The notes below the pieces were generated by a model. It saw only the letters and a list, made by a program, of their open reading frames with translations. It was not told where the DNA came from and did not search any database. The position numbers and the translations under genes were made by a program. Positions 1 to 64,000 of a stretch of DNA of 64,000 bases are shown here, in pieces; position 1 is the stretch's first letter; each line of letters begins with the position of its first letter. Source of the stretch: Spongiibacter thalassae (lineage in GTDB: Bacteria; Pseudomonadota; Gammaproteobacteria; Pseudomonadales; Spongiibacteraceae); contig NZ_JAAWWK010000005.1 of the NCBI RefSeq assembly GCF_012272835.1, positions 332,125-396,124 on the forward strand, in the 5' to 3' direction.

Positions 1-9
1 TCAGTTCTG

Positions 10-813
10 ATGGTCTTTCACTTGCTGCCGACATATTTAAATGCTCCCCTGATGGTGGTATTGCTGACCTCGTTTATGGTACTCCATGGGTTGAGAAGTT
101 ATTCCGGCGTGGAGGTCGTTGCATTTTTCGTTATTGGCTTTGTTGTTAGCAATGCTTATGAAAACTTAAGCGTTATGACCGGCTTTCCTTTCGGTGATTA
201 TTACTATACCGATAAGTTCGGTGCCAAGCTTTTTTTGGTCCCATTAGTGATTGCTCCGGCATACATTGGCATGGGTTATCTTTCGTGGATGTTGGCTCAA
301 GTGCTATTGGGCACCTGGGGACGTAGTCTCCGTGGTTCAGAGCGTATTTTGGTTCCCGTTATCGCGAGTTTCGTGATGGTGATGTGGGATTTGGTTATGG
401 ATCCAAAATCAGCCACCATTTATCAATTCTGGATTTGGGAAGACGGTGGTGATTACTTCGGCGTTCCATTTGTCAATTTTCTTGGCTGGTTGCTGTGTGT
501 TTATACAATTTTTCAGCTGTTCGCGCTTTTTCTAGCGCGCCGTGAAAAGAGCGGGGCAAGAGAGCAAAAGCCTCAAATGATGCTTCCTGCTTATTGGTAC
601 ACGGCGGTACTTGGCTATGCTTCAGTTGCCTTAAACCAAGGACTTAGAGCACTAGATAAGCCTGAGAATACTACCGTATACGACGCTGCTGGCGTTGCAT
701 GGCAAACAGACCACATCAACAGCAGTATGGGGTTGATCACCATATTTACGATGGGCTTTGTTATTTTGCTGTCGTCGATGCTAATTGCGAGATCGACACA
801 AAAAGAGAATTGA
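10..813 (+). CDS. CruF-like carotenoid biosynthesis membrane protein
   Basis: Polytopic inner-membrane protein of 267 residues with about six or seven hydrophobic segments. It resembles the DUF422/CruF carotenoid family, whose studied members hydrate the psi end groups of acyclic carotenoids. Supporting signs are the GFPFGDYYYT segment after the second hydrophobic stretch and WDLVMDP near residue 126, where the family has a conserved W-D-x3-DP. The frame is open to the window edge, so the true start could lie further upstream. No other carotenoid gene is visible, so the partners must be to the left. Family assignment is fairly sure; the exact reaction is inferred. Confidence 0.72.
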   Translation: MVFHLLPTYLNAPLMVVLLTSFMVLHGLRSYSGVEVVAFFVIGFVVSNAYENLSVMTGFPFGDYYYTDKFGAKLFLVPLVIAPAYIGMGYLSWMLAQVLLGTWGRSLRGSERILVPVIASFVMVMWDLVMDPKSATIYQFWIWEDGGDYFGVPFVNFLGWLLCVYTIFQLFALFLARREKSGAREQKPQMMLPAYWYTAVLGYASVALNQGLRALDKPENTTVYDAAGVAWQTDHINSSMGLITIFTMGFVILLSSMLIARSTQKEN

Positions 814-975
814 AAGAATAGCCACCAATTGCGCCGGTCGATTTAGCAAGTGTTCTTCACTATTCGAAGTCGGCCGGTTATTTGGCAAAGGCTCCTGATT
901 GCTTCAACGCCTGTTTAGGCGCTTGTGATAGCGCATTTCTAAATCTTTGCACTGGCTTTGCGTCGATCAAAGTTG

Positions 976-1005
976 GATAGCGTGGTTGATCTAAATCACG
1001 CTATC
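976..1005 (+). terminator. Stem-loop, weak terminator candidate
   Basis: Arms GATAGCGTGGTT and AATCACGCTATC pair over 12 positions, one of them a G-T, around a 6-nt loop. Only TT follows, so it is a poor intrinsic terminator. It lies about 160 nt after the CruF-like gene and may end its transcript with the help of Rho. Confidence 0.35.
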
Positions 1006-1468
1006 TTACGCCTGAACACCGGCCTACTACGTGAAATACTCTGAACTTTCCCACTATTCGAATGCTAGCGTCTGCGTAATAACTTCGCGGCGGTAGCTTG
1101 ATGGCGATCAAATTATTCGTCATGGGCAATTGTCGCTGCCTTCCGTACTTCTCCTTACTAATTTCCTTGCAGTACACAATCAATTGTCGACATACGATGC
1201 TCGGACCTGGTTTTAATTACCGGGTGCACGCGCTTGTTTGGCTCGCGGAGGGTGTGAGAAAGTCAAGAGAATCACTTGCGTCTGATCTTATTCGTGGCAG
1301 AAATAGACTGATTTGGCGGATAAGGTATGCCCTCAAGCTATGCGGCCAATGTACCGAGTCGCCAGGAAAAGAAAAATTGATAAATGGCGTTGCTTTCGGC
1401 GGGCCTGTTAATCGTTCAGGTGCAGTGGCGCACCTACGGTACAGTCAAAGCATTTATCAATTCCCTCC

Positions 1469-1497
1469 TTGACATAATAAATGCACTAGTGCATTCT
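1469..1497 (+). promoter_or_regulatory. Promoter with palindromic operator, copy 1
   Basis: A perfect -35 box TTGACA (1469-1474) is followed 7 nt later by the palindrome TGCACTAGTGCA (1482-1493), which extends to a 16-bp perfect palindrome at 1480-1495. The candidate -10 CATTCT (1492-1497) overlaps its right end. A repressor bound here would block RNA polymerase. The same palindrome, in the same position relative to a -35 box, recurs at 5808-5819 and 10402-10413. Confidence 0.7.
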
Positions 1498-1722
1498 TTT
1501 TTCGATGGCGCTATTTTTCGTCTACAGAATTATGCGAATAATCTGCTTGTGCTTTATGGCGCAGTGAGTTGGTTGTTTGAATTTTTGAGTAAGGCATTGT
1601 GGAGAATTCCTGCGCCTAAAAGCCAGTTTCAGTTCCGTATCACAAGTCAGTTTGGGTGTTCGCGTTAATCACAAAAATACCGTAGTGCCCAAAAATGCTT
1701 GCAACTCACTCAAAGGGAAACC

Positions 1723-3225
1723 ATGAAAAAGATTAAGGATTTGTTGGCGGATATAGAAAAAAGTCCGGAAGGGCCTGAAACGGCTGCTCTATTTGATTTC
1801 GATGGCACCATCATCGCAGGATACTCGGCGACGCACTTTATGCGTGAGCAGATTAGGCGCGGAGATTTTAGTCCAAAAGATCTGATGCAGATGTTCCGCG
1901 CTATTAATAGCTTCGGTAAAGGTAATATTGGCTTCTCCGGGATGATGGCTGTATCCGCCCAATTTGTTCGTGGTATCGATGAGGACGTGTACTGGGATTT
2001 GGGGAAGAAACTGTATGCCAAGAAAATAGCGGCTCTCATTTACCCAGAAACACGCGCGCTGATAGAGGCGCATAAGGCTAAGGGCCACACAGTGGCTATA
2101 ATCTCTTCGGCGACGCCCTATCAGGTTAAAGCTACAGCAGATGACTTGGGCATCGATCATGTCCTTTGCACGCAATTTGAGGTGGAAAACGGCAAGTTTA
2201 CCGGAGGCTTGGTTCGTCCAACTTGCTTTGGTCAAGGAAAAGTTGCTGCCGCAGTGCAGCTTGCCGCAGAAAGCTCCTCAGATTTAGATAAAAGCTTTTT
2301 TTACTCTGACAGCACAGACGATATTCTTTTGCTGGAGCACGTGGGTTATCCGCGAGCCCTCAATCCCAATGACAAACTCGCGGATATTGCAAAAGAGCGG
2401 AACTGGCCTGTAGCTCGTTTCGATAGCCGTGGCCGCCCAAGTGTGGGCCAGTTCGTCCGGTCATTAGCCGCCAGCTCTAGTTTGCTGGGGTCTGTGGCAG
2501 CGGGCCTGCCGATATATGCCTTCACCGGATCCCAGCAGAAGGCCGTAAATTTTTCCTTATCGCTCTTTACGAATTCTGTCAGTGCGATCGTTGGTCTGGA
2601 TCTGGATGTAAAGGGGGAAGAACACCTTTGGTCTCATAGGCCGGCAGTCTTTGTGTTCAATCATCAAAGTAAGGCTGACATGATGATTCTTTCGAGCCTT
2701 ATACGAGAAGACATTACGGGGATCGCCAAGAAGGAAATTCTTAAAGAAAACCCCTTGCTTGGCAAGGTCATGCAAATGGCCGGGGGCGTCTTTATCGACA
2801 GGTCTGATGGCAAAAGCGCCATTGAGGCAATGAAACCGCTGGTGGATGCGATGCTAGTGGACGGTAAGTCGGTGGTAATTGCCCCGGAAGGTACAAGGTC
2901 GGTTTCGCCTGCATTGGGTCCGTTCAAGAAAGGCGCATTCCACGTTGCCATGGCGGCGGGGGTACCCATTGTTCCTATCGTGATTCGCAATGCATTGGAC
3001 GTTCTTCCTAAAGGCGCTTCCGTTATGCGTGCGGCAACCGTCGATGTCACCGTTTTACCGCCGGTGGATACCAGTGAATGGTCGCCGGAGACAATCGATA
3101 CCCATGTGCGCCACGTGCGCAATATGTTTGCTCGCACCCTGGGGCAGAAAGAAGAAAGCGAGCCGCCAGTTAGGTCCAGGTCAGGTTCTACCAAGAAAAA
3201 CACAATTTCACATAATAATGATTAA
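1723..3225 (+). CDS. HAD-IB phosphatase fused to PlsC-type acyltransferase
   Basis: A 500-residue two-domain protein. The N-terminal HAD-like hydrolase has the nucleophile motif DFDGT (D25, D27). The C-terminal lysophosphatidate acyltransferase domain has NHQSKAD near residues 313-319 (family NHxxxxD), FIDRSD, and EGTRS near residue 389. Fusions of this kind are known, for example in mycobacteria, and are expected to act in phospholipid or triacylglycerol synthesis at the inner membrane. ATG 1723 is preferred because AGGG lies 8 nt upstream; an upstream TTG at 1699 has no such site. It is followed by a PlsB-like gene with a 17-nt gap, so the two are probably co-transcribed from the palindrome-bearing promoter at 1469. 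Confidence 0.85.
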   Translation: MKKIKDLLADIEKSPEGPETAALFDFDGTIIAGYSATHFMREQIRRGDFSPKDLMQMFRAINSFGKGNIGFSGMMAVSAQFVRGIDEDVYWDLGKKLYAKKIAALIYPETRALIEAHKAKGHTVAIISSATPYQVKATADDLGIDHVLCTQFEVENGKFTGGLVRPTCFGQGKVAAAVQLAAESSSDLDKSFFYSDSTDDILLLEHVGYPRALNPNDKLADIAKERNWPVARFDSRGRPSVGQFVRSLAASSSLLGSVAAGLPIYAFTGSQQKAVNFSLSLFTNSVSAIVGLDLDVKGEEHLWSHRPAVFVFNHQSKADMMILSSLIREDITGIAKKEILKENPLLGKVMQMAGGVFIDRSDGKSAIEAMKPLVDAMLVDGKSVVIAPEGTRSVSPALGPFKKGAFHVAMAAGVPIVPIVIRNALDVLPKGASVMRAATVDVTVLPPVDTSEWSPETIDTHVRHVRNMFARTLGQKEESEPPVRSRSGSTKKNTISHNND

Positions 3226-3242
3226 TACTTGGAGTGTTTACT

Positions 3243-5645
3243 GTGAGCTTACCTGCCAACTTTAATACCAACCCCTGGCCAGAAGACAGTGAGGGTTTGC
3301 AAGTACTTTTTTTGCTCGATGCGCATAATGATTACATCTACGCTTTGCTGAAAGAATGGATTGATCAATACGCGATGGGGCGAAGCTATCGTCAAGTGAG
3401 ACTCGATCTGAGCGACGATCGTGAAGGCATTGATATCAGTGAGCTGCTTCAAACACTGAGCCTTCCACCACAGACGTTGTATTGTCCTCTTAGAATCGCC
3501 TGGCTTCCCAGTAATAACGCGATTCACTCTGGCCCTCGAATTCGGGATTTTGTTTTCGGAGATCCTCGTCGACCCAGTGCTCGGCGCTGCCGCCGAATAC
3601 TTCGGAAAATGCCCGAACGAGTCCATCCTATTATCGGAAAGCCTGATTCCCTTGAGAGTCTGCGCGCTCGTTTTAGTCGTAAGTACGGTCGCGATAGTGC
3701 TACAGAGCCAGAGTCATTCAGTACGTTTACAGCTCGTCAAGCGGCTATTGTCCTTGACGTTAGTGAGCGACGCTTGCAGGGCGGCCGTTACAAGGTGCCG
3801 AGATATGTAGCGGAGAGCTTGCGTAATAATCGCAGCTTCAACGAAGCATTGGATGCATTGGCGGATAAGTCTGGCGAGAGTAAGAGCACGCTGATGAAAA
3901 GGGCCAATGCCTACATGAAAGAGATGATCTCTGTCCCCTCTACGTTTTGGCTCGACGTGTCCGCACGGTTTGCCTCTTTCTGTCTGGGTCTAGGTTATGA
4001 GCCTAAAATTGTCGTGTCTCCTTCGGCCCTGGAGGAATTGCGCAAGGTCGTAAGAGAGAACCCCTCGATCATGCTGTGGACACACAAGACTTACCTCGAT
4101 GGTTTTGTTGTTCCAAAAGTAATGTATGACAACGACTTTCCTATGCCGCATATGTTTGGTGGTGCCAATATGAAGATGCCGGCATTGGGAATGTTGGGGC
4201 AGCGGGCCGGTACTATATTTATTCGGCGAAGTTTTCAGGATGATGAGGTGTATAAGCTGACGCTGCGCCAATACATTGGCTATCTCATGGAGAAGCGATT
4301 TCCCATGAACTGGTCTTTTGAGGGTACGCGCTCTCGAATGGGAAAATTGATGCCTCCGAAGTACGGATTGTTGAAGTACGTGCTGGAAGCCTGCCACGCC
4401 AGCGATGCCCGCAATATTCATATTGTACCTGTCACAATAAGCTATGACCTGATTCGCGATGTAGAGGAGTACGCCACCGAGCAGACGGGTCGAGGTAAGG
4501 GGGCAGAAACGCTACGCTGGTTTTTCGGTTACGTGCGTAGTCTCTCGCGCCCCATGGGTAAAATCTATATGGATATAGGGGAGCCGGTGGTGCTGGAGCA
4601 GGCACCTGAACCCGGCGACAAGTTGGCATTGTCCAAAATTGCCTTTGAAGTGGCGGTGGAGGCGAACCGTGTTACGCCAATTACCTTTTCGTCATTAGTG
4701 ACCATGAGCTTACTTGGCGCGGCTCCTCGAGCGCTGACCGAGGAAGAGATTGCGACCGATTTAAGAAAACTATTGGTATGGGCGGAAGAAAGGAAGCTTA
4801 GAATTTCGGAGGATTTTCGTCGAGATTTTGCCGACCAAATGGAAGGCTTGATGGGAATCATGATAAGCGAAGGAATAGTGACACGCTACGATGAAGGGCC
4901 GCAGACCGTCTTTGGCCTGGCTCAGAATCAACAGCCTGTGGCTAGCTACTATCGTAATACTGTCGTGCACTTTTTTGTCAATAAAGCCATCATCGAGCTC
5001 GCCTTGTTAAAGGCAAGTGAGGTCGAAGCCGAGGCTGCGCTGAACGTTTTCTGGAGGGAGGTAGACGCCCTGCGTGATTTGTTCAAGTTCGAGTTCTTTT
5101 ATTCACCCACGGAGGAATTTCATCAGGAAATACGCGAGGAGTTGGGGCGTATTGATCCCCAGTGGGAAGACGTGCTCCAACAGGGGCGGGTGGAGACTGG
5201 TTGGCTGCTAAAACATATGGACCCCTTAGTCGCCCATGTGGCGCTTCTGACCTATGCAGAAGCCTATGCTATCGTCGCAGATCTCCTTGAAGAAATGCCC
5301 GCCGAGGAGTCGCTCCAAAGCAAGGATTGCGCAAATAAAGCGTTTAAGTTGGGGCGTCAACTGTATCTTCAGAGGCGCATCAGTAGCGAAGCGTCTATCG
5401 GCAAACAGCTGTTCAAAAATGCCTATCAGTTAATGGAGCACCGCAAGCTCACCAGTGGCTCAGCTGCGGGCGACGAATGTTCTGCTGTTGCTGAGCGGCG
5501 CAGCTCTCAGGCGCATGAAATTCGTGACATTCTACGTCGTATCGAAATTATTCGTAATCTTGGGAACGTTGGTGCGCGTCAGCTGGCGACACAAACACAG
5601 AGCAGAAATAATATGCAATTGCCAAGTGGTGCCCCGACGGCCTAA
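3243..5645 (+). CDS. PlsB-like glycerol-3-phosphate acyltransferase
   Basis: An 800-residue protein of the PlsB/GPAT family, expected to acylate glycerol-3-phosphate or a related acceptor at the membrane. Visible acyltransferase motifs are HKTYLD (H281, D286), FEGTRSRMGK (E360) and VPVTISYD. The long N- and C-terminal extensions are normal for PlsB-type enzymes. GTG 3243 is chosen because GGAG at 3231-3234 sits 8 nt upstream; GTG 3234 overlaps that site. Pairing with the HAD/PlsC gene gives two consecutive acylation steps. Whether it is the housekeeping PlsB or a specialised paralogue cannot be told here; control by the shared operator suggests a specialised role (inference). Confidence 0.85.
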   Translation: MSLPANFNTNPWPEDSEGLQVLFLLDAHNDYIYALLKEWIDQYAMGRSYRQVRLDLSDDREGIDISELLQTLSLPPQTLYCPLRIAWLPSNNAIHSGPRIRDFVFGDPRRPSARRCRRILRKMPERVHPIIGKPDSLESLRARFSRKYGRDSATEPESFSTFTARQAAIVLDVSERRLQGGRYKVPRYVAESLRNNRSFNEALDALADKSGESKSTLMKRANAYMKEMISVPSTFWLDVSARFASFCLGLGYEPKIVVSPSALEELRKVVRENPSIMLWTHKTYLDGFVVPKVMYDNDFPMPHMFGGANMKMPALGMLGQRAGTIFIRRSFQDDEVYKLTLRQYIGYLMEKRFPMNWSFEGTRSRMGKLMPPKYGLLKYVLEACHASDARNIHIVPVTISYDLIRDVEEYATEQTGRGKGAETLRWFFGYVRSLSRPMGKIYMDIGEPVVLEQAPEPGDKLALSKIAFEVAVEANRVTPITFSSLVTMSLLGAAPRALTEEEIATDLRKLLVWAEERKLRISEDFRRDFADQMEGLMGIMISEGIVTRYDEGPQTVFGLAQNQQPVASYYRNTVVHFFVNKAIIELALLKASEVEAEAALNVFWREVDALRDLFKFEFFYSPTEEFHQEIREELGRIDPQWEDVLQQGRVETGWLLKHMDPLVAHVALLTYAEAYAIVADLLEEMPAEESLQSKDCANKAFKLGRQLYLQRRISSEASIGKQLFKNAYQLMEHRKLTSGSAAGDECSAVAERRSSQAHEIRDILRRIEIIRNLGNVGARQLATQTQSRNNMQLPSGAPTA

Positions 5646-5793
5646 GCAAAAGCTGACTGGCCGCGATGGGTATTGGCGCCTTTACCGCTAATTCACTCGC
5701 TCCTCAGGGCGCGCTACGGGGCCGTGGGGAAGTTATATTTTCAGTATTCGGTAGTGCTCTCGGAGAGGTATTGGATTCCCGAGCGATAATAGC

Positions 5794-5823
5794 TTGACAT
5801 ATATACATGCACTAGTGCACATT
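5794..5823 (+). promoter_or_regulatory. Promoter with palindromic operator, copy 2
   Basis: TTGACA (5794-5799) is followed after 8 nt by TGCACTAGTGCA (5808-5819), with a weak -10 CACATT (5818-5823). The layout matches copies 1 and 3. It lies about 100 nt upstream of the first SDR gene. A further short inverted repeat (TAACTTA/TAAGTTA, 5893-5912) lies next to that gene's ribosome-binding site and could affect its translation. Confidence 0.7.
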
Positions 5824-5922
5824 GGTTGGGTGTAATAGCTAGCCATGCGTTTAATTGGTCCAGGCAGCCTGGGGATTACGGTGGCTCGCTTATAACTTAA
5901 TATAATAAGTTAAGGTTTATTT

Positions 5923-6714
5923 ATGAGTAAAAAAACGGTTGTTGTCACAGGTGCGGCAAATGGAATTGGCGCGGCTACTGCCAGTGCCTTTGCAAAACAG
6001 GGGCATCTCGTTTGGATTACCGATCGAGATGAGAATCTGGGGCAGTCCTTTGCTAAATCCCTCTCCGACGATGGTGCTGATGTTGAGTTCAAGCAGCTTG
6101 ACGTGACCAATGAGGAACATTGGGACGCGTTGCGTGCGGCCATCGAGGAAAAAGGGAATCGAGTCGATGTGCTCGTTAATTGCGCCGGTCGCAATGATTT
6201 CGGCTTTATTGCTGATACCCCGTGGAAAAAAGTCGCGCAGGTGATGGATGTTAATCTCGGCGGCGCGTATCTCGGAATACAGAAACTTTTGCCACTGCTG
6301 TCCAAGCGAGGCAGTGATGAACCAAAGGCGTCGGTCGTCAATATCTCTTCTATGGCTGCAGGGGGCGGAGTGCCGTTTTTTAGCGCCTATGCGGCGAGTA
6401 AAGCCGCATTGACGTCGATGACAAAGACGGCAGCACTGGAGTTCGCGCGGCTGCAGGTTCCTGTGCGAGTGAACGCGATCGAGCCCGGCACTATCAATAC
6501 TGAAATGTTTGCAGAAACACAGGAAATGCTGTCTGCATTCGGAAAGACGAAAGAAGAGTTGACGCAATATTCAATAGATAAGCACCCGGTTGGCCGCTTG
6601 GGTACCGTTGAAGACGTAGTTTATGCGGTTCTCTACCTGGCAGATGACAGGGCGTCATTTACTACAGGGCTATGCTTGCCTGTTAGCGGCGGACGCGGCG
6701 CGGGTGAGTGGTAG
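5923..6714 (+). CDS. Short-chain dehydrogenase/reductase (SDR)
   Basis: NAD(P)-dependent cytosolic oxidoreductase of 263 residues, normal for classical SDRs. The cofactor motif TGAANGIG is at residues 9-16 and the catalytic YAASK has Y156 and K160; NISSMA supplies the usual serine. The start is ATG 5923, preceded by AAGG in 'taaggtttattt'. A second SDR follows after 55 nt. Substrate is unknown; family members here typically oxidise secondary alcohols or 3-hydroxyacyl groups. The operator at 5808 probably controls it. Confidence 0.88.
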   Translation: MSKKTVVVTGAANGIGAATASAFAKQGHLVWITDRDENLGQSFAKSLSDDGADVEFKQLDVTNEEHWDALRAAIEEKGNRVDVLVNCAGRNDFGFIADTPWKKVAQVMDVNLGGAYLGIQKLLPLLSKRGSDEPKASVVNISSMAAGGGVPFFSAYAASKAALTSMTKTAALEFARLQVPVRVNAIEPGTINTEMFAETQEMLSAFGKTKEELTQYSIDKHPVGRLGTVEDVVYAVLYLADDRASFTTGLCLPVSGGRGAGEW

Positions 6715-6769
6715 TTCATAGTTCGAGAAGCATAGGTAAATCGAAATATCATACTTAGGAGAATGAATA

Positions 6770-7636
6770 ATGAGACGTTTGGAAGGTAAAGTAGCTATTG
6801 TTACAGGTGCTGGTGGCTCAATCGGTACTGCGGGCGTAAAGCGCCTGGCTGAAGAGGGAGCCAACCTGGTTCTCAATGACATCCGCGAAGAGGCCCTGAT
6901 GGCTGCGGCCGAGGCATGTCGTGAAGCTGGCGCTAAAGTTGTGACCTTGGCGACCGATACTCGCTCAGAAGAAGCTTGTGACGAAATGGCAGCTAAAGCC
7001 GTTGAAGAGTTTGGTCGCATTGACACGGTATGGGCAAATGCTGGTCAGGTGTGGGTTGCTGAAGCACTGGAGCAAGACAAGGATTTCTGGACCCGCTGCC
7101 TTGATTTGGAGCTGACCGGCCAATGGTTGCCAGTGCGTGCTGCGCTTCCTACCATGCAGGCGCAGAACTCCGGTTCGGTTATCTTCAGCTCTTCAATGAC
7201 CGCGAACGTGGGCATCAAGCACATTTCGGCTTACAGTGCTGCAAAAGGCGCACTGCAGGCTTTGGTAAAAGCCCTGTCTGTTGAATTCGGTCACCACAAG
7301 ATTCGTTTTAACAGTCTTGCGCTTGGCTCTGTTGAAGGTCGCCACATCATTGAGTCTAACGCAATGCGAAGCGGCATGACCTACGAAGAAGCAGAAGCTG
7401 TTGTTAACATGACCAAAAAGTTCCGTGACCTTATTTTTGCTGTAGGGCGTATGGGTACGCCTGAAGACATTGCACCGATCGTCGCTTATTTTGCCTCAGA
7501 CGAATCAGAGTGGGTAACTGGTGCTAACCATTATATCGATGGTGGTTTGACTCACCTGGGAATGGCGGGCATGCACAACCTGGATTCAGAACAGTTAATG
7601 GCCGTTGGCTCTGCTCTCGGAATCGAGCTTGGCTAA
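6770..7636 (+). CDS. Short-chain dehydrogenase/reductase (SDR)
   Basis: A 288-residue SDR, slightly long for the family, with TGAGGSIG at residues 12-19 and YSAAK at 155-159. AGGAG lies 8 nt before the ATG. The C-terminus carries an extension after the DGGLTHLG motif. A diverged copy of that C-terminal segment continues in the same frame straight after the TAA stop (7637-7717), described separately. Co-transcribed with the SDR at 5923; a good terminator at 7698 follows. Confidence 0.88.
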   Translation: MRRLEGKVAIVTGAGGSIGTAGVKRLAEEGANLVLNDIREEALMAAAEACREAGAKVVTLATDTRSEEACDEMAAKAVEEFGRIDTVWANAGQVWVAEALEQDKDFWTRCLDLELTGQWLPVRAALPTMQAQNSGSVIFSSSMTANVGIKHISAYSAAKGALQALVKALSVEFGHHKIRFNSLALGSVEGRHIIESNAMRSGMTYEEAEAVVNMTKKFRDLIFAVGRMGTPEDIAPIVAYFASDESEWVTGANHYIDGGLTHLGMAGMHNLDSEQLMAVGSALGIELG

Positions 7637-7717
7637 GATAGTGGCCTTACTCACTTGGGGATGGCAGCAATGCAAAAACTGAGTGTGAATCTTATAAGTC
7701 AGTCCCTTTGGGGCTGA
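7637..7717 (+). pseudogene. Remnant of a duplicated SDR C-terminus
   Basis: Immediately after the TAA of the preceding SDR, the same frame reads DSGLTHLGMAAMQKL and then runs to a TGA. The intact gene ends with DGGLTHLGMAGMHNL at the matching place, so this is a diverged second copy of its last part and not chance similarity. It has no start of its own. It probably marks recombination between tandem SDR paralogues. Confidence 0.75.
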
Positions 7718-7724
7718 CTTTTTT
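7698..7724 (+). terminator. Rho-independent terminator
   Basis: Arms GTCAGTCCC and GGGGCTGAC pair over 9 bp (one T-G) around a TTT loop, followed by TTTTTT. It ends the SDR pair and reduces read-through into the KstD-like gene. It overlaps the end of the SDR remnant. Confidence 0.82.
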
Positions 7725-7756
7725 GTAGCTGGTTTGTGAAGAAGGAGGGTAATCCG

Positions 7757-9451
7757 TTGAGCTTGCAAGACGCACAGTACGATGAGTTTCATGACGTAAT
7801 TGTCGTCGGGTCCGGAGCCGCCGGTTTGGCTGCGGCAATTACCGCGAAGTTGAATGGGCTCAATGTTCTTGTCGTTGAAAAAGCTGACCACTACGGTGGT
7901 ACCTCTGCGGTATCGGGTGGCGCCTGCTGGATTCCAGATAACCCCCATATGAGGGCGGCGGGACTTGAAGACAGTTTAGAGGCGGCCTACGGCTATATCG
8001 AGATTCTGGCAGGCGAGCATTTTAAACCAGACCTGGTAAAAACCTTTTTGGAAAAAGGTTCTGAAATGGTCACTTTCCTGGAAGAAAATACTGAAGCACG
8101 GTTTGAGCATCGAGACCACTCGCCGGATTATCAATCAGACAAGCCCGGTGCTGCGATGGCGGGCCGAACCCTGGATGTGTCCCTGTACGATGGGCGGAAC
8201 CTGGGAGAGCATTTCTCGGCGCTTCGCCCCCCCTTGTCCGATATCACAATCTTCCGTGGTTTAATGGTAAATCACAAAGATATTGCGCATTTGGTCAACG
8301 TCTCAAAATCCTTCAAGTCCTTCTGCTATGTTACTCGCCTTATCACGGGGCATATCATTAGCCTGTTAAAGTATGGGCGAGGCACGCGCTTGCTATTCGG
8401 CCAAGCCCTGATTGCTCGTTTGGCAAAGACCATGTTTGATCTGAACATTCCGCTTCGGCTGGAAACGGGAGTCACAGAGTTAATTGAAGAAGAGGGGGTG
8501 GTTACGGGCGTGGTTGCCGAGCACAAAGGCCAGATGCTTCGCTTGGGGGCAAAAAAGGGCGTAGTGCTAGCGGCCGGAGGATTTCCCCAAAGTGCCGAAA
8601 AGAAATTCAAGTTTATGTCCCACGTGCGAAATGGTGCCGAGCATTTCACACTGGCGCGTTCATCCAGTGACGGCCTGACTCAGGATGCCGCAGTGAAAGT
8701 TGGCGCCAAGCCAATGGCTGTCGGCGCGAGTCCTGCTTTCTACATGCCAGTGACCTTGGTCACTCAGGCCGATGGTACTACTGTACCGCACACCAATTTG
8801 ATGGATCGTGCCAAGCCAGGCGTTATTGCAGTCAATACCGACGGCAAGCGGTTTACGAATGAAGCGGCGTCCTACCATGATTTTGGTGCAAGTATGGTAG
8901 CGGCAGGATTGAAGTACGCGTGGTTAGTGTGTGACGAAAAAGCGCTACGGCAATTTGGGCTGGGGGCTGTGCGCCCGGCGCCAATACCCTATAAAAAATA
9001 TTTGCGCTCCGGTTACCTGAAAACAGGCGCGACAATAGAAGATTTAGCTTCTGAGATAGGGGTACCTAAAAATGAACTTCGGGATACGATTGAGCGCTTC
9101 AATGTCGATGCAGCTCAAGGTGTTGATAGTGAATTTGGTAAAGGGTCGACTGCCTACCAGGAAATGATGGGTGACCCGGAGCACAAGCCCAATGCCTGTG
9201 TGAGGCCGTTAGAAGGGCCCTTCTTTGCGGTAAAGCTGCAACATGGGGATATTGGCACAGCGTGTGGTTTGGCAACGAATGTTCACGCTCAAGTGTTATC
9301 TACGTCAGGGGAGCCGATTCGCGGGCTTTATGCATGTGGTAACGAAATGGACTCGATTACCGGAGGCGTGTATCCGGGTGGCGGCACGACTTTGGGGCCC
9401 GGGCTGACCTTCGGATACATTGCTGGCCAGCATGTCGCTAAAAGCAGCTAA
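7757..9451 (+). CDS. FAD-dependent 3-ketosteroid dehydrogenase-like flavoprotein
   Basis: A 564-residue flavoprotein of the FAD_binding_2 family (KstD / fumarate reductase flavoprotein-like). The N-terminal dinucleotide motif GSGAAG is at residues 18-23. The C-terminal YPGGGTTLGPGLTFGYIAG is the usual KstD-type FAD-contacting end, and the length fits KstD (500-570). Studied KstDs introduce a 1,2 double bond into 3-oxosteroids, but relatives act on other cyclic ketones, so the substrate is open. TTG 7757 is preferred because AGGAGG (7743-7748) lies 8 nt upstream; GTG 7736 precedes that site. It sits after the SDR terminator and may have its own promoter. Confidence 0.8.
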   Translation: MSLQDAQYDEFHDVIVVGSGAAGLAAAITAKLNGLNVLVVEKADHYGGTSAVSGGACWIPDNPHMRAAGLEDSLEAAYGYIEILAGEHFKPDLVKTFLEKGSEMVTFLEENTEARFEHRDHSPDYQSDKPGAAMAGRTLDVSLYDGRNLGEHFSALRPPLSDITIFRGLMVNHKDIAHLVNVSKSFKSFCYVTRLITGHIISLLKYGRGTRLLFGQALIARLAKTMFDLNIPLRLETGVTELIEEEGVVTGVVAEHKGQMLRLGAKKGVVLAAGGFPQSAEKKFKFMSHVRNGAEHFTLARSSSDGLTQDAAVKVGAKPMAVGASPAFYMPVTLVTQADGTTVPHTNLMDRAKPGVIAVNTDGKRFTNEAASYHDFGASMVAAGLKYAWLVCDEKALRQFGLGAVRPAPIPYKKYLRSGYLKTGATIEDLASEIGVPKNELRDTIERFNVDAAQGVDSEFGKGSTAYQEMMGDPEHKPNACVRPLEGPFFAVKLQHGDIGTACGLATNVHAQVLSTSGEPIRGLYACGNEMDSITGGVYPGGGTTLGPGLTFGYIAGQHVAKSS

Positions 9452-9601
9452 ATGCTACTGCGGTGTGCTTCTGGACTGCAGAGGTGTGCCAGATTATAGT
9501 CGCCTGGGCGAGGGTCGCTGCCTGCAGACCGATAAAGGCGGCGTTGCAATGGGCGAATGCACGAACGTAAATAAGTGGTGCGTATTCGATAATGCATCGC
9601 T

Positions 9602-10327
9602 ATGACGGCTACTGATCTCATAATCTATTCGTCCATTGCGCTAAGCACCTCTACCATCGCAGCAGTCTTTGGGTTCGCTGGCGGTATGATCCTGGTCGCC
9701 GCGCTGTCGAATCTTCTTCCGGCCGCTGCGGTCATTCCAGTGCACAGCGCTGTACAGCTTATTAGTAACTCCAGCCTCGCGGCTTTCGGTAAAAAATTTA
9801 TTCATTGGCCTATTGTTCGCGAGCATTTGATAGGCGCATCTATCGGGATAGTTATTTCTTTCTTATTCCTGCGAAAATTGGATCTTGCGATGACGCCGGC
9901 GATTATCGGCTCATACATCCTGCTCAGTGTTTGGAGTAAGCGATTTATAGCGGTAATGGGAAAAATCGAGTCCTTCTATATTCTAGGTGCAATTCAGGCA
10001 GGCTTAAGTCTGATAGTTGGGGCTACGGGGGCGCTGCAAATGCCCGCACTAATAAGGAAACTATCAAACCACCATCAGGTGGTATCTACCGTTGCGGTGA
10101 TTATAACGACCGATCACCTGCTAAAATTCATCGTGTTCTATGCGATAGGGTTCGCCTTCATAGATTACGCACCGGCTATCCTGTGTATGGGGTGCTCTGC
10201 AATCATAGGGTCTTATGTGGGGACAAAGCTTCGGCACTATATTGATTTAAGCAAGTACCAGTGGGTTATTAAGGTGCTGCTCTCTATACTGGCAATATTG
10301 GCGATATCCAGATACGTATTAAACTAA
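9602..10327 (+). CDS. TauE/SafE-family membrane exporter
   Basis: A 241-residue hydrophobic protein with about seven or eight membrane segments, of the TSUP (TauE/SafE) family; members move sulfite, sulfoacetate or other organic anions across the inner membrane. The glycine-rich first segment (FGFAGGMI) and the GATGALQMP repeat half are typical of the two-fold internal symmetry. ATG 9602 lies 150 nt after the KstD-like gene; no clear ribosome site is seen. Its cargo is unknown; a pathway acid is possible. Confidence 0.75.
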   Translation: MTATDLIIYSSIALSTSTIAAVFGFAGGMILVAALSNLLPAAAVIPVHSAVQLISNSSLAAFGKKFIHWPIVREHLIGASIGIVISFLFLRKLDLAMTPAIIGSYILLSVWSKRFIAVMGKIESFYILGAIQAGLSLIVGATGALQMPALIRKLSNHHQVVSTVAVIITTDHLLKFIVFYAIGFAFIDYAPAILCMGCSAIIGSYVGTKLRHYIDLSKYQWVIKVLLSILAILAISRYVLN

Positions 10328-10387
10328 TCCATTCGCTTTGGTCGGAGATGCTTCGTTGACTCGCGGGGGGATGTTGATATTGAAGGT

Positions 10388-10417
10388 TTGCTGAATCGGA
10401 GTGCACTAGTGCATAAT
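10388..10417 (+). promoter_or_regulatory. Promoter with palindromic operator, copy 3
   Basis: TTGCTG (10388-10393), 8 nt, then TGCACTAGTGCA (10402-10413), with -10 CATAAT (10412-10417) at an 18-nt spacing from the -35. This is the same geometry as at 1469 and 5794. It lies about 155 nt upstream of the SnoaL-like gene. Confidence 0.72.
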
Positions 10418-10570
10418 GAGTGTTGTGCGTGTAGCCGTTCCAGTCTGGCTTCCTGGTTTTGATAAGGCTGAGCTGTCCAGGGGCAGGCTGTTTGATCCTT
10501 TACGATATTTACGTTGATTTTTGTCCTTGCTAATTATCCAGACCGCATCGTCCGTCAAAGAGAAATAATA

Positions 10571-11050
10571 ATGAATGATATAGATGAAATCAGAAATCTC
10601 ATCGCCAGCTATGGTCAAACCGTGGACTCCTTTCCACGAGATCCTCGGCGTTACGCCGACCACTTTGTCGAAGAGGGCGCGTTCACCGACTGTGGTGTGA
10701 CATTGAGTCCGCGAAGCAAAATCAAGCAGTTAATGGAAACCGCACGGTCAGCAGAAGTAGAAGCTGCCCCCCTAAGTGGAACGCGACACCTGCAATTGAA
10801 TTCTGTTATCAATGTAGATGGCGACTCGGCCCATGCGACTAGTCAGCTTGTAGTTGTGGAGCTTAGTGAAAAAGGTTGGAAAATTCGCGGTATTGGCCAG
10901 TATACCGATGACATTGTGCGAGACGTCGACGGTTGCTGGAGGTTTAAGTCGAAGGTGGTAACCTGGTTTAAGGGGTTGGGGCCGGATCCATTAAACCCTG
11001 AGTTAAGCTCCTTTTATGAAAGTGTTTTCCTGTCGATAATGAATTCCTAG
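10571..11050 (+). CDS. SnoaL/NTF2-like protein
   Basis: A 159-residue protein with the alpha+beta barrel pattern of the SnoaL-like (NTF2-fold) superfamily: an N-terminal helix with IRNLIASYGQ, then YADHFVEEGAFTD, and paired strands ending in DGCWRFKSKVVTW. Members include isomerases, hydratases and dehydratases as well as proteins without known activity. ATG 10571 with AAAGAG upstream is preferred to the TTG at 10514. It lies first behind operator copy 3 and is followed after 67 nt by a DsbA/FrnE-like gene. The reaction cannot be assigned. Confidence 0.7.
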   Translation: MNDIDEIRNLIASYGQTVDSFPRDPRRYADHFVEEGAFTDCGVTLSPRSKIKQLMETARSAEVEAAPLSGTRHLQLNSVINVDGDSAHATSQLVVVELSEKGWKIRGIGQYTDDIVRDVDGCWRFKSKVVTWFKGLGPDPLNPELSSFYESVFLSIMNS

Positions 11051-11078
11051 CGTGCATTAGGGAGTTATTATCGAAAAT

Positions 11079-11094
11079 TCTACATCAGTGTAGA
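11079..11094. promoter_or_regulatory. Short inverted repeat before the DsbA-like gene
   Basis: TCTACA and TGTAGA arms separated by TCAG, about 24 nt before the start codon at 11118. It could be an operator or a small RNA hairpin; nothing else supports it. Confidence 0.3.
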
Positions 11095-11117
11095 TTAGTC
11101 AATTAGTAGGTTTTTAA

Positions 11118-11777
11118 GTGAAAAAATTATCCATTGATATCGTTTCAGATGTGATGTGCCCGTGGTGCATAATCGGTTATAAAGGATTGGAGATCGCATT
11201 GGCTGATCTTGCTCCAGAAATAGAGGCTGAAATTAATTGGCTACCCTTTGAAATTAATCCGCACTATCCCAAAGAAGGGAAGAATTTTATCAGGCATTTA
11301 ACTGAGAAGTATCCGAATACGACGCCCGAGCAATTCATGCTACAGCGCAACATGATAGCGGCAAAAGGGCGAGAGGTAGGTTTCGAGTTTGGTTTTTCGG
11401 AGGAGTCGCGGATATTCAATAGTTTTGACCTGCACCGCTTGCTAACCTGGGCCAAAGAAAAAGGTAAGCAGCACGCATTGAGCCTTGCGTTTTTTCAGGC
11501 GCATTTTTCACAGAGTATGCCTCTGTACGATCAGGCGACAGTGTTGAGCATTGTTCGCGCAGTGGGTCTCGATAGTGATGAGGCTGCAAAAGTACTTACT
11601 TCTGACGCGTATGTAGAGCAAGTCAGGAAGGAGCAGCAAAAGAGCGCCGCAATGGGCGTTCATTCCGTCCCGACGTTTTTCATTAATGGAAAAAACGTCA
11701 CTTCCGGGGGACAGCCGCCAAGCGTATTCAAGAGGGTTCTTCTTGAAGCGGCGTCGGAAATGCCCGGCGAAAACTAA
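11118..11777 (+). CDS. DsbA/FrnE-family thioredoxin-fold protein
   Basis: A 219-residue protein of the DsbA family, FrnE/2-hydroxychromene-2-carboxylate isomerase type. The active-site CPWC is at residues 14-17 and the cis-proline loop (HSVPTFFING) near residue 185. There is no signal peptide, so it acts in the cytosol. Members either handle disulfides or use glutathione to isomerise aromatic or polyketide intermediates. GTG 11118 is the start. It is the last gene of the unit behind operator copy 3, next to a SnoaL-like protein, which hints at a catabolic rather than a stress role (inference). Confidence 0.82.
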   Translation: MKKLSIDIVSDVMCPWCIIGYKGLEIALADLAPEIEAEINWLPFEINPHYPKEGKNFIRHLTEKYPNTTPEQFMLQRNMIAAKGREVGFEFGFSEESRIFNSFDLHRLLTWAKEKGKQHALSLAFFQAHFSQSMPLYDQATVLSIVRAVGLDSDEAAKVLTSDAYVEQVRKEQQKSAAMGVHSVPTFFINGKNVTSGGQPPSVFKRVLLEAASEMPGEN

Positions 11778-11781
11778 GTTG

Positions 11782-11801
11782 AGGCGACTGGCAGGTCGCC
11801 T
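11782..11801. terminator. Stem-loop between convergent genes
   Basis: AGGCGAC and GTCGCCT, a perfect 7-bp stem with a 6-nt loop just past the DsbA-like stop. No T-run follows on either side, so it is only a weak terminator candidate. Confidence 0.4.
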
Positions 11802-11892
11802 GCTAACTACAGCCGCTTAGGTAGGCTGGCCTGCGTGGATTCCCCGGGGTCGCGGGCATGTCTGGAGTATTTTTTCAACAACAGACGTTCTG

Positions 11893-12660
11893 TTACGCCG
11901 ATAGCCCGCCGTCAATCGCAATAGCTTGGCCGTTCATATAGGCATTCGCTGGCGATATGATGAGAATCATCGCGGCGACGGCCTCGTCCAGCGTGCCGAC
12001 GCGTTTCATAGGATTTGTGGCAGCGCAATTTTCCTGGAATCGATCGGTGGAGTCACCCATAGAGTCGCCAATAGCGGTGCCGCTAATAGCGTAGGGGCAC
12101 ACCGCATTAACCCGAATGCCCTGTCCGGCATATTCCAGTGCGGCACTTTTTGTTAAGCCAATCACGGCGTGCTTGGACGCTGAATAGGCAGACATTAAAG
12201 GGGCTCCGCTTATCCCGGCCATCGAGCTAATATTAAGAATGACACCCTGCCGTTGTTGTTTCATCTGCTTGAGCTGAGCCGTCATACAATAAAAGACGCC
12301 TTTGGTATTCAGGTCTAGCATACGTTCAAAATCGCTGGTGCTGATGTCGGTCATTTTGCGTAGTGGGTGACTGGCCCCCGCATTGTTAATGGCGATATCA
12401 ATGTGCCCGAATTTCTCCATGGCCACCTCAACCATCCGTTGGCATTGGCTTTCATCGGTCACATCGCATGCGATGGCTACAACATTGGCGCCTTCGCTAT
12501 CCAGTTTAGCTCTGGTACTCTCCAGAGCCTCCAAATTGATGTCAGAAATGACCAGTAGCGCATTTCGCTTCGCCAGTTCAGCGGCAAGCCCAGCGCCAAA
12601 TCCTGACGCTGCGCCGCTTATGAGTACGGTTTTGTTTGAAAAATCCAGGTAGGGATCCAT
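11893..12660 (-). CDS. Short-chain dehydrogenase/reductase (SDR)
   Basis: A 255-residue classical SDR with SGAASGFG near the N-terminus, NNAG, and YSASK (tyrosine near residue 159). The start at 12660 (MDPYLDF) is preceded by AGAGAAAG; the frame could be extended to 12786 but that would overlap the MDR gene and add non-family sequence. Last gene of a long leftward cluster and 28 nt downstream of the MDR gene. Substrate not known. Confidence 0.88.
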   Translation of the reverse strand: MDPYLDFSNKTVLISGAASGFGAGLAAELAKRNALLVISDINLEALESTRAKLDSEGANVVAIACDVTDESQCQRMVEVAMEKFGHIDIAINNAGASHPLRKMTDISTSDFERMLDLNTKGVFYCMTAQLKQMKQQRQGVILNISSMAGISGAPLMSAYSASKHAVIGLTKSAALEYAGQGIRVNAVCPYAISGTAIGDSMGDSTDRFQENCAATNPMKRVGTLDEAVAAMILIISPANAYMNGQAIAIDGGLSA

Positions 12661-12688
12661 ACGGCTTTCTCTTGTATGTATTGTGTCA

Positions 12689-13693
12689 TCAGTCGTCGTA
12701 ACGAAGTACGATTTTGCCAAAGTGAGCGCCGGATGCCTGGTACTCAAACGCTTTGGCGAGTTCATCAAATGCAAAGACCTTGTCAATGACGGGTTCGATA
12801 CCGTTGGTGTTTATGGCCGCTATCATTTTCTCTTGCATTGCTCGGCTGCCCACAGCAAGACCGCTCATGGTGACCTGTTTGAAGAACACGGTAGGCATCA
12901 TCATTGTGGCAGTGATACCGCCCAAAACACCAATCAAGGCGATATGTCCGCCCATTGCAACGGCGTCAAGCGAGTGTTTGAGTGTGGCATCGGCACCTAC
13001 ATCGAGCACATGGTCAATGCCCCCGGAACGCGTAGCCAATGTTTTTCCCCAGCTCGAGTCTTCACGGTAGTTGATAACCTCGTCGGCCCCGAGTGCTTTC
13101 AAGCGGGCCATTTTGGTATCACAGGATGTGGTGGCATAAACGTAGGCCCCCGCCGCTTTGGCAAATTGCAGGGCAAAAATAGACATGCCCCCGGAGCCTT
13201 GAACTAGTACAGAGTCACCGGCTTGAAGATTCCCTTCAACAATCAGGCCACGCCATGCTGTGAGAGCTGCGCAGGGAAGGGTTGCTGCTTGCTCAAAGCT
13301 GTAATTGTCCGGCATGCGAGTTAGTGCGGTTTGATCTACGCAGGAATACTCCAGTGCAAAACCGTCGACGGTGTCACCGCTGACGGCAGCGTTATTGGTC
13401 GGAGTAGGCTTTCCATCTATCCAGTTTGGGAAAAACAGGCTGACAACTTTATCGCCGACTTGCCAGCTGTCGACACCTTCACCGATGGCGACAACTTCGC
13501 CAGCACCATCTGACATTGGCACTCGATTTGCGGCGGTCGGAATAGCGCCCAAGGCCACCATATAGTCGTGGTAATTAAGTGATGTGGCACGCCATCGAAC
13601 AAGTACCTGGCCTCTGTTGGGCGTGGGTGTTTCAGTTTGTACTATCGCCAGATTTTCGAGGCCACCCGGCTTGGTTACTTGATAGCGTTTCAT
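12689..13693 (-). CDS. Zinc-free MDR, quinone oxidoreductase-type
   Basis: A 334-residue medium-chain dehydrogenase/reductase. The NADPH motif GSGGMSIFALQFAKAAG lies in the middle of the chain. The cysteine and GHE ligands of zinc alcohol dehydrogenases are missing, which places it with quinone oxidoreductases and enoyl reductases. These reduce quinones or the C=C bond of enones. It is cytosolic and sits between two SDR genes, so it could saturate an enone made by an SDR (inference). Confidence 0.85.
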   Translation of the reverse strand: MKRYQVTKPGGLENLAIVQTETPTPNRGQVLVRWRATSLNYHDYMVALGAIPTAANRVPMSDGAGEVVAIGEGVDSWQVGDKVVSLFFPNWIDGKPTPTNNAAVSGDTVDGFALEYSCVDQTALTRMPDNYSFEQAATLPCAALTAWRGLIVEGNLQAGDSVLVQGSGGMSIFALQFAKAAGAYVYATTSCDTKMARLKALGADEVINYREDSSWGKTLATRSGGIDHVLDVGADATLKHSLDAVAMGGHIALIGVLGGITATMMMPTVFFKQVTMSGLAVGSRAMQEKMIAAINTNGIEPVIDKVFAFDELAKAFEYQASGAHFGKIVLRYDD

Positions 13694-13728
13694 ATGCGTC
13701 CTTATTTTTCGTTAGGCTGGAGTCTTGG

Positions 13729-14517
13729 TTAAAAGAAGCGAGGCTGACCGCTCCATGCGGTCATGCCGCCATCGACGGGGATCACCGCGCCAGTCATGAA
13801 GCTCGCTTCGTCGCTGCATAAAAAGTGAATAACGTTGGCAATTTCTTCCGGTTGTGCCGCGCGCCCCATCGGGATCGCGTCGAGTGCGTTCTCGGCAATG
13901 TTTTTGTTGTTGAGCACGCCAGCAATTAACGGTGTGACTACCGCGCCGGGACATACCGCATTGACGCGAATATTGTCTCTTGCATGGTCTAGCGCCGTGG
14001 TGCGAGTTAAATTAATTACGGCTGCCTTTGACGCGCTGTAAGAACTGAAGCCGTAATCGCCACTCAGGCCGGAAATTGACGCCGTGTTGACAATATTCCC
14101 CGAGCCTTGTTTCAGCATGATCTGCAATACCGCTTTAGTTGCCCAGAATACGGCGTTTAAATTAATATCCATCACTTTTTGCCAGTGGTCGGCTGGGGCT
14201 GTAGCAACTGGTCCAGAACCTGATACACCGGCATTGTTGACCAATACGTCGAGTGAGCCAAATCGTTGCTGAGTTGAGGTCACCATCTGCTCTACTTGGC
14301 TTCTCTGCGACACATCGACTTCCAGGCAGTCGGCAATGTCACCGTTTGGCTGATTACTGCCGTACTCAGCGTTTAATGTGTTTTTTAGTTCCTCTGCCTG
14401 GGCGAGGTTGCGGTCGGCAATCATTACTCGGTAGTGGTTGGAGGCGAAGCGTCTGGCAGTTGCTGCCCCAATACCCGAGGCGCCTCCGGTAATGAGCGCT
14501 ACTTTTTGTTTTGACAT
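13729..14517 (-). CDS. Short-chain dehydrogenase/reductase (SDR)
   Basis: A 262-residue SDR with TGGASGIG after the first strand, NNAGVSG, and YSASK. Start at 14517 (MSKQKVALITGG) because AGGAG lies 8 nt upstream; the open frame extends to 14538 without such a site. It lies 35 nt after the next upstream SDR gene and 35 nt before the MDR gene, so it is part of one operon. Confidence 0.88.
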   Translation of the reverse strand: MSKQKVALITGGASGIGAATARRFASNHYRVMIADRNLAQAEELKNTLNAEYGSNQPNGDIADCLEVDVSQRSQVEQMVTSTQQRFGSLDVLVNNAGVSGSGPVATAPADHWQKVMDINLNAVFWATKAVLQIMLKQGSGNIVNTASISGLSGDYGFSSYSASKAAVINLTRTTALDHARDNIRVNAVCPGAVVTPLIAGVLNNKNIAENALDAIPMGRAAQPEEIANVIHFLCSDEASFMTGAVIPVDGGMTAWSGQPRFF

Positions 14518-14552
14518 AGCTACACTCCTGATTTCCACAGTTGTCGTGGCAC

Positions 14553-15323
14553 TTATAGCGCTGTTCCGCCATCAATGGGGATAATATTCCCGGTCATGTA
14601 GCGGCTTGAGCACAGGTAGATTGCGAGGTTGGCAATGTCTTCGGGGGCGCCCATGCGCCCCATAGGAATAGTGCTAAGCACCGCTTCTTTGGCTTCGTCT
14701 GTTTTCATAATCCCTGCTGTCATCTTGCTGGGAAAATGACCTGGTGCAATTGCATTCACGTTGATGTGATCTTTGACTAAGTCCTTGGCCAGAACGCCGG
14801 TTAGATGGTGAATTGCCGCCTTGGATGTGCCGTAGGAGTAAGCGCTCAAGCTGTCTTTGCTTATGCCGGCAATCGAACCAATATTCACAATGTGATGTGG
14901 CTGTGCAGCGCTTCCGCCACGAAGCAGGGGCAATAGCTTTTGTATCAGCATAAAGGGCGCCTTGGTATTGATGGTCATCACATCATCCCAGGCTTTTTCC
15001 GGGAAAGATTCCAGCGGTGCTCCCCATGTTTTGCCTGCGTTGTTGATTAGGATATCCAGTTGAGATTCCCGCTCGGTGATTTGGGCAGCGAGTGTTTCAA
15101 TTCCAGCCATGCTGGAAACATCGGCGACCAAGCCAACACATTGCCCCAGTTGACTAAACTCCTCGACCTTTTGTTCCAGATCCTCGAGCTTGCGTGATGT
15201 GATGTAGACTTTCGCTCCAGCTAGAATGAGTCCCTTGGCGATCATTTCACCTATGCCGCGTGCACCGCCGGTGACCAATGCGGTTTTCCCTTCCAGTGAA
15301 AATTGTTGGATTAAATAGCTCAT
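14553..15323 (-). CDS. Short-chain dehydrogenase/reductase (SDR)
   Basis: A 256-residue SDR with TGGARGIG, NNAG and the catalytic YGTSK; the GTSK form is common in the RhlG/gluconate-5-dehydrogenase-like branch. GGAGGT lies 7 nt before ATG 15323. A 217-nt gap separates it from the OYE gene upstream, in which I see no gene. Substrate not known. Confidence 0.87.
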   Translation of the reverse strand: MSYLIQQFSLEGKTALVTGGARGIGEMIAKGLILAGAKVYITSRKLEDLEQKVEEFSQLGQCVGLVADVSSMAGIETLAAQITERESQLDILINNAGKTWGAPLESFPEKAWDDVMTINTKAPFMLIQKLLPLLRGGSAAQPHHIVNIGSIAGISKDSLSAYSYGTSKAAIHHLTGVLAKDLVKDHINVNAIAPGHFPSKMTAGIMKTDEAKEAVLSTIPMGRMGAPEDIANLAIYLCSSRYMTGNIIPIDGGTAL

Positions 15324-15540
15324 GATAGGACCTCCAGGTGTTGTTGGGCTTTCTTATTTCAACGGGCTGATAAGTATTTGGATATGATCAGTGGTTTGTA
15401 AAGTGGCAGCGATACGTTGGGGTCGTAGCAATGCCGGTAGTGTGTAAAAAGGTGGTGACGGCTGACCGGCAGACTTTCCATAAGATGCTAATGGATGGGC
15501 CTTGTGCCGAGTATCAGCCGATATTATTGAAATCCTGTAT

Positions 15541-17604
<2,064 letters not shown>

Positions 17605-17633
17605 CTATGCCTCAATCATAGGTGAATCGTGCC

Positions 17634-17665
17634 AGCTCGGCATTAAACTAGTTTAATGCCGAGCT
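17634..17665. promoter_or_regulatory. Perfect 32-bp palindrome
   Basis: Left arm AGCTCGGCATTAAACT is followed directly by its exact reverse complement, with no spacer. It lies 14 nt after the stop of the hydrolase gene and about 50 nt before the OYE start codon. No T-run follows on the minus strand, so an operator or an RNA-processing/stability hairpin is as likely as a terminator. The centre ACTAGT is shared with the TGCACTAGTGCA operators. Confidence 0.6.
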
Positions 17666-17679
17666 TCCCACACTGAGTC

Positions 17680-18657
17680 CTATAGTTCGCGAATCGCATA
17701 GCGATCGTAGAATTTCGCAAATTGACTGAAAGTGTAATCAAAGACCTGTTGACTGATATTGGTTTGCGCGGCGATCACTTCGAAGGCGTGGAAAGCACCT
17801 TCGTAGGTTTCAAATGCTACGTCTACGCCTGCATTCTTTAGTGCTTCGACATAACGACATGTTTCCTGATAAAACGGATCAAGCGTACCGACCAGGGTGA
17901 TGGTGGGGGGGAAGCCGGAATAATCGCTATTTTTCGCCGGAACGGCGTAGGCGGGAATTGCCTGATTTGTCTTGTGTAGCTCACTTAAATAGGCGCCCCA
18001 TCCTGCTTTATTCGTGTGTGAATCCCATACCGGTGCCTTTATGTAGCGTGACGCGTCTGCAGGCTGCTGGTCGTCGATCATCGGGTAAAAGGGCATCTGA
18101 AACGCAATAGGCACGTCACCGGTGTCCCTGGCTTTCAGCGTGACGGCTGCGGTGAGGCCGCCGCCCGCGCTATGCCCCGCGGTAATGATGCCGTGGTGTG
18201 ATGCCCCCAGTTTCTGAGCATTGTTTTTGACCCATAGCAGGGTGTCGTAGCAGTCATTAAATCCGGCAGGGTATGGCGCTGTATAGGATTTGCGGTAGTC
18301 CGGTGCCACCACAATGCAGGGCTTGGTTTTAATAAAGCCTTCTATATACACATGGAACTGCTCCGGAATGCCCGCAAAATAGCCGCCCCCGTGAAAGTAG
18401 ACAACAACCGGTAACTCGCCCTCTGATTCCAGCGGGCGGTATATGCGTGTTCTGATCTGATGAGCGCCGACACTGGAGGGGATGGATATTTCATCGCTTT
18501 TGAGACCTTTTATCCCAGCTCCTTTTAAAACGCGGTTTAGTACGGCGTTCAGGCTTTTAGTCAGCCACTTGTACTGAAATACCGGTTTAATGGCATTCGC
18601 CTTGAGATAAAAAGGGCGAAGGTCTTCGTGTAGTTGTTCTTTCGTGACTTTCATCAT
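17680..18657 (-). CDS. Alpha/beta hydrolase, hormone-sensitive-lipase family
   Basis: A 325-residue hydrolase of the HSL (hydrolase_3) family. The oxyanion motif HGGG is near residue 91, the nucleophile elbow GHSAGG near 160, and the likely acid and base are in GTLDPF and GAFHAFE. There is no signal peptide. Such enzymes cleave short esters and lactones. In this setting it could open a lactone or ester made by the Baeyer-Villiger-type enzyme at 30482 (inference). It lies 64 nt downstream of the PQQ dehydrogenase gene in the same operon. Confidence 0.87.
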   Translation of the reverse strand: MMKVTKEQLHEDLRPFYLKANAIKPVFQYKWLTKSLNAVLNRVLKGAGIKGLKSDEISIPSSVGAHQIRTRIYRPLESEGELPVVVYFHGGGYFAGIPEQFHVYIEGFIKTKPCIVVAPDYRKSYTAPYPAGFNDCYDTLLWVKNNAQKLGASHHGIITAGHSAGGGLTAAVTLKARDTGDVPIAFQMPFYPMIDDQQPADASRYIKAPVWDSHTNKAGWGAYLSELHKTNQAIPAYAVPAKNSDYSGFPPTITLVGTLDPFYQETCRYVEALKNAGVDVAFETYEGAFHAFEVIAAQTNISQQVFDYTFSQFAKFYDRYAIREL

Positions 18658-18721
18658 GAGTCTCGTTATGAGGTCTTTTACTGTTCCCGCCTACGGGCGA
18701 CGGCGCTCAGGGCATTGGTGC

Positions 18722-20872
18722 CTATTTTTCTGGCTCTTGTGGCGATTGCAGATTCCGGCCGCGCCAGGCTTGCTGAATGATATAGTCACGTATGGCAGAC
18801 GATTGTGCTTCGTCGATCCATTTTGCAAATGCTGGCATGCCATTTTTCTGCAGGGCGCCGTCGCGCACGACGGAGTTCCACGCTTCCAGAGAATGCAAGA
18901 ACCCTGACCCTCTGAGGTCGGGTACGAGCAGTCCTGACACCGCGTTTAAACCATGACAACCCATACATGTTTCCTGGTAGATGGAGAATCCTTGGCTAAT
19001 ACTTGCTTCCGTTCCTGTTTGAGCGGGCGGGTTAAATACAACGCGAGGCTGCCAATCCAAAGTAGGAAGTTTTCCCTTGGCACCCAGCTTGAAGGTCAGC
19101 ACTCGAGCGGCATTTGGAAGGCTTTCTGGCTGAACGTATTCTCCAAATGCCAGCGCGAATACGCCGCCCCAGCCGACATTGATAGAAACATACTGCTCAC
19201 CGTTTACGGTATAGGTGATGGGAGCGGCGACGACACCAGTCTGCGTTGGAAAGTCCCACAGGCGCTCTCCGGTATCAGCGCGGTAGGCCACAAATTTCCC
19301 GTCAGCTGTGCCCTGAAAAACCAGGTTGCCTGCGGTGCTTAATGTGCCGCCATTCCACGGGCCGGAGTGTTCAACACGCCAGGCTTCTTTTTGTGTTTTT
19401 GGATTCCATGCAAGCAGGCGACCTTTCATTAGGGGTTTTAGCGCATCGCGCTGGGCTTGATCGTCAGGAAGGCTGCCGATAATGCCGCTGGTACCAGTAT
19501 TGGAGATACCCGGGCGATACTCAAAGTGTTCGGGCTGCCCATGTACAGCGGGCATATCCAGTACCGGGATGTAAACCAGGCCGGTATCCGGGCTATAGGA
19601 CATAGGGTGCCAATTGTGACCACCGAGAAAAGAAGGAAATATAGTGTAGGGTTTGTCGACGTAGCGGGCGCCTTCTACCTCAACAGGTCGGCCTGTTTCC
19701 ATATCTACATGGGTGGCCCAATTGATATCAATGTAGTTTTCGGCGCTGAGCAATGTGCCGTCGGTGCGGTCAATCAGGTAGAAAAAGCCATTTTTGGGCG
19801 CTTGCATCAAGACCTTGCGGGTCTGACCTTTGAGTTCAATGTCTGCGAGGATAATATGCTGAGTAGCGGTGTAGTCCCAGCTATCTCCGGGGGTAGTTTG
19901 GTAATGCCATACAAAGTCGCCAGTGTCGGGGCGCACGGCTACAATTGACGACAGAAATAAATTGTCTCCACCACCGGGTGAGCGAATTTCGCGGTTCCAG
20001 GGCGAGCCGTTACCCACACCAAAGTAAAGTAAATCGAGCTCAGGGTCGTAGGCCATCGAGTCCCATACGGTGCCGCCACCGCCAATCACCCACCATTCGC
20101 CGTTCCAGGTTTTCGCGGCCATTTCCATAGCCGAGTTTTCAAAGCCAGATTCCGGGTTGCCGGGTACGGTATAAAAGCGCCATGCCATATCGCCAGTGTT
20201 GGCATCGTAGGCGCTTATGTAGCCCCGCACGCCAAACTCGGCCCCGCCGTTGCCAATGACAACCTTGCCTTTCACAACACGTGGAGCACCGGTAATGGTG
20301 TAAGGTTTGCTTTGGTCTACGGTGGTAACTTCCCAATTGACGTCACCATTGGCGGCATTTAAGGCGATAAGGCGTCCGTCGAGAGTCCCCACGAAGACCT
20401 GCCCATTCCATACGGCGACACCCCTGTTAACCGGGCCGCAACAGCCTTTTACCATGACGTCTTTTTCGATTTTGGGATCGTAGCGCCAAAGCTGCTTGCC
20501 GTTGGCAGCATCCAGGGCGTAGACGACATTCCAGGTGGAGGTGAGATACATTACGCCATCTACGACGATAGAGGTGGCTTCAATGCCGCGCTTTGCGCCC
20601 AGGTCAAACGACCACGCTAAACCGAGGTCTTTGACGTTGCTTTGTTGCACTTCCTTTAGTGGGCTATAGCGCTGTTCGCCGTAGGTGCGCCCGTGGGACA
20701 TCCAGTTGCCGGGTTCGCGGTCGGCATTCGCCAATCGCTCATGGTTGACTGCCGCAAAAGAGGCTTCAGCTGAGTTGGAGGAAGTGGGATGGTCGCTGTT
20801 TTTGGGGCTGCAGGCGGTGCCTAGTGTCAGAGCTAGACATAAAGCAGCTGCCGTGGATTGCGTTCTCAGCAT
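18722..20872 (-). CDS. PQQ-dependent quinohemoprotein alcohol dehydrogenase
   Basis: A 716-residue periplasmic dehydrogenase: signal sequence ending near a cysteine (TLGTAC, a weak lipobox), an eight-bladed PQQ propeller with the vicinal pair CC in GCCGP near residue 144 and the likely base in GDSWDYT, and a C-terminal cytochrome c domain with CMGCH near residue 636. This is the type II quinohemoprotein layout, oxidising alcohols and passing electrons to the respiratory chain. Start 20872 has AGGAG upstream; a start at 20896 would put extra residues before the signal. PQQ biosynthesis genes are not in the window. Confidence 0.9.
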   Translation of the reverse strand: MLRTQSTAAALCLALTLGTACSPKNSDHPTSSNSAEASFAAVNHERLANADREPGNWMSHGRTYGEQRYSPLKEVQQSNVKDLGLAWSFDLGAKRGIEATSIVVDGVMYLTSTWNVVYALDAANGKQLWRYDPKIEKDVMVKGCCGPVNRGVAVWNGQVFVGTLDGRLIALNAANGDVNWEVTTVDQSKPYTITGAPRVVKGKVVIGNGGAEFGVRGYISAYDANTGDMAWRFYTVPGNPESGFENSAMEMAAKTWNGEWWVIGGGGTVWDSMAYDPELDLLYFGVGNGSPWNREIRSPGGGDNLFLSSIVAVRPDTGDFVWHYQTTPGDSWDYTATQHIILADIELKGQTRKVLMQAPKNGFFYLIDRTDGTLLSAENYIDINWATHVDMETGRPVEVEGARYVDKPYTIFPSFLGGHNWHPMSYSPDTGLVYIPVLDMPAVHGQPEHFEYRPGISNTGTSGIIGSLPDDQAQRDALKPLMKGRLLAWNPKTQKEAWRVEHSGPWNGGTLSTAGNLVFQGTADGKFVAYRADTGERLWDFPTQTGVVAAPITYTVNGEQYVSINVGWGGVFALAFGEYVQPESLPNAARVLTFKLGAKGKLPTLDWQPRVVFNPPAQTGTEASISQGFSIYQETCMGCHGLNAVSGLLVPDLRGSGFLHSLEAWNSVVRDGALQKNGMPAFAKWIDEAQSSAIRDYIIQQAWRGRNLQSPQEPEK

Positions 20873-21047
20873 AATGTGGTCTCCTATGTGCAGCAAAGGG
20901 AGTTTTTATCGATTGTGTCATCACCCTTTGTCAGCATGTATTTGCTGTGTGTTGAGTCTAGCCTAGCTTGGCAGGCGTCGATATTTTCTTCTACATAATG
21001 AGGTACTGGAAGCGATACGGTTTCATTTCAGGTCATCGTCGCATGGA

Positions 21048-21083
21048 TGTATGAGGGGCTTGCAGCGGTAAACCCCTCATACA
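21048..21083. terminator. Stem-loop after the thiolase-like/crotonase gene
   Basis: TGTATGAGGGG and CCCCTCATACA form a perfect 11-bp stem with a 14-nt loop, starting about 18 nt past the stop of the fusion gene on the minus strand. No T-run follows; it may stabilise the 3' end or act with Rho. Confidence 0.5.
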
Positions 21084-21101
21084 ATGGGTCGGTTATAGCG
21101 C

Positions 21102-23468
21102 TTAACGGCCCGTCCAGCGCGGTTTGCGTTTCTCGGCGAATGCTTTGCTGCCTTCAAAAAAGTCTTCGCTGTTGAGCAGGTTGTCAAACACTCTGTGGGG
21201 TTGAGTTACCGCATCGTCAATACTTGCAAAGCCAGCCGTCTCGTTAAGTAATTGCATGGTGCTGCGCACGGCGACGGGGGCGGAATCACAGATAAGCTCG
21301 GCCAGATTCATGGCGTGTTCGTCCAGCGCTTCTTTGGCAACGACATGATTCACCAGCCCTAGCTCACTTGCCTCGTCGGCGGTGACAGACTTGCCGGTAA
21401 GCAGCATTTCCATGGCTTTTTTCAGGCCGATTTGGCGGGTTAAGCGTTGAATCCCGCCCATGCCTGCAAACAGCCCCACTTTGACTTCCGGCAGACCGAA
21501 AATGGCATGGTTTGCGCTGACAATAATGTCGCAGGCTAGTGCAATCTCCAGACCGCCGCCTAAGGCAGAGCCGTTTACCGCGGCGATAATGGGCTTAACG
21601 CGGTTTGGCCGCGCGGTTAGGCCGGCAAACCCGGTTTTTGGCACCCAGAATGGCTCGCCTGATGCCATCGCCTTGAGGTCATTCCCTGCCGAGAAGGCTT
21701 CAGAGCCTGCGCCGGTGAGTATGGCGACCCAAAGGTTTTTGTCTTTTTCGTAGGCGTTAAAGATATTTTCCAGCTCTTGGTTGGCCGCAGGATTGAGAGC
21801 ATTGCGGACTTCCGGCCGATTTATGGTGACCTTCAACACTTTGCCGATTCGCTCTACGCGGCAGTATTGATAGTCTTCCTGAAATTCATCAATAACGGGG
21901 GGGAGATATTGTTGCAGGGTTTCGCGTGAATACGCATAGCGATTCCCGCGCGGATCTGCTTCCACAAAAATGGTGCTGCCAAGCATCTTGTCAGAAAGCG
22001 TCCTGGCGAGTGTTTCGCTATCCTCAAACGCGTTCAGTGCGTAAAAGCGTTTGCCATTGGATTTTAATTTCCCGATGACAACACTGTTCAAGGGCTGTCC
22101 CTTGAAGTAGTTAATGATGTATGACTCCAGCACTGCCTCGCCACTGGGTTTTGCCTCCATTTCAATGGGGGCTTCTGCGTCAACATTGGCTTGCAGGTGG
22201 GTGGATGGGGCGGGCTGCCAGGCCTCTGAGGGCGGCGTGGTGGAATAGATCCCTGCGGCGTGCTTCGACATCCACCCGCCGTTTGCGTACAAAAGGCCGT
22301 AGCTGCCTGGCTCCTTGCGTAGCGACTCCACTAGTGAAACAAGGCCATGGGTAGAGTAGTTGTTTCCCGGGCCGCCAAAGTAGGGGAGACCACCGGTTTG
22401 CGACAGTGGACGGGGGTCGTTGGCCGCAATACCCAGTATATCCCTCGCCTGGTGCACAACAACGGGAAAGCAGCTGTAGATGTCAAAATGCTGAATGTCC
22501 TGTGTCTGCTTGCCTGCCGCTGCCAGCGCGCCCAGTAAACTTTGCTCCATCCCTTTGGAGTAGCCAATGCGAGGGCGCTCAAGCAATGTGCGTTCCTTGG
22601 TGTTGCTGTATCCGTGCAGATACACCCATTTACTTTCCGGAATACCCAGTGACTTTGCCTTGCCAACGGTTGTGAGTACCACCGCGGCGGCTTGGTTCAC
22701 GCTGTCTTTGGCTACCAGATTGCGCGTAAACGGTGACACAATCATGCGGTTTTTATCGTTGGGCTCAGTGAGCTCGTTCGGCGTATAGGCTTGTGGGAAC
22801 TGGGCGTGAGGATTGTTGGCAGCAATCTGGGAGAGTTTGGCGAAGGTGTTGCCCATTTCCTTGCGGTATTCGCTGATATCCTCGCCCAGGTCGGCGCGAC
22901 GTGCCTGCTCCATGAAACCATAGAATTGCATGGGCTGTAATAGCTGGTGTTCAAATTCAATACTGGTAGCCAGGTGGTCGCCATCGGTAAGTCCTCTGTC
23001 CTCCAGGCTGCCTTCGATGTTTTCTGACCAGTTCAGTTTTACGCCTTGGCGTGACGCGGCTTTGATATTCGCCATCACTTCGCCGCCGACGAGCAATACT
23101 GCTTCGCAGCTGCCCTTGTGCAGCTTCTCTGAAAATTCGCCAACCAATGCTTGCGGGGTTTGCCCTCCCACCGTTGCGTAGATCGCGTCCTTGGGGGTGA
23201 TGCCCAGTCTGCGGCCGACGGCGCGAGGGAAGTTGTCCGGGCTACCAAATGGGCTACTCCAGGCGGGGCTGGAATCTGCAAATATACGCACGCCGACAAT
23301 GGTATCTATGTGCTCAGCGATGCCGATGTATTCGCAATCGGCAAGGGCGCGTTTAGCCGCCATTGCCGCGAGATCTGCGTGGGAGGGGGCTGTTGATAAG
23401 TCTTCTGGGACTTGTTCGGTTTGTTGTCCTACACCGACGATAATAGGAGTTTGGTCGTGTATCTGCAT
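21102..23468 (-). CDS. Thiolase-like protein (TLP1 type) fused to enoyl-CoA hydratase
   Basis: A 788-residue fusion. Residues 1 to about 500 form a thiolase-like protein in which the usual nucleophile region reads GGQTPQ with no cysteine, while GGLPYFGGPGNNYSTHG and NGGWMSKHA are kept; its last part resembles the extra C-terminal domain of mycobacterial thiolase-like protein 1. From about residue 533 there is a complete crotonase domain with both hydratase glutamates, in GGGLEIALACD and GLPEVKVG. The stand-alone proteins end before or start after this junction, so the fusion is unusual. Start 23468 has GAGTGAAG upstream. First gene of the leftward cluster, divergent from an AraC gene. Confidence 0.82.
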   Translation of the reverse strand: MQIHDQTPIIVGVGQQTEQVPEDLSTAPSHADLAAMAAKRALADCEYIGIAEHIDTIVGVRIFADSSPAWSSPFGSPDNFPRAVGRRLGITPKDAIYATVGGQTPQALVGEFSEKLHKGSCEAVLLVGGEVMANIKAASRQGVKLNWSENIEGSLEDRGLTDGDHLATSIEFEHQLLQPMQFYGFMEQARRADLGEDISEYRKEMGNTFAKLSQIAANNPHAQFPQAYTPNELTEPNDKNRMIVSPFTRNLVAKDSVNQAAAVVLTTVGKAKSLGIPESKWVYLHGYSNTKERTLLERPRIGYSKGMEQSLLGALAAAGKQTQDIQHFDIYSCFPVVVHQARDILGIAANDPRPLSQTGGLPYFGGPGNNYSTHGLVSLVESLRKEPGSYGLLYANGGWMSKHAAGIYSTTPPSEAWQPAPSTHLQANVDAEAPIEMEAKPSGEAVLESYIINYFKGQPLNSVVIGKLKSNGKRFYALNAFEDSETLARTLSDKMLGSTIFVEADPRGNRYAYSRETLQQYLPPVIDEFQEDYQYCRVERIGKVLKVTINRPEVRNALNPAANQELENIFNAYEKDKNLWVAILTGAGSEAFSAGNDLKAMASGEPFWVPKTGFAGLTARPNRVKPIIAAVNGSALGGGLEIALACDIIVSANHAIFGLPEVKVGLFAGMGGIQRLTRQIGLKKAMEMLLTGKSVTADEASELGLVNHVVAKEALDEHAMNLAELICDSAPVAVRSTMQLLNETAGFASIDDAVTQPHRVFDNLLNSEDFFEGSKAFAEKRKPRWTGR

Positions 23469-23577
23469 GTCTTCACTCTTTTCATTATGACGGTGGTCTA
23501 GCAACGCATGCGTATCATGGTTTGAGAAAAATCCACATAGACTACCCTTGCTCGGGGTGGTGAATTAATGGTGCTGG

Positions 23578-23616
23578 TGGCCAATGATTGACATTATCGG
23601 CCACGCTGAGTATTTT
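23578..23616 (+). promoter_or_regulatory. Promoter overlapped by an inverted repeat
   Basis: TTGACA (23588-23593), a 17-nt spacer and TATTTT (23611-23616) make a good sigma-70-type promoter pointing at the AraC gene. An imperfect inverted repeat, TGGCCAATGAT and ATTATCGGCCA (9 of 11 pairs, spacer TGAC, 23578-23603), covers the -35 box. It may be the autoregulatory site between the divergent genes. Confidence 0.5.
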
Positions 23617-23750
23617 TCGATGGTGTTAAGGCCGTAAGTGCGTAGTTGTTGGCGTGTGTGCTGCCTTGCATTAAAGGGGAGCCTGTTGACGTTCGGTCTG
23701 CAGCTGCTTGTAATTTGATGTATTCGGCCACTATTGACTCTCGCTAGCTT

Positions 23751-24767
23751 ATGATTCAGACGCAGGTGACTCAAGCACTAATCAGTAGGCATACTGAGGC
23801 CTTGCCTCATATTTGGCCTTTGATGGAATCCTATGGCCTGACCGCAGAGGAGTGCATTAAGGGGACTGGGCTGACGCTTGAGCAGGCCTGGGGTCGAAAG
23901 GGCGGAATGACTCTCGATCAGGAGTTTTCGCTTTACCGCAACTTATTGAACTTGACTGGAGATCGGCATTTAGGGCTTAAATTGGGTGGGCTTTACCTGC
24001 CGCAGACATACGGTATCTTTGGTTATGCCATGATGAGTGCGCGCAATGTGTCGACTCTCATGGAGGTGTCTGCCCGTTTTTTTGACCTTTCTTTTAGCCA
24101 CTTTCGTATGGTGCAATCGCAGCAGGGGCAGTATCTCGCGCAGCGCTACGAGTTACGCTACCCGATTCCCGATGATTTACTGCAATTATTCTCTGATCGG
24201 GATGTGGAGGCGGCCTTTACTATGGGGCATGGTATTGGGCTGGGGAGATCCTATATTGACGAGGTGCACCTGTGCTATCGCGACGAAGATAATATCTCGG
24301 TTTATGAGCAGCATTTTGGTTGCCGAGTGAGGATGGGGCAGTCGCACAATGCTTTTTTGCTGCCGGTTTCTTGCGTAATGAGTGAGTTGCCGTGGAACAA
24401 CGAGTGAACGATGGACGCCTGTATAAAAGCTTGTCGGGAGCTGCTGGATGAAATTTCCAGCCAAGGGTCGCTTAAATCCTGTGTGGTGGATGTGCTGATT
24501 GGTAGCCCCGGAGCATTCCCGTCAATAGAGCAGGTTGCAAAAAAGTTGGAGATGTCCACACGAAGCTTGCGTCGAAAATTGCAGCAGGAGGGCACGAGTT
24601 ATCAGGACCTGTTACAGGAGGTACGTCTGGGGCTTGCGAAACAATATTTGCGAGACAAGTTGAGTGTGGAGCAAATTGCTGAACTGCTGGGGTATTCTGA
24701 AACGTCTGCATTTTCGCGCGCGTTTAAAGGCTGGACGGGGAAGGCGCCGCAAGAGTTTCGTGCTTGA
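23751..24767 (+). pseudogene. AraC-family regulator interrupted by an in-frame TGA
   Basis: The first part (23751-24407, 218 codons) is the N-terminal sensing domain of OruR-like AraC regulators (GYAMMSARNV, FYxxSFSHF-like pattern). The second part (24411-24767) is the AraC helix-turn-helix domain with ATG 24411 (SIEQVAKKLEMSTRSLRRKL, GYSETSAFSRAFKRW-like GYSETSAFSRAFKGW). Both lie in the same frame, separated only by TGA at 24405-24407 and one ACG codon. Together they give about 338 residues, the usual length of the intact family. A nonsense mutation is the simplest reading. A real split into two coupled proteins, or TGA read-through, cannot be excluded. Confidence 0.78.
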
Positions 24768-25329
24768 ATCCGGTTGTTAAAGCGAGTTTCTGTGCTGCCG
24801 GGTTAAGCTTTTAACATATTTCGCCGTGGTCGCGGCCTGATTTTAGTTTATTTCATTCAAATCTGCCCAGACTGGCTGCCCATATTCCGCTAAATAATAA
24901 AAAGCTGCGTCAGGGGCTTGGGTCATCCAGGGTGTCTTGGCCTTATCTGTCAAATCGTGGCCGCAGATACCATTCTTTGTCATCTAGCCAATGGCTAGTA
25001 TTCCAATCTCGGTTTTAACCCAATAATTATACAGGTGAAGTGCACAGCGCTGGTTCGCCGCACTCGGAAAGCAGCGGGTCACGTGAATGAGTATCCCCTG
25101 TTTACATATTCCATCAAGCCAAATTCATGGCGTTATCCTCCCTGTGCCTCTGGCTGAGAGATGAACGCCCAGGGAGAGTTGGTCTCGATCCGCAAGGTGC
25201 ATGTTGGGCGCCGCACCTGTGTCCATCATAAGGCGTGATCCATGGCCACTCACCGACAAACCAAGCGTCGAACATGCGTGATGTAAGCATAGAGACGGCA
25301 GCTGACCTTCTATTTTAAGGCTAAATATA
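24768..25329. other. Intergenic region before the acyl-CoA ligase gene
   Basis: About 560 nt without a gene. It holds the promoter-like element with a palindromic spacer at 24977-25004. An open frame on the minus strand at 25125-25415 runs into the ligase gene and has no family features. No remnant was recognised. Confidence 0.55.
24977..25004 (+). promoter_or_regulatory. Promoter-like element with palindromic spacer
   Basis: TTGTCA (24977-24982) and TATTCC (24999-25004), 16 nt apart, enclose CTAGCCA-A-TGGCTAG (24984-24998), a perfect 7-bp inverted repeat. The arrangement is like the TGCACTAGTGCA promoters but with a different palindrome. The leader to the ligase start would be about 320 nt, which is long, so this is a candidate only. 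Confidence 0.4.
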
Positions 25330-26985
25330 ATGAGAAACACGCAAGATATGAAAAATAGCAACCTCACAATGCTCCCCTTGCAAAGCTTCCTTGCCAAGGT
25401 TGAGGCTACGCCCAATGCGGCCTACTTACATCAGCCCGCAGCAGGTGAATGGCAAACTTTTTCCTATGCTGAAGTTGCTGCTATGGCAAGAAAAGTCGCT
25501 GCGGGCTTGGTTGAGTTTGGCTGTGAGAAGGGTGATAAGGTCGCCGTAGTATCGAAAAACTGCGCAGATTGGATAATTGTCGATCTTGGAATAATGATGG
25601 CTGGCATGGTGAGTGTGCCGATCTATCCCAATGCGGGCGAATCTACGCTCTCACACGTTGTTTCCCATAGTGAAGCGAAGCTCGTGTTTATTGGAAAGCT
25701 GGATGATTACGCCGCTGTCGATAATGCCTTGCCTGATCATCATCTTGTTACCATGGGTGGTTATCGTAAAGATGGCCTGGATACTTTGCAGGACTGGTTT
25801 AATCGTTACGGTGAGCGGCCGGAAATTGTTCTGCCTGAAGGTGATGACCTGTGGACCATTGTCTATACCTCCGGAAGCACAGGGGTGCCCAAAGGTGTTG
25901 GTCTAAACTATAGCAACGTTAGAGCTTCTTCAAAGGATTTGCCATATCAATTCTATGAAGTAGACGATCGGTATCGAGTGCTATGCTACCTTCCGCTTGC
26001 ACATGTTGCAGAGCGTTCTGCGGTGGCTATCGGCTCAATGTACTATGACGTTGAGGTGTTTTTTAACGAAAGCGTCGAGACGTTTGTTGCTGACTTGCAC
26101 CACGCCAGAGTGACGAGCTTTGTTTCTGTTCCCCGGCTTTGGGCGAAGTTTCAAGCCCAGGTTTTGGCCCAGATTGATTTTGATACGCTCAACGTTGTTT
26201 TGGATTCTGATCAAGGGGAAGAGGTCGCGCGAAGCATTCGGGAAAAGCTGGGTTTTGGTGAGTGTAAAATGTTTATCTCCGGAACCGCTCCAATTGCACC
26301 TTCGTTGCTGAATTGGTATTCGAACATCGGTGTTGATATCTGTGAAGGCTGGGGTATGACCGAGACCTCCGGCGTCGCGGCAGCCAATGCGCCCTTTGAC
26401 TCGAGCAAGTTAGGCACAATAGGTGTTCCCGTCAATGGCGCGGAAATGAAATTGTCAGACGACGGTGAAATTCTCATAAAAGGCGCCACCATTTTTGGCG
26501 GTTACTACAAAAACCCTGAGGCGACAGCGGAGTCCTTTGTCGACGGATGGTTCCGCACTGGCGATTGCGCCGAATTGAGCGACGATGGCGCTTGGCGAAT
26601 TATTGGTCGTATGAAGGAGCAGTTTAAAACGGCTAAAGGGAAATACGTCGCCCCCGTTCCTATTGAATCCATGCTTTCGGCAAATCCCTATATTGAACAA
26701 GTGTGCGTAGGTGGGTCAGGGCACTCCCAGCCGTATGCGCTACTCGTACTCGCTGAAGGTATCAAGCTGGCTAAAGACGCGCTGGCCGAAGAGCTGGATA
26801 AAACGATACAGAATGTGAACGCGCAATTAGAGTCCCATGAGCGTTTATCCGGCGCGCTGATTGTGAGTGAACCGTGGTCAATTGAAAACGAAATGCTCAC
26901 GCCAACAATGAAATTAAAGCGTAGCAATATCGAATCTCACTATGAAGAAAAGGTAGATGGATTGCGCGGAATCTTGTGGGAATAA
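25330..26985 (+). CDS. AMP-forming acyl-CoA ligase (long-chain type)
   Basis: A 551-residue adenylate-forming enzyme. The P-loop-like motif YTSGSTGVPKG begins near residue 179, GWGMTETSG marks the A5 motif, and DGWFRTGDCAELSDDG and the C-terminal AKGKYVAP region are also present. It activates carboxylic acids to CoA thioesters in the cytosol. AAGG lies 9 nt before ATG 25330. It begins an operon with an iron alcohol dehydrogenase and an aldehyde dehydrogenase, giving an alcohol-to-aldehyde-to-acid-to-CoA series. Chain length and ring specificity are unknown. Confidence 0.9.
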   Translation: MRNTQDMKNSNLTMLPLQSFLAKVEATPNAAYLHQPAAGEWQTFSYAEVAAMARKVAAGLVEFGCEKGDKVAVVSKNCADWIIVDLGIMMAGMVSVPIYPNAGESTLSHVVSHSEAKLVFIGKLDDYAAVDNALPDHHLVTMGGYRKDGLDTLQDWFNRYGERPEIVLPEGDDLWTIVYTSGSTGVPKGVGLNYSNVRASSKDLPYQFYEVDDRYRVLCYLPLAHVAERSAVAIGSMYYDVEVFFNESVETFVADLHHARVTSFVSVPRLWAKFQAQVLAQIDFDTLNVVLDSDQGEEVARSIREKLGFGECKMFISGTAPIAPSLLNWYSNIGVDICEGWGMTETSGVAAANAPFDSSKLGTIGVPVNGAEMKLSDDGEILIKGATIFGGYYKNPEATAESFVDGWFRTGDCAELSDDGAWRIIGRMKEQFKTAKGKYVAPVPIESMLSANPYIEQVCVGGSGHSQPYALLVLAEGIKLAKDALAEELDKTIQNVNAQLESHERLSGALIVSEPWSIENEMLTPTMKLKRSNIESHYEEKVDGLRGILWE

Positions 26986-27050
26986 ACTAATTAGTTATCG
27001 ATAAATCGTTTAGTCAAAACCAATTGGACGTCTCAACTAGGAACAAAATT

Positions 27051-28262
27051 ATGCCATTTTTTACTCAAGTGTTGTTTTACAAGGCGCAAATGTCTGTGAT
27101 CGGTTTGGTGCTTAAGGCGGTGCCAGTACGCAAACCGTTAATCTATACGGGCCCCGATTCGACGCTACAGCTCTGTAATCATATTGCGGTTTCTGGTCAC
27201 CAGCGAATTTTGCTTGTTACTGATGCGATCCTTCACAAGATGGGGCTGCTGGATGCATTGAAAAACAAGCTAAGTGCCGCGGGTGTTGAGGTGTATGTAT
27301 ACGATGGCGTAGAACCAAACCCGACATTCACGCAAGTTCATGCGGGGAATGAATTGCTTAAGAAAAATCAGTGCGATGCGGTATTGGCCTTTGGTGGCGG
27401 GTCTGTTATTGATGTAGCGAAGGTCATTGCGCTGGCGGCTGCCAATGGCAAAACGCCTGAGAGTCTGGTTGGGTTCCTGAAATCCAGGAAACCGGGTTTG
27501 CCCTTCTACGCTGTTCCGACAACCGCGGGAACCGGATCAGAAGTGTCTGTGGCAGCGGTGATATCCGACCCGAAGACACATGAGAAGGGCGTAATAGCTG
27601 ATCCCAAATCGGTGCCCTTAGCGGCTGCCCTGGACCCTAACATAATGCTTGGATTGCCGCCCCATATCACCGCGGCAACCGGTATGGATGCCTTGACCCA
27701 CGCTGTAGAGGCGTATTTGGCTACGGCACTTGCCAATGACGAAAGCGATGCCTACGCGAGGGGCGCAGCCAAACTTATCTTTGAAAATCTGGAAAAAGTA
27801 TACCATGACGGCGGTAATGTAGAAGCGCGCGAGGCCATGGCGGTAGCGTCGTGTCACGCGGCCCTGGCGTTTAACCGAGCCGGGTTAGGCTATGTTCATG
27901 GCATTGCTCATCAATTCAGCGCTTTCTACAACACGCCCCATGGTTTGGCAAACGCCATTGTGATGCCCCATGTGCTGGACTACCAGAAAGAGGTTAGCAA
28001 GACGAGATTGGCCGAGTTGGGTGTGGCTGTAGGTCGAGCCAACCCGGCTGACTCGAAAGATGTGCAAGCGCAGAAGTTTATTGATGCTGTGCGTGAGTTG
28101 AGTCTAAATCTAGGCATTCCTACATCGCTGGATGCACTTAACGTTGACGATATCCCGAGTATCGCTAAAGGGGCGTTAAACGAAGCACACAATACGTATT
28201 TTGTACCCCAGTATATGAAGCAAAAACAGTGTGAAATGCTAATTAAAAAGATGGTTCCGTAA
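27051..28262 (+). CDS. Iron-containing alcohol dehydrogenase
   Basis: A 403-residue group III alcohol dehydrogenase. NAD-binding GGGSVIDVAK, AGTGSEVS, GMDALTHAVEAYLA, and the metal-binding histidines in HGIAHQF and PHGLANA are all present. Start 27051 is chosen because AGGAA lies 7 nt upstream; the TTG at 27024 has no such site. It interconverts alcohols and aldehydes. The next gene is an aldehyde dehydrogenase, 21 nt on. Confidence 0.9.
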   Translation: MPFFTQVLFYKAQMSVIGLVLKAVPVRKPLIYTGPDSTLQLCNHIAVSGHQRILLVTDAILHKMGLLDALKNKLSAAGVEVYVYDGVEPNPTFTQVHAGNELLKKNQCDAVLAFGGGSVIDVAKVIALAAANGKTPESLVGFLKSRKPGLPFYAVPTTAGTGSEVSVAAVISDPKTHEKGVIADPKSVPLAAALDPNIMLGLPPHITAATGMDALTHAVEAYLATALANDESDAYARGAAKLIFENLEKVYHDGGNVEAREAMAVASCHAALAFNRAGLGYVHGIAHQFSAFYNTPHGLANAIVMPHVLDYQKEVSKTRLAELGVAVGRANPADSKDVQAQKFIDAVRELSLNLGIPTSLDALNVDDIPSIAKGALNEAHNTYFVPQYMKQKQCEMLIKKMVP

Positions 28263-28283
28263 CCAACTCAAAGGGATATAGCG

Positions 28284-29708
28284 ATGAACGTTAATAATGA
28301 CGCCGCGACGACTAGTCAACTGCAAAGCCTCCTGGAGGCCCAGCGAAAAGCACATATCAAAGACCCGTACCCCAGTTTGTCGCTTCGAATCGATCGTATT
28401 CAGCGAATGATCGACATGCTGGTATGCAATGAGCAGAAAATTATAGACGCAGTGATGGCGGATTTCGAAAATCGCTCACCGACCATGACGCGGTCTTCTG
28501 ACATTATGCCGACCCTGGATAATCTCAAGCATGTAAAGAAGCATCTCAAGAATTGGATGAAGCCGGAAAAACGCAATAGTAAATTTCCGCTCGGTTTAAT
28601 TGGTGGAAAGTCAAAGGTCGAATATGTGCCTCTGGGCGTCGTGGGAAATATTTCCCCGTGGAATTTCCCTATTCAGTTAGCGCTTTCACCCATGGCTGAT
28701 ATATTTGGTGCCGGAAATCGCGTCATGTTAAAACCGTCAGAGCTAAGCCCGAATAGCTCACAGTTAATGGCTGACATGGCGAAAAATAACTTTGATAGTG
28801 CCGAACTTGCAGTTGTTCTCGGTGGGCCTGAAGTGGCCGCTGAGTTTGCCGCGCTAAAATTCGACCACCTGCTATTTACCGGTTCGACGAATATAGCCAG
28901 ATTAGTGGCGCAGTCTGCTGCGCCGCAGTTAGTGCCATTAACCTTGGAGTTAGGCGGAAAAAATCCCGTTATCGTATCTCAAAGTGCAGATGTCAAGCTC
29001 ACTGCAGAGAAGTTGATGTGGGCTAAGGCCATGAACGGTGGGCAAATATGCCTATGCCCGGATACCGTCTTCCTACCGGATAACAAAATAGAAGAGTTTA
29101 TTTCTGCGTGTAAAGCGGCGCTGGATAAAATGTACCCGGATATCGCTAATAACGAAGAATACACGCATATTATTTCGCCACGTCACGCTGATCGGCTGCG
29201 CGAGATGACTCAAGAAGCGCGAGATGCCGGTGCTCGGGTAGTGGAATTTTACGATGATAGCGCGAGTGGCCGCCGTGTGCTGCCTAAGCTTATTTTCAAC
29301 GCCGATGCCAGTAGCCGAGTTGCGCAAGAAGAAATCTTTGGGCCATTGATGGCCATACAAAGTTATTCCAGTCTGCAAAGCGTTCTCAATGGTATTAACG
29401 AAGGTAGCAGGCCGCTAGCCATTTACTATTTTGGTGAAGACAGAAATGAGATTGAAAAGATCACCCACGAGACCGTGTCAGGAGGCATGGTAATCAACGA
29501 CCTTATGGCGCATATACTGCAAGATGATCTGCCGTTTGGTGGTGTGGGTGAAAGTGGTACCGGCAGTTATCACGGTTTCGACGGATTTAAAAACTTCAGT
29601 CATGCCAAGGCTGTTTACAAACAATCCAAGCTTGATCCTTTCAAGATTCTGCGGCCACCCTACAGCGACCTTATGAAGAAAAATATCGCGAAACAAATAA
29701 AGCCATAA
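28284..29708 (+). CDS. Aldehyde dehydrogenase (coniferyl aldehyde dehydrogenase-like)
   Basis: A 474-residue NAD(P)-dependent aldehyde dehydrogenase, close in length and ends to the coniferyl/class 3 aldehyde dehydrogenases. The catalytic glutamate is in LELGGKNP near residue 223, and the nucleophile is a cysteine in GGQICLCPD near residue 255. PWNFP gives the family asparagine. AAGGGA lies upstream of ATG 28284. It would oxidise the aldehyde made by the preceding alcohol dehydrogenase to an acid for the ligase at 25330. Confidence 0.9.
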   Translation: MNVNNDAATTSQLQSLLEAQRKAHIKDPYPSLSLRIDRIQRMIDMLVCNEQKIIDAVMADFENRSPTMTRSSDIMPTLDNLKHVKKHLKNWMKPEKRNSKFPLGLIGGKSKVEYVPLGVVGNISPWNFPIQLALSPMADIFGAGNRVMLKPSELSPNSSQLMADMAKNNFDSAELAVVLGGPEVAAEFAALKFDHLLFTGSTNIARLVAQSAAPQLVPLTLELGGKNPVIVSQSADVKLTAEKLMWAKAMNGGQICLCPDTVFLPDNKIEEFISACKAALDKMYPDIANNEEYTHIISPRHADRLREMTQEARDAGARVVEFYDDSASGRRVLPKLIFNADASSRVAQEEIFGPLMAIQSYSSLQSVLNGINEGSRPLAIYYFGEDRNEIEKITHETVSGGMVINDLMAHILQDDLPFGGVGESGTGSYHGFDGFKNFSHAKAVYKQSKLDPFKILRPPYSDLMKKNIAKQIKP

Positions 29709-29732
29709 TTCAGGCTGTTAAGTGGTTATGTG

Positions 29733-29752
29733 ACGCCTGCAATTGCAGGCGT
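29733..29752 (+). terminator. Terminator-like hairpin after the aldehyde dehydrogenase
   Basis: ACGCCTGCAA directly followed by its reverse complement, a 20-bp perfect palindrome, then TTATTCG. It lies 25 nt past the stop codon. The T-run is poor, but the position suits the end of the ligase/alcohol/aldehyde dehydrogenase operon. Confidence 0.5.
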
Positions 29753-29873
29753 TTATTCGTTGGCATTGATGTAATTTCCGGAGTGGTAAGGGGAAGCTTT
29801 TTATGAACTACGGGCACACGTTGTTGGTGTATGCACAAGTAGTCGATCGCGGAAAGTGTGGCCCTGATATAAG

Positions 29874-30116
29874 CCTACCATCGAGTTCATGAATGTCCCT
29901 ATGTTCCCTTCTCTGGCAATTATCCCAAGCCAGGCTATTCAGGAGGGGGCATACCTTCCCGAATCCTGTGCTCATATTTTTTACCATCGTCGAGTCAATG
30001 ATATTAACGATGATCTACCTAAAATTTCAGGGTTTGCTGGTAGTCAGATGCTGTTAATGAAGAAATTGTTTTTTGGCATTTTGAGAAGAAAAAGAGTATC
30101 ACAGGACAATCAATAG
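29874..30116 (+). pseudogene. Truncated GFA-family (glutathione-dependent formaldehyde-activating-like) protein
   Basis: The frame reads YKPTIEFMNVPMFPSLAI and later HIFYHRRVNDINDDLPK, which resembles the C-terminal part of GFA/CENP-V-type zinc proteins (AHIFYxxRVxDIxDDLPK). The N-terminal CxC and CxxC zinc cysteines are missing: a TGA lies directly upstream in frame. An ATG at 29889 would give 75 residues. It is probably a leftover; a real small protein is less likely. Confidence 0.4.
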
Positions 30117-30481
30117 TATGGAAAGCCTCTCCGGAAAAGTAGATGTTTTTTCCGGCTATGTGGGGATGCCAAAATAGCTACGAAAGCGCATGCAGGCGCA
30201 AGGAGGGCTATCCTTGAACGAGGATCGTGCTTGGGAAGTAAAACACTTGGAAGTGTCCTGTTTGGTCAATTGGTGTCCGATAATATCATTCAACTACGCC
30301 ACTTTGTCGCGTACATTGATCACATGGGGTTGTCAACATTAAGGTTTTCGGTGGCGTATCCAGTTTTCTAATAAAAAGAAGCTATTTGGCTAGAAAACGA
30401 GCAGACACGCCCTGTATTCCCATATTTAATAACTATTTTCATTAGTATGTTAGGGAAACCTAATTTGATTTCGGTGTTGTT

Positions 30482-31957
30482 ATGAATTGTATTTCTGAAA
30501 AGCCGTTTAAAGTTGCGATTATAGGTACCGGGTTTGGTGGCTTGGGCATGGGCTACTATCTTAAAAAAGCCGGAATTGATTCTTTTGTTATTCTTGAGAA
30601 AGAATCGGATGTCGGTGGAGTGTGGCGTGAGAATACCTATCCAGGTGCGGGCTGTGATGTTCCGTCTCACTTGTATTCCTGGTCCTTTGAGCCACATTAC
30701 CCTTGGCAGTATCGGTACGCAAAGCATTATGAAATCAAAGAGTATATGCGGCATACCGTAAGAAAATATGGTTTAGCCTCTCATATACGTTTTGGCACAG
30801 AGGTGACGGCGGCCGATTTCGATGAGGCTCGCGCTTTATGGGTTATCACCACGGCTGGCGGTGAAAAAATTGAGGCCGATGTGCTAATCAGCGCTGTCGG
30901 GCAATTGCATAGACCCTCAATTCCCAATATTCCAGGGCGAGATACCTTCAAAGGCGTTAGCTTCCATTCCGCGAACTGGAATCACGACTTTGATATGACC
31001 GATAAAAACGTTGCTGTAATCGGCACGGGCGCTAGCGCCGTTCAGTTTGTGCCGGAAATTGCCAAGCGGGTTAAAAAGCTGGATGTATTTCAGCGGTCAC
31101 CGGGTTGGGTAGGCCCTAAGTTTGAAAAAGCGTTTTCCTCGCTAGAGCGTTGGCTATTGGATCGTATTCCGTTTCTACATGATATGGATCGTTTACGTAT
31201 CTTTCTGGTCTCTGAAAGCCTTGGTTATGCTTACCGGGGGCACCGCTGGGCTGAAAAATTGCTAACGTGGATGTCTAAAGCGCAGCTAAGAATTCAGGTA
31301 AAAGACCCTGTGCTGCGCAAACGACTGACGCCGGACTACCCCATCGGGTGTAAGCGTTTGCTGTTGACGACGGATTGGTTGCGGGCTCTGGTTCGCCCTA
31401 ATGTCAATGTTATATCCGAAGGTGTTCAGGAAATCACCGAAGACGGTGTGCGCAGCGCTGATGGCCGTTTGCATAAAGTAGACGCTATTGTGTACGGCAC
31501 AGGGTTTTTAGCGACAGAGTTTTTGGCGCCGATGCGAGTTAGCGGCCTTGGCGGCGAGTTGCTTCATGAGCGCTGGGCGAAAGGCGCGAATGCCTATTTG
31601 GGTATGGCTGTGTCCGGGTTTCCGAACTTTTTCACCTTATATGGCCCAAATTCAAATCTGGGTTCCGGCTCTATTATTTATATGTTGGAACGTCAGCAAC
31701 GGTACATCACTCAGCTTTTGGTAGATCGCCGTGAAAAGTCGTGGGACTATCTTGATGTCAAAAGTGATTGTCACGAAGATTTCGTAGAGGAAATACGAGA
31801 GCGCAGTGAGCAGTCAACCTTTGAGGGTGATTGCCAAAGTTGGTATAAAACCGCTGAGGGTGTCAACACCAACAACTGGGTCGGCTCTATGTTTGAGTAT
31901 CACCGCCGTACTGCAAAGCCCGAATTTGCCCACTATCAGTTTATCAAGCTGGGATAG
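30482..31957 (+). CDS. Flavin-containing / Baeyer-Villiger-type monooxygenase
   Basis: A 491-residue NADPH and FAD-dependent monooxygenase. GTGFGGLG (residues 15-22) binds FAD, GTGASAVQFVP binds NADPH, and FKGVSFHSANW near residues 157-167 matches the Baeyer-Villiger fingerprint FxGxxxHxxxW; the position after the tryptophan, usually P or D, is N. Enzymes of this class insert oxygen next to a ketone to give esters or lactones. It stands alone after the GFA-like remnant and is followed by a terminator at 31995. The alpha/beta hydrolase at 17680 could cleave its product (inference). Confidence 0.87.
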   Translation: MNCISEKPFKVAIIGTGFGGLGMGYYLKKAGIDSFVILEKESDVGGVWRENTYPGAGCDVPSHLYSWSFEPHYPWQYRYAKHYEIKEYMRHTVRKYGLASHIRFGTEVTAADFDEARALWVITTAGGEKIEADVLISAVGQLHRPSIPNIPGRDTFKGVSFHSANWNHDFDMTDKNVAVIGTGASAVQFVPEIAKRVKKLDVFQRSPGWVGPKFEKAFSSLERWLLDRIPFLHDMDRLRIFLVSESLGYAYRGHRWAEKLLTWMSKAQLRIQVKDPVLRKRLTPDYPIGCKRLLLTTDWLRALVRPNVNVISEGVQEITEDGVRSADGRLHKVDAIVYGTGFLATEFLAPMRVSGLGGELLHERWAKGANAYLGMAVSGFPNFFTLYGPNSNLGSGSIIYMLERQQRYITQLLVDRREKSWDYLDVKSDCHEDFVEEIRERSEQSTFEGDCQSWYKTAEGVNTNNWVGSMFEYHRRTAKPEFAHYQFIKLG

Positions 31958-31994
31958 CCTTCCAGTTCTTTGATTACCTTGATGCAAGGTCTTT

Positions 31995-32022
31995 GGAGGT
32001 TCGGAAACGGCCTCCTTTTTTT
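31995..32022 (+). terminator. Rho-independent terminator
   Basis: GGAGG and CCTCC stem, extendable by G-U pairs, around a loop near CGGAAAC, followed by seven T. It lies 38 nt past the monooxygenase stop. Confidence 0.7.
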
Positions 32023-32233
32023 ATATCTGCCCGTAGTGAGTATCAGTACGGGACAAATAGGCCATGCTGCGATCGCTGGGTGGCGCAAGGCCGTTAAATC
32101 TGATCATTTACACCTGCCGGCATTATGATCTACTCTGGTGTGTAAGAACCCGTCTGCGTGGGGTGTATATAGATAGATCCTTAAGTGCTGGGTTAGGTCG
32201 CTGGGAATTTAGTAGCAGTAAGAGGGATATTTT

Positions 32234-32896
32234 GTGAAAGTCAGTCAGGTGATGCAAATGCGCAGCTCGGTACGGGGTTTCATAGATAAGCCGGTGCCTG
32301 ACGAGATTTTGCGAAGAATATTCGAAAACGCCCAGCAATCACCGTCAAACTGTAATACCCAACCCTGGAAAGTCTATGTCTTCTCCGGTCAGAAAAAAGA
32401 CGAACTGAGTAAGAGGCTTGTAGCGGGTGTGCTTTCCGGAAAACCGGCTTCGCCGGATTTTGACTGGAGCGTGCAATATCAGGGGGATCACCGCGAGCGT
32501 CAATTTGGGGCTGCCGCGGTCTTGTATGGCGCATTGGGAATAGATAGGAAAGACAAGCAAGCGCGCGCGGAGGCAATGCTAAGAAACTGGCAGTTTTTTG
32601 GCGCCCCCCATGTCGCCTTTTTCACCATGGAAAAGTACCTCGGGGTTATGGGGGCGGTGGATTTAGGGGTCTATGCACAGTCGCTCTCATTATTACTGGA
32701 AGAAAATGGTATCAGCAGCTGTATGCAGGGCGCGTTAGGGCAATTTCCAGGGCCTGTGCGCGCCATGACGGGGATGCTCGAGTCCGAAGGGGTGTTGTTT
32801 GGCATGTCTTTTGGATACGAAGATACAGAGGCACCGGCTAATGCAGCGAAAACGGACCGGGCTGAGCTGAACGACTCGGTGCATTTTTTAGTGTGA
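32234..32896 (+). CDS. Nitroreductase-family flavoprotein
   Basis: A 220-residue FMN-dependent NADH oxidoreductase of the nitroreductase family. The N-terminal MRSSVRGF gives the FMN phosphate-binding arginine-serine pattern, and SPSNCNTQPWKVYV the following loop. The central DLGVYAQSLSLLLEENGISSC is also typical. GTG 32234 follows GAGGG. Members reduce nitro groups, quinones or enones, and a few act as dehydrogenases in catabolic routes. It precedes the wax-ester synthase by 84 nt; a functional link is not clear. Confidence 0.87.
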   Translation: MKVSQVMQMRSSVRGFIDKPVPDEILRRIFENAQQSPSNCNTQPWKVYVFSGQKKDELSKRLVAGVLSGKPASPDFDWSVQYQGDHRERQFGAAAVLYGALGIDRKDKQARAEAMLRNWQFFGAPHVAFFTMEKYLGVMGAVDLGVYAQSLSLLLEENGISSCMQGALGQFPGPVRAMTGMLESEGVLFGMSFGYEDTEAPANAAKTDRAELNDSVHFLV

Positions 32897-32980
32897 CAGG
32901 CTCCATCCTGAGCGGAGCGCGACGACGATTAGTGTGCAATAAAATTTGAATGTCGGTATTGAAATTAAGGAAGATCACCA

Positions 32981-34396
32981 ATGAAGCAACTCAGTAACAT
33001 GGATTCGTTATTTGTTTACAACGAATCAGCTAAAGCACCCCTGCATATTTCCAGCATGTTTATTTATGACCCACCCGTTGAGGGTGAGCCGCCTGTTCGC
33101 TTTAAGGACATATTGCGTCGCTACGAAGAGCGTCTTCCCTTGTCGCCCGTTTTTCGCCGTAAGCTCTCGAAAGTGGTTTTTGATCTCGATACGCCGTATT
33201 GGATTGAGGATCCGGATTTTGATCTCGAATTTCATGTGCGCCATATCGCCTTACCTGCACCCGGTGACTGGCGGCAACTGTGTATATCGCTGGCGAGGCT
33301 TCAAAGCCGGCCATTGGATTTGAGTCGCCCTCCCTGGGAAGTCTACGTTATTGAGGGCTTGAATAATGTGAACGGCCTGCCTGAAGGCAGCTTTGGGATG
33401 TTGATTAAAATCCATCATGCAGCCATTGATGGCGCTACCGGGGCGCAGTTGGGGGCTGTACTACACGATCTGGAGCCTAACCCGGTGCCGCGGGATATAA
33501 GCGATGATTGGCAGCCGGAAGAGGAGCCCAGTCAGCTAAGAAAATTAGGTAAAGCGTATCTAAATTTCATTACGACACCGAGGAAAGCCACGTCTTTGGT
33601 GAAGAAGGTGGTTAAGTCACGCAATAACTTATTTGGCAATTCTACAAAGACGCCTCAGACTGAACATAATTTGAAAGTCCGTACCCGCTTTAATCAGCCC
33701 ATAAGCCCACACCGGGTGTTTGGTGGTTTGCGTATGGACCTTGATGATGTAAAGCGTATCCGTCGCGTTGCGGGTGAATGTACGTTAAATGATGTGTTGT
33801 TAAGCATTATCGGCGGGGCAATGCGTCACTATCTTGAAGATAAGGGTGAATTGCCGGAAAGCTCCCTGGTTTCTCTTGTGCCGATCAATACCCGTAAAGC
33901 TGACGCTAGTACTGAAGGTGGGAACGAAGTTTCCGTAATGTACGTCAGTGTGGGAACGGCGGTGGCAGACCCGCTTGAGCGCATTCGCTTCATTAATTCA
34001 GATGCGGTTAGCTCGAAAGCCTACGCCGAAGCGGTCAGTGTAGAGTTGATGAGTTCAACGATCGATACCGTGCCCACCAGTCTGATGTCTTTGGGAATGC
34101 GGGTTGGTGTTAAAACGGGTCTGGTATCAAAAGCAGCGTTGCCACAAACGATTGTAACTAATGTGCCAGGGCCGCAGTTTCCCTTGTATTTCTGCGGGGC
34201 TAAAGCGTCAGTGGGTTTTGGGATAGGTTGTATAACGGACGGGAGCGGGCTGTTTCATACTGTAACGAGCTACAACGGTAGTGTGACCCTGACTTTTTTA
34301 AGTTGCCGTGAAATGATGACCGACCCTGATTTTTATCATCAGTGTATTAATCGCTCGTTGCAAGAGCACTTGGAGGCAGTTGGCGTAGGCGGCTGA
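32981..34396 (+). CDS. Wax ester synthase / diacylglycerol acyltransferase (WS/DGAT)
   Basis: A 471-residue bifunctional acyltransferase. The catalytic HHAAIDG is at about residues 144-150; PLSPVFRRKL, LNDVLLSIIGGAMR and NVPGPQFPLYF are the other conserved family segments. It uses acyl-CoA to make wax esters or triacylglycerol as storage lipid. AAGGA lies upstream of ATG 32981. Storage of carbon from a hydrocarbon-like substrate would fit the PlsB and PlsC acyltransferases at 1.7-5.6 kb, which make the acceptor (inference). Confidence 0.92.
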   Translation: MKQLSNMDSLFVYNESAKAPLHISSMFIYDPPVEGEPPVRFKDILRRYEERLPLSPVFRRKLSKVVFDLDTPYWIEDPDFDLEFHVRHIALPAPGDWRQLCISLARLQSRPLDLSRPPWEVYVIEGLNNVNGLPEGSFGMLIKIHHAAIDGATGAQLGAVLHDLEPNPVPRDISDDWQPEEEPSQLRKLGKAYLNFITTPRKATSLVKKVVKSRNNLFGNSTKTPQTEHNLKVRTRFNQPISPHRVFGGLRMDLDDVKRIRRVAGECTLNDVLLSIIGGAMRHYLEDKGELPESSLVSLVPINTRKADASTEGGNEVSVMYVSVGTAVADPLERIRFINSDAVSSKAYAEAVSVELMSSTIDTVPTSLMSLGMRVGVKTGLVSKAALPQTIVTNVPGPQFPLYFCGAKASVGFGIGCITDGSGLFHTVTSYNGSVTLTFLSCREMMTDPDFYHQCINRSLQEHLEAVGVGG

Positions 34397-34439
34397 TTCT
34401 CTGTGGGGCGCCGTTCCTATTAGCTGATTACGGTAAGTG

Positions 34440-34476
34440 TGCGCAGGCAAAATCCTTGGGTTTGTCTGCGCATTTT
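34440..34476 (+). terminator. Rho-independent terminator
   Basis: TGCGCAGGCAAA and TTTGTCTGCGCA pair at 11 of 12 positions around a 9-nt loop and are followed by TTTT. It ends the wax-ester synthase transcript, between convergent genes. Confidence 0.75.
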
Positions 34477-34528
34477 GTTGGTTTACCGCGCATGGCTCGT
34501 TGATAAGCTTTCTGAGCCTGGCGCTTAC

Positions 34529-35269
34529 TTAAACATCGTCTGAGCCAAAATGATTTGGCTGGATATCCAGGCTGTAGCCCAGTTTTTCACAGCCGCGACC
34601 AAAATCCCGCACGTGTTTGCGTGCCCACTCTTCGGCAGCTGCTGAATCTTTTTGCTTGATTGCGGCCACAATGCTTTCGTGTGCTTTTAACATGCGAATA
34701 TTGGCATTATCTAAATTTGCCAATAGCTTGCTCTCTGCGAGGTAAAACAGCTCAGTCATGCCAAGGCGGCTCCATTGCAGAACCCTGTTGTTGGAGGCTT
34801 CGGCTAGTAGACTGTGAAATTCACGGTCAAGGATTTCAAGCCGTTGATTGTCGTCCAGAGCCTCTCGCATTTGCTCCAGATTGTCCTCTAGCTGTCCCAG
34901 CAGCTTCGTCGATACTCGGCCTGCGGCCAGGCCCGCCAGGGTCGGCTCAATCATCAGAATTGACTCATACACCTCGGCCAACGTGACCTGGTCAATCAGC
35001 ATAGTGGTTGAAATGCGGCGGGAAAAATTCTCGTATTTCGGTACGGTAACCGTGAGCTTTTTCTTGCCCGGAGCGCGGCCAACCAGATCATTTTCCTCCA
35101 GCAGTCTCAGCGCCTCGCGTACTGAGGAGCGGTTAACGCCGTAGCTTTCTGCCAGCTCAGTTTCCGAGGGCAGCGTATCTCCAAGCTGTAGCTGGCCGCT
35201 TACTATCTGTGATTCCAGTTGGTTGTAAATCTGGCGGTATAGCGGTTCACGCTTTAGTGGCTTAACCAT
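34529..35269 (-). CDS. GntR-family regulator, FadR/FCD subfamily
   Basis: A 246-residue transcription factor with an N-terminal winged helix (about residues 8-75; LPSETELAESYGVNRSSVREALRLLE) and a C-terminal FCD ligand domain (about 90-215) with the metal-binding-type histidines in LDREFHSLL and HESIVAAI. It diverges from the ACAD11-like operon across a 37-bp perfect inverted repeat, so it most likely represses that operon and itself, released by an acid or acyl-CoA (inference). Start ATG 35269. Confidence 0.9.
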   Translation of the reverse strand: MVKPLKREPLYRQIYNQLESQIVSGQLQLGDTLPSETELAESYGVNRSSVREALRLLEENDLVGRAPGKKKLTVTVPKYENFSRRISTTMLIDQVTLAEVYESILMIEPTLAGLAAGRVSTKLLGQLEDNLEQMREALDDNQRLEILDREFHSLLAEASNNRVLQWSRLGMTELFYLAESKLLANLDNANIRMLKAHESIVAAIKQKDSAAAEEWARKHVRDFGRGCEKLGYSLDIQPNHFGSDDV

Positions 35270-35352
35270 AACACTATGTTTTTCCTGAGCTTTTTTTGCT
35301 TTTCCCGGCTTTAGGTACCGCTTTCGTACTCGATTGACGGGCGCTTAGCCTA

Positions 35353-35381
35353 TTGACTTCTTTTAGGGCTGTCTATAGATT
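35353..35381 (+). promoter_or_regulatory. Promoter of the ACAD11-like operon
   Basis: TTGACT (35353-35358), 17 nt, TAGATT (35376-35381). The -10 runs into the large inverted repeat at 35378-35414, so a bound regulator would block the start site. About 70 nt upstream of ATG 35449. Confidence 0.55.
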
Positions 35382-35414
35382 AATGATTGTCGGACTGTCC
35401 GACAATCATTAATC
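35378..35414. promoter_or_regulatory. 37-bp perfect inverted repeat, probable GntR operator
   Basis: Two 18-bp arms, the left one GATTAATGATTGTCGGAC, are exact reverse complements around a single T. Within it TTGTCGGAC and GTCCGACAA each look like the short TxGTxxxACxA operator of FadR/FCD regulators, so two dimers could bind side by side. It lies between the GntR gene and the operon it diverges from. It could also form a hairpin at the RNA start. Confidence 0.8.
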
Positions 35415-35448
35415 GCTATAAAGCGCTAAACGAGCGAAGAGGCAGGCT

Positions 35449-36666
35449 ATGAATTTTGAACATACTGATAAGGTAATGGAGCTGATCGCTCGTATTGAAG
35501 CCTTTATGAAGGAATATATTTATCCGAATGAAGAGGCTTACGAAGAGTTTGTTACTGATCCTGCCAATCTGTGGGTTGTTCCGCCCATTATGGAAGAGCT
35601 CAAAGCCAAGGCGAAGGAAGAGGGTCTGTGGAACTTCTTCCTGCCTAAAGAATATGGCGAATTTAGCCCGGGTTTGACCAACCTGGAATACGCCCCTCTG
35701 GCAGAATTGATGGGTCGTGTGGAATTTGCCAGTGAGGTGTTTAACTGTAGCGCACCGGACACCGGCAATATGGAAGTGCTGGCTCGCTACGGTACTCCTG
35801 CCCAGCAGGAGCGCTGGTTGCAACCATTGCTGAACGGCGATATTCGCTCTGCCTACCTGATGACCGAGCCTCAAAACGCCTGTTCCGATGCCACCAATGT
35901 TGAGTGCTCTATTGTTCGAGATGGCGATGAGTACGTGATTAACGGTCGCAAGTGGTGGGCTTCCAGTGTTTATGACCCGCGTTGTGAGCTGCTGTTGGTC
36001 ATGGGCAAAACCGATTTTGATGCCCCTAAGTACACACAACAATCGACTATTATCGTGCCTAAAAACACACCTGGGGTGACCTTGGTTCGCCCGTTAAAAG
36101 TGATGAATCACCTGCACTCGCCTCACGGCCACGGTGAGGTGTTGTTGGAAAATGTACGCGTACCGGTAGAGAACATTATTTTAGGTGAGGGGCGTGGTTT
36201 TGAGATTGCCCAGGGGCGCCTTGGCCCGGGCCGCATCCACCACTGTATGCGTATGATCGGTGCCGCCCAGCGTAGCTTGGAGTTGATGTGTCATCGCGTC
36301 GAAGAACGTTCTCCGTTTGGTAAGAAATTGTCTGCTCAAGGCAGTATTCGCCAGGACATTGCCAAGTCTCGCTGTGAGATTGAGCAGGCTCGCCTGCTGA
36401 CGCTGGCCGCCGCCGATAAGTTGGACAAACTGGGCAACAAAGAGGCGAAAGACTTTATCGCCATGATTAAAATCGTTGCACCGCAAATGTGTCAAACCGT
36501 GGCTGACCGCGCCATGCAGGCGCACGGTGGTATGGGCGTTTCTCAGGACACGCCCATTGCCAACTTCTTCGCCAACGCTCGCATGATTCGTTTTACCGAT
36601 GGCCCCTGTGAAGTGCATATGTCTCAGTTGGGCAAGCAGACCATTGCTGAAGTGCTAGGTAAGTAA
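35449..36666 (+). CDS. Acyl-CoA dehydrogenase, ACAD10/11-like
   Basis: A 405-residue FAD-dependent acyl-CoA dehydrogenase. [24 protein letters not shown] and the C-terminal FTDGPCEVH are visible. In most ACADs that last motif is YEGTSEIQ with a catalytic glutamate; here the residue is an aspartate (D384), as in ACAD10/ACAD11-type enzymes whose ends read ADGPDEVH. Those enzymes, and bacterial LvaC, work with an APH-domain kinase on 4-hydroxyacyl-CoAs, and an APH gene lies three genes downstream. First gene of the operon behind the 37-bp inverted repeat. Family call sure, reaction inferred. Confidence 0.9.
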
Positions 36667-36703
36667 TAAGCCATAAAGGCAACAAATAAACGGAGATTAA
36701 TTT

Positions 36704-37768
36704 ATGAAAGCACTTGTATTTAACGGCCCCAAAGACCTGCGTTACGAATCCTTTGCTGACCCTAAAATATCTAAAGATAGTAGCCTGATTATTCAGGTAA
36801 AGAACTGCAGTATCTGCGGGTCCGATTTGCACATGTATCACGGTGACCGCATTGGACCGTTTGATTACAGCAAACCCATGGACCACTTTTGCACTGGGCA
36901 CGAAACCATTGGTGAAGTGGTTGAAGTGGGTAAGGCAGTCACTGCCCACAAAGTCGGCGACCGTATTCTGGTTGCCGGCGGTTCAGGTTGTGGCGTATGC
37001 AAGCACTGCCGAAGAGGTGAGCTAAGCCTTTGCGAAGGTGGCTCTCGCGGTCAACCGGCCATAGCCTATGGTGTTTCACCTGTGCTACAGGGTGGCCACG
37101 CAGAATACATGGAAGTGCCTTTTGCCGACATAGGTGCCGCAACAATCCCTGACGGCGTTACCGACGAGCAGGCTATTCTGTTAACCGATGCACTGGGCAC
37201 AGGTTATTACGGTGTGAAAATGGCCAATGTCAAACCCGGCGATAGCGTCGCCGTGATTGGTCAGGGCCCTGTCGGTTTAATGGCCGCGGAAGCGGCCATG
37301 GCGGTAGGTGCCTCTCGGGTTTACTGTATCGACATGCAGGACAGCCGTCTCAAGCTAGCGGCCAAATTTGGCGGTATTCCTCTAAAGCCGGATGAGGCTC
37401 TCCAGCGTATCAAGGAGGACACCAACGGACTCGGTGTTGATGCCGTGGTTGAGGCTGTCGGTGTGGGCCCCACACTCAAGCAAGCCACCATGATGCTGCG
37501 CTTCGGCGGATCTATGTCCATTCTCGGTATCTTGCAAAAAGGCACAGAGCTGCCCGTGCGAATAATGCAAACTAAGTGTCTACGTGTTCACGCAGGTATT
37601 TCTGGTATTGCCAACTTGTGGGAAGAGTTAATCCCCTTAGTACAGGGTGGCCGCATTAAAGGTGAAGGTATATTTACCCACCACTTTTCCCTATCCGAAG
37701 GGGCAGAAGCCTTCCGCTTATTTGAATCTCGTGAAGACGGGGTCATTAAAACCTTGATCACGCCTTAA
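36704..37768 (+). CDS. Zinc-dependent alcohol dehydrogenase
   Basis: A 354-residue MDR alcohol dehydrogenase. The catalytic-zinc ligands are in CSICGSDLH and GHETIGEV, and four cysteines in CGVCKHCRRGELSLC bind the structural zinc. The NAD motif is GQGPVGLMAAEAA. GGAG lies upstream of ATG 36704. It would oxidise an alcohol to an aldehyde or ketone. It lies 37 nt after the ACAD11-like gene and 20 nt before an SDR gene. Confidence 0.9.
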   Translation: MKALVFNGPKDLRYESFADPKISKDSSLIIQVKNCSICGSDLHMYHGDRIGPFDYSKPMDHFCTGHETIGEVVEVGKAVTAHKVGDRILVAGGSGCGVCKHCRRGELSLCEGGSRGQPAIAYGVSPVLQGGHAEYMEVPFADIGAATIPDGVTDEQAILLTDALGTGYYGVKMANVKPGDSVAVIGQGPVGLMAAEAAMAVGASRVYCIDMQDSRLKLAAKFGGIPLKPDEALQRIKEDTNGLGVDAVVEAVGVGPTLKQATMMLRFGGSMSILGILQKGTELPVRIMQTKCLRVHAGISGIANLWEELIPLVQGGRIKGEGIFTHHFSLSEGAEAFRLFESREDGVIKTLITP

Positions 37769-37788
37769 CTAATTTTCGAGAGAGTATT

Positions 37789-38514
37789 ATGAGCATTAAA
37801 AGCGTATTAGATTATTCCGGCAAGACTGTCTTGGTGTGTGGTGCCTCCGATGGCATTGGCTATGGTGTTGCCACCATGTACAAAGAGCTGGGTGCGACCG
37901 TACACATCACAGGTACCCGTACCGCTGATGCCTATGACAATGATTTTAGCGGCATGGAGTTTCATAGCCTGAACCTGCAAAGCGGTGAGGATATTTCTGC
38001 CTTTGCCAAAAAATTCGATCACTTGGATGCGCTGGTTAACTGTGTAGGCACCGTGTTGTGGGACAAAAAGGAATTCGAGCGCGAAGGTTTTGAATTTATT
38101 ATCAACATCAATCTGACCGGCGCCATGCAGCTGTGCACCGAATTTTTCCCACTGTTGGAAGCCAGTGGCGGCAGCATTGTTAACCTGGATTCTGTGGTAT
38201 CTATTCGCCCTGCGCCCGCTAACCCTGCCTACAGTGCCAGTAAAGCCGGTTTGGTTCAGCTAACTAAAAGTTTGGCGATGAAATGGGGGCGTAAAGGCGT
38301 GCGTATTAACACTGTCGCTCCGGGAATGGTGCCCACCAAACTGACAGCCAACCAATCCGGCCCAGAGGCTGAGAAGCAATGGATTAAGCAAATTCCGTTA
38401 AGCCGTGTTGGCAAGCCTGAAGACATCGGCGGAGCCGTCGTATTCCTGACCTCCCCATTGGCGGCCTATATAACTGGCCAGCAAATTGTTGTCGATGGTG
38501 GCGCTACACTGTAA
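37789..38514 (+). CDS. Short-chain dehydrogenase/reductase (SDR)
   Basis: A 241-residue SDR with GASDGIG, NCVGT in place of the common NNAG, YSASK and a typical C-terminal IVVDGGATL. The stop lies 13 nt before the APH gene. By position it could be the counterpart of LvaD, the SDR that oxidises the 3-hydroxyacyl-CoA formed in the levulinate route (inference). Confidence 0.88.
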   Translation: MSIKSVLDYSGKTVLVCGASDGIGYGVATMYKELGATVHITGTRTADAYDNDFSGMEFHSLNLQSGEDISAFAKKFDHLDALVNCVGTVLWDKKEFEREGFEFIININLTGAMQLCTEFFPLLEASGGSIVNLDSVVSIRPAPANPAYSASKAGLVQLTKSLAMKWGRKGVRINTVAPGMVPTKLTANQSGPEAEKQWIKQIPLSRVGKPEDIGGAVVFLTSPLAAYITGQQIVVDGGATL

Positions 38515-38527
38515 GCAGGTATTCGGC

Positions 38528-39577
38528 ATGATGAATCAGGAACAATGGCAAGCGGTTGCCAAGTATGTGGAAGGTTTGGGCCATACGCTCGACCTTTCCT
38601 TTAACCCGAAGAAACTTTCCGGTGGTGTCGCTAACTTTAACTACGTGGTGATGCTAAACGGCAAAAAGGCGGTGTTGCGCCGCCCACCCGATGGCCCATT
38701 GCCGCCAGGTGCAAACGATGTCGCCCGTGAATACCGTGTACTCTCAAGTTTGAAAGAACAGTACCCACCGGCACCGACAGGTTTGGTGTTTTGCGATGAC
38801 GAGTCTGTTATCGGTGTGCCGTTTTGCATTAGCGAATTCCGTGAAGGCATATGTATTGGTCGGAATCTTCCTGACTCACTCAGCGATCGTCCCCAAATTG
38901 GCGATGCACTGAGCCAACTGGTTGTTGAATCGCTGGCCAAATTACACAAAGTCGATTTGAAGGCGACGGGTTTGGAATCTTTGGGCAATGTCGATGGATT
39001 CCTTGAGCGTCAAATCGGCGGTTGGTACAAGCGCGGTTCTCGCGTCTTGAACGAACAGCAACTGGAAAAGCTAGGCACTATCCGCGACTGGCTACAGGCT
39101 AACTTGCCAGAACAACGTTTGGGCACTCTGGTCCACAACGATTTCAAACTGGACAATATGCTGGTTGACGAAGAGTCTCTGGCCGTTAACGGCGTTGTTG
39201 ACTGGGATATGTGTACAGTGGGCGACCCCTTCTACGAGCTGGCTATTTTATTGGCTTATTGGGGCGAGCAGGCCGACGAACCTGCCTACGAGTTTCAGTG
39301 CCGTATGCCAAAAGAAGCCGAAGGCTGGTGGCCGCGAGACAAAGTTATTGAGGAATATTTCAAGCTCACAGGTTTCGAAAAGACCAACCTGAATTTCTAT
39401 TGGTGGCTCACTCAATATCGCAATATCGTGGTTTATGCGCAGCTCAATGCCTTGTTTACGCGCACAGGGGAATTTCCAGCAGCACTTACCCAAGAAGAAT
39501 GTGAGTTAATGCCGGAGAGGGTTGAATTGTTATTGGGAACAGTCACAGAAGCGGCTGGAGCTAAAGTGTTTGGTTAA
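38528..39577 (+). CDS. APH-family kinase (LvaA / ACAD10-11 kinase-domain-like)
   Basis: A 349-residue protein-kinase-fold phosphotransferase of the APH family. The catalytic loop HNDFKLDN (aspartate near residue 204) and the metal-binding DWDMCTVGDP near 225 are intact. Relatives that lie beside or are fused to ACADs phosphorylate 4-hydroxyacyl-CoAs rather than antibiotics. ATG 38528 (second ATG at 38531) follows GCAGG; the frame could be extended to 38486 but that overlaps the SDR gene. The operon also has the ACAD11-like gene, supporting this role. No LvaB-like small gene is seen between them. Confidence 0.87.
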   Translation: MMNQEQWQAVAKYVEGLGHTLDLSFNPKKLSGGVANFNYVVMLNGKKAVLRRPPDGPLPPGANDVAREYRVLSSLKEQYPPAPTGLVFCDDESVIGVPFCISEFREGICIGRNLPDSLSDRPQIGDALSQLVVESLAKLHKVDLKATGLESLGNVDGFLERQIGGWYKRGSRVLNEQQLEKLGTIRDWLQANLPEQRLGTLVHNDFKLDNMLVDEESLAVNGVVDWDMCTVGDPFYELAILLAYWGEQADEPAYEFQCRMPKEAEGWWPRDKVIEEYFKLTGFEKTNLNFYWWLTQYRNIVVYAQLNALFTRTGEFPAALTQEECELMPERVELLLGTVTEAAGAKVFG

Positions 39578-39664
39578 TACGATGCGCGTATTAGCTGCAT
39601 CTTGGCGCGCAGCTTTGAGGTCATAAAGCACATCATTGGTCGCGATGTCTTTCGCGAAAACTAA
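39578..39664 (+). pseudogene. Remnant of an acyl-CoA dehydrogenase 3' end
   Basis: Directly after the APH stop codon the sequence reads YDARISCILARSFEVIKH and then IIGRDVFREN with a TAA stop at 39662-39664. The intact ACAD at 59114 ends with TDARINRILAGSSEIMKL and IIGRDIFSDK, so this is the last part of such a gene. The codons are clean apart from a few substitutions. It belongs to the LCAD-like type, not the ACAD11-like type at 35449. Confidence 0.82.
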
Positions 39665-39753
39665 AGCAGTATTCTTGATGGATTGCGTCGATGAGTATCG
39701 CTTTTAACTAGTAGTAAGGTCGGTGATTGCCGTCCATTTTTTTGGAGAATATT

Positions 39754-40524
39754 ATGGAAATCAAAGGTAAAGTTGCCATCGTCACCGGTGGTGCATCGGG
39801 TTTGGGTGAAGCGACGGTACGCCGCTATGTAGACAATGGTGCCAAGGTTGCCATTTTCGATATGAACGATGAGCGTGGTAACGCTTTGGTTGCAGAGCTG
39901 GGCGATGCGGTTATCTATCAAAACGTAAACGTTGCTAACGAAGAAGCGGTTGAAGCGGCAGTTGCGGCAACGGTTGCCGCTTTTGGTGACATTCACATTT
40001 GTAATAACTACGCCGGTATTGGCAACGCGATTAAAACCGTTGGTAAAGATGGCGCGTTCCCGCTGGATAAGTTTAAGCAAATTATCGATGTAAACCTGAT
40101 CGGTACCTTTAATGTACTGCGTTTGGTTGCCTTGAAAATGAGCACGCAAGAGCCTGTTACTGACTGTGGTAGCCGCGGCGTGATCATCAATACCGCGTCT
40201 ATTGCCGCTTACGAAGGTCAAATCGGTCAAGCGGCTTACAGTGCCTCTAAAGGCGGTGTTGTGGGCATGACGTTGCCAATCGCTCGCGATCTGTCTCAGT
40301 TCGGTATCCGTGTTAATACCATTGTGCCAGGCCTGATTCACACCCCACTGTTTGACTCGGCACCTCCGGCTGCATACGAGGCGCTTTCCAAGAGCCCGCT
40401 TTTCCCGAAACGTTTGGGTACTGCAGATGAAATTGCGCACTTGTCGCAGTTCATTGTTGAGAACGATTACACCAATGCCGAGTGCATCCGTATGGACGCC
40501 GGTATCCGTATGCAGCCTAAGTAA
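39754..40524 (+). CDS. Short-chain dehydrogenase/reductase (SDR)
   Basis: A 256-residue SDR with TGGASGLG, NNYAG, YSASK and the long loop MSTQEPVTDCGSRGVII typical of 3-hydroxyacyl-CoA dehydrogenase type II-like SDRs (HSD10/HSD17B10 branch). Start at 39754 because GGAG lies upstream; the frame opens at 39727. It would oxidise 3-hydroxyacyl-CoAs or hydroxysteroids. A terminator follows at 40539. Confidence 0.88.
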   Translation: MEIKGKVAIVTGGASGLGEATVRRYVDNGAKVAIFDMNDERGNALVAELGDAVIYQNVNVANEEAVEAAVAATVAAFGDIHICNNYAGIGNAIKTVGKDGAFPLDKFKQIIDVNLIGTFNVLRLVALKMSTQEPVTDCGSRGVIINTASIAAYEGQIGQAAYSASKGGVVGMTLPIARDLSQFGIRVNTIVPGLIHTPLFDSAPPAAYEALSKSPLFPKRLGTADEIAHLSQFIVENDYTNAECIRMDAGIRMQPK

Positions 40525-40538
40525 GGCTGCTGTAAAAA

Positions 40539-40572
40539 GCGCCGGGTCTCCCTGGGGAGCCTCGGCGTTTTT
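40539..40572 (+). terminator. Rho-independent terminator
   Basis: CGCCG and CGGCG closing a GC-rich stem (with GTCTCC pairing to GGAGCC) flanked by AAAAA before and TTTTT after. It ends the SDR transcript; the A/T flanks would let it work in both directions. Confidence 0.75.
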
Positions 40573-40731
40573 GTATTATTTATTTTTCTTCTTGTAATTT
40601 TAATAACATGAATGGAAGTGTCGGGGGGCCTTTAGCAGGCATAAAGATTATTGAATTCTCTTGCACACGTGACAGTTGGCCTAGGCTATCTCTGACTGTT
40701 GAATCCTGATAAATGGAGATTTGCGACAACC

Positions 40732-41346
40732 ATGCGCTTAACATTATTTCACACCCCCAGTTCTCGTTCACTCCGTCCTCTTTGGTTGCTCGAAGAGATG
40801 GGGCTCGATTTTGAATTGAAAACGATCACCTATGATGCGGCGTATTTTGCATCCGACGAATACAGGGCGATCAACCCGATGGGCAAGGTGCCAGCCTTGT
40901 ACGATGGCGATAACCTTATTCTGGAGTCGACGGTGATTCTGGAATATATTCTGGCTAAACACGCTCCATCGTCTTTAAGCGTAAAACCTGAGGAGAGCGA
41001 CTTTGGATTCTATTTGACTTGGTTACACATGGCCGAGAGTGGCCTGGCGCACTATCTAGCAGTGTATCTTGGTCAGTTGAGTGGCCTAGATAGATATGCC
41101 GTCTCCGAAGGTTTTGAAGCCTACGTAAAGTACCAAGCCGAGAAGGCTTTTGAGATGTTAGATAATCATCTTATTGGAAGGTCATTCATTGCTGCAGACC
41201 GCTTTACAGCAGCTGATATTTCTGTGGGATACAGCCTGTTTTTGGCAAGCGCACTTTGTGGACTGCCGTTGCCAGATCGCGTGCAAGGGTATTTTGAGAG
41301 ATTGCAGGAACGCCCTGCCTGGAAAAAGGCCGTTTCGGTCAAATAG
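40732..41346 (+). CDS. Glutathione S-transferase-like protein
   Basis: A 204-residue cytosolic GST with an N-terminal thioredoxin fold (TPSSRSLRPLWLLEEMG), the cis-proline segment KVPALYDGD, the glutathione-binding ESTVILEYI, and an all-helical C-terminal half. ATG 40732 is preferred to the TTG at 40699. A GST in a catabolic cluster may detoxify or isomerise an intermediate. It lies behind the terminator at 40539, so it probably has its own promoter, and an APH remnant follows it. Confidence 0.87.
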   Translation: MRLTLFHTPSSRSLRPLWLLEEMGLDFELKTITYDAAYFASDEYRAINPMGKVPALYDGDNLILESTVILEYILAKHAPSSLSVKPEESDFGFYLTWLHMAESGLAHYLAVYLGQLSGLDRYAVSEGFEAYVKYQAEKAFEMLDNHLIGRSFIAADRFTAADISVGYSLFLASALCGLPLPDRVQGYFERLQERPAWKKAVSVK

Positions 41347-41435
41347 GCTTGGTTCCTTCGTGCTGGGGCTCCTGTGGACTTGGTTCTGGAGCTCTTGGCC
41401 CGATCTCCCGATTAAGCCAGTGACCGATGCAGGTA

Positions 41436-41522
41436 GCCGAGGCTGGTGGTTACGGTCATAATTCATTGAGGCGTATTTCAAGCCTACGGGACTCGAAAAA
41501 CAATAAGAATTTTTACTGGTGG
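41436..41522 (+). pseudogene. Decayed fragment of an APH-family kinase gene
   Basis: The frame reads IEAYFKPTGLEK at 41465-41500; the intact APH protein at 38528 has IEEYFKLTGFEK at the matching place. Nucleotide similarity extends from the GCCGA-GGCTGGTGG block to TGGTGG and matches 39317-39406, with one base lost early and two lost late, plus an in-frame TAA. It is a clear, eroded paralogue fragment. Weaker similarity may continue upstream to about 41365. Confidence 0.8.
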
Positions 41523-42030
41523 TATACCCCGTTCGGTGTCGAGGAGTTGATCCCTTGATCTCGGCCGGGCATAGTCAGCGCGCTCTCTCCAAATGTCGGC
41601 ATAAGATGTCGTTATCTCAAAATATGTTGGCCCGTGCAGTACCTGCGGCCTACGCTCGGTAAACCCTGGCAGTCGATCTGTGCATGGCCATATTCGTCAA
41701 GTGATGGCCGAAATTAGCATTATATCTCGACGGCATAGCCCCTAATATTGCGCTATCAATACTCTGGAACTCGAGTGGCGTCTATGACGTTGGTTGCCTG
41801 TTCGTCGAAAGGGTTTGGCTGCACAGCGTAGGGTCCGTGCCGTTTGGCAAGGATCGTATAACGGCAGCTAGAGCATAATAAAACGGTGTACTTTAGAGCT
41901 CATGCTGAAAAACAACGGTTCCAATGCCAGCGCTTTTCCGAATATAGCTGCAAATGGGGCAGGGAGAAGGTGGTAGCCAGTAAGGTAATAAATAAGCCGG
42001 TTTATATAAATTTTAATTGATTAAGATTTT

Positions 42031-42083
42031 TGCTCTTTCGTGAGCTTAACCAAGATAAATTCTGTTCGATTTACGAAAGAGCA
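42031..42083. promoter_or_regulatory. Inverted repeat upstream of the TonB receptor
   Basis: TGCTCTTTCGT (42031-42041) and ACGAAAGAGCA (42073-42083) are exact reverse complements 31 nt apart, and GATTA/TAATC lie at matching distances further out. Two inverted sites of one regulator about 100 nt before the start codon is the simplest reading. Confidence 0.5.
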
Positions 42084-42176
42084 GTTTGGCTAATCCAGGG
42101 CTAGCGCAATCACCGAAATAGTGATAGCAGCTAGCGTGTAACGTTGAAAAATATCAACAATAAAAGGAAGCAGAAT

Positions 42177-44555
42177 ATGAAGTCAGAGCGTTTTGCAATT
42201 GCGTGTGCATTCACTGCAGTGCCTGCACTCTTTTCAGGTAATTTGATGGCCGCTGCGCTTGAGGAGGTCATCGTGACCGCTCAAAAGCGATCGGAAAGTG
42301 TACAGGACGTGCCGGTGGCCGTAACGGCAATGTCGCAAGATGCCATGAGAGAGGCCGGTGTTTTTAGTGCGAAAGACTTAACCGACGTGAATCCGAGCGT
42401 AAGTTTTGATATAGCGCAAAGCTCTCAGAACGCCAGTCTGAAAATTCGAGGTATCGGTACCGTTGGTAATGGCCGTACCTTTGAAGGCGCCGTTGGGGTG
42501 TTTATCGATGGTGTCTATCGGTCCCGGTCAGGAATGGCAATGCAGGATATGAATGATATTAGCCGTCTTGAAATACTGAGGGGGCCACAGGGAACCCTGT
42601 TCGGGAAGAATACGGTCGCTGGCGCGCTTTCTATGTCCAGTACCAGACCAAACTTTGATGGCGTCAATGGCTCTATTGAAATTGGTGGCGGTAGCTATGA
42701 CCATGAAATGTTTTCTGCCGCGGTGAATGTGCCTGTTGGCGAAAAGCACGCACTACGCTTCTCTGGTATTTCAAATCGCCGCGATGGCTACTACGAAAGC
42801 CCGCAACAGCAAAGGACATACAACGATGTTGATCGTTTTGGGGTTAAGGGCCAATGGTTATTCGATATAAACGATAGTTTGAGTTCGCTGCTAGTCGCGG
42901 ATTATACAAAGTCCGATGCGGAGTGCTGTTTTGGTTCTGCTCAGGTGGTGTCCGGACCCCTCCAGCCCGGGATCGAGTTATTTGCTAACCATCGAGGTCT
43001 GGAAACCTACACCGAAGAAGACAATGCGACGGAACGTCGCTTGACTAATGTCAACGGACATTCAATTCAGATTTCTGAAGACTACGGCTTGTCCTGGACT
43101 TTAGAGTTGGCGCTTGAAGCGGTTGATGTGAAGTCTATTACCGGCCTTCGCCGCTACAAAGATGAGCAAATTGATTCCGATGCGGATTTTGGGCCAGCGC
43201 ATGTTCTTCTATTTGATGAACCAGCTGTGCTTGATTTCTTTTCTCAGGAATTCAATTTCTCCTGGGCGTGGGCGGAAACCGATTTTGTTGCAGGTTTGTA
43301 CTATTCATTTGAGACCATTGAGCATACGCGATCGGTAGTCTCCGATACAGATGCCAACTCCTATGTGAGCTATCTGGTTGCTTCGCAGGCGAATCCAGAT
43401 GCGGCGTTAGAGAGCTGTCGCCTGTCGTTGCAAGCAACGGGTTCGTGCGGTGATTTTCAGCTTGTAGGACCAGGAGGGACGCCGGTCTCGATTGAGCGCT
43501 ATTTCCAGGACTCAGAAAGCTACGCGGCATTTCTTCACAGTCAAACATCTCTGGGTGAGCGGTGGACGATTATCGCTGGTGCCCGTTATAGCTACGACAG
43601 CAAAGAAGGCGGGTATGAAAACCTGTTTTGGTATAACTCGCCTGTTGCTCAGGCGATTGTCGCTTCCGGCGCTGTAGGCACACCCCCAAGTGGCGATGCA
43701 ACGACACCCCGAAATGCTTTTGACCTGGCTGGAACCTGGCGTGGCGAGAGCTTCGATGAATCTTTCTCTAAGGGCGTACTCACCGGCACACTGGCCGCAA
43801 CATTTCATATCACCGACGATGTAAATACCTACTTTTCTGTGGGGCGCGGCTATAAATCCGGTGCGGTCAATCTGTTTTATGAGGCAGATAACCTTAACAA
43901 TACCTTCTATGAGCCCGAGTATGCGACGAGCTATGAGCTTGGCTTCAAGTCCCGCTATTTAGACGGAAGCGCGCAAACGAATATTGCAGTATTCCATACT
44001 GAATATACCGATTTGCAGTTGAATTTCTTCACCGGCCTGAATTTCTTTACTGAAAACGCCGGGGAGGCAGTCTCGAAAGGTGTAGAAGTCGAAAACATGT
44101 ATCAAATCAATGAAAGCTTTAGAGCTGAGTTGAACATGACGTTTCTTGATGCGAGCTTTGGTGACCTGAGCGACGGTCCGGAATTTACACAGTTTTTGAC
44201 CGATCGTGATACACCTCGGGCACCTGACTTCGCCGGTGTGGCGGTTTTGAACTACAACAAGGCACTGAGCTCATCGATGGAGATTACCAGTCGTTTATCA
44301 GCGTCTTATAACGGCGAATTCTACTCTGGTGTCAATGCAGAAGATCAGGTTCAAGATGCTTACACGCTGATTGATTTCTCTTTGGGTATGACATTTATCC
44401 GAGATCAAGATTGGGAAGTGAAGCTCTCGTGTAAAAACTGCACGGACGAAACCTACCAGACCTTCTACTTCGCCACACCATTGCAGGCAGGTAGCTTTAA
44501 TACATACACCAATGAGCCTCGTAGACTGCTATTAAGCTTTGCGACGCGGTTCTGA
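42177..44555 (+). CDS. TonB-dependent outer-membrane receptor
   Basis: A 792-residue receptor: a signal peptide ending near LMAAALEE, a TonB box in EEVIVTAQKR, a plug domain (VPVAVTAMS, RGIGTVGNGRTFEGAVGVFIDGVY, RGPQGTLFGKNTVAGA) and a 22-strand barrel ending in the usual terminal phenylalanine. It imports a substrate across the outer membrane using the TonB system. ATG 42177 has AGGAAG upstream; the TTG at 42144 would put extra residues before the signal. Its location within catabolic genes suggests it imports the cluster's substrate rather than iron (inference). Confidence 0.92.
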   Translation: MKSERFAIACAFTAVPALFSGNLMAAALEEVIVTAQKRSESVQDVPVAVTAMSQDAMREAGVFSAKDLTDVNPSVSFDIAQSSQNASLKIRGIGTVGNGRTFEGAVGVFIDGVYRSRSGMAMQDMNDISRLEILRGPQGTLFGKNTVAGALSMSSTRPNFDGVNGSIEIGGGSYDHEMFSAAVNVPVGEKHALRFSGISNRRDGYYESPQQQRTYNDVDRFGVKGQWLFDINDSLSSLLVADYTKSDAECCFGSAQVVSGPLQPGIELFANHRGLETYTEEDNATERRLTNVNGHSIQISEDYGLSWTLELALEAVDVKSITGLRRYKDEQIDSDADFGPAHVLLFDEPAVLDFFSQEFNFSWAWAETDFVAGLYYSFETIEHTRSVVSDTDANSYVSYLVASQANPDAALESCRLSLQATGSCGDFQLVGPGGTPVSIERYFQDSESYAAFLHSQTSLGERWTIIAGARYSYDSKEGGYENLFWYNSPVAQAIVASGAVGTPPSGDATTPRNAFDLAGTWRGESFDESFSKGVLTGTLAATFHITDDVNTYFSVGRGYKSGAVNLFYEADNLNNTFYEPEYATSYELGFKSRYLDGSAQTNIAVFHTEYTDLQLNFFTGLNFFTENAGEAVSKGVEVENMYQINESFRAELNMTFLDASFGDLSDGPEFTQFLTDRDTPRAPDFAGVAVLNYNKALSSSMEITSRLSASYNGEFYSGVNAEDQVQDAYTLIDFSLGMTFIRDQDWEVKLSCKNCTDETYQTFYFATPLQAGSFNTYTNEPRRLLLSFATRF

Positions 44556-45128
44556 GTATCTGTATTCACTGCGTGCAAGGTGCCGTAGCGGTAATTGGTT
44601 AGGATACTGTTTTTTCAGCGGGTGAACGTACTTTATTGCGAGGTTCGTTTCACCTTTTCCTGTTTAGCAGGTGTTGAGTCCGTGCCGATTTGCCGTTTTG
44701 TTAAACGCTTTGGTAAGTCTTGTGAAGGCATGCGGTAAGCTTGCGAAACCAATCTCCCCTACAGTCATTTAAACCAGCGATAGCCAGCAGAGCGTGGCAG
44801 GGAAGCTTACGCTCTGTTGCACGTCGTCCAAAGTTGTAGCTGCACTGGTGTCGGTAAGTTAAAAGGGGATTTCTACGGCAGAGCTAGGCGTGATCAGCGC
44901 CCACTATCTCAGTGCAGACTAAGGGGCTATTAACGTCCTCGCGCAGTCCTTCGGAGAATACCTAACTATCCCGAACTGGCGCAACGCTGCCCGCCGCGTA
45001 ACCAAGAGTTACGGCGCCAAAATCGGGTTCACACCTTGATCAGCGCGTTGCAGGAGATTCCTGCAACGTGCTGACTTGCCGTTTTTACGCCGATGATACA
45101 ACAACGGCCCTCGCAGGAGGGCGCTACT
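44556..45128. other. Intergenic region between convergent genes
   Basis: About 570 nt after the TonB receptor gene. It contains the hairpin at 45040-45074. A frame between about 44870 and 45040 reads like protein (GAINVLAQSFGEYLTIP) but has two in-frame stops and no family match I can name. No other feature was seen. Confidence 0.5.
45040..45074. terminator. Strong stem-loop between convergent genes
   Basis: A 16-bp stem (TCAGCGCGTTGCAGGA and its near-exact complement, one mismatch) with a 3-nt loop. The next T-run on the plus strand is 12 nt away. It may end transcription for the TonB receptor or for the SDR gene at 45129, or both. Its core TTGCAGGA-GA-TTCCTGC is shared with 46878-46896. 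Confidence 0.5.
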
Positions 45129-45908
45129 CTAATGACAGGTATACCCGCCATCAATAACGAGTTCTGAGCCGGTCATGTACTTCGATTCGTCTGAAGCGAG
45201 GAATAGGCAGCCATTGGCGATATCCAGAGGCTCTCCCATGGCTCCCCCGAGCGGTATTTCGCGGGCCAGTCGTTGCATCGCTTCCTGTTTCATCTCATCT
45301 GGCAGGGAGGCGATGCCTTGTTCCACCAAGGCAGTGAGAATAAAGCCCGGATGCACCGAGTTCACCCGAATAGGGTAGGCCTTGCTGGCGCAGTGCAGGG
45401 CCGCGGATTTGGTAAATATTCGTACGCCGCCTTTGCTGTAGTTGTAGGCCGCTGCACCTGGTTCTCCGACAATGCCCTCGATTGAGGAAATATTAATAAT
45501 CGAGCCACCCGATTCCTTCATCACGCCGATGGCTGCGCGGGTACCGAGGAATACGCTCTCGCCGTTCACAGCCTGTGTTGTACGCCAATCTTCGATGGTG
45601 GCCTCTTCGGCGTTGCCCGGCAATCCGATACCGGCATTATTGACCAGTATGTGCAGCGCGCCGTAGCTGCTGACGATGTCGTCCACCACGGTTTTCCACA
45701 GCGCTTCATTGGTAACGTCCTGTTGCCGGGCCATGGCCTGACCGCCGGAGGCGTTGATCTCTTCTGCCACACGGGCAGCTGTGTCGGCGTTGAGGTCGGT
45801 CACAACGACCACAGCACCTTCCTCGGCGAATCGCTTTGCTGTCGCTTCGCCCAGACCGGAACCGCCGCCGGTGACGAGGGCAACCTTGTTTTGTAATCTT
45901 CCAGCCAT
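45129..45908 (-). CDS. Short-chain dehydrogenase/reductase (SDR)
   Basis: A 259-residue SDR with TGGGSGLG, NNAGIG, YNYSK and a C-terminal ELVIDGGYTCH. GGAG lies upstream of ATG 45908. The sequence EGIVGEPGAAAYNYSKGG is similar to cyclohexanol/3-alpha-hydroxysteroid-type SDRs, but the substrate cannot be fixed. It lies 52 nt downstream of the SDR at 45961. Confidence 0.88.
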   Translation of the reverse strand: MAGRLQNKVALVTGGGSGLGEATAKRFAEEGAVVVVTDLNADTAARVAEEINASGGQAMARQQDVTNEALWKTVVDDIVSSYGALHILVNNAGIGLPGNAEEATIEDWRTTQAVNGESVFLGTRAAIGVMKESGGSIINISSIEGIVGEPGAAAYNYSKGGVRIFTKSAALHCASKAYPIRVNSVHPGFILTALVEQGIASLPDEMKQEAMQRLAREIPLGGAMGEPLDIANGCLFLASDESKYMTGSELVIDGGYTCH

Positions 45909-45960
45909 TTTGTTATCACTCCATTTCTATTGTATGAGGTTATTGTTTGGGCGCTATCTG

Positions 45961-46722
45961 CTAGTGGTTCGAAAGGTATCTTACCAGGCGTCGTCGGCCT
46001 GATTCGGGAAGCAGCTTGTCGATCACGCCCCACAGCTTGGCGGAGGCGCCAAGCAGATAACTGACCCGTTTGCCTTTTATAGCCATCTCAATCGCTTCAG
46101 CAATTTGTTCTGGCTCAACGTCCACAGCCATCCTCTGCGTGATCCTTTGGTCAATCGCATGGCCCATGCTGGTGTTAACAATCGGCGGTTTTACCGCTGT
46201 AACACGGATATCATGCTGGGCCCACTCGATATTCAGGGCTTCGGTGAGGCCGTTGACGTAAAATTTCGATGCGCTGTAAACCGCCAGCAGCGGTAGGCTA
46301 TGTACACTGGAGGCCGAACAGAGGTTAACCAGAGTGGAACCCGGGGTCTGCTTCAAAAGGGGAAAGCCCTCCTGGGCCACTGTGGTAAGCCCTTTCACGT
46401 TGATATCGATGATGAGGTCGTGAGCCTCTGGCTTGATATCCTCAAAGGCTCCGGAGCTGAGAACGCCAGCGTTATTGACCAGCACATCCAAGCGCCCATT
46501 GGTGTGGCTGCCAAAGTGCGCCAGCGCTTCCTTAATGGAGTTACGTTGGGTTACGTCGCAGTGTTTACCACAGGCATGGGGGAACTCGCCGGAATCCAGC
46601 AGTGACTGGAGCCCGTCGCTGTTAATGTCGTATAGACCTACAAACCAACCTAGGCCAGCGAAGTGTTTTGCTGTAGCCAAGCCGATACCATTGGCAGCGC
46701 CTGTTATAAATATTGTTTTCAT
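45961..46722 (-). CDS. Short-chain dehydrogenase/reductase (SDR)
   Basis: A 253-residue SDR with TGAANGIG, NNAGVLSSG, YSASK and a divergent C-terminus (ASAKLWGVIDKLLPESGRR), so it belongs to the branch that ends in a basic, partly membrane-bound tail rather than the common VDGG end. AGGATT lies before ATG 46722. The palindrome at 46878 lies about 155 nt upstream and may be part of its control region. Confidence 0.86.
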   Translation of the reverse strand: MKTIFITGAANGIGLATAKHFAGLGWFVGLYDINSDGLQSLLDSGEFPHACGKHCDVTQRNSIKEALAHFGSHTNGRLDVLVNNAGVLSSGAFEDIKPEAHDLIIDINVKGLTTVAQEGFPLLKQTPGSTLVNLCSASSVHSLPLLAVYSASKFYVNGLTEALNIEWAQHDIRVTAVKPPIVNTSMGHAIDQRITQRMAVDVEPEQIAEAIEMAIKGKRVSYLLGASAKLWGVIDKLLPESGRRRLVRYLSNH

Positions 46723-47331
46723 TGCGAAATCCTGAAATCAAATCCGGGCGGAATGATGAGCCCTTGCCCATTCCAGAAACCGATGTATGCCATACCGTGT
46801 GCGTATTGAGGGTAGCAGGTCAATAGCGTGATCGACGCAAGCGAACAATCCCGCTATATGTTGAGGCCATTATTTCATTGCAGGAATTTCCTGCGAATAC
46901 ATTATTTTTTTTGAAAGATAAACCTTGGATGTTAGTAGAGAGGGTGGGGTGTAAGGAATGTTAATCGAGGCCGTTTGTTGACAAATCCGGCCGCTTGACC
47001 TTTGCGACGAAGGAAAAGTGCCGCTACCGTGGGGGCGGGGCTTCGAGTTAATTCTCGGGTGCGTGGCGGATAATGGGAGTTCAGGGAGTCAAATTGAATC
47101 CGATACGAAAGTATTCGAAAGAAGCATTTTGTAGACTGATTTCGAGTGAGGCGCTTGGGAAGTCAGGCGACTGTTTGCAGAGTCCTCCGATTATTGCCTG
47201 CATTGAAATGGCCTGAAAAAGCACCAGTATTTCTGTTTTTTTCATCATCTTGATCTGTATATAGATCAGCAATATAGGAGATCGCGGCCAGTAGGTATGG
47301 CCGCATGCCAAAGGAAGTGGTTGCCGCGAAA
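46723..47331. other. Intergenic region between SDR and acyl-CoA ligase genes
   Basis: About 610 nt. It carries the GCAGGAA-T-TTCCTGC palindrome (46880-46894), a TGATCT/AGATCA repeat at 47251-47268 and a GCGGCCA/TGGCCGC hairpin at 47284-47304 just past the ligase stop on the minus strand. No gene or clear remnant was found; short frames at 47081-47489 overlap the ligase and have no family features. Confidence 0.5.
46878..46896. promoter_or_regulatory. Palindrome upstream of the SDR pair
   Basis: TTGCAGGAATTTCCTGCGA; arms GCAGGAA and TTCCTGC are exact complements around one T. The same pattern (TTGCAGGA-nn-TTCCTGC) occurs at 45048-45066, so the two copies flank the SDR pair. Confidence 0.4.
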
Positions 47332-48873
47332 CTATGCGCAGGCACTAGCCTTTTTATATTGCTCAATAAGGCGTTTTTTATAGAGTTTGCCATTATCCAT
47401 GCGCGGTAGTTCCTCAGTGAAGTCGATGCTGCGAGGGGTTTTGATACTGCTAAGCCGCTCGCGAGTCCACTCCCGCAGGGACTCCGCAAGGCCTGGCGAA
47501 GCCTCTTTGGGGTTGAGGAGTTGTACTACGGCCTTCACTTCTTCACCATACTCCTCATTGGGAATGCCAAAAACGGCGACGTCAGCAATTTGCGGGTGTG
47601 TAATCAATAGATTTTCAATTTCCTGTGGGTAGATGTTGACCCCACCACTGATAATCATAAAGTTTTTGCGATCCGTTAAATACAGGAAGCCGTCATCATC
47701 TAAATAGCCAACATCTCCCAGTGTTGACCAGCCGTGTGTATTGTGAGCGCTTGCGGTTTTTTCAGGTTCGTTGAAATATTCAAACTCGGAGCCGTTGGCA
47801 AAGTATACGGTGCCAATCTCTCCTTTTGGCAAAAGCTCACCCTCATCGCTGACGATGCGGATTTCGCCCACTAATGCCGGGCCAACTGAGCCTTTATGGG
47901 TGAGCCATGACTTGGAATCGATCATGGTCATGCCTGCGCCTTCAGAGCCTGAATAGTATTCCGCTATTATTGGTCCCCACCAGTCGATCATTTGTTGTTT
48001 GATTTCAATGGGGCAGGGGGCCGCAGCATGTATGGCAAACTGCAGACTACTAACATCATATTTATTTCGCACGGCCTCGGGTAATTTAAGCATGCGAATG
48101 AACATGATTGGCACCCACTGGCTGTGGGTGACTCGGTAGGTTTCTATGTGCTTTAGTGCCCGCTCCGGGTCAAACTGCTGCATGACAATGCAACTTCCAC
48201 CGAGTTGCATGACTAACATGCAGTAGTGGAGCGGTGCGGCGTGGTACAGCGGAGCAGGTGACAAGTATATGCAATTTTCGTTGATGCCAAAGGCGGCGGC
48301 GAGGGCCGCCATATTGGGGTGTACTTCATGAATGCTATCGATAGGTAGCCTGGCCAGTACGCCCTTGGGCTGGCCCGTGGTGCCTGACGAGTACAGCATG
48401 GGAAGCCCTAAGCACTCGTCTTGAATCGGGCTGTTTGGCTGAGTGGCGAGTGCGCTCGACCAGCTTGTGAATTCTGCCTGCGGCGCGTCTTGCGCATCTA
48501 CATTGTAAAGGTGTTTTAGCGCGGGAAGGGCTAGTGTTGAAAATTGCTCGACAAACTGGTTGGACGTGACAAACAGCTTTGCATTGCAGTTTTCTAGTAT
48601 ATAACGCACTTCTTCTTGTTTTAGGTGGGTGCTTAGGGGCGTGAAAATGATGCCACTGCGTACCGCGGCTTGCGCGATTTCTATTAATTCGCGACGGTTT
48701 TCAAGCATCAGTGCTATATGGTCGTCTTTCTGCAGCCCCAAACTGCGAAACAAATTCGCGATACGATTTGAAGCGTGGTCCAGCTCCGCATAGCTAACGC
48801 TTTCGCCGGTTTCTGCAATGCAAAAGGCGAGTTTGTTGGGAGCAGTTTGTGCGGTAGTACTGATATGAGGCAC
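47332..48873 (-). CDS. AMP-forming acyl-CoA ligase
   Basis: A 513-residue adenylate-forming ligase with YSSGTTGQPKGV, YYSGSEGAGMT, GWSTLGDVGYLDDDG and the C-terminal catalytic lysine region (LPRMDNGKLYKKRL). It makes acyl-CoA in the cytosol. The start is GTG 48873 with AAGGAA 7 nt upstream. The YSSGTTG and YYSGSEG forms place it in the fatty-acid/steroid-acid-type ligase branch. It lies 200 nt downstream of the two-subunit ACAD and may belong to the same regulated set. Confidence 0.9.
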   Translation of the reverse strand: MPHISTTAQTAPNKLAFCIAETGESVSYAELDHASNRIANLFRSLGLQKDDHIALMLENRRELIEIAQAAVRSGIIFTPLSTHLKQEEVRYILENCNAKLFVTSNQFVEQFSTLALPALKHLYNVDAQDAPQAEFTSWSSALATQPNSPIQDECLGLPMLYSSGTTGQPKGVLARLPIDSIHEVHPNMAALAAAFGINENCIYLSPAPLYHAAPLHYCMLVMQLGGSCIVMQQFDPERALKHIETYRVTHSQWVPIMFIRMLKLPEAVRNKYDVSSLQFAIHAAAPCPIEIKQQMIDWWGPIIAEYYSGSEGAGMTMIDSKSWLTHKGSVGPALVGEIRIVSDEGELLPKGEIGTVYFANGSEFEYFNEPEKTASAHNTHGWSTLGDVGYLDDDGFLYLTDRKNFMIISGGVNIYPQEIENLLITHPQIADVAVFGIPNEEYGEEVKAVVQLLNPKEASPGLAESLREWTRERLSSIKTPRSIDFTEELPRMDNGKLYKKRLIEQYKKASACA

Positions 48874-49073
48874 GACAATATTCCTTATTGTATGAATATG
48901 ATGGTTGTTGTGCAGTGGTTTTGCATCGAGTTAACGACGTTGTTCTAAGGTATTTATTATTTTGTAAACTATCAAGCCCGTTCTTGTTTTTGTGTGTGGC
49001 TTTGTGGCGCGCGTAACGAGGGTGGAAGAAAGCCGGTGAGTTTTGCTACCTACTCACCGGCAATTTCGCTGGT

Positions 49074-50210
49074 TTAGCCGAGTTGAGTGGATAATTTTAC
49101 AAACTTTTGCTGATTGTAGTCGGCATCGCCAAATGTGGTGTTTATCATCATTAGACGTTTGACGTAGTGCCCAACGTCCAATTCGTCAGTCATTCCCATG
49201 CCGCCATGTAACTGAATGGCTTCACCGCCGATCAGTTTTCCTGCTCTACCTACCATCACTTTCAGAGCGAGTAGATCTTTAAGCGCGTCTTCGCTGTTGG
49301 CGTCGGCGGAGCACACGGCACGATATAGCAATGAGCGGGTTTGTTCTCCGGCGACGAACATGTCGACCATACGGTGTTGCAGGGCTTGAAAATTGCCAAT
49401 TGCGGTTCCAAACTGCTCACGGGTTTTGCTGTACTCAACCGTTGTGTCGGTGAGTTTTTGCATAATGCCCTGTGCTTCAGCGCAGAGTGCCAGCATGGTG
49501 TCATTGACAACAGCCTGTATTAGGCCGAAGCCTTGGTGCAGTTCGCCAATTAGCTGAGCACCTGTCACGTTGTTTAGAGTGATGTTGGCGGCTTGCTGGC
49601 CATCCATCATCGGGTAGGCGACGACGCTGACCCCTTCCGCCTGGGTATCGATCAGAAACAGGCTGATGCCATTCTCGTCACATTGATCGCCAGCGGTGCG
49701 GGCAGAGACAATCAGTTTGTTGGCGGCGGCGCCGTTAAAGACGACTGTTTTCTCGCCGTTTAAGCGGTACAGCTCGCCGTCGGCGGCTGCTGTGGTTTTA
49801 ACATCGCTCAATTCAAATCGACTTTGGCGTTCAAGGTAGGCAAAGCCCCCTTGAAGGCTGCCGTCGATGATGCCGGAAATCAGTTCTTGTTGAATTTCGC
49901 CTTCACCGCTGTGAGCCAGTAGACCACCAAACAGTAACACCGTTGCCACATAAGGTTCTGCGACCAGTCCTTTGCCAAATTCTTCCATAATCACCATGGT
50001 GTCAACGGCGCTGCCACCGAAACCGCCTAAGGAGCTAGGGAACGGAATAGACAGCCATCCTAACTCAGCAAAGGTTTGCCAGGTAGCTGGATTAAAGCCG
50101 TGTTCCATCGCAACATTTTTAGTGCGTTGCTCAAAGCTGTAGTCGTCGGCAATAAAGCGCGCGACGCTGTCTTTGATCATGGATTGTTCTTCAGATAGAT
50201 TAAAATTCAT
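49074..50210 (-). CDS. Acyl-CoA dehydrogenase, small subunit-like (PimD/FadE28 type)
   Basis: A 378-residue ACAD that resembles the smaller subunit of two-subunit enzymes such as PimD or mycobacterial FadE28: MNFNLSEEQSMIKDSVARF at the start, LHGGMGMTDELDVGHYVKRL near the end. The usual catalytic YEG motif is absent; the tail reads TTFGDADYN. In two-subunit ACADs only one chain carries the active-site glutamate. Its partner is the gene 165 nt upstream. Expected substrate: CoA ester of a dicarboxylic, branched or steroid side-chain acid (inference). Confidence 0.86.
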   Translation of the reverse strand: MNFNLSEEQSMIKDSVARFIADDYSFEQRTKNVAMEHGFNPATWQTFAELGWLSIPFPSSLGGFGGSAVDTMVIMEEFGKGLVAEPYVATVLLFGGLLAHSGEGEIQQELISGIIDGSLQGGFAYLERQSRFELSDVKTTAAADGELYRLNGEKTVVFNGAAANKLIVSARTAGDQCDENGISLFLIDTQAEGVSVVAYPMMDGQQAANITLNNVTGAQLIGELHQGFGLIQAVVNDTMLALCAEAQGIMQKLTDTTVEYSKTREQFGTAIGNFQALQHRMVDMFVAGEQTRSLLYRAVCSADANSEDALKDLLALKVMVGRAGKLIGGEAIQLHGGMGMTDELDVGHYVKRLMMINTTFGDADYNQQKFVKLSTQLG

Positions 50211-50375
50211 AGGGCGTTCTCTATTGATTGTATTTTCGCTGCGCGGTTCTGTTGTGCCGCAGGCGAGACCGCTGTGAACAGCTTGGCAATGGCAGAAACA
50301 AGTGTGGAGTAGGCTGCCTTTTGAGAGCTAAGCTGCGCGCGCATTGGAGTGTTTATCCTTCGCTGTAAATTGGTG

Positions 50376-51554
50376 TTACAAACCCAGCACCACTTTAGCG
50401 GTAATGTTTTTCTGGACTTCATTCGAGCCACCATAAATGGTGGAGGCGCGGCCATACATGTACTCGCGTCGAGCGCGATCGCCAAACTCGTGCCCCAGTT
50501 CGCTGTTGCTCAATTCGCCCTGTAGCACGCCGCTGTAGTAACCGGCCAAATCCATACGCAGCTGTTGAATCGCTTGCTGTATCTCCGTTCCCTTGAGCTT
50601 AAGGAGTGAGGACTCGGGGCCTGGGCCTTTGCCTTCGGCGAAGCCAGATAAAACCCGTAGCTCGGTGTATTCCAGTGCCATCAGTTCTATTTCAATCTCG
50701 GCGAGACGCTGTTGGATCATCGTGTCTTCGATCAAGCGTTTTCCGCCACTAACTTCTGTGTTGGCAATGGCTTTGAGTTCGCTCAAGAAACGACCGGATC
50801 TAGCTACCTCAGCAATGGCGGTACGCTCATGGGCGAGTAGGACTTTGGCATAGGTCCAGCCTTTGTTTTCTTCGCCAATGCGGTTTGCCACGGGTACCCG
50901 TACATTGTCAAACACCACTTCATTGAGCGTATGATTGTTGTCGATGGATTCGATCTTGTTGACGGTGATGCCAGGTGTTTTCATGTCAATCAACAGGAAG
51001 CTGATCCCACTTTGCTTTTTACCTTCAGTGCCGGTTCGTACCAGGCAAAAAATCCAGTCTGCATATTGGGCATAGGTGGTCCAGATTTTCGCACCATTGA
51101 CAATGTAGTCGTCGCCGTCGCGTACCGCTCGCGTTTTAAGGGCGGCGAGATCCGAGCCCGCGCCGGGTTCCGAGTAGCCTTGGCACCACCAGTCATCGCT
51201 ATGGTAAATACGCGGTAAGAATCGCTGTTTTTGTTCATCGTTGCCGAAGGCAATGATGACTTGGCTGACCATTTTCAAGCCAAAGGGCACAACATCGGGT
51301 ACGCCAGCGGCTGCCCGTTCGCGCTCATAGAAGTATTCCTGGGCAATGGACCAACCCGTGCCGCCATGCTCGACCGGCCAGTTCGGCGCTATCCAGCCTT
51401 TTTTCGCCAGAATTTTCTGCCATTCAACAATGGCATCCCTGAAGGTTTTGGGGTTGGCAACGCGCGCCGCGAGCTCATCGCTAAAGTGCTCTTTGAAAAA
51501 TTCCCGGACCTGATCGCGGAATGCGAGGTCTGCCTCAGAAAATTGAATATCCAT
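50376..51554 (-). CDS. Acyl-CoA dehydrogenase, large subunit-like (PimC/FadE29 type)
   Basis: A 392-residue ACAD with GYSEPGAGSDLA, KIWTTYAQYADW and a C-terminal IYGGSNEVQKN; the position of the glutamate in the YEG motif is G here. This layout matches the larger subunit of PimC/PimD- and FadE28/FadE29-type complexes. Start 51554 is preferred because AGAGAG lies upstream; the frame is open to 51605. It diverges from the GlxA-type regulator at 51678 and is the first gene of the unit with the small subunit. Confidence 0.87.
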   Translation of the reverse strand: MDIQFSEADLAFRDQVREFFKEHFSDELAARVANPKTFRDAIVEWQKILAKKGWIAPNWPVEHGGTGWSIAQEYFYERERAAAGVPDVVPFGLKMVSQVIIAFGNDEQKQRFLPRIYHSDDWWCQGYSEPGAGSDLAALKTRAVRDGDDYIVNGAKIWTTYAQYADWIFCLVRTGTEGKKQSGISFLLIDMKTPGITVNKIESIDNNHTLNEVVFDNVRVPVANRIGEENKGWTYAKVLLAHERTAIAEVARSGRFLSELKAIANTEVSGGKRLIEDTMIQQRLAEIEIELMALEYTELRVLSGFAEGKGPGPESSLLKLKGTEIQQAIQQLRMDLAGYYSGVLQGELSNSELGHEFGDRARREYMYGRASTIYGGSNEVQKNITAKVVLGL

Positions 51555-51677
51555 AGCGATGCTCTCTAGGTGATGAATGTAGCTATTCAGTCTAGCGCGT
51601 TCCAATAGGATTATCTTTGGTCTAAAGTGTCAGATTCTATGGTAAAAGGTATATTTGCGGCGGGGTAGCGGCACGGA

Positions 51678-52646
51678 ATGGCGCCTTTTGGAATACGTGT
51701 AGCGTTTGCGGTGTATGAGGGAGTTTGGGCTTCTACGCTCTACCCCGCGGCCGATGTTTTGCAAAGTGTAAACTTACGGCAGCTCACCGGTACCTTTAGT
51801 TGGAATATTGTGACGCCCACTGAGCAGAGTGTTGTGTCGTATAGCGGGCAGCGGATGACGGGTGACGCAACCATGATGGATAGTGGTCGCTACGACTGGG
51901 TCGTGCTCCCGCATTTCTGGGGGGATTTCGATCGTGCGCTTGAAGTACACCCGCAAGTCGCTCATTGGCTGCAACGGCAATATCAATCCGGTGCACTCAT
52001 TGCCAGTGTAAACAGCGGAGCGTTCTGGGCGGCGCAAGCGGGGCTGTTACAGGGCCGTCGAGCGACAGCCTATTGGCGCCATATACCTGCGCTAAAACAG
52101 CAATTTCCCAATGTTGAATGGTTGGAGCAGCAGGGTTTGGTGGAAGATGCGGGTTTGTATACCTCCAATGGTCAGAACGCGGGGATGGACTTGGCCATGC
52201 ATTTGGTTGAGCGGGTTTGTGGGGCGGAAATGGCCAGCGACCTGGCGAGGGACATCACTTTCGACAGCCGACGAGATTATGATTTAACGCTGTTTAATAT
52301 GGCGGGTTTTCGCCATCATCGCGATGACAATATCCACCACGTCCAGAATTGGCTCGATAAGCACTTTGCCGAGACGGTGTCATTTCGAGCGTTGGCAGAT
52401 AATGCCGGCATGAGTAAGAGCACTTTCTTGCGCCGTTTTGAGCGGGCTACGGGTGAAAAGCCCACTCGTTACCTGCAGCGCCTCCGGGTGGAAGCGGCCA
52501 AGCATCGTCTGATCAACAGTGATGATAATATCAAAGCCATTAGTATTAATGTGGGTTACCGGGATTTCAGTTATTTTTCCAAAATCTTCAAGGTGATAAC
52601 AAATTTAAGCCCAAAGCGTTTTCGCGAGCGCTACCGGCCAAGGTAG
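51678..52646 (+). CDS. GlxA-type AraC-family regulator (DJ-1/PfpI + HTH)
   Basis: A 322-residue regulator with an N-terminal DJ-1/PfpI-like sensing domain (about 5-180; the nucleophile elbow reads SVNSGAF without a cysteine) and two AraC-type helix-turn-helix motifs (about 220-318; FRALADNAGMSKSTFLRRFE and YRDFSYFSKIFK). It is expected to activate transcription in response to a small molecule. It diverges from the two-subunit ACAD genes, which are its most likely target. The start is ATG 51678; another GTG at 51711 is possible. Confidence 0.9.
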   Translation: MAPFGIRVAFAVYEGVWASTLYPAADVLQSVNLRQLTGTFSWNIVTPTEQSVVSYSGQRMTGDATMMDSGRYDWVVLPHFWGDFDRALEVHPQVAHWLQRQYQSGALIASVNSGAFWAAQAGLLQGRRATAYWRHIPALKQQFPNVEWLEQQGLVEDAGLYTSNGQNAGMDLAMHLVERVCGAEMASDLARDITFDSRRDYDLTLFNMAGFRHHRDDNIHHVQNWLDKHFAETVSFRALADNAGMSKSTFLRRFERATGEKPTRYLQRLRVEAAKHRLINSDDNIKAISINVGYRDFSYFSKIFKVITNLSPKRFRERYRPR

Positions 52647-52671
52647 GTGAGCACGGCTTGATGGGTGGCGT

Positions 52672-52708
52672 TCAAGCTTCTGAGCGTACTCATTTCTCAG
52701 AAGCTTGA
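52672..52708. terminator. 13-bp hairpin between convergent genes
   Basis: TCAAGCTTCTGAG and CTCAGAAGCTTGA are exact complements around an 11-nt loop, between the stop of the GlxA-type gene and that of the APH gene. It can serve both strands. No long T-run is present, so Rho or RNA processing may help. Confidence 0.6.
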
Positions 52709-52715
52709 TTGCACT

Positions 52716-54116
52716 TTAAGCTTGTAGCGCGGAGTATTTGGGCTGGTCTATAAATAGCCGCCCGGCTACGGTGGTGCGCAGGTGTTCACTTAATCCCTGT
52801 GTATTCAGGGCCACGCCATCGCGGAGCATCTCAACAAGTCGCCAGCGCAGGGTGTCCAGGTCGGCATTTAGGCCAGTCAGCGCGACTAGTCGTTGTTTTT
52901 CCTCCTGTTCTAATTTGGGCGCATATTGAAATTCGCGCTGTGCAATAGACAAGGAATTTGCCGCAACCTTGGCGAGAAATTGATCATGGGGCAGCATGTT
53001 ATCTGTGGCGCTACTCTTTAGAAAAGTGGCAACGCTCGCAAGCAGTTCTGCGGGCATGGGTAGCTGTGTGCCGTGATCCAGTTCGGCGCTTGCTTCCGGC
53101 AGGGTAAACTCGCCGGGAATCAGCAGGTTTACACAATCCATTTGCGCTTCAGAAGAGCGACGACCTATTACCGGGCGTTCAAGGCTGGGCGTTTCTCCGG
53201 TGCGCCAGGTTTGCGCCATACTGAGTGTGCCAACTGACCACCAGAAAGAGCCATAAACTTGCCAAAATAAAACCTCTTGCGCGGTGATCGCAATGCCAGT
53301 TTCCTTTTCATAACCCGCTAATAGATCGTCGAGATGTCCAAAACCGCCAACAGTCAATTCGCGGTTGCCAAATCGCCAGGAGTTCACACATAGCCAGCCA
53401 AGGTCTTGAATGGGGTCGCCAATATGGGCTAGCTCCCAGTCGAGCACGGCTTCAATGCCCTGTGGGTTTACCATCAAGTTGCCGTTGCGGAAGTCTGAGT
53501 GGACGAGGGTGGTGCGTTGTTGGTTCGGCAGGTTTTCCAGCAGCCATCGGGCTGTATAGTCAACCATGGGAAGCGGAATATTGAGATTCTGGTAGGTGTC
53601 CCAGACTTCTTGTATTAGCGTTTTCGTGTCAGTGATCGTTAAAAATTGATCCAGTTTTTCCTTGCGCCAATCTATGGCGTGAATGCGGCCTAAGATTTCA
53701 CCACAGCGGTGGGCAAGCTGTGGGCGAATGTCTTTGAACTCTGAATTACGATTAATTCGATGTCCGAGGGTTTCCCCCTCCAGCCAGTTCATAATAAATC
53801 CGGCGCCCAGGCCGTCCTCTGCTTGCAATTCATAGACGACAGTCGGGCTGGGGATACCATAGTGTTTGGCGAGATTGAAGAGACGTGCCTCAGATGCGAG
53901 GCTAATGCCGCCGACACTCGATTCGCTGCCGGAGGTGGGTTGAGCCCGTCGCAGTGCCAGTGTCGTCTCTCCCTTCGCATCGCGATAGGTAATGCGGTAG
54001 GTTTCCTGGCTGGCGCCGGCAGTCAGCTGCCGACAATCCAGCAAGGCTTCAAAATCGGGAATTTGTCGACGCAGCGTAGACTCTAGCAACTGCTCGAACT
54101 GTTGTTTTGGAGACAT
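52716..54116 (-). CDS. APH-family kinase paired with an acyl-CoA dehydrogenase
   Basis: A 466-residue APH-family phosphotransferase. The catalytic loop HSDFRNGN and the metal-binding DWELAHIGDP are present. It is about 120 residues longer than the APH at 38528: after the kinase fold comes a helical C-terminal extension (from about residue 330). It starts 5 nt after the stop of the ACAD gene at 54122, so the two are translationally linked. It may phosphorylate a hydroxyacyl-CoA (inference from the family); antibiotic resistance is unlikely here. Confidence 0.85.
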   Translation of the reverse strand: MSPKQQFEQLLESTLRRQIPDFEALLDCRQLTAGASQETYRITYRDAKGETTLALRRAQPTSGSESSVGGISLASEARLFNLAKHYGIPSPTVVYELQAEDGLGAGFIMNWLEGETLGHRINRNSEFKDIRPQLAHRCGEILGRIHAIDWRKEKLDQFLTITDTKTLIQEVWDTYQNLNIPLPMVDYTARWLLENLPNQQRTTLVHSDFRNGNLMVNPQGIEAVLDWELAHIGDPIQDLGWLCVNSWRFGNRELTVGGFGHLDDLLAGYEKETGIAITAQEVLFWQVYGSFWWSVGTLSMAQTWRTGETPSLERPVIGRRSSEAQMDCVNLLIPGEFTLPEASAELDHGTQLPMPAELLASVATFLKSSATDNMLPHDQFLAKVAANSLSIAQREFQYAPKLEQEEKQRLVALTGLNADLDTLRWRLVEMLRDGVALNTQGLSEHLRTTVAGRLFIDQPKYSALQA

Positions 54117-54121
54117 GGCGG

Positions 54122-55387
54122 TTAACTTACCCCTTTAGGTTTGCTTTGCTTCATAAATCCAAACATATAGCCTGCTACGCGACGCATTTGAATTTCATCG
54201 GCGCCTTCGGTGATGCGGTAGCGCCGGTGGTGGCGGTATATGTGTTCAAACGGTTTGTAGCGTGAGTAGCCCATGCCGCCGTGCACTTGCATGGCAAAAT
54301 CCGCTGCTTCACAACACAGGCGATTGGCTTGGTAGTTACAGATAGATACTTTGTCCGATACGGAAAAGGCCCCATCTTTATCCATCAGCCAGGCGGTTTT
54401 GTGAATCAAGGCCCGTAGCATTTCAGCGCGAGCCTGCAGCTCCACCAAGGGAAACTGTATACCCTGATTGCTCGACAGAGGCTTGCCAAAGGGCTTGCGC
54501 GTGTTGGCGTGTTTTACTGATTCGTTAATACAGTATTGTGCTGCGCCCAGGCTGGAGGCGGCTTGACGAATGCGGTTTTCATTGAAGAAATGCTGTACCA
54601 CCTGTAGGCCTCGGCCCTCGCCAGCAAAAATCGCAGAATCGGGAACCCGTACGTTGGTGAAGCTGACCCGCGCATGGTCAGTGGGCATATTGAAGGTCCA
54701 CAGGTATTCTTCGACCTTTACTCCTGGCGTGTTCATGGGCACAAGAAAAGCGGTGATGCCCAATCCGTCGCCGGGCTTGCCGCTTGTACGGGCCATGACG
54801 ATGTCGGCATTGGCGATATGCACGCCGGTATTCCAGGTTTTTTCGCCATTGATGACCCAGTGGTCGCCGTCTTTTACGGCGCCGGTTTCCATCCAGGTCG
54901 CGTCAGAGCCGTGTTCAGGTTCGGTTATTCCAAAGGCAAAACCGGCGGTGGCGTTTTTCAAGCCGTCCAGCCACTCTGCTTTTTGTTGCTCTGTGCCATA
55001 TTCGAGCATGAGCAAAAGGCTCACGTTGTTCCCTACAATGGAGTGTTCATTCTGCAAGTCGTTGTGTAGGCCCAGCCCCTTTGCCGCCAGGTGCTCCCGA
55101 ATAATGGCCATGCCGAGATTGCTGCCATCGCGACCACCATGCTCTTTCGGGAAGGGGTAACTAAAGACCCCGGCCTCTATTGCCAGTGCTTTGGCTTTGG
55201 CTAATAGCGCTTCCCACTCTTCGTTTGGAAGACCGTCTCGATGCCAGTCAGTGCGAGCATCTTCCCGGCGGTAGTCAAAGAATCGAATATTGTCGTCCTG
55301 TTCTTCAAGAGGGCGAATCTTTTGTGCAATAAAGTGATCCAGTTCAGCCAGGAATTGGCTAATGTCTTCCGGGATTTGAAAATCCAT
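54122..55387 (-). CDS. Acyl-CoA dehydrogenase
   Basis: A 421-residue ACAD with GITEPEHGSDATW, EKTWNTGVHIAN, VHGGMGYSR and the C-terminal RITEGADEIQMRRVA, which keeps a glutamate before the glycine unlike the ACAD at 35449. Length is at the upper end for the family. It lies 108 nt after the ligase at 55496 and 5 nt before the APH gene, echoing the ACAD-APH arrangement elsewhere in the window. Confidence 0.9.
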   Translation of the reverse strand: MDFQIPEDISQFLAELDHFIAQKIRPLEEQDDNIRFFDYRREDARTDWHRDGLPNEEWEALLAKAKALAIEAGVFSYPFPKEHGGRDGSNLGMAIIREHLAAKGLGLHNDLQNEHSIVGNNVSLLLMLEYGTEQQKAEWLDGLKNATAGFAFGITEPEHGSDATWMETGAVKDGDHWVINGEKTWNTGVHIANADIVMARTSGKPGDGLGITAFLVPMNTPGVKVEEYLWTFNMPTDHARVSFTNVRVPDSAIFAGEGRGLQVVQHFFNENRIRQAASSLGAAQYCINESVKHANTRKPFGKPLSSNQGIQFPLVELQARAEMLRALIHKTAWLMDKDGAFSVSDKVSICNYQANRLCCEAADFAMQVHGGMGYSRYKPFEHIYRHHRRYRITEGADEIQMRRVAGYMFGFMKQSKPKGVS

Positions 55388-55495
55388 GGCGGGTCTCTCG
55401 GTGTTATTCTTGGAGTTATGGTGCGGAGAGTAAAAGACCCGTTAGGCAAACAGGGTTTGTACTGCCTAACGGGGGGCACAATGCCCTATAAGGAA

Positions 55496-57049
55496 TTAGC
55501 CGATCGATCTTTTCGCGTCTTTCCAGTAGGGTTCGCGAAGGACTTTTTTCAGTATTTTCCCGGAAGGGTTACGCGGTAGCTCAGCGACAACTTCCAGCTT
55601 GCGCGGAATCTTGTAGCCGGCGATTTTATCGCGGCAGAACTCGACCATTTCCTCTGCAGTGAGCGAGCTGTCTGGCTTCAGTACGACAAAGGCCAGCAGG
55701 GCTTCGCCAAACTTATCATCAGGTACCCCAATCACTGCGACATCGGCAACGGCGCCGTGTCTAGCGAGGACTTTTTCTACCTCAACCGGGTAGATGTTTT
55801 CGCCACCACTAACCACCATGTCTTTGATGCGGTCTTTCAGGTACAGGTAACCTTCCTCATCCATGTATCCCGCATCGCCGGTATGTACCCAGCCATCGGT
55901 GAGGTCCTTGGCGGTGGCGTCGGGTAAGTTGTGGTATCTCAGCATGCTGCAGTCAGAGCGAAGCCAGATCTCACCGATTTCACCGGCGGGCATGGTTTCT
56001 CCATTTTCGCCGACAACCTTGGCCTCGGCACCGATTGTTGGGCGACCGCAGGAGCCGAGGATTTCCGGCTTGCCATTCAGTGCGCGGCGGTGATCACTAG
56101 GAGACAGTAGTATTCCGGCGCCCGCGGTTTCTGTCATTCCATACAGCTGTATGAATTCACATTTGAAGACGTCCATGGCCTGGCGTAGGACAGTTTCCGA
56201 TATAGGTGAGGCACCGTAAAAAATGGTGTCGAGCTTACTAAAGTCTCGTTTTTCAATGCCGGGTATCTGCAGGAGGAACATGATCATGGCAGGAACCATG
56301 AAAACGTTGCCTACGGGATAGTTCTCCAGGTCATCAAGTAATTTCATCGGGTCAAAGGCTTGGTGAAGCAAGGTGTGCTGACCAGCACAGGTGTTTAGAA
56401 TCGCCGAGCCTGCACCACCAATATGGAACAGAGGTGCGCATAAGATACTGGCACTTTGCTGGTCAACACGCTTTGGTGTTGCCAACACGTTCATCGCTGT
56501 TAATTGTGTGATGTTGAACTGGGTCAGGATAACGCCTTTAGGGTGCCCGGTGGTGCCGCTGGTATAAAGCTGAAGCAAAGGCGCGTCGCGGTCTACCCAA
56601 ATATCGGGTTTTGCGTTTGCCTGGCTTTCAAGAAAGCTATTCCAGTGCAGGCTGTCAGGCAGGCTTGAGGTAATTAAGGTAATGTCATTCGACAGAAGCG
56701 GGCGTAGTGCTTCCAGCGTGCCTGCCATTTCATCACCAACGATCAATACTTTGGTATCGGAGTCGTTAATGATGTAGGCGAGCTCTTCCGCCGCGAGACG
56801 ATAATTCAGAGGTACTGAAATAGCACCGATTTTACTGCAAGCCATAAAAAGCAATGGGTGCTGCAGGCAATTTTCCGCCAGAATAGCGACCCGTTGCTCT
56901 TTCTCGACGCCTAGGCCAAGTAAACCGTTAGCCAGTTGGTTGGTGCTTTCGTTGAATTCACGATAATTACAAGTCGTATTATTAAACGTGTAGCAAGGAG
57001 CGTCGGGTATCGCTCTTTCGTAAAACTCCAAGTAGTGATGAATCAACAT
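55496..57049 (-). CDS. AMP-forming acyl-CoA ligase (fatty-acid type)
   Basis: A 517-residue adenylate-forming ligase with LYTSGTTGHPKGV, LYGMTETAGAG, GWVHTGDAGYMDEEGYLYLKDR and the catalytic lysine in LPRNPSGKILKKVLR. It activates an acid to its CoA ester. It lies 73 nt downstream of an enoyl-CoA hydratase gene and before an ACAD gene, so it is part of the long beta-oxidation operon that starts with the thiolase at 63763. Confidence 0.92.
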   Translation of the reverse strand: MLIHHYLEFYERAIPDAPCYTFNNTTCNYREFNESTNQLANGLLGLGVEKEQRVAILAENCLQHPLLFMACSKIGAISVPLNYRLAAEELAYIINDSDTKVLIVGDEMAGTLEALRPLLSNDITLITSSLPDSLHWNSFLESQANAKPDIWVDRDAPLLQLYTSGTTGHPKGVILTQFNITQLTAMNVLATPKRVDQQSASILCAPLFHIGGAGSAILNTCAGQHTLLHQAFDPMKLLDDLENYPVGNVFMVPAMIMFLLQIPGIEKRDFSKLDTIFYGASPISETVLRQAMDVFKCEFIQLYGMTETAGAGILLSPSDHRRALNGKPEILGSCGRPTIGAEAKVVGENGETMPAGEIGEIWLRSDCSMLRYHNLPDATAKDLTDGWVHTGDAGYMDEEGYLYLKDRIKDMVVSGGENIYPVEVEKVLARHGAVADVAVIGVPDDKFGEALLAFVVLKPDSSLTAEEMVEFCRDKIAGYKIPRKLEVVAELPRNPSGKILKKVLREPYWKDAKRSIG

Positions 57050-57122
57050 TTTAACCGTCCTTTGAGTCTATTGGTTATTTATGGCTTGGCAGTGAATTCA
57101 GTTCAGTCTTGTGTATCGGCTC

Positions 57123-57905
57123 TTACTTGCCGGTAAACACAGGCTTTTTCTTCTCGAAAAAAGCCCCTATTGCTATGGCAGAATCCTGGCTGTTGGAGCA
57201 GTTAACCTGAAGTTTCGATTCAAGATCCAGTGTTTCTTCGAACGATGCAGTGTGAACCCCACGCATAATCTGCTTGCCATACTTCTGAGCGAGCGGTGCA
57301 CCTTCGGCGAGACGTTCCGCCCAGGCTTGGGTTTCTGCTTGTAGCGCGTCATCGGCTACAACCTTATTTGCCAAGCCGTATTGCAGGCAGTCTGCTGCAG
57401 GAATACGCGCTGCTTCGATAAAGGCTTGATAGGCTTTGCGGTAGCCCATGTTACGCACCAAATGATGGGCAATCCCGCCGTCCGGAACCAGCGAAAGACC
57501 GGCGAAAGCCAGGTAGACGAACGCGCCTTCGGACATGATTGCCAGATCGCACGACATTGCCAGCGCTGCTCCAATACCCGCGCAGGCACCGTGAACCGAT
57601 GCGATGTACGGCTTGCTGGAGTTGGCGATGCTCATCATTACAGGCTTGTATTCCTGTTGGATTTGATCGTCGATGGTATCGAAGCCGGCAAGTCCCTCGG
57701 ACAGGTCTGTGCCAGATGAAAAGCCCCGACCTTCGGCGCGAAGGACGACAATGCGGACGTCATCGCTTTGCTCGGCGGTATCAATGGCCTTTTTCAGTTC
57801 CAGGCGCATTTGCTGACTGATGGCGTTCATTGCCTTGGGGCGATTCAGGGCAATGGTGGCGACACGGTTTTCAACCGTGTAAGTAATGGTTTCAAAATCA
57901 CTCAT
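57123..57905 (-). CDS. Enoyl-CoA hydratase/isomerase family protein
   Basis: A 260-residue crotonase-fold protein with the oxyanion-hole segments GFSSGTDL and ACAGIGAAL. The first hydratase glutamate is replaced by alanine (GIGAALAMSCD), and the second region reads SLVPDGG with an aspartate, as in PaaG-type isomerases/hydratases. It is therefore more likely an isomerase or specialised hydratase than a standard hydratase. Part of the leftward beta-oxidation operon. Confidence 0.86.
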   Translation of the reverse strand: MSDFETITYTVENRVATIALNRPKAMNAISQQMRLELKKAIDTAEQSDDVRIVVLRAEGRGFSSGTDLSEGLAGFDTIDDQIQQEYKPVMMSIANSSKPYIASVHGACAGIGAALAMSCDLAIMSEGAFVYLAFAGLSLVPDGGIAHHLVRNMGYRKAYQAFIEAARIPAADCLQYGLANKVVADDALQAETQAWAERLAEGAPLAQKYGKQIMRGVHTASFEETLDLESKLQVNCSNSQDSAIAIGAFFEKKKPVFTGK

Positions 57906-57948
57906 TTTAAGTATGCCTTGTTAGTAGGATGGGTTCTTATGCTGCGTA

Positions 57949-59085
57949 TTAGCTCAGAACACCAGCCTGTTCCAGGGATGCAATGGCATCATCGTCAAAT
58001 CCCCATTCGCCAAGCACTTCTTTGGTATCCGCGCCTTCTGCGGAAGGCGGCTTGGGAGTGTCGCTTTGGCTGCGGCTAAACCGTGGTGCCGGGGCTGGCT
58101 GCATTTGGCCATTGACTTCGACATAGGTGCCGCGCGCTTTGTTATGGGGATGTTGAGCAGCCTCTTTCAAGGTGAGGATGCCGGCCACACAGGCGTCGCT
58201 GCCTTCAAAGATGTCTACCCACTCGTCGCGGGTCTTGGTTTTGAAGGCTTGTGTAAGTGCGGTTTTCAGCTCAGGCCATATAGCTTGATTGTTTTGCTCT
58301 GCAATATACTTCTCTGGCAGGCCCAGCTTTTGAATCATTTCGGCAAAGAACTGTGGCTCGATTGGCGCGACAGAGAGATGTTTGCCGTCTGCGGTTTCAT
58401 AGGAACCGTAGAAGGGAGTGCCCCCGTCGAGTAAATTGGCTTCGCGCTGGGTGTTGAATAGCCCAAGAGCGTCCATTGAGTGAAACATGCTCATAAGGTG
58501 AGATGTACCATCAGTGATCGCTGCGTCGACTACCTGACCTTTCCCGGACTTTTGTGCTTCCAGTAAGGCGGATAGCATGCCGATAACCAAAAACAAACTA
58601 CCGCCGGCAAAATCACCCACTACATTCAAGGGGGGGACGGGTTTGTCTGGTGTGCCAATGGCCGCTGCAGCACCGCTCAGGGAGATGTAGTTATAGTCGT
58701 GACCGGCGGAGTGTGCCAAGGGGCCGGTTTGGCCCCAGCCGGTCATGCGGCCGTAGACAATTTTCGGGTTGCGTGCCAGGCAGGTATCAGGGCCGAAGCC
58801 GACGCGTTCGGCAACGCCAGGTCGATTTCCTTCAAAAATGCCGTCGGCACCCTCGACCATTTTAAGAAGGGTCTCAAGGCCTTCCGGTTTTCTCAGATCG
58901 AGAGCAATACTTTTCTTGCCGCGTGAGTTGACATCAATAGCCGAGGGCAGGGCAATGGAGTTGGGCTTTGAGGCCCGCTCCACGACGATGACTTCGGCGC
59001 CAAGATCAGCCAGAACCTGGCCCGCGTAGGGGCCAGGGCCTATGCCCTTGATCTCGATAATTTTTAATCCGGTTAGTGGTCCCAT
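57949..59085 (-). CDS. Alpha-methylacyl-CoA racemase (CaiB/BaiF family III)
   Basis: A 378-residue family III CoA-transferase fold protein. It carries the residues used by alpha-methylacyl-CoA racemases: the histidine in GHDYNY (near residue 128), the aspartate in VVGDFAGGSLF and the glutamate in APIEPQFF. This favours a racemase over a CoA-transferase. The enzyme interconverts 2R- and 2S-methylacyl-CoAs so that branched chains can enter beta-oxidation. ATG 59085 is chosen (AAGGAAAG upstream); the frame opens at 59160 inside the ACAD gene. Confidence 0.88.
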   Translation of the reverse strand: MGPLTGLKIIEIKGIGPGPYAGQVLADLGAEVIVVERASKPNSIALPSAIDVNSRGKKSIALDLRKPEGLETLLKMVEGADGIFEGNRPGVAERVGFGPDTCLARNPKIVYGRMTGWGQTGPLAHSAGHDYNYISLSGAAAAIGTPDKPVPPLNVVGDFAGGSLFLVIGMLSALLEAQKSGKGQVVDAAITDGTSHLMSMFHSMDALGLFNTQREANLLDGGTPFYGSYETADGKHLSVAPIEPQFFAEMIQKLGLPEKYIAEQNNQAIWPELKTALTQAFKTKTRDEWVDIFEGSDACVAGILTLKEAAQHPHNKARGTYVEVNGQMQPAPAPRFSRSQSDTPKPPSAEGADTKEVLGEWGFDDDAIASLEQAGVLS

Positions 59086-59113
59086 CGTTCTTTCCTTTGT
59101 TTTTTTTTGAAGG

Positions 59114-60274
59114 TTAGTCCAAAATGCTGGCGTATTTGTCAGAAAAAATGTCGCGACCAATGATCAGCTTCATAATTTCTGAGCTACCGGCGAGAATCCG
59201 GTTTATACGCGCGTCGGTGAACATGGTGCAGATGGGGTATTCCTTCATGTAACCCGCGCCACCGTGGAGCTGCACACCAAGGTCCAGCATACGCCCTTCA
59301 ATTTCTGTGGCCTGCAGTTTGGCTTTCGCTGCCATGTTAACGGTGAGCTTACCTTCGTTGTGCACGGCCACGCAGTGATCTACATAGGCTTGAATAACTT
59401 CTATTTCGGCATCCATCTCAGCCATTTTGAACTGCGTGTTTTGCATATGAGCCAGGGGCTTGCCGAAGACTTTGCGCTCCATAACAAAATCGCGGGTCAG
59501 GTTGAACGCACGTCTGGCGTTGGCCGCGGAGCCAGTCGCGCCAATCAGGCGCTCTTCAGCGAGACCTTGCATCAGGTAGAAAAATCCGTGGCCGGTTTTG
59601 CCGAGAATATTTTCCTTGGGAATTTTGACATTGTTGAAAAACAGCTCGGCGGTGTCCTGGGCTTTTAAGCCCATTTTGTCCAGATTGCGGCCGCGCTCAA
59701 AGCCTTCCATTCCGCGCTCAACAACACAGAGTGTCATTGCGTGCGGGTTATTGTCCGGGTCGGATTTGCCCGCCACGATAACCAGGTCGGAATTGATACC
59801 GTTTGAAATATAGGTTTTAGAGCCGTTGAGAACGAAGTGGTCGTCCTTTTCAAGCAGCGTAGTGCGCATGCCGGCAAGGTCGCTGCCAGCATCTGGCTCA
59901 GTCATCGCAATGGCGAGGATCTTTTTACCCGACACGCAATCCGGCAGCCAACGCTGCTTTTGTTCGTCGTTGCCGAAGTGATCAATATAGGGGCCGACCA
60001 GACGGCTATGCAGGGTATTGAACCATTCTCCGGTGCCGGCGCGTGCTGATTCTTCGATAATAATCTGCTCGTAGCGGAAGTCGCGATCTCCCATGCCGCC
60101 GTATTGTTCATCCGGCCAGATCATCAGAAAGCCTTGCTCGCCTGCTTTTTCAAAGGCTTCGCGGTCGACTATGCCTTGGTCCCGCCATTTTTCGACGTTT
60201 GGTGCAATTTCTATTTCCAGAAATTTCCGAAAGGCGTCGCGGAACATCATTTGTTCTTCGGTAAAGTTGCGCAT
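59114..60274 (-). CDS. Acyl-CoA dehydrogenase, long-chain type
   Basis: A 386-residue ACAD with MTEPDAGSDLAGM, KTYISNGINSDLV, LHGGAGYMKEYP and NRILAGSSEIMK. The C-terminal glutamate of the YEG type is missing; instead AEERLIGATG provides the glutamate used by long-chain and isovaleryl-type ACADs. ATG 60274 has GGAG close by; the open frame extends to 60322. It lies 28 nt before the racemase and 54 nt after the FadB-like gene. A remnant of a close relative lies at 39578. Confidence 0.9.
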   Translation of the reverse strand: MRNFTEEQMMFRDAFRKFLEIEIAPNVEKWRDQGIVDREAFEKAGEQGFLMIWPDEQYGGMGDRDFRYEQIIIEESARAGTGEWFNTLHSRLVGPYIDHFGNDEQKQRWLPDCVSGKKILAIAMTEPDAGSDLAGMRTTLLEKDDHFVLNGSKTYISNGINSDLVIVAGKSDPDNNPHAMTLCVVERGMEGFERGRNLDKMGLKAQDTAELFFNNVKIPKENILGKTGHGFFYLMQGLAEERLIGATGSAANARRAFNLTRDFVMERKVFGKPLAHMQNTQFKMAEMDAEIEVIQAYVDHCVAVHNEGKLTVNMAAKAKLQATEIEGRMLDLGVQLHGGAGYMKEYPICTMFTDARINRILAGSSEIMKLIIGRDIFSDKYASILD

Positions 60275-60328
60275 TCTTATCTCCATAACCGGAACCCAGC
60301 ACAGCTGGGTTCCAATTCGCAAAAGGGA

Positions 60329-62476
60329 TTATTGGAAGGTTTCGCCGGCGGCGATTTTCTTCGCAACAATGGCGGGGCAGGTAAAGCGTTCACCGTATGC
60401 AGCAGCAAGCTCTTCACAGCGTGCCTGGAATTTCTCCAGACCGTAAGTGTTTACGAACTGCAGGAAGCCACCTGTCCATACCGGTGCGCCGATGCCCATG
60501 ATAGAGCCGATATTGCCGTCGGCCACGGTGCGCAGCACGCCTGTTTCCAGGCACTTCAGCGACTCGATCACTTGACGGAACAGTAAGCGGTCTTTGATAT
60601 CCTGATCGCTGATGACCACGTCTTCCTTGTAGAATTTTTCGAGCAAACCCGGCCAGAGGGTTTTGCTGCCGTCGGCGTGGTATTCGAAGTAACCGCCACC
60701 GTGGTGACGTCCGCCTCGACCATTTTCGCCGATCATAAAGGCGATCATTTCTTCCAGCGCATTTTGCTCGCCGTATTTCCCTTTAACGCCCATTTCCTCC
60801 CAGGTTTCCATGGCTTTGCGGCTCAGCTCGAGGCTGGTTTCGTCATGTACGGTGAGTGGGCCAACCGGCATGCCAATGGCCTTGCCAAGGTTGTCGACTT
60901 TAACGGGGTGCGCGCCCTCTACGACCATACGCACGCCCTCGTCAAAGTAGGTGCCGAAAGTACGCGAGGTGAAGAAGCCTAAAGAGTCATTGACGACAAT
61001 GGCCGTTTTTCTGATTTGCTTGGTGTAGTCATAGGCTTTGGCCAGTGCGATATCACTGGTTTTCTCGCCACAAATGATTTCAACCAATGGCATTTTGTCA
61101 ACGGGTGAGAAGAAGTGTATGCCGATAAAGTTCTCGGGCTTGCTTGAACCTTCAGCGAGCTGGGTGATTGGCAGGGTTGATGTGTTGGAGCCCCATACGC
61201 CATTTTCGCAAAGATACTTTTCTGTTGAAGCTGTAATTTTGTTTTTCAGCGCAACGTTTTCAAATACCGCTTCAATAATAAGATCGCAGCCCTGCAAATC
61301 TTCGTCATTGGCGGTGGGTTTGATGAGCGACAAAATTTCTGCTTTCTTCTCTTCCGTCATGCGGCCGCGGCTAATCGCCTTGTCCAGCAATTTTTCGGAG
61401 TAAGCCTTGCCTTTTTCAGCGGCCTCGACAGAGATGTCCTTCAGGATAACCTCGATACCGGCCTTTGCTGAAACATAGGCGATACCCTGGCCCATCATGC
61501 CGGCGCCGAGTACGCCGAGTTTCTTGGTTTCCTGCGGTGGAACACCTTTGGGGCGTGAGGCGCCGCCGTTGATTTTGTTCATCTGGAAGAAGAACGTGGT
61601 AATCATATTCTTGGCTTGTGGCGTTGTTGCCAAATACGCTAACCCACGGCTTTCTACGCGCAACGCCGTGTCAAAGTCGAGGCGTGCCGCTTCAACAGCG
61701 CAGTCCAGAATTTTTTCAGGCGCAGGCAGCAATCCGCGAGTTGTCTTGGACAGCATGGCGGGGGCGCCCATCAGCACCTGAGCGAGCTTAGGCGAGCTGG
61801 CATTGCCACCGGGAATCTTGAACCCTTTGTGATCCCAAGGCTGGATTGCCGCGGCTTCGTTGTCTTTGTTTTCCAGAATCCACGCTTTCGCTCTAGGGAG
61901 TAGTTCATCCACAGATGCGACAGTCTCGTGGATCATGCCCGCCTTCAGTGCTTTGGCAGGGTCAACTTTTTTCCCTTCGAGTAGGTAGGGTAGTGCATTC
62001 TGCAGGCCCAATAAATTTACCATGCGGACAATCCCGCCGCCGCCAGGTAGTAGGCCGAGGCTTACTTCTGGTAAACCAAGTTGTACTGACTTGTGGTTGT
62101 AGGCAATGCGGTAATTCGTAGAAAGGCAAATTTCGAAGCCGCCTCCCAGTGCCGCGCCATTGATCGCAGAGACAACGGGTACAGGAAGTTTTTCCAGTGC
62201 GCGCAAATCTGATTTAGTGGATTCCAGAATTGCCATGAATTCGTCTTCGTCGCCAGGCTGTGCCGCTAGCAGGTCGTTCAGGTCGCCGCCGGCGAAAAAC
62301 ACTTTCTTAGCTGAGGCTAACACGACGCCGCTCAGGTCATTCTCAGCCTGCAGTTTTTGTACTGTTTCAGACATGGCTGTGCGATATTCTTCGTTCATCG
62401 CATTCACTGGCCCAGTCATGTCCATGGTGATGGTGACGATGCCGTCCACATCTTTGTCGTACTTGAATACACTCAT
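60329..62476 (-). CDS. FadB-like enoyl-CoA hydratase / 3-hydroxyacyl-CoA dehydrogenase
   Basis: A 715-residue bifunctional beta-oxidation enzyme. The N-terminal crotonase domain (1-190) keeps both hydratase glutamates (GGGFEICLS and GLPEVSLG). The NAD-binding motif GAGMMGQG is near residue 320 and the dehydrogenase histidine is in GIHFFSP; NDSLGFFTSR follows. It lies 78 nt downstream of the thiolase gene. With the thiolase it carries out the last three steps of each beta-oxidation cycle. Confidence 0.93.
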   Translation of the reverse strand: MSVFKYDKDVDGIVTITMDMTGPVNAMNEEYRTAMSETVQKLQAENDLSGVVLASAKKVFFAGGDLNDLLAAQPGDEDEFMAILESTKSDLRALEKLPVPVVSAINGAALGGGFEICLSTNYRIAYNHKSVQLGLPEVSLGLLPGGGGIVRMVNLLGLQNALPYLLEGKKVDPAKALKAGMIHETVASVDELLPRAKAWILENKDNEAAAIQPWDHKGFKIPGGNASSPKLAQVLMGAPAMLSKTTRGLLPAPEKILDCAVEAARLDFDTALRVESRGLAYLATTPQAKNMITTFFFQMNKINGGASRPKGVPPQETKKLGVLGAGMMGQGIAYVSAKAGIEVILKDISVEAAEKGKAYSEKLLDKAISRGRMTEEKKAEILSLIKPTANDEDLQGCDLIIEAVFENVALKNKITASTEKYLCENGVWGSNTSTLPITQLAEGSSKPENFIGIHFFSPVDKMPLVEIICGEKTSDIALAKAYDYTKQIRKTAIVVNDSLGFFTSRTFGTYFDEGVRMVVEGAHPVKVDNLGKAIGMPVGPLTVHDETSLELSRKAMETWEEMGVKGKYGEQNALEEMIAFMIGENGRGGRHHGGGYFEYHADGSKTLWPGLLEKFYKEDVVISDQDIKDRLLFRQVIESLKCLETGVLRTVADGNIGSIMGIGAPVWTGGFLQFVNTYGLEKFQARCEELAAAYGERFTCPAIVAKKIAAGETFQ

Positions 62477-62554
62477 TGTCTTGTCCTAAATTCTGTCATT
62501 GTTAGTGGCGTGTTCAGAACCGGCGCTGGAATGTTGTCGCCGGTTCGAGGCCGT

Positions 62555-63763
62555 TTAAACCCGCTCGATGATGGTAGCGATGCCCATACCGCCGCCTACG
62601 CACAGTGATAACATGGCGCGTTTAAGGTTGCGGCGCTCCAGCTCGTCGAGCATGGTGCTGACCAGCATGCCGCCGGTCGCGCCCAGCGGGTGACCCATGG
62701 CGATGGCTCCGCCGTTGACGTTGGTGACCTCGTGGCTGATATCAAGGTCTTTCATGTAGCGCATGGCTACCGAAGCGAAGGCCTCATTGATTTCCCAGAG
62801 ATCGATGTCCGAGGCGGTCAAACCGGCTTTTTCGAGGGCTTTTTTTGCGGCGGGGCCGGGGCCTGCCAGCATAATAATAGGGCAGGTAGACAGTACCGCA
62901 GTGGATACAATACGCCCACGTGGTGTCAGCCCGAGATCCTTCCCTGCTTTTTCGCTACCGATAAGCACAGCAGAGGCACCGTCAACGATACCGGAGGAGT
63001 TGCCTGGGGTGTGTACGTGCTCTACGCGGAGCAAGGTGTTGTACTTGCGTAAAATGATGTCATCAAAACCAATGCTGCCCATCATGTCAAACGACGGCTT
63101 TAGACTGCCGAGGCCTTCCATTGTGCTGTTGGGTTTAATGAAATCGTCTTTTTCCAGAATAGTCAGGCCGTTGCTATCTTTAACCGGCAGTACTGAGCGG
63201 TCGAAATAGCCATTGTCGCGCGCATGGGCGGCACGACGTTGCGATTCCAATGCAAAGGCGTCAACGTCTTCACGGCTGTAGCCGTCAAGATTGGCGATAA
63301 CATCGGCGCCAATGCCCTGGGGTACGAAAGAGCTATCCATTTGGAAAGAAGGGTCGCTGGCCATGGCGCCACCGCTTGAGCCCATGGGCACCCGTGACAT
63401 TGATTCCACGCCGCCCGCGACGACCAGGTCTTCCCAGCCAGAGGCAATTTTTTGTGCGGCAAAGTTTACGGCCTCGAGGCCGGATGCGCAGAAACGATCC
63501 AGCTGTACGCCGGCGACAGACTCATCCCAATTAGCACGTTGCACGATCATTTTGGCAATATCTGACCCTTGCTCACCAACGGGGCTGACACAACCCATGA
63601 CGACGTCATCGATGTAGGAGGTGTCCAGATCATGGCGGCTTTGCAAGCCTTTAAGTAAGCCTGCGCCAAGATCGATGGGCTTGACCTCATGCAAAGTGCC
63701 GTCTTTTTTGCCCTTGCTTCGCGGGGTACGAACTGCGTCGTAGATATAAGCGTGATTTGTCAT
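62555..63763 (-). CDS. Acetyl-CoA acyltransferase (thiolase, FadA-like)
   Basis: A 402-residue thiolase. The nucleophile cysteine is in [13 protein letters not shown] near residue 90, with GHPLGATGG and CVGGGMG near the C-terminus. It splits 3-ketoacyl-CoA into acetyl-CoA or propionyl-CoA and a shortened acyl-CoA. It is the first gene of the leftward operon and diverges from an AraC-type gene that begins 164 nt away, the likely local regulator. Confidence 0.93.
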
Positions 63764-63838
63764 TGTCTTCCTCGTTTTGTCGTTACCCGGCCCTTATTCG
63801 GGCTTGAGGTGGAGCAGTTTGGGGAATAAACAAGACTG

Positions 63839-63850
63839 ATGCCATGGCAT
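63839..63850. promoter_or_regulatory. 12-bp palindrome between thiolase and AraC genes
   Basis: ATGCCATGGCAT is a perfect palindrome in the divergent intergenic region. The outer ATGC/GCAT match the ends of the extended ATGCACTAGTGCAT element. It may be an operator; there is no other support. Confidence 0.35.
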
Positions 63851-63927
63851 AGGCTATCGAAAAAATCGTCATTTTCTGACATTTCGTGTTAGAGTTTTTG
63901 ACGGTTTATTGTTTGTGAGGGGCGGCT

Positions 63928-64000
63928 ATGCAGGCGGCTACAGTATCACCAGTATATGTACGTATGGCGCTGAACGGCGCGATAGCTAAAGGCTATAACC
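63928..64000 (+). CDS. AraC-family regulator, N-terminal fragment at the window edge
   Basis: ATG 63928 after GAGGGG opens a frame of 24 codons that runs off the window: MQAATVSPVYVRMALNGAIA and onward. The pattern (V-x3-YVRxALxGAxxxGY) is the usual N-terminal start of OruR-like AraC regulators with the same sensing domain as the interrupted one at 23751. It is divergent from the beta-oxidation operon and probably controls it. Confidence 0.6.
   Translation, partial: MQAATVSPVYVRMALNGAIAKGYN

Follow-up and report, generated by a model that had tools for sequence, protein, structure and literature searches.

The 12-bp palindrome TGCACTAGTGCA, which occurs three times in a 64-kb stretch of the Spongiibacter thalassae genome (G000:C9:332125-396124, hereafter the window), is very probably the operator of a TetR-family protein, P0001, which would repress the uptake and degradation genes of a genomic island until a ligand releases it. 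The site, its position in promoters, the neighbouring TetR gene and the association of site, TetR and gene set, conserved in four genomes, are directly observed.

Probable operator sites in the window and in the S. thalassae genome

All three exact copies reported in the preliminary description were found in place (Table 1), alike in the palindrome and unlike in their flanks. The window holds 23 distinct perfect 12-bp palindromes in 25 occurrences, and TGCACTAGTGCA is the only one that is repeated. In 300 dinucleotide shuffles of the window, the highest copy number of any 12-bp palindrome was one (287 shuffles) or two (13 shuffles) and never three, in agreement with the earlier view that the triple repeat is far beyond chance; chance or palindrome-rich DNA is thereby ruled out. 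With up to two mismatches allowed, seven matches were counted versus 2.56 expected, a number that was reached by 3 of 100 shuffles, which means that the excess sits in the exact copies. The operator consensus is about TRCACTARTGYA.

Table 1. Sites, promoter elements and genes; plain numbers are window positions, C9 and C1 are contigs.
Feature	Position	Strand	Remarks
-35-like TTGACA	1469..1474	+	7 nt before operator 1
Operator copy 1	1482..1493	.	exact TGCACTAGTGCA within 16-bp palindrome AATGCACTAGTGCATT
HAD-IB phosphatase / PlsC-type acyltransferase fusion	1723..3225	+	first gene behind operator 1
Glycerol-3-phosphate acyltransferase	3234..5645	+	second gene behind operator 1; NF002886 753.5 bits, cut-off 721 (scan ran from 3243)
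-35-like TTGACA	5794..5799	+	8 nt before operator 2
Operator copy 2	5808..5819	.	exact
SDR 1	5923..6714	+	first gene behind operator 2
SDR 2	6770..7636	+	behind SDR 1
FAD-dependent dehydrogenase, 3-ketosteroid-1-dehydrogenase (KSTD)-related	7736..9451	+	below all listed equivalog cut-offs (scanned from 7757)
TauE/SafE-family membrane protein	9602..10327	+	ortholog in G832 island, 68%
-35-like TTGCTG	10388..10393	+	8 nt before operator 3; -10-like CATAAT at spacer 18
Operator copy 3	10402..10413	.	exact
SnoaL_4-domain protein	10571..11050	+	behind operator 3
DSBA-domain protein, CPWC motif	11118..11777	+	behind SnoaL_4 gene
TetR-family gene, protein P0001	C9:320123-320776 = L009:6924-7577		ends 11.3 kb left of window edge
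Double site	C9:321084, C9:321108		exact and one mismatch, 24 bp apart; 308 bp past TetR gene end; before seven co-oriented genes
Double site	C9:328020, C9:328056		one mismatch each, 36 bp apart; before TonB-dependent receptor
Distant site	C1:204333		TTGACC 8 nt before palindrome; upstream of TonB receptor

A search of the whole genome (4.40 Mb), as the preliminary description had suggested, revealed five exact and three one-mismatch sites, compared with two for the pattern read backwards. Seven of the eight cluster in 21 kb spanning the left window edge (C9:321084-342537), reaching 12.5 kb left of operator copy 1 and including a double site that adjoins the TetR gene. The eighth, an exact one, lies on another contig, and the TonB receptor gene behind it is followed on the same strand by genes for a sulfatase and an FGE-type sulfatase-modifying enzyme. 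A candidate site with two mismatches was also seen at C9:330594, behind a TonB-receptor gene.

The seven genes after the double site next to the TetR gene encode a homogentisate-dioxygenase-like cupin (P0002), a CitE/HpcH-like protein, a MaoC hydratase and a CaiB CoA-transferase, followed by an alpha/beta hydrolase, an FAH-family hydrolase and an MFS transporter. Within the window, it is uncertain whether the TauE/SafE-family protein belongs to the regulon. ORFs resembling pieces of a serine recombinase (by ORF reading only) were noted left of the island, and the island edge to the left of the TetR gene carries a HipA-domain gene and one for a small HTH_3 protein.

The TetR-family regulator

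Earlier, the regulator had been placed somewhere outside the window, and P0001 is indeed encoded to its left, beside further copies of the site. P0001 belongs to the TetR/AcrR family by both its helix-turn-helix domain (TetR_N, PF00440, 42.9 bits, cut-off 24) and its fold. The predicted model, of moderate confidence (mean pLDDT 66, pTM 0.57), is all-helical and gave 46 PDB matches at E<=0.001 in a fold search, with TM scores to the query between 0.35 and 0.63 among the 50 matches listed. The listed matches are transcriptional regulators, several of them labelled TetR and others being TetR proteins as well. Some of these 50, from FasR, FadR and KstR, contain CoA-type ligands, whereas RutR and AvaR1, also listed, have other ligands, so that an acyl-CoA-like ligand of P0001 is no more than possible.

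Three further genomes carry a homologous TetR, namely Paraglaciecola sp. 20A4 (57% identity to P0001) and the genomes G790 (49%) and G832 (71%). All four genomes have copies of the palindrome in the vicinity of the TetR gene. Of the residues of the helix-turn-helix (43-75 in P0001), 28 of 33 are identical in all four proteins, compared with 43 of 142 in residues 76-217; a DNA-reading part that is held while the rest drifts is expected if the four TetRs share an operator. The promoter of the TetR gene itself bears no site in S. thalassae and only two-mismatch sites in Paraglaciecola and G790, which leaves autoregulation uncertain.

Islands in other genomes

The TetR scan of named genomes, which reaches close relatives only, found a single locus, that of Paraglaciecola sp. 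20A4. Searches with the cupin P0002 yielded 2 of 295 sampled genomes in the family of Paraglaciecola (Paraglaciecola itself and G790), 2 of 390 in the order of S. thalassae (S. thalassae itself and G832, from another family), 1 of 394 in the Paraglaciecola order (Paraglaciecola alone), and 6 of 369 in a class sample, the latter being S. thalassae and five distant relatives with 29-35% identity. Neither P0001 (E<=1e-20) nor P0002 was detected in any of 17 congeners of S. thalassae, so the island is accessory in the genus; no sign of vertical conservation was seen there. A plasmid home was rejected too, as no plasmid record carried a relative of the TetR (22 records) or of P0002 (48 records) with at least 60% identity; distant relatives of P0002 do occur on plasmids.

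Reciprocal best matches revealed 15 genes common to the four islands in rearranged order, encoding the TetR, the six-gene cupin set, the MFS transporter, a TonB receptor, three SDRs, the KSTD-related flavoprotein, SnoaL and DSBA. Rearranged versions of the island occur in two families within the order of S. thalassae and also in the Paraglaciecola family. Since it travels as a block, the four genomes are not fully independent. The GC content of the core marks it as foreign in G832 (50.0% versus 57.8 and 56.1% beside it), but not in S. thalassae (49.9% versus 50.9 and 51.2%) and not clearly in G790 (41.2% versus 40.4 and 39.9%).

In Paraglaciecola sp. 20A4 (5.4 Mb), both exact and 5 of 14 one-mismatch sites fall on the 26.9-kb island contig, and in the whole genome of G790 both exact and three of nine one-mismatch sites are within the island. 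For G832, the 20.5-kb core holds five sites with at most one mismatch and the 59.5 kb fetched around it none, a count that covers the fetched stretch, with core limits drawn after the sites were seen. Sites of this quality outside the islands, exact ones included, number 9 of 16 in Paraglaciecola, 6 of 11 in G790 and 1 of 8 in S. thalassae; genome-wide, the backwards pattern gives 3, 6 and 2 matches, respectively. A degenerate pattern, TRCACYRGTGYA, composed after seeing the sites, places six of its six matches in the G790 island, six of seven in that of S. thalassae and 7 of 12 on the Paraglaciecola contig, and its backwards control matches 0, 0 and 3 times. Among 144 relatives without a P0001-type TetR (E<=1e-20), 11 exact sites were found in 10 genomes versus three for the backwards control, a small excess.

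The preliminary description would have been refuted by a spread of the palindrome through coding DNA, but 18 of the 19 sites used to train a site matrix are intergenic in three islands, as are four of five sites (at most one mismatch) in G832. Both exceptions fall at the 5' end of a called ORF that probably starts further in. Weaker hits of the matrix, whose scan also lists the 19 sites that it was trained on, are partly coding (4 of 12 in S. thalassae, 2 of 11 in Paraglaciecola including the one at 25205, and 3 of 15 in G790).

Sites at orthologous promoters

In spite of the rearrangements, orthologous promoters in the islands of Paraglaciecola, G790 and G832 retain the sites, which upholds the expected conservation; it does not extend to the 17 congeners, which lack both the TetR and P0002. 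The cupin operon has an exact site in all four genomes. The TonB receptor gene carries one-mismatch sites in S. thalassae, Paraglaciecola and G790, and one site each with one and two mismatches in G832. SDR 1 stands behind sites in the same three genomes, and in G832 it follows the TonB receptor gene, whose promoter bears the sites, on the same strand. A site of their own precedes SDR 2 and the flavoprotein in Paraglaciecola (exact) and G790 (one mismatch); in S. thalassae the two stand behind the SDR 1 site, and in G832 they come after SDR 1 on the same strand. For SnoaL, an exact site in S. thalassae corresponds to a one-mismatch site in Paraglaciecola and to weak sites only in G790; in G832, an exact site lies between the TauE-SnoaL-DSBA genes and a divergent MFS gene.

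Together with the genome-wide clustering, this comparison across four genomes bears out the proposal of one operator and one regulon. For the two acyltransferase genes behind operator 1, the stretches fetched from the other three genomes contain no counterpart, and their putative membership of the regulon is read from the exact site and the consensus -35 hexamer.

Promoter position and mode of regulation

The preliminary description had put each palindrome 7-8 nt behind a -35 box, with the -10 overlapping its right arm. The -35-like hexamers are present as described, but the -10 part is weaker than it was stated: with spacers of 16-19 nt allowed, the best -10-like hexamers agree with TATAAT in 3, 3 and 5 of 6 positions for operators 1, 2 and 3, and a generic promoter scan of positions 1000-11000 called none of the three operator promoters (nine promoters found versus 10.1 expected from shuffling). 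The -35 half is therefore the solid half of that claim. In the four island cores together, 24 sites have no more than one mismatch; 11 of them are preceded by TTGAC(N) at a gap of 6-8 nt, nine of these at exactly 7 nt, compared with five occurrences at all other gaps of 0-49 nt with both strands pooled. The commonest form in the relatives, seen at five of the eight listed sites of Paraglaciecola, G790 and G832, is TTGACA, 7 nt and the palindrome, with CATATT or CATTAT separated from the TTGACA by a spacer of 17 nt. In this layout, the palindrome takes up the spacer and contributes the start of the -10. A repressor bound in this spacer would exclude the polymerase.

We infer that P0001 is the binder and acts as a repressor, and the operon memberships and the nature of the ligand are likewise our reading. 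A P0001 dimer would occupy the spacer, its right arm touching the -10, and block RNA polymerase until a ligand detaches it; this ligand is probably the substrate itself or an intermediate of the pathway, for instance a CoA thioester. Release would switch on the uptake genes (TonB receptors, MFS transporter) and the degradation genes, that is, the SDRs, the KSTD-related flavoprotein, the homogentisate-dioxygenase-like cupin, the FAH-family hydrolase and the CoA-transferase/hydratase/lyase trio. The distant unit of TonB receptor and sulfatase genes would belong to the same regulon.

At the remaining 13 of the 24 sites, TTGAC is missing from the fixed distance; these include the TonB-receptor sites, the SDR 1 sites of Paraglaciecola and G790, and the exact site of the G832 cupin operon. 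Many of the 13 belong to double or triple arrays upstream of TonB-receptor genes and SDR 1. The two or three sites at the TonB-receptor and SDR 1 promoters of Paraglaciecola and G790 would suit P0001 acting as an activator, or as a repressor at some promoters and an activator at others. We regard this as unlikely, because 11 of the 24 palindromes are spacer sites downstream of a near-consensus -35, and a dimer bound there should keep polymerase out.

It is also quite improbable that another regulator uses the palindrome, with the TetR a bystander. The spacer is the place where MerR-type activators bind as well, and other candidates are at hand nearby in an AraC-family gene (window 51678-52646) and in the HipA-domain and HTH_3 genes. 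However, the spacers read as 17-18 bp and not as the 19-20 bp of MerR promoters. In the stretches fetched from the other three genomes, none of the HipA, HTH_3 and AraC ORFs gave a best match at E<=1e-15, and P0001 is the sole protein with an HTH regulator domain among the products of the 15 genes shared by the four islands, scanned in their S. thalassae form. That the repeat is a chance, mobile-element or structural one with no regulatory role, as the recombinase-like ORF pieces might hint, has a negligible probability, given that shuffles do not reproduce it, that the flanks of its copies differ, and that it keeps a fixed placing relative to the -35 and its orthologous genes despite rearrangement.

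Relation to known systems and significance

Repression by P0001 would be a switch of a well-known kind, while the particular combination of motif, regulator and gene set seems undescribed, and the controlled pathway may be the more novel part. The 12-mer TGCACTAGTGCA was not found in the open-access full-text literature, nor was a description of the pathway, regulator and gene set found among the open-access papers listed. KstR is the TetR repressor of the cholesterol-degradation regulon in actinobacteria and likewise combines one TetR protein with one short palindrome over many catabolic promoters. Its motif is different, however, and it ranks only 43rd among the 50 listed fold matches of P0001.

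MftR, the mycofactocin TetR repressor with long-chain acyl-CoA effectors, is the best NCBIfam match of P0001 (57.9 bits) and also its second PDB profile match (8x0a). P0001 is nevertheless far below the cut-off of the MftR equivalog TIGR03968 (224.9 bits), and the MftR operator, T-N2-GGCA-N5-TGCC-N2-A, is unlike the island palindrome (PMC8728441). PheR, the repressor of phenanthrene catabolism in Sphingobium, similarly ties aromatic degradation, and reportedly TonB-related functions, to substrate availability, but is of the IclR family with the minimal motif GCAACG (PMC13273656).

With P0001 assigned, three anonymous repeats become candidate operators whose regulator and regulon can be put to the test. 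Going by the putative operons, about 18 genes, 15 in the island and three at the distant receptor/sulfatase locus, would form one physiological unit, and that distant locus would not be linked to it by gene neighbourhood alone. Moreover, the site-bearing promoters could be used as a reporter for finding the pathway substrate.

Putative pathway

P0002 passes the Pfam model HgmA_N (29.2 bits, cut-off 20.2) and is far below the HgmA equivalog TIGR01015 (32.3 versus 510.75 bits). The iron ligands of homogentisate dioxygenase are His-Glu-His. H283 and E289 of P0002 correspond in the alignment to H331 and E337 of the homogentisate dioxygenase 3zds and are kept in all three aligned sequences; H367 of 3zds pairs with H321 of P0002, which two homologs do not keep, and the conserved H315 may instead be the third ligand. 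The AlphaFold model of P0002 (pLDDT 29.6) is of no use. Itaconate degradation employs a trio of CoA-transferase, itaconyl-CoA hydratase and citramalyl-CoA lyase (PMC12290011). The island operon similarly contains CaiB-type, MaoC/RipB-like and CitE/RipC-like genes, but these stand beside the homogentisate-dioxygenase-like cupin and the FAH-family hydrolase and score below equivalog cut-offs (RipB-like 172.9 versus 340 bits, RipC-like 141.6 versus 375, and the CaiB-type CoA-transferase below all seven listed), so that, judged by sequence, they resemble the itaconate trio at the family level only.

Taken together, these enzyme families suggest that the pathway may open the ring of a methyl-substituted hydroquinone and then degrade a C5 dicarboxylate. 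A more specific proposal, which we consider rather doubtful, is that the regulon represents a horizontally spread and so far undescribed pathway for hydroquinones that are methylated and possibly prenylated or sulfated, such as algal toluquinols or tocopherol-like compounds. After removal of the tail, the homogentisate-dioxygenase-like enzyme would open the methylated ring, and the FAH-family enzyme would split the ring-opened product to give a methyl-fumarate-type C5 acid, which the CoA-transferase, the hydratase and a citramalyl-CoA-type lyase could convert into acetyl-CoA and pyruvate. Under this proposal, desulfation of the substrate would also fall within the regulon, through the operator on contig C1 ahead of genes for a TonB receptor, a sulfatase and a sulfatase-activating enzyme.

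Genes around the island and the distant palindrome

A counterpart of the CruF-like protein, 79% identical, is encoded inside the G832 version of the accessory uptake and degradation island, and an AsqO_C/Diels-Alderase-domain protein takes its place in those of Paraglaciecola sp. 20A4 and G790. The counterparts of the beta-oxidation-like set in G790 are 71-85% identical and lie 16-24 kb left of the island there, the gene order being kept except for one inserted SDR; no site with at most one mismatch was found at this set. The ORFs left of the island resemble, by appearance, a fragmented serine recombinase, and together with the HTH_3 and HipA-domain genes these putative pieces are possibly a trace of the island's arrival route.

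At the C1 locus, the palindrome lies between two tandem TonB receptors (81% identical to each other), upstream of the second in the direction of transcription; a sulfatase and then an FGE-type activating enzyme follow the receptors. A protein 48% identical to the thiolase-like/hydratase fusion (545 aa aligned) is encoded near this site (L010:16350-17990).

Coordinates of the features
Feature	Window	Genome (G000)	Stretch
CruF-like membrane protein, carotenoid-hydratase family	10-813
Thiolase-like part (TLP1_add_C domain) fused to enoyl-CoA hydratase domain	21102-23504
Wax ester synthase/DGAT	32981-34396
Beta-oxidation-like set: enoyl-CoA hydratase, CaiB, acyl-CoA dehydrogenase, FadB-like, thiolase	57123-63763
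Serine-recombinase-like ORF pieces, small HTH_3 protein, HipA-domain gene (directly left of island)		C9:315436-319310	L009:2237-6111
TonB receptor pair, sulfatase, FGE-type activating enzyme		C1:198592-208066	L010:3593-13067

Exact copies without this TetR; lipid genes

Eleven exact copies of the 12-mer occur in relatives lacking this TetR, compared with three for the backwards control (145-genome set). They are spread over ten genomes (G017, G019, G027, G031, G053, G071, G097, G107, G117 and G144), and might reflect chance or sites of a different regulator.

The wax ester synthase/DGAT and the glycerolipid acyltransferases are both encoded within the 64-kb window; a link of the operator-1 unit to storage lipid is possible.
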